IMG/VR virus record: IMGVR_UViG_3300020411_000222
Coordinates: 1-24,664 of that record
DNA: 24,664 nucleotides
Source of the DNA: a virus
Direction: 5' to 3' (one strand)
Positions 1 through 24,664 of this stretch are shown in pieces. The notes under the pieces are model-generated. The model ran no database searches, had not been told where the DNA came from, and was given only the letters and a program-made list of their open reading frames with translations. The first letter of the stretch is position 1, and each line of letters begins with the position of its first letter. A program made the translations under genes and the position numbers.

Positions 1-47
1 TGTTCAAATCAAGAACCTCATGTAATTCAGATATTACATATCTTAAG

Positions 48-74
48 AGAGACCCTTTACGGGTCTCTTTTTTT
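48..74 (+). terminator. Rho-independent terminator
   Basis: A perfect 8-bp stem AGAGACCC/GGGTCTCT (48-55 with 61-68) closes a 5-nt loop and runs directly into a tract of seven T residues (68-74). This is the classic intrinsic terminator layout on the + strand. It probably ends the transcript of a gene lying upstream of the window; one reading frame stops at 23-25. Confidence 0.8.
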
Positions 75-84
75 ATGTCATAAT
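56..84 (+). promoter_or_regulatory. Possible sigma70-type promoter ahead of the tRNA
   Basis: TTTACG (56-61, 4/6 match to TTGACA) and CATAAT (79-84, 5/6 match to TATAAT) are separated by exactly 17 nt. The expected start, about 7 nt after the -10, falls near position 91, where the first stem-loop before the tRNA begins. The -35 overlaps the terminator hairpin. In such AT-rich DNA a match of this quality can arise by chance. Confidence 0.3.
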
Positions 85-89
85 ATACG

Positions 90-165
90 AGTCAAGGCAT
101 CGCTACCTATGACTGCTCTGGATCAATCTTTGATGGGTTCTATACCAGGGGCGAAGAACCCATCA
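90..165 (+). other. Two stem-loops preceding tRNA-Thr, possible structured leader RNA
   Basis: Stem-loop 1 pairs 90-97 with 106-114 (8 bp, one bulged A at 109). Stem-loop 2 pairs 131-141 with 155-165 (11 perfect bp, 13-nt loop). Loop 1 bases TCGCT (100-104) can pair with loop 2 bases GGCGA (150-154), allowing a kissing interaction. A competing small hairpin (122-126 with 130-134) would exclude the base of stem 2. No T-tract follows stem 2, so it is not an ordinary terminator. It ends 3 nt before the tRNA. It could be a tRNA-processing structure, a small RNA or an eroded tRNA. No known RNA family is recognised. Confidence 0.4.
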
Positions 166-168
166 CTT

Positions 169-240
169 GCCTCTATAGCACAGTGGTAGTGCAGGGCTTT
201 TGTAAAGCCAAGGTCGGCAGTTCAAATCTGTCTGGAGGCA
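169..240 (+). tRNA. tRNA-Thr (anticodon UGU)
   Basis: A full cloverleaf can be drawn by hand. The acceptor stem is 169-175 with 233-239 and the discriminator is A240. The D stem is 178-181 with 189-192 and the loop contains GG. The anticodon loop is 199-205 with TGT at 201-203. The T stem is 216-220 with 228-232 and the loop TTCAAAT carries the TTCAA signature. The first anticodon-stem pair is a G-A mismatch. CCA is not encoded. It reads ACA threonine codons, which are frequent in the AT-rich genes here. Confidence 0.9.
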
Positions 241-308
241 TTTGTTTACATAAAACGCATTAAGCAAATCTTAAATATGTAAATAATTATTCAACTTGAG
301 GGAAATGC

Positions 309-467
309 ATGTCAGTCATTATCTACCTAGATCACATTGAAGAACTAGAGCAAGAGAATGAGGAACTAAAGCAAGAGGTTATGTATCTCAGAACACTATT
401 AGAATATGATTCAAAAACTATTGCCATCCAACGATCCACTATTACACGCAAAAATAGAGAAGTGTAG
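309..467 (+). CDS. Small coiled-coil protein (52 aa), unknown function
   Basis: ATG at 309 follows a good ribosome binding site (GAGGGA, 298-303). The product begins MSVIIYLDHIEELEQ and is dominated by a heptad-like Leu/Glu helix (residues 8-32), so a short coiled coil is likely. It ends inside the next gene: the last 62 nt overlap the deformylase gene in a different frame, longer than the usual 4-14 nt overlaps here. The good binding site supports translation and may couple to the deformylase, whose own start has no visible Shine-Dalgarno. Function unknown. Confidence 0.55.
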   Translation: MSVIIYLDHIEELEQENEELKQEVMYLRTLLEYDSKTIAIQRSTITRKNREV

Positions 468-849
468 TTATAACTTAGACAGATCTAAGTTATCGTATCA
501 GTTGCATGAAAATATGTTCCACTATAATGGAGTGGGACTATCGGCAAACCAAATAGGTATAAAAGAACGAGCATTTGTAATGATATCTAACATGGAGTTG
601 CAAGAGACAATTACATGTTTTAATCCAAAAATAATAAAAGAATCTAAGAAGATGGTAAGATTAGAGGAAGGATGTTTATCCTATCCTGATGTCTTTTTGG
701 AGGTTGAAAGACCAGATTATATTATTGTTAAGTATGAAGATGAAGGTAAAGAAGTACATAAAGCAAAACTAGAAGGATTCATTGCAAGGATATTTTTGCA
801 TGAATATGATCACATGGAGGGTATTGACTTTACCCAACGTACTAAATAG
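406..849 (+). CDS. def: Peptide deformylase
   Basis: Removes the N-terminal formyl group from nascent proteins as a metal-dependent hydrolase in the cytosol. All three family motifs are present: GVGLSANQ (residues 42-49), EGCLS (88-92, Cys90 a metal ligand) and HEYDH (132-136, two His ligands and the catalytic Glu133). At 147 aa it lacks a long C-terminal extension, as known for cyanophage deformylases, which resemble organellar/cyanobacterial forms. The established idea is that phage deformylase helps process short-lived photosystem II proteins such as D1; no psbA lies in this window. The start lies inside the preceding small ORF and has no clear ribosome binding site, suggesting translational coupling. 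Confidence 0.95.
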   Translation: MIQKLLPSNDPLLHAKIEKCSYNLDRSKLSYQLHENMFHYNGVGLSANQIGIKERAFVMISNMELQETITCFNPKIIKESKKMVRLEEGCLSYPDVFLEVERPDYIIVKYEDEGKEVHKAKLEGFIARIFLHEYDHMEGIDFTQRTK

Positions 850-861
850 TATTGTAAACTT

Positions 862-1068
862 ATGTTACGAACAATGTTTTGTAAAGCAAGAAAGTCTATT
901 AAAGAGTATAGGCAGTTCCAATTGAAGTTCTACAAACGTGCCCAAGAGTCACTCGAAGTACGTTTAGCAGGGGTTTCTGCTGCTATAAATAAATTGGAAG
1001 AGATAGTTGCAAAGGATTCTGATGAAACCATCACCGAAACAAGCACAGGAAATAGTGAAGAACTATGA
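862..1068 (+). CDS. Small hypothetical protein (68 aa)
   Basis: Begins MLRTMFCKARKSIKEYRQ. It is basic at the N-terminus, with a likely helical segment (residues 10-50) and an acidic Thr/Ser/Glu-rich tail. No family recognised. It starts 12 nt after the deformylase stop and overlaps the next small ORF by 47 nt. The start has no strong ribosome binding site, and Met5 is an alternative. Its place in the gene run and intact frame favour a real gene, but evidence is modest. Confidence 0.5.
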   Translation: MLRTMFCKARKSIKEYRQFQLKFYKRAQESLEVRLAGVSAAINKLEEIVAKDSDETITETSTGNSEEL

Positions 1069-1180
1069 GAAGGTTGTTGAACATTTAATCTCTGAGAAGT
1101 ATGCTACCGATAGAGATAACGCAGATAGCATCATCGAAGGAATGAGTGAAGACTGGTACAACCTTATTATAGAGGGTTAA
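1022..1180 (+). CDS. Small acidic hypothetical protein (52 aa)
   Basis: ATG at 1022, stop at 1178-1180. The product begins MKPSPKQAQEIVKNYEKVVE and ends SEDWYNLIIEG. It is predicted mostly helical and acidic, with no membrane segment. It reminds me of a short conserved cyanomyovirus protein of unknown role, but I cannot name a family. It overlaps the end of the preceding ORF by 47 nt in another frame. The next gene starts after a 42-nt gap containing a weak GGTT/AACC hairpin without a T-tract. Confidence 0.6.
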   Translation: MKPSPKQAQEIVKNYEKVVEHLISEKYATDRDNADSIIEGMSEDWYNLIIEG

Positions 1181-1222
1181 TTTAAGGATAAACCCCCTAT
1201 ATATTATTAGATAGTGATCATT

Positions 1223-1783
1223 ATGTTAAACAATAAATGGATAGCAATTAGTTTAGGAACTGTGCTCGGCATAACCCACATTGGTATGATTGGGTTAATT
1301 GCCAATAGAAAGACCATGCCTGTAGTAAATCTACCAGTTGGTCCATATACGTCTTATAAAGTAGAAGCAAATAAGGAAGGATATAAAATAGTATATCGTG
1401 CAAACGATCCCAAGACGATGCTTGTGGAACGGGATATAAAGAAAAAAGGTGGCTTTCTGGGACTGGGTAACAACACCGTTAAGATCAGAGAAGAAGTCAA
1501 GGTGGATGGGTCTGAGTACTCATCTAACCCAGTGGCAACACAAAGTTCAAAATCAGAAGAGTGTATCGAAGCAATCGGTGCAGGAAAAGGAACAGGTAAA
1601 ATGGTCGGTGCTAGTGTTGGTACTGCTGTGGCCCCTAGTCTCACTGGGATTCCCTTCGTTGGTTGGGTTCTTGCTGGAGCTGCTACGATGATGGGTATGG
1701 ATGCAGGAGAGGATATTGGTGGTACAATGGTAGAAAGTATTAATCCAAACTGCGAATCCGAGGATCTCAAAGATGCATCTTGA
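1223..1783 (+). CDS. Membrane-anchored glycine-rich protein, unknown function
   Basis: ATG at 1223 chosen; an in-frame GTG at 1214 would add only three residues. The product of about 186 aa has one N-terminal hydrophobic helix (roughly residues 4-26), a soluble middle with Lys/Glu, then a Gly/Ala-rich hydrophobic stretch in the C-terminal third (GAGKGTGKMVGASVGTAV onward) with glycine-zipper spacing (GxxxG). Such segments typically insert into or span membranes. It ends with an acidic tail containing two Cys (CIEA and NCESED), which could pair. Possible envelope or virion-associated role; function unknown. The end overlaps the next small ORF by 11 nt. Confidence 0.7.
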   Translation: MLNNKWIAISLGTVLGITHIGMIGLIANRKTMPVVNLPVGPYTSYKVEANKEGYKIVYRANDPKTMLVERDIKKKGGFLGLGNNTVKIREEVKVDGSEYSSNPVATQSSKSEECIEAIGAGKGTGKMVGASVGTAVAPSLTGIPFVGWVLAGAATMMGMDAGEDIGGTMVESINPNCESEDLKDAS

Positions 1784-1886
1784 AGAAAAAATTGAAACTA
1801 CAGAAGCAAGGATTAAAGAACTCCAGATGCTAATTGAGGCATGGAAAAAATTAATTGAGGAGAAAAAAAAGAATGAATCATCATGA
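1773..1886 (+). CDS. Coiled-coil micropeptide (37 aa)
   Basis: ATG at 1773, stop at 1884-1886. Nearly the whole product (MHLEEKIETTEARIKELQ onward) is a charged amphipathic helix with Ile/Leu heptads, so a dimeric coiled coil is plausible. It bridges two genes, overlapping the end of the glycine-rich membrane protein by 11 nt and the start of pcyA by 14 nt; these overlaps match the compact style of the window. The pcyA ribosome binding site lies inside it. No function can be assigned. Confidence 0.5.
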   Translation: MHLEEKIETTEARIKELQMLIEAWKKLIEEKKKNESS

Positions 1887-2565
1887 ATTGATTAATAAAT
1901 TATCTACTGTTATTCGTTGTTCTTATAGCTCATTACCAGGAATTAAACCTTTACACCTTAGTCCAGAGATGTCACAGATCTATGGAACTATGGATGATGA
2001 GAAGTTACAGATACATAATGAAGTATATAAGTGTCCAGGTCTTCGTAAGATTCATCTAGAAACTGCTAAGTTAGGATCTTTAGATGTCCTGCACTGTGTA
2101 TTTTTTCCAGATTCAAATTATGACTTACCAATCTTTGGTGCTGATGTTGTTGCTACTCCTAGAGGAGTTGGGGCTGCTATCGTTGATTTATCACCTGTTA
2201 GTGACTTTTCTCCCACCCTTACCGAGAAGTTAACACATATAAGCACATCCTTTAATTTTAAGGAAGAGAGAAAACTACCTGAATGGGGGAGTATATTCTC
2301 ATCCTATTGTAAATTTATTAGACCTACTAATAAGGCAGAAGAATCTAAATTTATTAATGCTGTAGAATCATATCTTACAATTTACACCTTAGCAGTTATG
2401 GAAGCAAAACCAACTGAAGGTCGAGAAGAAAGATTAAAAGCACAATTACATTATTGCAATCAGCAGAAGAAGAACGATAAGACTCGTGGCATCCTTGAGA
2501 GGTGCTTCAGTAAGGAATGGGCAGATAGATATATGGATGAAGTGTTGTTTGATGAACCTAAATAG
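1873..2565 (+). CDS. pcyA: Phycocyanobilin:ferredoxin oxidoreductase (PcyA)
   Basis: Ferredoxin-dependent bilin reductase that converts biliverdin IX-alpha to phycocyanobilin, the chromophore of phycobiliproteins. At 230 aa it is near the family length. It shows the PcyA-type core DVLHCVFFPD, LPIFGAD, AAIVDLSPVS, LPEWGSIFS and ADRYMDEVLFD. Glu63, His74 and Asp91 match the catalytic Glu/His/Asp triad of PcyA (His and Asp 17 apart, as in the cyanobacterial enzyme). The motifs fit PcyA rather than phage PebS. ATG at 1873 is chosen because AGGAG (1858-1862) precedes it; an upstream in-frame TTG at 1855 adds six Lys/Arg-rich residues. A phage version probably acts on host pigments during infection using host or phage ferredoxin. 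Confidence 0.93.
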   Translation: MNHHELINKLSTVIRCSYSSLPGIKPLHLSPEMSQIYGTMDDEKLQIHNEVYKCPGLRKIHLETAKLGSLDVLHCVFFPDSNYDLPIFGADVVATPRGVGAAIVDLSPVSDFSPTLTEKLTHISTSFNFKEERKLPEWGSIFSSYCKFIRPTNKAEESKFINAVESYLTIYTLAVMEAKPTEGREERLKAQLHYCNQQKKNDKTRGILERCFSKEWADRYMDEVLFDEPK

Positions 2566-3223
2566 TGAGACTATATTATTAACCTTCGGTGATAGTTGGA
2601 CTGTAGGTGATGGTGCTGGTTATACAAAAGGTATGACCAAAATACGCTATGACGAATTATTCAAATGTAATGATGATATTTGTTGGGAGAAGGGTTGGCG
2701 AAAAAAGGTAATAGACCATTTTGGTATTGATCATATAAATTTTAGTACTTTTCATAGTACTAATACATCACAGTTCCAACTTGGTAAAGAATTTTTTATT
2801 AGTAAAAGATTCCAAGAGTTGTGTAAAACCAAGAAAAAGATTATTATATTATGGGGTATCACTAGTTTAAAACGTGATAATGGTAATATTAAAAACTTGG
2901 AAGTTGATATTCTTCATTGGAACCAATACCTTAAACTGTTAAATAAAGGTGTAGAACCAACTATTATTAATTTTTGGTATGATACTTTTAACTCCAAGGA
3001 TTATGGTATAAAACCATCAAACTTTATAGGTATTAAAAGTAATAAGAGAGACCTCTTATCTCTTATATGTCTCAACTTCAATAAGAATTCTAATGAATTA
3101 GGATCTGGTTTTGAATTTGCTGAACATAATAAGTTAGTTGATCCTTATACTTATCATCCCAGAGCAGAGCAACACTCTGTAATTGCTAATTACTTTATTG
3201 ATTATCTAAAACCTCATATGTAA
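2552..3223 (+). CDS. SGNH/GDSL-like hydrolase fold protein
   Basis: ATG at 2552 is chosen so that the protein (223 aa) begins with a beta strand leading into GDSW (residues 13-16), like block I of SGNH hydrolases with Ser15 as candidate nucleophile. Near the C-terminus DPYTYHPRAEQH (from residue 197) resembles block V with His202, although the usual Asp-x-x-His spacing is not exact. Middle blocks are not clear, so activity is uncertain. Substrate unknown; cyanophages carry related proteins near structural genes. It overlaps pcyA by 14 nt. Longer in-frame starts upstream lie inside pcyA and give a non-conserved-looking extension. Confidence 0.6.
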   Translation: MNLNSETILLTFGDSWTVGDGAGYTKGMTKIRYDELFKCNDDICWEKGWRKKVIDHFGIDHINFSTFHSTNTSQFQLGKEFFISKRFQELCKTKKKIIILWGITSLKRDNGNIKNLEVDILHWNQYLKLLNKGVEPTIINFWYDTFNSKDYGIKPSNFIGIKSNKRDLLSLICLNFNKNSNELGSGFEFAEHNKLVDPYTYHPRAEQHSVIANYFIDYLKPHM

Positions 3224-3224
3224 A

Positions 3225-3788
3225 ATGGCTACTTCAAGAAATCTTTATACCAATCAATTATCTAATAGGAACTTCTTATCCTCTGTAGGATTTAGATTTA
3301 CTTTGAGTAGAGCTAGGAAGGTATCATTCTTATCAAACTCTGCAAATATACCTGGTTTACAGTTAGGTGTAGCAGAGCAACCAAACTACTTAAAGAACAT
3401 TGATATTCCTGGTGATAAAATGTTCTTTGATGATTTTGTTCTTAGGTTTATTGTTGATGAAGATCTAGAGAACTACATGCAGATACAGAACTGGATGCGT
3501 GGTTTAGGATATCCAGAATCATTGAATGAGATTGATAGACTTCAATGGACTAATAAGCAGAACCAACCAGATGCTAAGTCAATGGACATATATTCTGATG
3601 GAACACTACAAGCACTGAACAGTAACCAAAGAGTTCAGTTCCAAGTTCAATTTCAAGATATGTTCCCAATAGGATTGTCAGATTTGGCATTTGATGCTAC
3701 TAACCCAGATGTTGAATACTTTACAGCAGAGGCAGTTTTCAAGTACACTATATACACAATACAATCACCAGAGGGTAAACGTTTATGA
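3225..3788 (+). CDS. Tail-tube-fold protein (gp19/gp54-like), virion component
   Basis: 187 aa. The segment ANIPGLQLGVAEQPNYL followed by IPGDKMFFDDFVLRFIVDED, then NYMQIQNWMRGLGYPE, resembles the tail tube/baseplate-tube family of T4-like phages (gp19, gp54), in which a beta sandwich with 'GDxxFdDfvlxFivDed' and 'WMrgLGfPe' is repeated. The end (FDATNPDVEYFTAEAVFKY) fits the last strands. Most likely a virion tail or baseplate component. The N-terminus MATSRNLYTNQLSNRNFL is typical of cyanomyovirus versions. It starts 1 nt after the preceding stop and overlaps the next gene by 4 nt. Which T4 protein it replaces cannot be settled by eye. Confidence 0.7.
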   Translation: MATSRNLYTNQLSNRNFLSSVGFRFTLSRARKVSFLSNSANIPGLQLGVAEQPNYLKNIDIPGDKMFFDDFVLRFIVDEDLENYMQIQNWMRGLGYPESLNEIDRLQWTNKQNQPDAKSMDIYSDGTLQALNSNQRVQFQVQFQDMFPIGLSDLAFDATNPDVEYFTAEAVFKYTIYTIQSPEGKRL

Positions 3789-4093
3789 TATTTTGGATTG
3801 GATTTTTCGTTATGTTCTTCAACGAAGGATTTGTTATGATGAGGCACGTATCACCGTGGTTCGCAAGGAAAAGAGATGGTTTTATTAAAAAGTATGGTGA
3901 TAATATCTGGTATAGATTCCACGGTACTTTAGATTATGTCTGGATGGGACTTGTAATTTGTGGGTTGATAGTCAACTCTAATAGATTATTCCATCTAGCA
4001 GTTTTAGCTACCTTCTGGGCTATGTCATTTGCAATATTCTATGCACCAAGGTGGATAAAGAAGTGGATACAAGATGGAGGATTTGATGGATGA
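3785..4093 (+). CDS. Small integral membrane protein (102 aa)
   Basis: ATGA overlap with the preceding stop and another ATGA overlap with uvsY. There are about three hydrophobic segments: residues 2-18, about 50-65 (VWMGLVICGLIV) and about 70-87 (LAVLATFWAMSFAIFYA), with basic loops between them (FARKRDGFIKKYG, PRWIKKW) that suggest cytoplasmic loops. No catalytic motif seen. Its position between a virion protein and uvsY is the only hint; function unknown. Confidence 0.7.
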   Translation: MIFWIGFFVMFFNEGFVMMRHVSPWFARKRDGFIKKYGDNIWYRFHGTLDYVWMGLVICGLIVNSNRLFHLAVLATFWAMSFAIFYAPRWIKKWIQDGGFDG

Positions 4094-4527
4094 CACTTGA
4101 CCTTGATATGATACAAAAAATGTGGGAGAAAGACTCCAACATTGACCTTGACAATTTACATACAGAGTCTATAAATATCCCTAAATTACATGCTAAATAC
4201 TATGAGATCTATAATAACATAGTTCTTTTAAAGAAAAAAGCAGAACAACAGCGTAAGAACACTCGTCATGAGAGGTATGAATACTTCACGGGAAAAGCAG
4301 ATCCTGAGGTTTACACAGAGAATCCCTTCCCTAAAAAGATTAGAGATAAAGACACACTTCAAAAATACCTAGATGCAGATGAGAGTTTAGCTTCAGTTAG
4401 TTTAAAAATAGATTATTATGATACTATTTTAAATTATTTGGAAAGTATACTTAGGGTTATTCAGAATAGAACATACCAAATTAAGAATGCTGTTGAATTT
4501 ATGAAATTCCAAGCAGGTTATGGTTGA
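4090..4527 (+). CDS. uvsY: UvsY recombination mediator
   Basis: 145 aa, close to T4 UvsY (137 aa). It loads the UvsX recombinase on gp32-coated single-stranded DNA during recombination-dependent replication. The pattern KYYEIYNNIVLLKKKAEQQR, YEYFTGKADPEVY and a C-terminal helix ending QIKNAVEFMKFQAGYG matches the family by eye. It overlaps uvsW by 8 nt, in line with the T4-like arrangement. UvsX itself is not in this window. Confidence 0.88.
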   Translation: MTLDLDMIQKMWEKDSNIDLDNLHTESINIPKLHAKYYEIYNNIVLLKKKAEQQRKNTRHERYEYFTGKADPEVYTENPFPKKIRDKDTLQKYLDADESLASVSLKIDYYDTILNYLESILRVIQNRTYQIKNAVEFMKFQAGYG

Positions 4528-5980
4528 TGTAGTTATTCATAAGTTAAATGAGGTGCATCTCAAGATAGAGGCTGAACCACATGTTGACTATGAATTAAGA
4601 GATCATTTTACATTTGAAGTTCCAAACGCAAAGTTTATGCCACAGTATCGTGGTAAGAATTGGAATGGGGAAATTCATTTATATGATTTACGATCTAAAA
4701 GACTTTATGTAGGTCTCTTGGATCGTTTAGTATCTTTCTGTGTTAATAGGGAATATAAATTTAAATTTGAAGATAACAAGTATTATGGATCACCTTTTGA
4801 GATAAATGAGCATATCTCTAGAGAAGGAGTAAAGGATTATCTAGCATCTATTACTAACCTTAAGGTAAGGGATTATCAGTTGGAAGGAGTATATGATGCT
4901 CTAAGGCGGAATAGAAGGCTATTGATATCACCCACTGCCTCTGGCAAATCGCTGATGATTTACGCAATCGTAAGGTACTTTGTAAGTAAGAACCAAAAAA
5001 TATTGCTAGTTGTTCCAACGACATCTCTTGTAGAGCAGATGTATAAGGATTTTGAAGACTATGGTTGGAATCCTGATTCATATTGTCACCGTATATATTC
5101 TGGTAAGGAGAAGAGTAATGAATACCCAGTTACTATTACTACATGGCAATCTATCTATAAACTAGATCGACAGTTCTTTGTAGATTATGATGTAGTAATT
5201 GGAGACGAAGCTCATTTATTTAAGAGTAAGTCTTTAATATCTATAATGACAAAGCTAGAACATGCTAAGTATAGGTTTGGATTCACTGGTACTTTAGACG
5301 GCACACAGACCCATAAGTGGGTCTTAGAGGGAGTATTTGGTCCTTCCTATAAGGTGACTAGAACTGCTGAGTTGATGGAAAGCGGTCATCTCGCAAAACT
5401 CGATATTCAATGTATTGTATTAAAACATCCACCGCAAAAATTTGAAGTATTTGAAGATGAAGTTCAATATCTTATAAGTCATAATCAAAGAAATACCTTT
5501 ATTAAAAATTTAGTTTTAGACTTAAAAGGTAATACTTTAGTGCTATTCCAAAGAGTTGAAGCACATGGTAAACCTTTGTATGATCTTATTAATGAATCTG
5601 TTGTTGGTGATAGAAAAGTCTTCTTTGTTCATGGTGGAGTTGATACTCAAGAGAGAGAAGAAGTACGATATATTGTAGATACGGAAGAGAATGCCGTAAT
5701 TGTAGCATCATATGGTGTGTTTTCAACAGGTATAAATATTAGAAACCTTCATAATGTAGTTTTTGCTTCCCCATCCAAGTCTAGAATACGCAATCTCCAA
5801 TCAATTGGTAGAGTTCTTAGGAAGGGTAATAACAAAACTAAAGCGAGACTATATGATATATCTGATGATTGTTCTTACAGGTCGAAGAAGAACTACACGT
5901 TAAATCATCTCATTGAGAGAATAAAAATTTACAACGAAGAAAAATTTAATTATGACATCGTAACTGTAAATTTAAAATAG
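4520..5980 (+). CDS. uvsW: UvsW DNA/RNA helicase
   Basis: 486 aa superfamily 2 helicase. In T4 it unwinds R-loops and branched recombination intermediates and drives the switch from origin- to recombination-dependent replication. Visible motifs: Walker A SPTASGKS (137-144), DEAH box (229-232), motif III FTGTL (255-259), motif V ASYGVFSTGINI (396-407) and motif VI SIGRVLRKG (428-436). The N-terminal 110 residues correspond to the UvsW DNA-binding domain. It directly follows uvsY. No frame disruption. Confidence 0.95.
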   Translation: MVDVVIHKLNEVHLKIEAEPHVDYELRDHFTFEVPNAKFMPQYRGKNWNGEIHLYDLRSKRLYVGLLDRLVSFCVNREYKFKFEDNKYYGSPFEINEHISREGVKDYLASITNLKVRDYQLEGVYDALRRNRRLLISPTASGKSLMIYAIVRYFVSKNQKILLVVPTTSLVEQMYKDFEDYGWNPDSYCHRIYSGKEKSNEYPVTITTWQSIYKLDRQFFVDYDVVIGDEAHLFKSKSLISIMTKLEHAKYRFGFTGTLDGTQTHKWVLEGVFGPSYKVTRTAELMESGHLAKLDIQCIVLKHPPQKFEVFEDEVQYLISHNQRNTFIKNLVLDLKGNTLVLFQRVEAHGKPLYDLINESVVGDRKVFFVHGGVDTQEREEVRYIVDTEENAVIVASYGVFSTGINIRNLHNVVFASPSKSRIRNLQSIGRVLRKGNNKTKARLYDISDDCSYRSKKNYTLNHLIERIKIYNEEKFNYDIVTVNLK

Positions 5981-5988
5981 GAGAATAT

Positions 5989-6393
5989 ATGGAAGACGAT
6001 TTCTACGGAACAATTAAACTCAAAAGCGGTGAAGAGATATTCACAAAAGTTGCACCGTGCTTTGAAGAGAATAAAACTATATTGCTTATTACAAATCCTA
6101 TTACACTTCAAGCCATTAATGGTCCAAGAGGTATGACTGGTTATAAATTAGAACCTTGGTTAAAGACGACTAAAGAAGATATGTTTGTTATTGATATGGA
6201 TAATGTTATGACTATAAGCGAATCTAAGGATATTGAGATGATTATGATGTATCAAACTTGGGTAAGAGAATCTTCTGAAGAGAGAAAAGACCCTACTGGG
6301 ATAAGAAAAAAGCTTAATGGTAAGATGGGATATAAAGGTAACGTCGCTGATACCAAAGAGATCTTAGAGAAGCTCTTTGAGAAGGACCAATAA
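5989..6393 (+). CDS. Sm-like fold protein (paralogue 1)
   Basis: 134 aa, starting 8 nt after uvsW with a clear site GGAG (5981-5984). The first 90 residues follow a short-strand pattern (GTIKLKSGEEIFTKV, KTILLITNPITLQAI, LEPWLK, DMFVIDMDNVMTI, then a helix ending MMYQTW) that resembles the Sm-like proteins of putative cyanophage origin known from a marine metagenome crystal structure. A Lys/Glu-rich tail follows (residues 95-134). The pattern recurs in the gene at 18610. RNA binding is a family-level guess; the role in infection is unknown. Confidence 0.6.
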   Translation: MEDDFYGTIKLKSGEEIFTKVAPCFEENKTILLITNPITLQAINGPRGMTGYKLEPWLKTTKEDMFVIDMDNVMTISESKDIEMIMMYQTWVRESSEERKDPTGIRKKLNGKMGYKGNVADTKEILEKLFEKDQ

Positions 6394-6405
6394 AACCCTT
6401 TGAAC

Positions 6406-6447
6406 CTTGACAGGCACATTGTACCCATAATCGGATACCTTGTCAAG
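6406..6447. repeat. Inverted repeat upstream of the gp55 promoter
   Basis: CTTGACA (6406-6412) and its exact reverse complement TGTCAAG (6441-6447) are spaced by 28 nt in the only sizeable gap of this block. The right arm ends immediately before the proposed -35 (6448). The left arm contains a perfect TTGACA, but no -10 box lies at 16-18 nt. An operator for gp55 control or a loose hairpin are both possible. Confidence 0.45.
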
Positions 6448-6476
6448 TTGTCCTCATCTCTCATAGATGTTATAAT
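6448..6476 (+). promoter_or_regulatory. Sigma70-type promoter of gp55
   Basis: TTGTCC (6448-6453, 4/6) and a perfect TATAAT (6471-6476) with a 17-nt spacer, in a 106-nt non-coding gap. The start would lie near 6483 and give a leader of about 17 nt with an AAGGAAA element before ATG 6500. Host-type promoter transcription of the late sigma factor fits early/middle expression. Confidence 0.65.
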
Positions 6477-6499
6477 TACTTCAACACAAGGAAATTCGT

Positions 6500-6991
6500 A
6501 TGGCTGGTGTAACAAAAAGAAAAAGATCTATTCATTACGTCAATAATAAGGAATTTCTTGCTGCCTTAATTTTATATAAAAAGGATGTTGCTGAAGCAGA
6601 GGAATTGGGCAAACCTAAGCCTAGGATTACCAATTACCTCGGTGAATGTTTTTTAAAGATAGCAACCCATTTATCTTTTAAACCAAATTTTGTTAATTAC
6701 ATCTTTAAGGATGACATGATCTCTGATGGAATCGAAAATTGCGTTCAGTACATACATAATTTTAATCCTGAGAAATCCCAAAATCCTTTTGCTTACTTTA
6801 CGCAGATTATTCATTATGCGTTTTTACGTAGGATACAAAAAGAAAAGAAGCAGTTAGAAATTAAAAACAAAATTATTGAGAAGAATGGTTATGAAGAAGT
6901 CTTTCATGACGATAGTCTCACTGACGGGGGGAACTATTCCGACTATAATAGTATAAAAGATTCTATTCATTCCAAGACTCGGTATCAATGA
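6500..6991 (+). CDS. 55: gp55 late-transcription sigma factor
   Basis: 163 aa, near T4 gp55 (185 aa). In T4 gp55 replaces sigma70 on host RNA polymerase and, with gp33 and the gp45 sliding clamp, reads late promoters. The central segment (about residues 45-118: ITNYLGECFLKIATHL to YFTQIIHYAFLRRIQKEKKQ) matches a sigma region 2-like domain. The N-terminus is strongly basic (KRKRS), and the C-terminus is acidic/polar, where the clamp-binding epitope lies in T4. It has its own promoter and overlaps gp47 by 4 nt. Confidence 0.9.
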   Translation: MAGVTKRKRSIHYVNNKEFLAALILYKKDVAEAEELGKPKPRITNYLGECFLKIATHLSFKPNFVNYIFKDDMISDGIENCVQYIHNFNPEKSQNPFAYFTQIIHYAFLRRIQKEKKQLEIKNKIIEKNGYEEVFHDDSLTDGGNYSDYNSIKDSIHSKTRYQ

Positions 6992-8025
6992 AGGTAGCAA
7001 TAATAACCGATCAACATTTTGGTGCTCGTAAGAATTCCAATCTGTTCCACGACTATTTTCTAAAATTTTATAACAATATATTTTTTCCAGAGTTGGAATC
7101 TCGTGGAATTGATACTATAATAGATATGGGAGATACCTTTGATAATAGGAAGGGTATAGACTTTGCTGCTCTGAAATGGGCAAAAGATAATTATTATGAT
7201 AGACTTACATCCTATACTATCCATACTATTGTTGGTAATCATACTGCTTATTATAAGAATACCAACGAAGTAAATGCGATAGATTTACTACTTAGAGAGT
7301 ATCCTAATATAACCTGTTATTCTGATACAACAGAAGTTAAGATTGGTAGGTTAAAGACTTTAATGGTTCCTTGGATTTGCAAGGAGAATGAAGATGAGAC
7401 TTTTAAACGGATTAAAGCATCTAAAGCAAAAGTTGTCTTTGGTCATTTAGAACTGAATGGATTCACTGCTACTCGTGGACATGTTATGATGAATGGATAT
7501 GAGACTGATACTTATGATAAGTTTGCAAAAGTGTTTAGTGGTCATTATCATACAAGATCTACTGATGGAAAAATATATTACTTAGGTAATCCTTATGAGA
7601 TGTTTGCTAATGATACTGGAGATAGTAGAGGATTCCATATATTTGATACAGAAACTTTAGAGACTGAAGAGATTCGTAATCCATATAGAATGTTTTATAA
7701 TATCTATTATGAGGATGATAATGCACAGACATTTGATGCTAGACAATATAGAGATAAGATAGTAAAATTATTTGTAAAGAAGAAAACCTATCCTAAAAAA
7801 TTTGAGAAGTTTGTAGATAAACTTTATGCTGCTAATATTGCAGAGTTAAGAATTGTAGAGAACTTCAATGATATAAACGATACGGTTGATGATACTGATA
7901 TTGAATCTGAGGATACTATATCACTATTAAATAGGTATGTAGAAGAAACTGAGACTACTTTAAACAAGTCACAAATTCAGGGTCTTATACAAGAAATCTA
8001 TAGGGAGGCATGTGAATTAGTATAA
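6988..8025 (+). CDS. 47: gp47 recombination nuclease subunit (Mre11-like)
   Basis: 345 aa calcineurin-like metallophosphoesterase. With gp46 it forms the SbcCD/Mre11-Rad50-type complex that resects DNA ends for recombination-dependent replication and helps degrade host DNA. Metal-binding motifs are complete: DQH (8-10), GD (48-49), GNH (83-85), GH (152-153) and GHYH (185-188). ATGA overlap with gp55. Its stop shares one base with the next start (TAATG). The partner gp46 gene follows after one small gene. Confidence 0.95.
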   Translation: MKVAIITDQHFGARKNSNLFHDYFLKFYNNIFFPELESRGIDTIIDMGDTFDNRKGIDFAALKWAKDNYYDRLTSYTIHTIVGNHTAYYKNTNEVNAIDLLLREYPNITCYSDTTEVKIGRLKTLMVPWICKENEDETFKRIKASKAKVVFGHLELNGFTATRGHVMMNGYETDTYDKFAKVFSGHYHTRSTDGKIYYLGNPYEMFANDTGDSRGFHIFDTETLETEEIRNPYRMFYNIYYEDDNAQTFDARQYRDKIVKLFVKKKTYPKKFEKFVDKLYAANIAELRIVENFNDINDTVDDTDIESEDTISLLNRYVEETETTLNKSQIQGLIQEIYREACELV

Positions 8026-8294
8026 TGTACATACTTACCCTAGAAGGTCGTGAAGACCAAGGAGCGTACTCCGTTACAAATGAAGAAGGACGGCAAGTTC
8101 TTTATCTTTTTGAAGAGGAGGATGATTGTGATCGGTTTGCTATGATGTTAGAGGAGAGGGATAACCATCCTGAGTTAAATGTCTTAGAAGTTGATGACAA
8201 TTTAATTGTTAAAACTTGCCAGTTGCATGGATATGAGTATGCAATAATTACTGGTAATGATCTTGTGATACCACCTGAGAATGATAACATTTAA
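8025..8294 (+). CDS. DUF3110-like protein
   Basis: 89 aa. The pattern MYILTLEGREDQGAYSV, VLYLFEEEDDCDRFAMMLEE and the closing LVIPPE resembles the DUF3110 family, otherwise typical of cyanobacteria and plastids; function unknown. It sits between the two nuclease subunit genes, sharing one base with gp47 and overlapping gp46 by 14 nt, so it is probably translated with them. Strongly acidic, no membrane segment. The family assignment is from memory of the motif order. Confidence 0.65.
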   Translation: MYILTLEGREDQGAYSVTNEEGRQVLYLFEEEDDCDRFAMMLEERDNHPELNVLEVDDNLIVKTCQLHGYEYAIITGNDLVIPPENDNI

Positions 8295-9996
8295 AAAACT
8301 TCGATATAAAAATTTTCTGAGTACAGGCAATCAATTTACTGAGATTGTATTTGATAAAAACTCATTTAATACTTTAGTTGTTGGGAATAATGGTGCTGGT
8401 AAAAGTACTATTCTCGATGCTTTAACATTTTCATTATTTGGTAAATCTTATAGGGGTGTAAGTAAGAGTCAGTTAATTAATAGTGTTAATGAAAAAGGGA
8501 CAGAGGTTGAGATTGAGTTTGAGATTGGTACAGTTCAATGGAAGGTTGTAAGATGTATTAAACCAAATAAGTTTAATATTTTTAAGAATGATGAGATATT
8601 AAATCAAGATGCTCATGCAAATGCACAGCAGACTTGGTTAGAGAATGTAGTTCTTAAGATGAATTACAAATCATTTACACAGATTGTTATTCTTGGTAGT
8701 AGCAATTTTGTTCCTTTTATGCAACTGAGTGCTTCTAATAGAAGAGAGGTTATTGAGGATTTACTTGATATTAAAATATTCTCTCAGATGAACTCTGTTC
8801 TTAAGGATAAGACTAAAATAGTTAAGGATGAGATTAAACAGTTAGAATATAAATTGATGACTTTGGAGGAGAAGTATGAGATGCAGCAATCTTTTATGGA
8901 TGAGATTGAGGCATTAAGTAAGAAGGATATTAGTAATAAAAAGAAGTCTATTAAGCAACTTATTAAAGAACAGGAAAATCTACTAGAAGAAGAAAAGGAA
9001 CTTCAAAAGTCTTTAGAATCTAAGAATAATGAGTTAGAATCTTTTAGAGGATCAAGACAAAAACTTCGTAAGTTAGGAAACCTTAAAGGAAAAATTACTG
9101 AAAAAGTAACGACCATTACTAAAGAACATAAGTTCTTCACAGATAATGTAACATGCCCTACATGTACCCAATCCATTGAGGAGGAGTTCAGAATAAATAA
9201 AATCAAGGATTCCCAAAATAAGGCAAAAGAGTTGCAATCGGGTTATAAAGAACTCGAAGAGGCAATTAAAGAGGAAGAGTTGAGGGAGTCCTCTTTTATT
9301 AAGATATCCGACGAGGTAACTAATCTAACGCATGGCATTTCTCAAGTTAATACCAAAATCTCTGGATTCAAAAAACAAGTCAGAGATCTGGAACAAGAAA
9401 TTCAAACTCTTACCGATCAACTTGCAGACAGAAATACTGAAAATGAAAAGTTAGCAAACTTTAAAAATCAATTTGAGATTGCCACGGCAGATGCGGATTC
9501 TAGAAAAGATGATATAATAAGGTACAACTTTATATTTGATCTCCTAAAGGATGGTGGTGTCAAAACCAAAATCATTAGGAAGTATCTGCCTCTTATCAAT
9601 CAGCAGGTAAACCGTTATCTTCAGATGATGGACTTCTACATTAACTTCTCATTAGATGAGGAATTTAATGAGTCTATCAAATCTCCTATACATGAGGACT
9701 TCTCATATTCTTCTTTTAGTGAAGGTGAGAAGATGAGGATTGACTTGGCACTTTTGTTTACGTGGAGAGAAGTTGCTAAAATAAAGAACTCGTTGAATTG
9801 CAACCTCATCATTTTTGATGAGACATTTGATTCTTCTCTCGATGGATTCGGCACAGACGAATTCCTTCGGATCATTCGATTTGTGGTAGAGAAGGCAAAT
9901 ATTTTTGTAATCTCTCATAAGGAGGGTTTACAAGATAAATTCTCAAACGTTATTCGATTTGAAAAAATTAAAGGATTTAGTAGGATGAAATCATGA
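8281..9996 (+). CDS. 46: gp46 recombination nuclease subunit (Rad50-like)
   Basis: 571 aa SMC-like ATPase, partner of gp47. Walker A GNNGAGKS (35-42); long coiled coil from about 175 to 410 interrupted by a zinc hook CPTC (292-295); ABC signature FSEGEK (479-484); Walker B LIIFDE (509-514) followed by a D-loop (SSLD); switch His in VISHKE. Domain order and length match T4 gp46 (560 aa). Its end overlaps the epimerase gene by 4 nt. Confidence 0.96.
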   Translation: MITFKKLRYKNFLSTGNQFTEIVFDKNSFNTLVVGNNGAGKSTILDALTFSLFGKSYRGVSKSQLINSVNEKGTEVEIEFEIGTVQWKVVRCIKPNKFNIFKNDEILNQDAHANAQQTWLENVVLKMNYKSFTQIVILGSSNFVPFMQLSASNRREVIEDLLDIKIFSQMNSVLKDKTKIVKDEIKQLEYKLMTLEEKYEMQQSFMDEIEALSKKDISNKKKSIKQLIKEQENLLEEEKELQKSLESKNNELESFRGSRQKLRKLGNLKGKITEKVTTITKEHKFFTDNVTCPTCTQSIEEEFRINKIKDSQNKAKELQSGYKELEEAIKEEELRESSFIKISDEVTNLTHGISQVNTKISGFKKQVRDLEQEIQTLTDQLADRNTENEKLANFKNQFEIATADADSRKDDIIRYNFIFDLLKDGGVKTKIIRKYLPLINQQVNRYLQMMDFYINFSLDEEFNESIKSPIHEDFSYSSFSEGEKMRIDLALLFTWREVAKIKNSLNCNLIIFDETFDSSLDGFGTDEFLRIIRFVVEKANIFVISHKEGLQDKFSNVIRFEKIKGFSRMKS

Positions 9997-10904
9997 CAAG
10001 ATCATTAGTAACAGGAGGAGCAGGATTCATAGGATCAAACCTTGTAGATAAACTGCTTGCAGAAGGACATGAGGTAGTTGTAATTGACAATGAGTATTCT
10101 GATGCTCATGATCAGTTCTACTGGAATGATAAAGCAGAGAATCATAAGTTTGATATATGCGACTATGAGAATACACGACCATTATATGATGGTGTTGATT
10201 ACGTATTCCATATTGCAGCAGAAGCAAGAATTCAACCAGCAATTGAGAATCCTATAAGAGCAGTTCAGATTAACTGTGTAGGTACTACAACAGTATTACA
10301 ATGTTCTAGGGAAGCAGGTGTTAAGAAAGTGATGTATTCATCTACATCATCTGCTTATGGTATGGGTAAGATACCAAATGCTGAATGTCATCCAGAAGAT
10401 TGTTTAAATCCTTATTCAGTATCTAAGGTTGCTGGTGAGAAGTTGTGTAAGATGTATACAGATCTATTTGGTCTTAAGACAGTTATCTTTAGATACTTTA
10501 ATGTCTATGGTGAGCGTCAACCATTAAGAGGACAGTATGCTCCTGTTATTGGTATCTTCTTACGTCAAAGAGCAGCAGGTGAGAAATTAACTGTTGTTGG
10601 TGATGGTGAACAACGTAGAGATTTTACACATGTGTCTGATGTAGTTCATGCAAATTATCTTGCTGCTGTTACAGACATTAAAGATGAGGATTATGGTGAA
10701 GTTTATAATGTAGGTAATGGTACAAACTATTCTGTTAATCAAGTCGCAAGAATGGTTACATGCCTAGATAGTAGAATCACATATATTCCAGAGAGAATTG
10801 GTGAAGCAAGAGAAACACTTGCTCAGAATACTTTACTCAAGTTAATCTTTGGTTGGAGACCAACTGTAGATCTGGAGGATTGGATCAATGGACAAACCAA
10901 TTGA
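9993..10904 (+). CDS. NAD-dependent epimerase/dehydratase (extended SDR)
   Basis: 303 aa. The Rossmann motif TGGAGFIG (7-14) binds NAD(P). The catalytic YxxxK is Tyr141/Lys145 with SSTSS (116-120) supplying the Ser/Thr. RYFNVYGERQ and GDGEQRRDFTHVSDVV are typical of GalE/UDP-sugar epimerases and dTDP-glucose dehydratase relatives. It likely changes a nucleotide sugar, perhaps to alter host lipopolysaccharide or a phage glycan; exact substrate undetermined. The product is shorter at the C-terminus than classical GalE (about 340 aa). It lies directly after gp46 (ATGA overlap) and begins the cargo between gp46 and gp45. Confidence 0.88.
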   Translation: MTRSLVTGGAGFIGSNLVDKLLAEGHEVVVIDNEYSDAHDQFYWNDKAENHKFDICDYENTRPLYDGVDYVFHIAAEARIQPAIENPIRAVQINCVGTTTVLQCSREAGVKKVMYSSTSSAYGMGKIPNAECHPEDCLNPYSVSKVAGEKLCKMYTDLFGLKTVIFRYFNVYGERQPLRGQYAPVIGIFLRQRAAGEKLTVVGDGEQRRDFTHVSDVVHANYLAAVTDIKDEDYGEVYNVGNGTNYSVNQVARMVTCLDSRITYIPERIGEARETLAQNTLLKLIFGWRPTVDLEDWINGQTN

Positions 10905-11118
10905 TGATTCCAATTGGAGAGAGGATTTTAAAGGATATACTTCTAATAAGATGCAGCTAGATCTTCTTGAGAATGGTCCTAAGAGTCTTTCTCAATCTTG
11001 GATAATGCAAGCTATGTACAACAAATGGAAGAAGATTCATGGTATAGTAGAACCTGAACCTCCTGATTGTTCATCCAATCTTAAGGACTCACTTAAAAAG
11101 TTCGATGAAATTACCTAA
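10888..11118 (+). CDS. Conserved-looking small protein (76 aa), unknown
   Basis: ATG at 10888 with ribosome site GGAGG (10873-10877), overlapping the epimerase by 17 nt. The product starts MDKPIDDSNWREDFKGY and contains SQSWIMQAMYNKWKKIHGI, probably helical, with a Pro/acidic segment (EPEPPDC) and a charged tail. I recall short cyanomyovirus proteins of this style but cannot name a family. No membrane segment or nuclease motif. Confidence 0.65.
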   Translation: MDKPIDDSNWREDFKGYTSNKMQLDLLENGPKSLSQSWIMQAMYNKWKKIHGIVEPEPPDCSSNLKDSLKKFDEIT

Positions 11119-11290
11119 CTGGCAGCACAATTCGGGCAAAGAACCGAAGCGAACGCTTAAACCTCAAGCGTTGCGTAGTGCAAGAGAAAGACGTAGACAA
11201 TTAAAAAAGCGTCTACTTATGACCTCTTCCCCACGGAAGGGGTTTTATAATGTGTATAACAAGTTAAAAAGTCTATGTCTGTCAATTTAG
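11105..11290 (+). CDS. Possible small basic protein (61 aa)
   Basis: Starts with ATG at 11105 (14-nt overlap with the preceding gene) and ends 16 nt inside the next gene, the usual overlap size here. The product begins MKLPNWQHNSGKEPKRTLKP and is very basic (ARERRRQLKKR), suggesting nucleic-acid binding. However, the same DNA holds several hairpins, a terminator-like hairpin (11223-11246) and a TATAAT box (11246-11251), so the stretch may instead be a non-coding regulatory region. The two readings are not exclusive, but only moderate support can be given. Confidence 0.4.
   Translation: MKLPNWQHNSGKEPKRTLKPQALRSARERRRQLKKRLLMTSSPRKGFYNVYNKLKSLCLSI
11223..11246 (+). terminator. Terminator-like hairpin before the CobT-like gene
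   Basis: An 8-bp stem CCTCTTCC/GGAAGGGG (11223-11230 with 11235-11242, one G-U pair) with a 4-nt loop CCAC is followed by TTTT (11243-11246). The T-tract is short and merges with a TATAAT box. It could end transcripts from the gp46/epimerase operon before a new start. Two other potential stems lie upstream at 11152-11172 and 11193-11216. Confidence 0.45.
11246..11251 (+). promoter_or_regulatory. -10 box upstream of the CobT-like gene
   Basis: Perfect TATAAT ending 23 nt before ATG 11275, the same distance as seen for gp55. No acceptable -35 is visible at 16-18 nt, where the terminator hairpin sits. A phage activator or an extended element would be needed, or the match is chance. Confidence 0.35.
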
Positions 11291-13569
11291 AAATCAAAGG
11301 AACTCTAGCAAAATTACTTGCTACAGAAGATCTAATCATCGAGAATAAACAAGTAGAGACAGCATGCTTTAATGTACAGACTCGTGTACTAACACTTCCT
11401 ATGTGGGAAAGAGCAGATGAGATTGTTTATGATATGTTGGTTGGTCATGAAGTAGGACATGCACTATTCACACCTAATAGAGATCCAAAAAAAGGTATTC
11501 CTCAGTCATTTATTAATGTTACAGAAGATGCTCGTATTGAGAAGTTAATGAAGCGTAAGTATCTTGGACTTGGAAGGACTTTTTATAATGCATATCAAAC
11601 AATGTTCCAAGATGATTTCTTTGAATTGGATGGTGAAGATATTGATGCACTTAGTCTTGCTGATAAAATAAATCTACACTATAAAGTTGGTGCATTTTTG
11701 GCAATAACATTTAACGAAGAAGAGCAAAAGATTGTTGAACTTGTTGGTGATGCTGAGACTTTTGAAGATGCAGAAAATGCAGCAGAGGTTCTATACAAGT
11801 ATTGTAAAGATCATCAGGAAGATACTGAAGATGAAGGTGAGAAAATAAGTATAGAATCAATGTCTCTTGAAGCAGATATTGAAAAGTTTGAAAAGGAGAA
11901 GGAAGAAAAGACAGGTGATTCTGGAGAAGATAATGCTGAGAATAAGCAAGAGGAAGGAGATGCAAAAGAAGGTCGTCCTGACCTAGGTACAGATGATACA
12001 GAGTATCCTTTAGAAGATCTTAGTGAAGGTAGAGGAAAGGAATCAGATCAAAAAACAGAAGAAAAAGAAGAGCTTATACTGGAACAAAAAAGTAGTGGTG
12101 CTTCTTTACAAAATACTGAAGGGGAACCACGAGTTCAAACTGATGATATGCTAAAGCAAAAGATTAGAGATCTTATATCAAATGATGCAATGCCTAATGA
12201 GTATCTTGAAATACCTGATGTAAATCTTGATACTATTATTAATTCTAACGAAGAAGTTCATTCTTATATTAAAAAGGAATGGGCAGTTTGGGAAGAAGCA
12301 GTAAAAAAAGAAAATGAAGATTTGGGTATAAGTTCAAGAGATAGTTATTTTAGAAATCCACAGATAACTTTTGAATCTGTAGATAAGGAATTTGCAAAAT
12401 TAAAGAATGATTCTAAAAAAGCAGTTAACTATCTTGTTAAAGAATTTGAGATGAAGAAAGCAGCATCTGCATATGCTCGTGCTGCTACCTCTAAGACTGG
12501 TGTATTAGATACAGGTAAACTTCACACATATAAGTTTAATGATGACCTATTCAAAAAGGTTACAACATTCCAAGAAGGTCAAAGTCATGGACTAATATTC
12601 GTACTTGATTGGTCTGGATCTATGAATAATGTTTTGAGAGATACTTTAAAACAACTATACAATCTAATTTGGTTTTGTAAAAAGGTTAATATTCCATTCA
12701 AGGTATATGCTTTTACATATGAGTACAATCGTCTTGAGTATGATCCTATTACTCATAGACCAATAGAGGTTCAATCTCATTACACTCCAGAAGATGGGCA
12801 ACTTGTAGTTGAAGATAGATTTAGTTTGATGGAGTTCTTTACTAGCAATAGTCGTCCTAAGGATTTAGAAGAACAGATGAAAAATATTTGGAGAATTGCT
12901 TGTGCCTTTAGAGAATATGGAACATACCCAATTCCACCTAGGATGAATCTATCTGGAACACCATTGAATGAGACTGTAATTGCTCTCAATAAAATTATTC
13001 CACTATTCCAAAAAGAGTGTGGAATGGAGAAGGTACAATGTGTGATTTTGACTGATGGTGAGACACATCATTTGCCACGTCATAAGTTAGTTCAAAGACA
13101 TTGGGAACCAGAACCATTCATGGGGCAAAATAATCTTAATGCCCATAGAGATTATCTTCGCAATCGTAAGACTGGTAGAACTTATAAGGTTCCACCTCGT
13201 TATCATGAGTTTACTCAACTCTTACTTAAGTATGTTAATGACATTCATCCTAATGTTAATTTTATTGGTATTAGAGTTATGCCTAGTAGGGATGCTAATT
13301 ACTTCATTAATCGTTATTGTGGTTATGATGGTGCAGACTATGATAAAGCAAAAAAACAATGGAAGAAGTTTAAGAGTTGTTCTCTTCCAGTAGATGGATA
13401 TAAAAAATATATTGGAATGTCAAGTGGTGCTATGGCATCAGATGATATGGAATATGTTGTTCCAGAACAAGCAACAAAGTCTCAATTAAAGAGTTATTTC
13501 AACCGTTCTCTTAAGGATAAGCAACTAAATAAGAAGGTACTTAGTGAGTTTGTAGAACTCATAGCATAA
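11275..13569 (+). CDS. CobT-like protein: HEXXH metallopeptidase-like N-terminus plus VWA domain
   Basis: 764 aa. N-terminal HEVGH (58-62) followed by TEDARIE (83-89), which could supply a further metal ligand as in zinc peptidases. A long acidic low-complexity linker spans about 176-285. The C-terminal von Willebrand A domain has MIDAS motif DWSGSM (445-450), then SGTPLNE and LTDGETHH for the remaining MIDAS positions. This architecture matches cyanophage proteins annotated as 'peptidase' or CobT-like. CobT is the VWA subunit that pairs with the CobS AAA+ ring in aerobic cobaltochelatase; the CobS-like gene follows 183 nt downstream. Whether it acts in cobalamin synthesis or as another AAA+/VWA machine is open. 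No ribosome site is visible. Confidence 0.85.
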   Translation: MSVNLEIKGTLAKLLATEDLIIENKQVETACFNVQTRVLTLPMWERADEIVYDMLVGHEVGHALFTPNRDPKKGIPQSFINVTEDARIEKLMKRKYLGLGRTFYNAYQTMFQDDFFELDGEDIDALSLADKINLHYKVGAFLAITFNEEEQKIVELVGDAETFEDAENAAEVLYKYCKDHQEDTEDEGEKISIESMSLEADIEKFEKEKEEKTGDSGEDNAENKQEEGDAKEGRPDLGTDDTEYPLEDLSEGRGKESDQKTEEKEELILEQKSSGASLQNTEGEPRVQTDDMLKQKIRDLISNDAMPNEYLEIPDVNLDTIINSNEEVHSYIKKEWAVWEEAVKKENEDLGISSRDSYFRNPQITFESVDKEFAKLKNDSKKAVNYLVKEFEMKKAASAYARAATSKTGVLDTGKLHTYKFNDDLFKKVTTFQEGQSHGLIFVLDWSGSMNNVLRDTLKQLYNLIWFCKKVNIPFKVYAFTYEYNRLEYDPITHRPIEVQSHYTPEDGQLVVEDRFSLMEFFTSNSRPKDLEEQMKNIWRIACAFREYGTYPIPPRMNLSGTPLNETVIALNKIIPLFQKECGMEKVQCVILTDGETHHLPRHKLVQRHWEPEPFMGQNNLNAHRDYLRNRKTGRTYKVPPRYHEFTQLLLKYVNDIHPNVNFIGIRVMPSRDANYFINRYCGYDGADYDKAKKQWKKFKSCSLPVDGYKKYIGMSSGAMASDDMEYVVPEQATKSQLKSYFNRSLKDKQLNKKVLSEFVELIA

Positions 13570-13718
13570 TGCTTACTCGAAAGGAATGGGATATGATTGC
13601 TAGGTGTGTGCATTGTCATCCACCTAGCATTACTACTGAAGAGGCAAACGACCTTATAAAAAAACTATCTGAGACAGTTGAAAAACTGGAACATTTAAAA
13701 GGGTTAAGTATTAAATAG
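13569..13718 (+). CDS. Micropeptide (49 aa) between the CobT-like gene and cobS
   Basis: ATG at 13569 shares one base with the preceding stop (TAATG), the commonest coupling mode in this window. The product begins MLTRKEWDMIARCVHCHPPS, with Cys13, His15, Cys16 and His17 that could bind a metal, followed by a helix (ITTEEANDLIKKLSETVEKL). No family recognised. It could be an accessory to the CobT/CobS-like pair by position only. Confidence 0.6.
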   Translation: MLTRKEWDMIARCVHCHPPSITTEEANDLIKKLSETVEKLEHLKGLSIK

Positions 13719-13722
13719 CGTA

Positions 13723-13733
13723 TATAATATAAT
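13723..13733 (+). promoter_or_regulatory. Tandem overlapping -10 boxes upstream of cobS
   Basis: Two overlapping perfect TATAAT hexamers (13723-13728 and 13728-13733) in the 34-nt gap before cobS. The second reads TATAATTACT, the same 10-mer found at the gp55 promoter (6471-6480). The -35 side is weak (best TTAAGT at 13704-13709, 18-nt spacer). The shared 10-mer suggests a phage-specific early/middle promoter signature. Confidence 0.45.
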
Positions 13734-13752
13734 TACTGAACAACATTACATT

Positions 13753-14892
13753 ATGGCCTTTGAAATTAAAATGACTAAAGAACAAGTCATTGATGGTTTA
13801 AAAACCGATTATGGTACAGAGATTACCACTAACGACATTAAAGTATTTTGCGTTAAGAATGATATTGGTTATCAAACTGTCACCAAAAAAATTCAAGAAT
13901 TTAAAGTTACCAAAGGCAAATGGAATTTGGAAGTAACTACTCAAGTTGTTGAAGATCTAAATCAATCTTATCAAGCACCAGCAGCAATGCCAGCAGTCGA
14001 ACAAAATTTAATCCCTGATAAGGATGCTACATTTGTTAAATTTGGACCTTTTGCAGATGTTAAGAAAATCATTGGTTCTAAATTATTCTACCCATCTTTT
14101 ATTACTGGACTATCTGGTAATGGTAAGACCTTTAGTGTAGAACAAGCATGTGCTCAATTAAATAGGGAGTTAATTCGTGTCAACATCACAATCGAAACGG
14201 ACGAAGATGATCTCATTGGTGGTTTCCGTCTTATTAATGGCAGTACTGTTTGGCACAACGGTCCTGTTATCGAAGCACTACAAAGAGGGGCAGTCCTGCT
14301 TTTGGACGAAGTTGATCTTGCCTCTAACAAGATCTTGTGCCTCCAGTCAATCCTAGAAGGTAAGGGAGTATTCGTTAAAAAGATTGGTAAGTTTATCAAA
14401 CCTGCTCATGGATTTAACGTAATCGCTACTGCTAATACCAAAGGTAAGGGATCTGAGGATGGAAGATTTATTGGAACTAATGTTCTTAATGAAGCATTCT
14501 TGGAGAGATTCTGTGTAACCTTTGAGCAACAGTATCCTAATCCTGTTACTGAGCATAAGATCCTTACTGCAAAGGCAGTAGAAGTTGGTATCCAACTATT
14601 AGATAATAGAGAACCATGTGAGAATACTGTGTTCTGTAAGCGTCTTGTAGACTGGGCAGACATCATTCGTAAGACATTCTTTGATGGTGGTATAGATGAA
14701 GTTATATCAACTCGTCGTTTGACACACATCATTAGAGCGTATAGTATCTTTAATAACAAAGAGAAAGCAATTAAGATGTGTCTTAATAGGTTTGATGATG
14801 AGACCAAGCAGTCCTTCATGGAACTCTATGACAAAGTTGATCCTGATTTTGTACCAGCAGAAAATGGACAAGAAGAGGAATCCTTGGTATAA
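13753..14892 (+). CDS. cobS: CobS-like AAA+ ATPase (cobaltochelatase subunit homologue)
   Basis: 379 aa MoxR/CobS-type AAA+ ATPase: Walker A GLSGNGKT (119-126), Walker B VLLLDEVD (181-188), sensor 1 region FNVIATANTKGKG, and the arginine-containing NEAFLERF. The first 75 residues look like a separate N-terminal domain with a Pro/Ala linker (QAPAAMPAVEQ). CobS genes are among the most common cyanophage auxiliary genes; in bacteria CobS with CobT and CobN inserts cobalt into hydrogenobyrinic acid diamide during B12 synthesis. No CobN is seen here. The phage pair may boost host cobalamin synthesis or form a different remodelling complex. Confidence 0.92.
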   Translation: MAFEIKMTKEQVIDGLKTDYGTEITTNDIKVFCVKNDIGYQTVTKKIQEFKVTKGKWNLEVTTQVVEDLNQSYQAPAAMPAVEQNLIPDKDATFVKFGPFADVKKIIGSKLFYPSFITGLSGNGKTFSVEQACAQLNRELIRVNITIETDEDDLIGGFRLINGSTVWHNGPVIEALQRGAVLLLDEVDLASNKILCLQSILEGKGVFVKKIGKFIKPAHGFNVIATANTKGKGSEDGRFIGTNVLNEAFLERFCVTFEQQYPNPVTEHKILTAKAVEVGIQLLDNREPCENTVFCKRLVDWADIIRKTFFDGGIDEVISTRRLTHIIRAYSIFNNKEKAIKMCLNRFDDETKQSFMELYDKVDPDFVPAENGQEEESLV

Positions 14893-14893
14893 T
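14865..14893 (+). promoter_or_regulatory. Sigma70-type promoter at the end of cobS
   Basis: TGGACA (14865-14870, 5/6) and a perfect TATAAT (14888-14893) with a 17-nt spacer: the best promoter by consensus in the window. The start near 14900 would leave only about 8 nt before ATG 14908 and would cut into the AGGAG ribosome site (14897-14901), so a near-leaderless transcript or a slightly different start is implied. Confidence 0.5.
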
Positions 14894-14907
14894 ATTAGGA
14901 GAAAAGT

Positions 14908-15669
14908 ATGACTTCTACTATGGGTGACGAGAATAGAGTGACACCTCAAGAGAGTGATGAGTATGATCCAAAACCTGAATCAACTACCATCACTCCTCAA
15001 GAGAGTGATGAGTATGATCTAATTAATCCTGAACCAAAGCATTCTAAGTATTGGTATGATTATGATAGGAATGATCCTGATAGACCAAATCCATTCCCTA
15101 CTGATCCTCTAGCAGATAATGATGATCAAATAGCACATCATATTAATCTTGATTATGCTAGTGCAGTTGACTTCCAAGTAGATAACATGGTTGGGGCAGC
15201 AGAGGAGATCAAAATTGATACTGGTATTGGTTCTGATGTTGTTACTTTTGGAGCAGTACCAGATTGGGGTGATGATACCAGTATTACTGGTAATCCCCTT
15301 GCTTCTCCAGATACTATAACATTTGCTGATGCTCATGATCCAAAACCTACACCAAATCTTGACTTTAAATCTCAAAAGTATCAAGAAGATTTAGGTATTG
15401 CAGATCTTAAAGATTACGTTGCTTCTACTTATAGAGGGCATTACACAAACAAAAATTCAGATACTCAAACTCTTGATCTTATTCACTCTGTAGGTGATGC
15501 AGAATCATTCTGTCGATCTAATGCAATTAAGTATTTGAGTCGCTATGATAAGAAGGGGACTGCAAAGCAAGACATCCTAAAAGCAATGCATTATTGCTTA
15601 CTCCTTTATTACTTTAGTGGCAACACTAAAGAACCTGATTACACTAATACTCGTTATGAAACTTTCTGA
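14908..15669 (+). CDS. DUF3310-like protein with acidic repeat N-terminus
   Basis: 253 aa, with ribosome site AGGAG. The C-terminal part (about 187-238: DLIHSVGDAESFCRSNAIKY, SRYDKKG, DILKAMHYCLLLYY) resembles the DUF3310/SaV-like small phage domain, whose role is unknown and which has been linked to nucleotide metabolism only by context. The first 180 residues are acidic and Pro/Asp-rich, probably disordered, with two copies of TPQESDEYD (12-20 and 29-37). Such an N-terminal extension is much longer than a typical stand-alone domain. Overlaps the sliding clamp gene by 14 nt. Confidence 0.7.
   Translation: MTSTMGDENRVTPQESDEYDPKPESTTITPQESDEYDLINPEPKHSKYWYDYDRNDPDRPNPFPTDPLADNDDQIAHHINLDYASAVDFQVDNMVGAAEEIKIDTGIGSDVVTFGAVPDWGDDTSITGNPLASPDTITFADAHDPKPTPNLDFKSQKYQEDLGIADLKDYVASTYRGHYTNKNSDTQTLDLIHSVGDAESFCRSNAIKYLSRYDKKGTAKQDILKAMHYCLLLYYFSGNTKEPDYTNTRYETF
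14944..15019 (+). repeat. 25-bp exact direct repeat, period 51
   Basis: Positions 14944-14968 and 14995-15019 are identical over 25 nt. They encode the two copies of the PQESDEYD motif in the same frame (51 nt = 17 codons). A recent in-frame duplication is the simplest explanation. Confidence 0.92.
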
Positions 15670-16321
15670 TAAAACTGTTAATTTACTGAAGAATTTTAGC
15701 AACATCAATCAATCTATTCTTTTTAAAGAGGGTAGTAAACTTCGCACTATTTCTGTAATGAAGAATATTCTTGCAGAAGCAGAAGTCAATGAATCATTTC
15801 CAAAAGATTTTGGAATTTATGATTTGAATCAATTCCTTAATGGTATGGGATTACATCAGAATCCAGATTTGGATTTTGAGAATGAAGGTCATGTTGTTAT
15901 CAAAGAAGGTAGGATGAGATCCAAATACTTCTTTGCCGATCCTAGTGTAATAGTTACACCTCCAGATAAGAATTTAGATCTTCCTAGTGAGGATGTATCT
16001 TTTGAATTAAATACACAACAGTTAGATCGTTTGCTTAAAGCAGCAGGGATTTATCAGTTACCTGATTTATCTGTTATTGGTAAAGCAGGTGTGGTTAAGA
16101 TTCTTGTACGAGATAAGAAGAATGATACTTCTAATGACTTTGCTATCACAGTTGGTGAGACAGATAAAGAGTTTGTATTTAACTTTAAAGTAGAGAATAT
16201 TAAGATTATACCTGGTACATATGATGTTGTTGTATCTCAAAAACTATTGTCTAGATTTAAGTGTAAGGATTATGAACTTACATACTTTATTGCACTAGAA
16301 CCTGATTCATCCTTCCAGTAA
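15656..16321 (+). CDS. 45: gp45 sliding clamp
   Basis: 221 aa, near T4 gp45 (228 aa). Trimeric DNA polymerase processivity clamp, also the mobile enhancer of late transcription with gp55. The N-terminus MKLSDKTVNLLKNFSNINQS aligns with T4 (MKLSKDTTALLKNFATINSG), which decides the ATG at 15656 over an in-frame ATG at 15617. Further matches: YDLNQFLNGM, FADPSVIVTPPDKNL, FELNTQQLDRLLKAA, and the end YFIALEPDSSFQ. Its stop shares a base with the next start. Confidence 0.94.
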   Translation: MKLSDKTVNLLKNFSNINQSILFKEGSKLRTISVMKNILAEAEVNESFPKDFGIYDLNQFLNGMGLHQNPDLDFENEGHVVIKEGRMRSKYFFADPSVIVTPPDKNLDLPSEDVSFELNTQQLDRLLKAAGIYQLPDLSVIGKAGVVKILVRDKKNDTSNDFAITVGETDKEFVFNFKVENIKIIPGTYDVVVSQKLLSRFKCKDYELTYFIALEPDSSFQ

Positions 16322-17250
16322 TGAGAAATACTATCCTCTATGGGGATTGTAGGGAGACCTTAAAACAATTTGCGTCTCACACCGATAAGGCGAGGATGTG
16401 TGTAACATCACCGCCTTATTATGGTCTTAGGGATTATGGTGGAGAAGAGAATCAAATAGGTCAAGAACAATCACCTGAAGAATTTATACAAAACTTAGTT
16501 GAAGTTTTTAGTTTGGTAAGAGATTGCCTAACTGATGATGGTACACTATGGGTTAATATAGGTGATAGTTATTACAACTATAGACCTGGTAAAGGACAAT
16601 CATATCCTAAGCAGTCGGTAAGTAAAACTAAACAAGATTTACCAGATAAGTGTAATAAACGTGGTAATAAATTAGAAGGATTAAAGGAGAAGGATTTAAT
16701 TGGTATTCCTTGGATGCTTGCCTTTGCTCTTAGAGCAGATGGTTGGTATCTACGTCAGGATATTATATGGCACAAACCTAATCCTATGCCTGAGTCAGTA
16801 CGAGATAGATGTACTAAGTCACATGAATATATTTTTTTATTGAGTAAAAATAAAAAGTATTATTATGACAATGAAGCGATTAAAGAACCTGCTAAAGACT
16901 GGGGTACTAGAGATCGTAGTAAAGGTAAGTATCACAATGCTGGCACTGGTTTATCCCCTCACACAGGGTTAAGTAAGAGTTACCCAACAAAGAATAAACG
17001 TTCTGTTTGGAGAGTAACTAATAAACCATATAAGGGAGCACACTTTGCAGTTTATCCACCTGATCTTATTGAACCATGTATAAAGGCAGGTAGTAAGTCT
17101 GGTGATATTATATTAGATCCATTTATGGGATCTGGTACAACTGCTAGGGTTGCAAGGTCTCTAAATAGGGATTATGTTGGGTGCGAACTACATGAAGAGT
17201 ACCGCAACTTAATTGAAATACCATCATTAGATGGACTAATAGAAAAATGA
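16321..17250 (+). CDS. DNA methyltransferase, SPPY (probably cytosine-N4) type
   Basis: 309 aa beta-class methyltransferase: the catalytic motif IV TSPPY (29-33) lies N-terminal and the S-adenosylmethionine motif I DPFMGSGTT (266-274) C-terminal, with WVNIGDSY and IIWHKPNPMPES between. SPPY is typical of N4-cytosine enzymes, although some adenine enzymes also carry it. The target cannot be read from sequence. It sits between sliding clamp and clamp-loader genes with 1-nt and 4-nt overlaps, so it is part of the replication operon. Likely role: marking phage DNA against host restriction or regulating transcription. No adjacent cognate nuclease. Confidence 0.9.
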   Translation: MRNTILYGDCRETLKQFASHTDKARMCVTSPPYYGLRDYGGEENQIGQEQSPEEFIQNLVEVFSLVRDCLTDDGTLWVNIGDSYYNYRPGKGQSYPKQSVSKTKQDLPDKCNKRGNKLEGLKEKDLIGIPWMLAFALRADGWYLRQDIIWHKPNPMPESVRDRCTKSHEYIFLLSKNKKYYYDNEAIKEPAKDWGTRDRSKGKYHNAGTGLSPHTGLSKSYPTKNKRSVWRVTNKPYKGAHFAVYPPDLIEPCIKAGSKSGDIILDPFMGSGTTARVARSLNRDYVGCELHEEYRNLIEIPSLDGLIEK

Positions 17251-17444
17251 TTAAATTATGGAGAGTGTGGAAGTATGCCTTGGGAAGTTTCTCGGATAAT
17301 AAAACTGCAAAGTATGATAATGCAGTCTGCATTGTTAGGACTATTATCTTTATCAGTTATCTTGTTACTAATTGCTTTATTACTGCTGGCGTAATTCGAC
17401 ATTGGAATCCAAATGACCAAGTACAAAGTATGCGGATTAGATGA
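17247..17444 (+). CDS. Small membrane protein (65 aa), unknown
   Basis: ATGA overlap with the methyltransferase gene. The product begins MIKLWRVWKYALGSFSDNKT and has one hydrophobic helix (about 28-50, VCIVRTIIFISYLVTNCFIT). It resembles short conserved cyanomyovirus proteins near the clamp genes; no function known. Overlaps the next gene by 32 nt. Confidence 0.65.
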   Translation: MIKLWRVWKYALGSFSDNKTAKYDNAVCIVRTIIFISYLVTNCFITAGVIRHWNPNDQVQSMRIR

Positions 17445-17679
17445 TTCTTATCCTAAGAACATCACCTTTGAAAAAGAATATGAAGATTGGACAGAATCTC
17501 AAGACAAGGCTGTCCAATTACTTGAAGATGGTGTACAATGGGTTCAGATCCTTATTGGGGATACTGATGATTGGGGGTTACTCCAAGAGTTAAATCTAGA
17601 AAGGGGTATTGTTGATAAAAACTTCAACACCCATGTTCTAGCACCTTATTATGTGAGATTGAGAAATTATGAGGGATGA
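17413..17679 (+). CDS. Small acidic hypothetical protein (88 aa)
   Basis: Begins MTKYKVCGLDDSYPKNITFE; Trp- and Asp-rich (EDWTESQD, DGVQWVQILIGDTDDWGLLQ). Probably a soluble alpha/beta fold. No motif recognised. Starts inside the preceding gene (32-nt overlap) and ends 11 nt into gp44. Start choice is uncertain but the first ATG keeps the whole acidic segment. Confidence 0.6.
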   Translation: MTKYKVCGLDDSYPKNITFEKEYEDWTESQDKAVQLLEDGVQWVQILIGDTDDWGLLQELNLERGIVDKNFNTHVLAPYYVRLRNYEG

Positions 17680-18613
17680 ATTCCTTTGGGTTGAAAAATA
17701 TCGACCCAAGACTATTGAAGAATGTATCCTTCCAGAAGCAACCAAGAAAACTTTTCTTGAGTTTTTGGAAGCGGGTGAAGTACCTAATTTACTTTTATCT
17801 GGCCCTGCTGGGTGTGGTAAAACTACAGTTGCGAAGGCACTGTGCAATCAATTGGGAGTAGACTTCTATGTCATTAACGGATCAGACGAGGGACGATTCC
17901 TCGATACGGTACGTAACAATGCAAAAAACTTTGCATCTACTGTATCGTTGTCTTCGGAGGCGAAGCACAAGGTCATCATCATTGACGAAGCAGATAACAC
18001 AACATCCGATGTACAACTCTTACTTAGAGCAAGTATCGAAGAATTCTCAAACAACTGTAGATTCATCTTTACCTGCAACTACAAGAACAAAATCATTGAA
18101 CCCCTCCATTCAAGATGCTCCGTCATCGAGTTCTCAATCACAGGAAAACAAAAACCAGCAATCGCTGGACAATTCTTCAAACGACTTGTATCCATATTGG
18201 ACGACGAGCGGATTGAAGCTGATAAGAAAGTCCTCGCAGAACTCATCAATAAACACTTCCCCGATTGGAGAAGAGTCCTCAATGAATGTCAACGATATTC
18301 CGTTGGAGGAAAAATAGATTCTGCAATTCTTGCAACCTTTGGGGATGTAAGAACTGAGGATTTAGTAAAAAACTTAAAGGTTAAGAATTTTACGGAAGTC
18401 CGTAAATGGGTAGTCCAGAATCTGGATAATGATCCTGCTCTTATCCTTAGGAGAATCTACGATTGTATGTACGGTTCTCTAGTACCAAGCAGCATACCTG
18501 CAGCCGTGCTGATTATTGCAAAGTATCAATATCAGATAGCGTTTGTTGCTGATCAAGAGATCAATCTTTTAGCGGCTTTAACTGAACTAATGTGTGAATG
18601 CGAATTCAAATGA
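17669..18613 (+). CDS. 44: gp44 clamp loader ATPase (RFC-like)
   Basis: 314 aa, near T4 gp44 (319 aa). It forms the 4:1 gp44/gp62 clamp loader that opens gp45 and places it on primer ends. WVEKYRPKTIEE (7-18), Walker A GPAGCGKT (45-52), DEAD-type Walker B IIIDEAD (103-109), sensor 1 FIFTCNY (132-138) and the arginine-finger SRC (148-150) are all in place. The first two thirds use noticeably more C-ending codons than neighbouring genes (for example ATC, TTC, CTC runs at 17930-18290). Partner gp62 is unusually far downstream, separated by inserted genes. Confidence 0.95.
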   Translation: MRDEFLWVEKYRPKTIEECILPEATKKTFLEFLEAGEVPNLLLSGPAGCGKTTVAKALCNQLGVDFYVINGSDEGRFLDTVRNNAKNFASTVSLSSEAKHKVIIIDEADNTTSDVQLLLRASIEEFSNNCRFIFTCNYKNKIIEPLHSRCSVIEFSITGKQKPAIAGQFFKRLVSILDDERIEADKKVLAELINKHFPDWRRVLNECQRYSVGGKIDSAILATFGDVRTEDLVKNLKVKNFTEVRKWVVQNLDNDPALILRRIYDCMYGSLVPSSIPAAVLIIAKYQYQIAFVADQEINLLAALTELMCECEFK

Positions 18614-18936
18614 CTGAAGCAAGACCAAGAAATGAAATGAACGTAAAGATCGTTCGTTTGAGTACATCTGAAGATGTTATAGCAGATGTGGTAGATGTTA
18701 ATGATTCTACTGTAACCTTCCGTGGTGCAATTGTTGCTGTCCCAACTAAGGATGGTAATATTGGATTTGCCTCATGGTGTCCTCTTCTCAGTAGTCCTGT
18801 AGAAGATATTACTGTTAAACAGGAACATGTAATTTATGTTGCTGATGCTGCAGATCAAGTAGTAGATCATTACAAGAATCAATTTAGTAAGATTGTCCAA
18901 CCAGATAGTATACAAGACGGTATTATTGTTCCCTAA
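18610..18936 (+). CDS. Sm-like fold protein (paralogue 2)
   Basis: ATG at 18610 chosen because it forms an ATGA overlap with the gp44 stop; ATG 18598 or 18637 are alternatives. The 108-aa product contains VKIVRLSTSEDVIADVV, VTFRGAIVAVP, WCPLL, VEDITVKQEHVIYVADAAD and a helix ending HYKNQF. The strand order and spacing match the 5989 protein and the Sm-like cyanophage-type family. T4-like cyanophages often have such a small gene near the clamp loader. Stop shares one base with the next start. Confidence 0.65.
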   Translation: MTEARPRNEMNVKIVRLSTSEDVIADVVDVNDSTVTFRGAIVAVPTKDGNIGFASWCPLLSSPVEDITVKQEHVIYVADAADQVVDHYKNQFSKIVQPDSIQDGIIVP

Positions 18937-19475
18937 TGATTGATATTAACCTTTGTGATTTGAACAATTTCTTTGGATGTGTTCAGGCAACTAATACTCC
19001 AGAGTTAAAAACTAATGCCTTCCGTCCTCTTAGGACTTATCTTCAAGAGAAATCTTTTGAGAAGTGGTCTGGTAATCAACTAAGATATGTTGGAGACCAT
19101 GAAGATGGTAAGGATTTTTATGACACCAATGGTGTTCCTTATGAAATGAAAGGTAGTCTTGGTCTTTTTAATAAGAATGGTTCTTGTAAGAGAGTTGTTC
19201 TCATTAATAAAAGACCTGGTCAAAAGAAGAACAATGAACTAAAAAGAGAGGATCTCAAAAAGACATTTGAGTATATGCTTTTGGTAGATACTAAAAAGAT
19301 GTCTATAGGTGTTACTACATGGGATATTGTATATTCTAGAGCGGAGTGTGACGGTGCGGGTGCAACGTTTAAACTTCTGGAAGGAGATTATACAATGCTT
19401 GCTGAAGGAATTGAACCTAGTGATAAGGAGATAACTGCTAGAGAACTTTTAAATTCTCTAGAGACTATTCTCTAA
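18936..19475 (+). CDS. Predicted PD-(D/E)XK nuclease, restriction-enzyme-like
   Basis: 179 aa. GKDFYDTNGVPYEMKGS gives Asp60 (or Asp63) then Glu70-x-Lys72, the PD-(D/E)XK metal-binding pattern on two adjacent strands. A second half (FEYMLLVDTKKMSIGVTTWD) is compatible with the later strands of this fold. Length and single-domain form fit type II restriction endonucleases. The next gene, 23 nt on, encodes a Dam-type adenine methyltransferase, the usual partner arrangement. TAATG coupling to the Sm-like gene. No sequence family recognised, so function is inferred. It could alternatively be a phage nuclease for host DNA breakdown from which methylated phage DNA is spared. Confidence 0.5.
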   Translation: MIDINLCDLNNFFGCVQATNTPELKTNAFRPLRTYLQEKSFEKWSGNQLRYVGDHEDGKDFYDTNGVPYEMKGSLGLFNKNGSCKRVVLINKRPGQKKNNELKREDLKKTFEYMLLVDTKKMSIGVTTWDIVYSRAECDGAGATFKLLEGDYTMLAEGIEPSDKEITARELLNSLETIL

Positions 19476-19498
19476 ATAATTATAGAAGAATTTTTATT

Positions 19499-20527
19499 AT
19501 GCCATTACACCAACACAAAAAAGATCAGGTGTTTAATCTTAAAGGATCTGATAAATTATTAAAAACACCCTTAAGATATCCTGGTGGCAAGTCTCGTGCT
19601 TGTGCTAAGATGGATAATTTTTTACCTAACTTGGATCAGGGTAGTAGGTATAAACAGTATCGTGAACCATTTCTTGGTGGAGGATCTTTTGCTCTTCATA
19701 TTACAAAGAAGTATCCACATCTAGAGATTTGGGTTAATGATGCATATGAACCTCTTGCTAACTTCTGGCAACAGTTGAAAGCAGATGGTGCAGAAATGAA
19801 AAAGAGATTAGTTAAACTTAAAAATGCTAATAAGACTGAGGAAAAGGCAAAGGAATTATTTTTAAAAGCAAAGGAGGATTTGTATGACAAAGAAGCTACC
19901 GCCTTGGACAGGGCAATTAATTTTTATATTATCAATAAGTGCTCTTTTAGTGGTTTGTCTGAGTCCTCGTCCTTCAGTGCTCAGGCAAGCAAATCCAACT
20001 TTACCCTTGCTGGAATTAAAAGATTAGATGATTATCAAGAACTAATTAAGTTTTGGAGAATAACTAATAAGGATTATAAAGAGTTAATGTTTGAAGGTGG
20101 TGATTGTTTTATGTACTTAGATCCTCCTTATGATATTAAGGATAACTTATATGGTAAGAAGGGTGGAATGCATAAGAATTTTGATCATGACGAGTTTGCT
20201 GATGCATGTTGTAGAACTACTGCTCATCAATTAATATCTTACAATAGTAGTGAGTTGGTTAAGAGTCGGTTTGATAATGAATGGCAAGCACAAGAGTATG
20301 ATCTAACATATACTATGAGATCTACTAATGATTATAAAGAAGATCAGAAGAAAAGAAAAGAACTTCTTTTATTCAATTATGAACGTGGATTGATATCTAT
20401 TCTACAGGAACAAAAGGGACAAGAAGAGATACTGTGGAAGAAAGAAGCAGAGTCAAAATCTGCAATTCCAATTTCTCCTAAAACTTTTGCTGAAGCAGAA
20501 ACACTTATTAAATCGGATATTGAGTAA
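19499..20527 (+). CDS. dam: Dam-type DNA adenine-N6 methyltransferase
   Basis: 342 aa, class D12 (alpha) enzyme. Motif I region TPLRYPGGKS (23-32), EPFLGGGSF (56-64) for cofactor binding and the catalytic DPPY (208-211) are present, along with NKCSFSGLSESSSFS (146-160) typical of the family. It transfers methyl to N6 of adenine; Dam relatives usually act on GATC, but specificity is not proven here. The C-terminus (about 285-342, charged, Glu/Lys-rich) extends beyond the usual 270-280 aa. No clear ribosome site in the 23-nt gap. Stop shares one base with the next ORF. Confidence 0.92.
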   Translation: MPLHQHKKDQVFNLKGSDKLLKTPLRYPGGKSRACAKMDNFLPNLDQGSRYKQYREPFLGGGSFALHITKKYPHLEIWVNDAYEPLANFWQQLKADGAEMKKRLVKLKNANKTEEKAKELFLKAKEDLYDKEATALDRAINFYIINKCSFSGLSESSSFSAQASKSNFTLAGIKRLDDYQELIKFWRITNKDYKELMFEGGDCFMYLDPPYDIKDNLYGKKGGMHKNFDHDEFADACCRTTAHQLISYNSSELVKSRFDNEWQAQEYDLTYTMRSTNDYKEDQKKRKELLLFNYERGLISILQEQKGQEEILWKKEAESKSAIPISPKTFAEAETLIKSDIE

Positions 20528-20682
20528 TGAATTGTTGGCATTGTAATACTGAACTGATCTGGGGATCAGATTTTGATGGTGAAGACTATGGATGTGAAGA
20601 CATCGCAATAGTTACCAATCTATCATGCCCTAAATGTAAATCTATTGTAGAGGTTTATTTACCAAAGGACACTGAACAATGA
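20527..20682 (+). CDS. Zinc-ribbon microprotein (51 aa)
   Basis: TAATG coupling to dam. The product begins MNCWHCNTELIWGSDFDGED and later has LSCPKCKSIVEVYLPKD: two CxxC pairs (Cys3/Cys6 and Cys34/Cys37) about 28 residues apart, the layout of a small zinc ribbon. Very similar short zinc-ribbon proteins occur near the clamp loader in cyanomyoviruses, as far as I recall. May bind nucleic acid or polymerase; function unknown. Confidence 0.75.
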   Translation: MNCWHCNTELIWGSDFDGEDYGCEDIAIVTNLSCPKCKSIVEVYLPKDTEQ

Positions 20683-20843
20683 AATGTAGAGTACAATTAT
20701 ACGTTGCTGGACAACTCTTTAATGAAGATGTCCACGCAAGAGATTACCAAGAGGCAAAAAAAGTTGCCTTAGCACGTAATCCTAATGCTACAGTCGTTAG
20801 CGTTAATGCAATTTTCGGAGAATCATTTCAACTAGACCAATGA
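20679..20843 (+). CDS. Small conserved-looking protein (54 aa)
   Basis: ATG at 20679 overlaps the previous stop by 4 nt (ATGA) and its own stop overlaps the gp62 start by 4 nt. The product begins MKCRVQLYVAGQLFNEDVHA and contains DYQEAKKVALARNPNATVVSV, consistent with a small alpha/beta unit (strand-helix-strand). No family name recalled. Perfect coupling on both sides argues it is real. Confidence 0.72.
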   Translation: MKCRVQLYVAGQLFNEDVHARDYQEAKKVALARNPNATVVSVNAIFGESFQLDQ

Positions 20844-21223
20844 AAACTGAATTGAAGGAATGGTTAAATTCTATTAACCAAACCAAGGAGAATCTTACAG
20901 AAGATCCTAATGTGATTAAAGATTATCCTCCTTATATTATTAATAAGTGCCTATCTGCACACCTAGATTGCATACTCTTTGCTAATGAAATGAACAAATA
21001 TCCTGCTTTAGACAAGGATATGCAATATAGTTTTTATCTAAATAGTCTCAGGAAACGGAAGAGATTCTCTCCGTGGATGCGAAAAGATAAGATTAGTAAC
21101 CTTGACCTTGTTAAACAATACTATGGATATAGTAATGAAAAAGCAATGCAAGCGTTGAATATTTTATCAAAGCAACAACTCGAATTTATTAAACAACGAC
21201 TTGACATTGGAGGAGTGGCGTGA
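20840..21223 (+). CDS. 62: gp62 clamp loader small subunit
   Basis: 127 aa, shorter than T4 gp62 (187 aa) but like cyanophage versions. One copy joins four gp44 subunits in the loader. Recognised by LKEWLNSINQTKENL, YIINKCLSAHLDCILFANEMN, LNSLRKRKRFSPWMRKDK and the helical QYYGYSNEKAMQALNILS. The location directly before regA is as in T4. Overlaps regA by 4 nt (GTGA). Confidence 0.88.
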   Translation: MKTELKEWLNSINQTKENLTEDPNVIKDYPPYIINKCLSAHLDCILFANEMNKYPALDKDMQYSFYLNSLRKRKRFSPWMRKDKISNLDLVKQYYGYSNEKAMQALNILSKQQLEFIKQRLDIGGVA

Positions 21224-21660
21224 CTACTAGCACTATTGAACCACAAGTTAACTGGAAACCTGAGATGATGGTGGAGGTTATGCTTAACGAACCAGATGAT
21301 TTCTTAAAAGTCCGTGAGACTTTAACAAGAATTGGAGTAGCATCTAGGAAAGAGAAGAAGTTATATCAATCTTGCCACATTCTTCATAAGCAAGGTAGAT
21401 ATTATATTACTCACTTCAAAGAATTATTTGCATTAGATGGCAAGCATGCCAACCTTACTGTTAACGATGTTCAGCGTCGGAACCGTATCGCTCGCTTGCT
21501 TTCTGATTGGGGATTGATATCTGTAGTTAATGCAGAGTCTATAGTAGATGTTGCACCTTTGAACCAAATTAAGGTGTTGGCATACAAAGATAAGAACGAT
21601 TGGATCCTGGAACAAAAATATAACATCGGTTCTAAGAAAAAAGTGGAGGCTTCTGAATAG
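21220..21660 (+). CDS. regA: RegA translational repressor
   Basis: 146 aa; T4 RegA is 122. RNA-binding protein that blocks initiation on several early phage mRNAs. DDFLKVRETLTRIGVAS, KLYQSCHILHKQGRYYITHFKEL, LDGKHA, RRNRIARLLSDWGLI and the end KYNIGSKKK align with T4 RegA. Start: GTG at 21220 chosen because it has a strong site GGAGGAG (21209-21215) and overlaps the gp62 stop; it adds an N-terminal arm of about 15 residues before the conserved MMVEVMLNEPDDF. A Met at residue 16 or 17 would be closer to the T4 length. In T4 gp43 follows; here glgP follows. Confidence 0.93.
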   Translation: MTTSTIEPQVNWKPEMMVEVMLNEPDDFLKVRETLTRIGVASRKEKKLYQSCHILHKQGRYYITHFKELFALDGKHANLTVNDVQRRNRIARLLSDWGLISVVNAESIVDVAPLNQIKVLAYKDKNDWILEQKYNIGSKKKVEASE

Positions 21661-21672
21661 ATAGGTTATAAT
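21644..21672 (+). promoter_or_regulatory. Probable promoter of glgP
   Basis: Perfect TATAAT (21667-21672) in the 33-nt gap between regA and glgP. A weak TGGAGG (21644-21649, 3/6) lies at the ideal 17-nt distance. The -10 ends 21 nt before ATG 21694, the same spacing class as gp55 (23), CobT-like (23) and cobS (19). No terminator separates regA from glgP. Confidence 0.45.
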
Positions 21673-21693
21673 ACTTTTATCTAATCATAAGAT

Positions 21694-24075
21694 ATGTCTC
21701 TACTTAATAATGGTATCAATGATCGTCTATACTACACTCTAGGTAAACGACCCGACAATGCTAGTAAGCATGATTTCTATATGGCACTTTGTTATGCTGT
21801 AAGAGATCAGATGATGTCATACTGGTTAAATAACCAACAGTCTAACGAAAAGGAAGTTGCTTATTTATCCGCAGAGTTTTTAATTGGACCACAACTTAAT
21901 AACAATCTTTTAAACCTAGGTCTTAAAAAGGATGCAGAAGAAGCACTAGCAGAGTATGATCAGTGCTTGGATAAGATCCTTGATTGTGCAGAGGAACCTG
22001 GACTAGGTAATGGTGGTTTAGGTCGTCTTGCAGCGTGTTATATGGAGTCCTTAGCGACTTTAAAGATACCTTCCACTGGATATGGTATTAGATATAAGTA
22101 TGGTATTTTTAAACAGGTAGTTAGAGATAATCAACAAATAGAGATTACAGATAATTGGTTGCATGGAGATTGGCCTTGGGAATTATCTTATCCAGATGAA
22201 TCTGTTCATGTTGGGTTTGGTGGTAGAGTAGAGAATTATGTATCAGATCATAATAACTATAGATGTCGTTGGGTTCCTGAAGAGCAGGTAGTTGCTGTAC
22301 CCTATGATGTATTGCAGTTAGGATATAGAGTTAACAGTTGTAATAGGATTAGACTTTGGAGAGCAGATGCTACAGATGTATTTGACTTCTATGCATTTAA
22401 TATTGGAGACTATCTTGGTTCAGTAGAACAGAGTGTGTCTTCTGAAACTATCTCCAAGGTATTGTATCCTAATGATGGTACAGATCAAGGTAAGAAACTT
22501 AGATTAAAACAACAATACTTCTTTGTAAGTGCTTCTCTTCAAGATATGTTTAATAGTCTTGATAGGAGAGGTATTCCTATTGAGAATTTTGCAGAGCATT
22601 ATCAAGTACAATTAAATGATACTCATCCATCTGTTGCTGTTGCAGAGTTGATGAGACTTCTTGTAGATGTTAGACATTTAGAGTGGGAAGATGCATGGGA
22701 GATAACCCATGCTGCTATAGCATATACAAACCATACTCTTCTTCCAGAGGCATTAGAGAAGTGGGATCTTAGACTCTTTAAGTCTCTACTGCCACGTCAT
22801 ATGGAGATCATCTATGAGATTAATCGTAGGTTCCTTAATGCTGTTCGTATAAAGTATCCTGCTGATGAATCAATGTTAGCAAAGATGTCTATTATTGATG
22901 AGCATGGTAATAAGTCAGTTCGTATGGCACATCTTGCTACTGTTGGTTCTCATCATGTTAATGGTGTTGCAGCGTTACATTCTGATCTTATTAAGAAACA
23001 ATTGATGCCAGAGTTTTATGATATGTGGCCCCATAAGTTTACTAATGTAACTAATGGTGTTACTCCACGTAGATGGTTGGCATCATGTAATCCAAATCTT
23101 GCAACTGTTCTAACTGAAGCAGTTGGTTCAGATTGGGTTACTAATATGGATTTACTAAACCAACTAGATGTTGATGATAAGAATCTTTTAGATAAGTTTG
23201 CAGAGACCAAGATAATTGGTAAACATCATCTTGCAACTTATATCTTTAACAATCTTGGAATCTGTGTAGATCCTAGTAGTATGTTTGATGTACACGTTAA
23301 ACGTATACATGAATATAAGAGACAACATTTACTTGCATTGCAAGTAGTTGCTCAGTATCTTAGAATCAAAAACGGAAAGGACTTCGTTCCTCGCACAGTA
23401 ATATTTGGGGGTAAAGCAGCACCTGGATATTATATGGCAAAATTAATCATTCAATTTATTAATCGCATTGCAGAAACAATCAATGCAGATCCAGATATGG
23501 ATGGTAAGTTACGTGTAGTATTCTTACCAAACTATAGTGTTAAATTGGGTGAGAAGGTATATCCTGCTGCTGACTTATCAGAACAAATCTCTACTGCTGG
23601 TAAGGAAGCATCAGGTACAGGTAATATGAAGTTCCAAATGAATGGTGCTTTAACCATCGGTACTCTTGATGGTGCAAATGTAGAGATACTTGATCTTGTA
23701 GGCAAAGAGAACTTCTTCTTGTTTGGTAAAAATGAAGAAGAGATTAGTGATCTTTGGAGACATGGTTATAACCCACAAGATCACATGTGTCCAGAGTTAT
23801 GGGAAGCAGTTAATCTCATACAAGGTGGACACTTTACTCATGGTGATAAAGACGTATTCAAACCATTAATGGATAATCTTTTAAATCATGATCCCTTCTG
23901 CGTCATGGCAGATTTTAATGATTACATTGCTGCTCAAGATCGTGTAAGTGATGCATGGAGGGACAAGGATAATTGGAATCGTATGGCGGTTATCAACACC
24001 GCAAGGTCTGGTTTCTTCTCTTCTGATAGATCTATTACGGATTACTGTACTAAAATTTGGGGTATTCCGAACTAG
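21694..24075 (+). CDS. glgP: Glycogen phosphorylase
   Basis: 793 aa, full length for the bacterial GlgP/MalP family (about 790-840). PLP-dependent; releases glucose-1-phosphate from glycogen. Intact motifs: EPGLGNGGLGRLAACYMES (101-119), WLHGDWPWEL (155-164), YQVQLNDTHPSVAVAEL (303-319), VKRIHEYKRQ (535-544), FGGKAAPGYYMAK (571-583) and KEASGTGNMKF (637-647), in which Lys646 is the predicted PLP lysine, then LTIGTLDGANVEI. No allosteric phosphorylation segment as in animals. Codon use is AT-rich, like the phage neighbours, so it is not a recent host fragment. It would mobilise host glycogen, the main night-time carbon store of cyanobacteria. Confidence 0.97.
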   Translation: MSLLNNGINDRLYYTLGKRPDNASKHDFYMALCYAVRDQMMSYWLNNQQSNEKEVAYLSAEFLIGPQLNNNLLNLGLKKDAEEALAEYDQCLDKILDCAEEPGLGNGGLGRLAACYMESLATLKIPSTGYGIRYKYGIFKQVVRDNQQIEITDNWLHGDWPWELSYPDESVHVGFGGRVENYVSDHNNYRCRWVPEEQVVAVPYDVLQLGYRVNSCNRIRLWRADATDVFDFYAFNIGDYLGSVEQSVSSETISKVLYPNDGTDQGKKLRLKQQYFFVSASLQDMFNSLDRRGIPIENFAEHYQVQLNDTHPSVAVAELMRLLVDVRHLEWEDAWEITHAAIAYTNHTLLPEALEKWDLRLFKSLLPRHMEIIYEINRRFLNAVRIKYPADESMLAKMSIIDEHGNKSVRMAHLATVGSHHVNGVAALHSDLIKKQLMPEFYDMWPHKFTNVTNGVTPRRWLASCNPNLATVLTEAVGSDWVTNMDLLNQLDVDDKNLLDKFAETKIIGKHHLATYIFNNLGICVDPSSMFDVHVKRIHEYKRQHLLALQVVAQYLRIKNGKDFVPRTVIFGGKAAPGYYMAKLIIQFINRIAETINADPDMDGKLRVVFLPNYSVKLGEKVYPAADLSEQISTAGKEASGTGNMKFQMNGALTIGTLDGANVEILDLVGKENFFLFGKNEEEISDLWRHGYNPQDHMCPELWEAVNLIQGGHFTHGDKDVFKPLMDNLLNHDPFCVMADFNDYIAAQDRVSDAWRDKDNWNRMAVINTARSGFFSSDRSITDYCTKIWGIPN

Positions 24076-24092
24076 GATTTTAAGGGATCGTG

Positions 24093-24098
24093 TATAAT
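24093..24098 (+). promoter_or_regulatory. -10 box upstream of hsp20
   Basis: Perfect TATAAT with no recognisable -35 at 16-18 nt. It lies 60 nt before the hsp20 start, leaving a leader of about 50 nt that contains the hairpin at 24104-24122. Possibly used with a phage or host activator. Confidence 0.4.
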
Positions 24099-24103
24099 TA
24101 GTT

Positions 24104-24122
24104 ATGTCGCCGAAAGGGACAT
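24104..24122 (+). promoter_or_regulatory. GNRA-capped hairpin in the hsp20 leader
   Basis: ATGTC/GACAT (24104-24108 with 24118-24122) plus CC/GG (24110-24111 with 24116-24117) close a GAAA tetraloop, with one bulged G at 24109. It would sit at the 5' end of the transcript from the TATAAT just upstream. It could stabilise the mRNA; it does not cover the ribosome site (24145-24150). Confidence 0.4.
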
Positions 24123-24158
24123 CAAAACACAAACTCGCTTAAAAAGGAGCTAAGAACA

Positions 24159-24593
24159 ATGGGCACACTAGCACGTTATCACGCAGCTAATCTTCCAGAA
24201 CTATTCGAGAAGATTACACGGAACAGTATTGGCATGGATGATTATCTCAATCAATTTTGGGATAGTCCTTCGACACACTCCAATTATCCACCTTACAATC
24301 TAATTCAGGTGAATAATGTCGAAAGCAGACTGGAGATCGCACTCGCTGGCTTCAAGAAGGATGAAGTCAAAGTCTATACGGAGTTTGGAAAACTATATGT
24401 CGAAGGCATCAAGGAAAACAAGGAAGCAGATGCAACGTTTGTCCATAAAGGACTGGCCAGCAGGTCTTTCACTAGGGTCTGGCAAATCACAGATGATACC
24501 GAAGTACGAGATGTACGATTCGGAGATGGACTATTGGTAGTTGAACTTGGTAAGGTGGTTCCAGACCATCATGCTCGTAAAGATTATCTTTAA
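24159..24593 (+). CDS. hsp20: Small heat-shock protein Hsp20 (alpha-crystallin family)
   Basis: 144 aa ATP-independent holdase chaperone, IbpA-like. The crystallin domain runs from about 47 to 132: YPPYNLIQVNNVESRLEIALAGFKKDEV, LYVEGIKENK, VHKGLASRSFTRVWQITDD and FGDGLLVVELGK. Ribosome site AAGGAG (24145-24150). hsp20 is a well-known core-like gene of cyanomyoviruses, usually found near the replication genes. Codon use is richer in C/G third positions than glgP (for example CTCGCTGGCTTC), more like highly expressed genes. It probably protects virion or photosynthetic proteins during infection. Confidence 0.94.
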   Translation: MGTLARYHAANLPELFEKITRNSIGMDDYLNQFWDSPSTHSNYPPYNLIQVNNVESRLEIALAGFKKDEVKVYTEFGKLYVEGIKENKEADATFVHKGLASRSFTRVWQITDDTEVRDVRFGDGLLVVELGKVVPDHHARKDYL

Positions 24594-24604
24594 GGAGGTG
24601 TATC

Positions 24605-24664
24605 ATGAAACTCACTACTCCATTCAGCGTTATTAAAAACGCTATAAGTGACATCCGAAGGATG
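24605..24664 (+). CDS. Start of a further gene, cut by the window end
   Basis: ATG at 24605 follows a near-perfect Shine-Dalgarno AGGAGGTG (24593-24600) and stays open for 20 codons to the window edge (MKLTTPFSVIKNAISDIRRM). The strong ribosome site suggests high expression. Too short to identify. Confidence 0.6.
   Translation, partial: MKLTTPFSVIKNAISDIRRM

Follow-up and report, generated by a model that had tools for sequence, protein, structure and literature searches.

Why do phages carry a gene pair that resembles the cobaltochelatase subunits CobS and CobT? In the stretch of DNA analysed here (24,664 nt of IMG/VR virus record IMGVR_UViG_3300020411_000222, hereafter the window), an initial annotation had read such a pair as a CobT-like protein, in which an acidic linker joins a putative zinc-peptidase segment to a VWA MIDAS domain, followed by a CobS-like AAA+ ATPase and unaccompanied by CobN, and had proposed that it may have a second role alongside cobalt chelation, such as the processing of a host or phage protein. 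We favour a different reading, at a little better than even odds (about 0.55): the two proteins would form a NorQD-like MoxR AAA+/VWA protein-remodelling motor with a zinc-protease head, directed at a target of DNA replication, recombination or repair. The pair is more likely a cousin of CobS/CobT than itself a cobaltochelatase.

An ordinary cyanophage gene pair

The three segments do lie in one protein, with HEVGH at exactly residues 58–62. This protein, ORF A (11275..13569, plus strand; 764 aa, ATG start), matches phrog_459 ('peptidase') over its full length (828 bits) and consists of a zincin-like head, an acidic linker, a helical middle and a VWA domain, in that order; proteins of this type are named CobT in some papers. 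ORF B (13753..14892, plus strand; 379 aa, ATG start) is a MoxR-type AAA+ ATPase with a full-length match to phrog_249, 'cobS' (445 bits). It follows ORF A as annotated, with a 49-codon ORF (13569..13718, plus strand; 49 aa) between the two, whose start overlaps the ORF A stop (TAATG). Among the relatives, only the closest three (L001, L002 and L003) share this small ORF, and its membership in the system is uncertain.

The two families are widespread, 463 phage records matching phrog_459 and 505 matching phrog_249, and ORF B lies downstream of ORF A on the same strand in all 70 loci that contain both. One locus, L046, shows no ORF B within its 2432 nt of downstream sequence; since ORF B starts 2579 nt downstream in the similar locus L043, we did not count L046 as a loss. 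Gene order, strand and position between gp46 and gp45 are identical to those of the known phrog_459 and phrog_249 pair (T4-GC 146 and 150), with no substantive difference. The window pair is an ordinary member of this cyanophage pair.

A conserved HEXXH motif in a predicted zincin head

Is HEVGH (11446..11460, plus strand) a genuine motif? It is the only HEXXH of ORF A, and composition predicts 0.035 per protein, so that a chance occurrence can be rejected for a motif that is invariant. HEXXH was present in 84 of the 86 relatives read, the window included; in the remaining two (L003 and L076) the matches start 3' of the motif position. It was also present in all 16 relatives from bacterial or archaeal assemblies and in eight of nine distant or outlying phage VWA partners, a count that leaves out an Acinetobacter neighbour gene without a VWA motif. 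In an alignment of 61 sequences (60 of 80 viral loci plus the window), H58, E59, H62, N81, E84, D85, R87 and E89 were invariant throughout. Only three of the 16 His residues of ORF A are invariant, and two of these belong to HEXXH. The peptidase-like head proposed earlier is thus conserved, and the loss of HEVGH among homologues that had been named as speaking against it did not occur.

The head (residues 1–186; 11275..11832, plus strand) was modelled by AF2 as three beta-strands plus helices (pLDDT 87, pTM 0.83). In the model, the putative zinc-binding and catalytic HEVGH motif lies on helix 49–65 and the N81-x-x-E84-D85-x-R87-x-E89 motif (11515..11541, plus strand) on helix 77–95, both helices being next to the three-stranded sheet. 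Spacing and topology suggest E84 as a putative third zinc ligand. HEXXH together with this downstream Glu, the combination typical of gluzincins, is conserved in 61 of 61 sequences. A Foldseek search with the head model returned zincins in its first nine rows, with weak E-values (best 0.095). The top VIA-align rows include ArdC, selecase, jannalysin, abylysin, BlaR1, Wss1 and IrrE/PprI, with Z from 7.2 to 5.4, all below 8 and so in a range where a merely common arrangement can score. The head is therefore modelled as a minimal zincin, with modest scores. The minigluzincins (jannalysin, abylysin, selecase), ArdC, Wss1 and PprI/IrrE have a zincin core like the one predicted for the ORF A head, at 8–22% sequence identity in the VIA rows; none of them is known to be linked to an AAA+/VWA system.

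A NorD-like VWA domain and a MoxR-type partner

The head is followed by an acidic linker (residues 185–290; 11827..12144, plus strand), in which 37 of 106 residues are D/E against 14 K/R and which is predicted to be disordered (pLDDT <50 for residues 186–282). The VWA domain with its C-terminal tail (residues 438–764; 12586..13569, plus strand) carries a complete MIDAS, formed by DWSGS (residues 445–449; 12607..12621, plus strand; D445-x-S447-x-S449), T562 and D594. D445, S447, S449 and D594 are conserved in 61 of 61 sequences and T562 in 60 of 61. ORF B has a Walker A motif at residue 119, a Walker B motif at 181, a sensor-1-like ATANT at 225 and an AAA_5 match (67 bits). The annotated MoxR-type AAA+/VWA pairing is thus borne out in both partners.

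Which known system does the pair resemble most? ORF A matched no Pfam or NCBIfam family at E ≤ 1, and a sequence search for solved relatives gave none that was convincing (best E 0.24). When the whole ORF A model was used in a structure search, NorD of NorQD took ranks 1 and 2, the only matches at E ≤ 0.001, and it is also the best solved match of the VWA domain. NorQ/NorD (PDB 9QH6, 9QHE) and CbbQ/CbbO combine a MoxR ring with a VWA partner that has an N-terminal domain and a linker, as here. The NorQD motor mechanism, and its role in iron insertion into cNOR, are described in PMC13036017. Unlike the ORF A head, the NorD-type heads examined lack HEXXH.

The likeness to NorD could also suit a chaperone that, like NorQD or CbbQO, activates an enzyme or inserts a metal; the metal site of the head would then be structural or serve metal delivery, and the head would not be a protease. 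The pair persists in Pseudomonas phage phiK7B1, where the motif is lost (it reads SEISK), and NorD-type plasmid relatives from Roseibium and Shinella keep HxxxH without the Glu, together with the E-D-x-R-x-E helix. However, E59, the catalytic-type Glu, is invariant in all 61 sequences, which mere metal binding would not demand, and no metalloenzyme partner is prominent beside the phage pair. We therefore consider such a chaperone unlikely. The SEISK of phiK7B1, with HEAGGH at the motif of an Azospirillum plasmid protein, does suggest that catalysis is dispensable in some members.

Cobalt chelation as an unlikely general function

Could the pair nonetheless be a phage CobST, as proposed in PMC8651126 and PMC5083919? 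It would then join host CobN (or ChlH) and raise cobalamin (or Mg-porphyrin) synthesis for a B12-dependent ribonucleotide reductase of the host. The AAA+ plus VWA plan is indeed that of CobS/CobT, and a Methylobacter plasmid relative passes the Pfam CobT cut-off (2.7e-10), the single such case. The window carries a bilin reductase, which points to a probable cyanobacterial host, and the Synechococcus elongatus control has a CobN/ChlH-family (PF02514) protein; action on host CobN/ChlH may thus apply to the window.

The comparison with genuine chelatase subunits points the other way. ORF B scores 74 bits with the CobS equivalog model TIGR01650, far below its cut-off of 558.55. ORF A matched no CobT model at E ≤ 1, and seven of the 61 relatives touch PF06213, with a best E of 0.02. 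No CobN-family gene (PF02514) was found in any of 13 longer phage records that carry either the pair or a distant version, although three of these records are possibly fragments; the window is itself a 24.7-kb fragment. None of 21 genuine CobT proteins read has HEXXH, a count that retains one sequence (L133) probably read in the wrong frame. At the position expected for HEXXH, as placed by eye, the CobT head reads RGxADAxAL; the E-x-A-R-x-E helix of CobT resembles the E-D-x-R-x-E of the phages. The alignment of CobT heads comprised 14 of these 21 proteins. Direct homology between the ORF A head and CobT was not significant (4.7%), the link being only indirect, through plasmid proteins.

The distribution of the pair also argues against a phage CobST. 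It occurs in HTVC008M, whose host clade, SAR11, is described as B12 auxotrophic in PMC9296465; a plasmid relative is known from E. coli, and PF02514 is absent from the E. coli control genome; and a class I-type ribonucleotide reductase small subunit is encoded in nine of nine phages. Judged from these sequences, cobalt chelation is unlikely as a general function, and recruitment of host CobN by the phage pair seems to us quite improbable. A role other than chelation, as the initial annotation had raised, is the better reading, whereas the idea of a second role alongside it loses its support, because genuine CobT lacks HEXXH, the head is linked to CobT only indirectly and little points to any chelatase role.

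Neighbourhoods in phages and plasmids

In the window, gp47/gp46-like genes lie upstream of the pair and gp45/gp44-like genes downstream, a setting common to P-SSM2, S-PM2 and HTVC008M; in Klebsiella, Rhizobium and Pseudomonas phages, DNA polymerase III alpha is near the pair. Such proximity is weak functional evidence, since replication genes cluster in T4-like phages. Neither A nor B had a PADLOC match at E ≤ 0.1, and an anti-phage defence system was discarded as a candidate.

The nearest relatives outside phages are plasmid HEXXH-VWA proteins encoded beside an AAA+ gene, often with bet/exo/ssb/toprim, and their heads are related to the ORF A head (hhalign 98.9%, E 2.7e-17). Of seven plasmid lineages read, six have HEXXH, six an AAA+ gene nearby and five bet/exo, ssb, an exonuclease or toprim in the vicinity. 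The related head is found in AAA+–DUF3150–HEXXH-VWA gene sets of IncA, IncHI2 and MOBH types; DUF3150, for which a full-text literature search returned no paper, was not seen beside the phage pair.

MoxR/metallopeptidase-vWA pairs are already in print for group 2.2 jumbo phages, with the same domain plan by the description in PMC7824862. That paper proposes that they serve virion assembly, the motor and its metallopeptidase helping late in infection to fold and process the structural proteins; it also cites a MoxR-vWA system that an archaeal virus needs to assemble its tail. Here, by contrast, the pair in the window and in its relatives is surrounded chiefly by genes for replication and recombination rather than for the virion, and the plasmid cousins have no virion, so that virion assembly appears improbable.

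Expression signals say little about timing. ATAAATA, which we take to be a late-promoter-like motif, occurs five times in the window against 12.8 expected and not at all at 9200–21861, which is hardly telling when matches are below chance. Sigma-70-like sites are equally uninformative (18 observed, 27.1 in shuffles), and a literature search for published expression timing of this gene gave no usable passage.

A protease-headed motor?

How might a protease-headed MoxR/VWA motor work? ORF B would form an ATPase ring, on which the VWA domain of ORF A may dock by analogy with NorD on NorQ. The long acidic tether would carry the N-terminal gluzincin-type metallopeptidase domain (HEXXH ... E). ATP-driven motion of the VWA domain could then exert force on a bound target or open it up, leaving the tethered head to cut it. 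A protein of DNA replication, recombination or repair, from either phage or host, would be the likeliest target.

More tentatively, and we think this doubtful, tailed phages and conjugative plasmids may share an AAA+/VWA motor whose working zincin head acts on DNA-bound replication or recombination proteins, perhaps clearing DNA–protein blocks as Wss1/SPRTN do in eukaryotes; cellular CobT and NorD would then be protease-less descendants that kept the motor linkage. The conserved head, its natural loss in phiK7B1 and the comparison with CobT/NorD make the question accessible by point mutants. If the protease-headed motor is real, it would be a widespread phage and plasmid machine that has so far gone unstudied.

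Results

The window, an entire IMG/VR virus record of 24,664 bases, comes from a T4-like marine phage and carries on one strand a UvsW-like helicase gene, gp47/gp46-like genes, a sliding clamp and a clamp loader (the names UvsW, gp46, gp47 and gp44 were assigned from translations and from gene order in P-SSM2). Downstream of the gp46-like gene and upstream of the clamp come ORF A (11275–13569), the CobT-like protein, and ORF B (13753–14892), the CobS-like AAA+ protein. A ferredoxin-dependent bilin reductase gene (1855–2565, PF05996) suggests that the host is a cyanobacterium. ORF A was assigned to phrog_459 "peptidase" by a full-length match of 828 bits, and ORF B to phrog_249 "porphyrin biosynthesis" with 445 bits; relatives were found in 463 and 505 phage records, respectively, the majority from Synechococcus and Prochlorococcus phages, and the contig nearest to ORF A, L001, is 99% identical. 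A nucleotide-sugar epimerase gene (9993–10904) sits between the gp46-like gene and ORF A, and a 49-residue ORF (13569–13718), whose start overlaps the ORF A stop, was seen only in the three closest contigs. The window also holds, within a short stretch, two DNA methyltransferase genes of differing types (N6_N4_Mtase and D12 class; 16321–17250 and 19499–20527), and a glycogen phosphorylase gene (21694–24075; PF00343, 1029 bits) that adjoins an Hsp20 gene and is 71.8% identical to its counterpart in Synechococcus phage S-SCSM2R.

The initial annotation singled out HEVGH (residues 58–62 of ORF A) as part of a putative zinc-peptidase segment, and this motif proves to be conserved. ORF A contains one HEXXH, where 0.035 are expected from composition, and HEXXH is present in 84 of the 86 relatives read, the window included (79 HEVGH, 4 HEVSH, 1 HESAH); in the other two, the match starts downstream of the site. 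H58, E59, V60, H62, N81, E84, D85, R87 and E89 are invariant in a 61-row alignment. The motif is also kept in 16/16 relatives from bacterial and archaeal assemblies, which are probably phage contigs, and in eight of nine distant or outlying phage partners, being lost in Pseudomonas phage phiK7B1.

An AlphaFold2 model of ORF A (61-row alignment) had a mean pLDDT of 74.8 and a disordered linker (186–282), and Foldseek gave just two matches at E ≤ 0.001, both of them NorD chains from the NorQD motor (9qhe, 9qh6). The head (residues 1–186) modelled alone (pLDDT 87, pTM 0.83) is predicted to run from three short strands to a helix with HEVGH (49–65) and a helix with E84 (77–95). Its first nine Foldseek rows were ArdC, minigluzincins (abylysin, jannalysin, selecase) and PprI, although the best E was 0.095. 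VIA-align ranked ArdC (Z 7.2), selecase (6.9), jannalysin (6.8) and abylysin (6.7) ahead of BlaR1, Wss1 and PprI/IrrE; because Z values below 8 may reflect a common arrangement, we base the predicted zincin-like fold jointly on fold, motif and conservation. Two further rows, 6cyj and 6cz6, named solely "transcriptional regulator", presumably also contain a zincin-like domain.

Is the head that of a cobaltochelatase subunit? Pfam CobT was found in 41 of 58 alphaproteobacterial genomes. HEXXH occurred in 0/21 CobT ORFs, in which RGxADAxAL occupies the site and a VEQARVEA-type helix is retained after it. When ORF A was searched against plasmids by tblastn, 18 records matched weakly, every match falling within residues 10–135 of ORF A, in the head, and 12 of the 18 rows being annotated as VWA proteins; all lay at E ≥ 0.7 and are no proof taken alone, so that kinship rests on profile comparison. 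Phage and plasmid heads were strongly linked (98.9%, E 2.7e-17) and plasmid and CobT heads moderately (81.3%), whereas phage against CobT heads gave no significant link (4.7%); one plasmid protein, from Methylobacter, passed the Pfam CobT cut-off (40.7 against 26.1 bits). Thus, by sequence profile, the phage head is closer to the plasmid kind than to cobaltochelatase, and CobT and NorD may be descendants in which the site was lost. Among the 41 genomes with CobT (completeness not given), 20 had no match to PF02514, the CobN/ChlH family, and the control Caulobacter vibrioides likewise had CobT and lacked PF02514; cellular CobT may have a role without CobN.

The plasmid matches fall into two kinds. 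The first comprises seven lineages (Vibrio pNDM-116-14, Methylobacter, Thiomicrorhabdus, IncA pRA1, IncHI2A pLWY24, Azospirillum and pDK1) in which an HEXXH-VWA protein is accompanied by an AAA+ gene and DUF3150, although pDK1 has no annotated AAA+ gene or DUF3150 within the displayed stretch. HEXXH is present in six of the seven; the exception, in Azospirillum (locus L142, 6001–8145), reads HEAGGH through insertion of one residue in an otherwise similar head. In five lineages bet, exo, ssb, exonuclease or toprim genes lie within the displayed stretch. This kind is common: a single query matched 2359 of 72,556 plasmid records (1932 typed conjugative), matches limited to the VWA part included. 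The second kind (loci L098 and L101, Shinella and Roseibium plasmids) is a NorQ/NorD-like pair with HxxxH lacking the Glu; it adjoins urea-transport and aliphatic amidase genes and is possibly an amidase activase.

Discussion

In cyanobacterial hosts, which can possess a CobN/ChlH-family protein, a role of the pair in cobalt chelation, as its names imply, is conceivable though unlikely. Several features argue against this older idea: (i) ORF B scores 74 bits against the CobS model, whose cut-off is 558.55; (ii) PF02514 occurs in 0/13 phage records holding the pair or its distant form (sets of 9 and 10 with 6 shared; three are virus contigs, possibly fragments); (iii) the pair is present in Pelagibacter phage HTVC008M, and SAR11 is described as B12 auxotrophic in PMC9296465; (iv) the E. 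coli genome, one of 14 controls, has no PF02514, yet a plasmid cousin resides in E. coli; and (v) a class I-type RNR small subunit is encoded in 9/9 phage records, so no demand for additional B12 arises from the RNR that the phage itself carries. A review (PMC5083919) already states that cyanophage cobS is not truly homologous to bacterial cobS. We suggest that the "peptidase" label may be nearer the truth.

What might this putative peptidase act on? In T4-like phages the pair's recurring neighbours are gp46/gp47 and gp45/gp44; in Klebsiella, Rhizobium and Pseudomonas phages DNA polymerase III alpha is among the neighbours, and in a Gordonia phage primase and helicase lie close by. Exceptions are S-CREM2 (small unknown genes), GodonK (dUTPase and methyltransferase) and Saratov-15 (unnamed neighbours). 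For the metallopeptidase-vWA/MoxR pairs that jumbo phages carry, PMC7824862 suggested a role in virion assembly. Together with the plasmid contexts, the neighbours seen here favour instead a target that serves DNA replication or recombination, though modestly, since T4-like phages cluster these genes anyway. NorQD is proposed to remodel its client by ATP-driven rotation of the VWA part (PMC13036017). By analogy, the motor would open a client protein and the head would then cut it.

Both the gene pair and its domain architecture have already been published. We found no report in the open-access literature of zincin-site invariance across cyanophage relatives, of kinship of the phage site to plasmid genes, or of its absence from CobT, and a passage search of PMC9976466 yielded nothing relevant. 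The gene pair is ordinary and its present name probably wrong; it offers an alternative to that name that can be tested.
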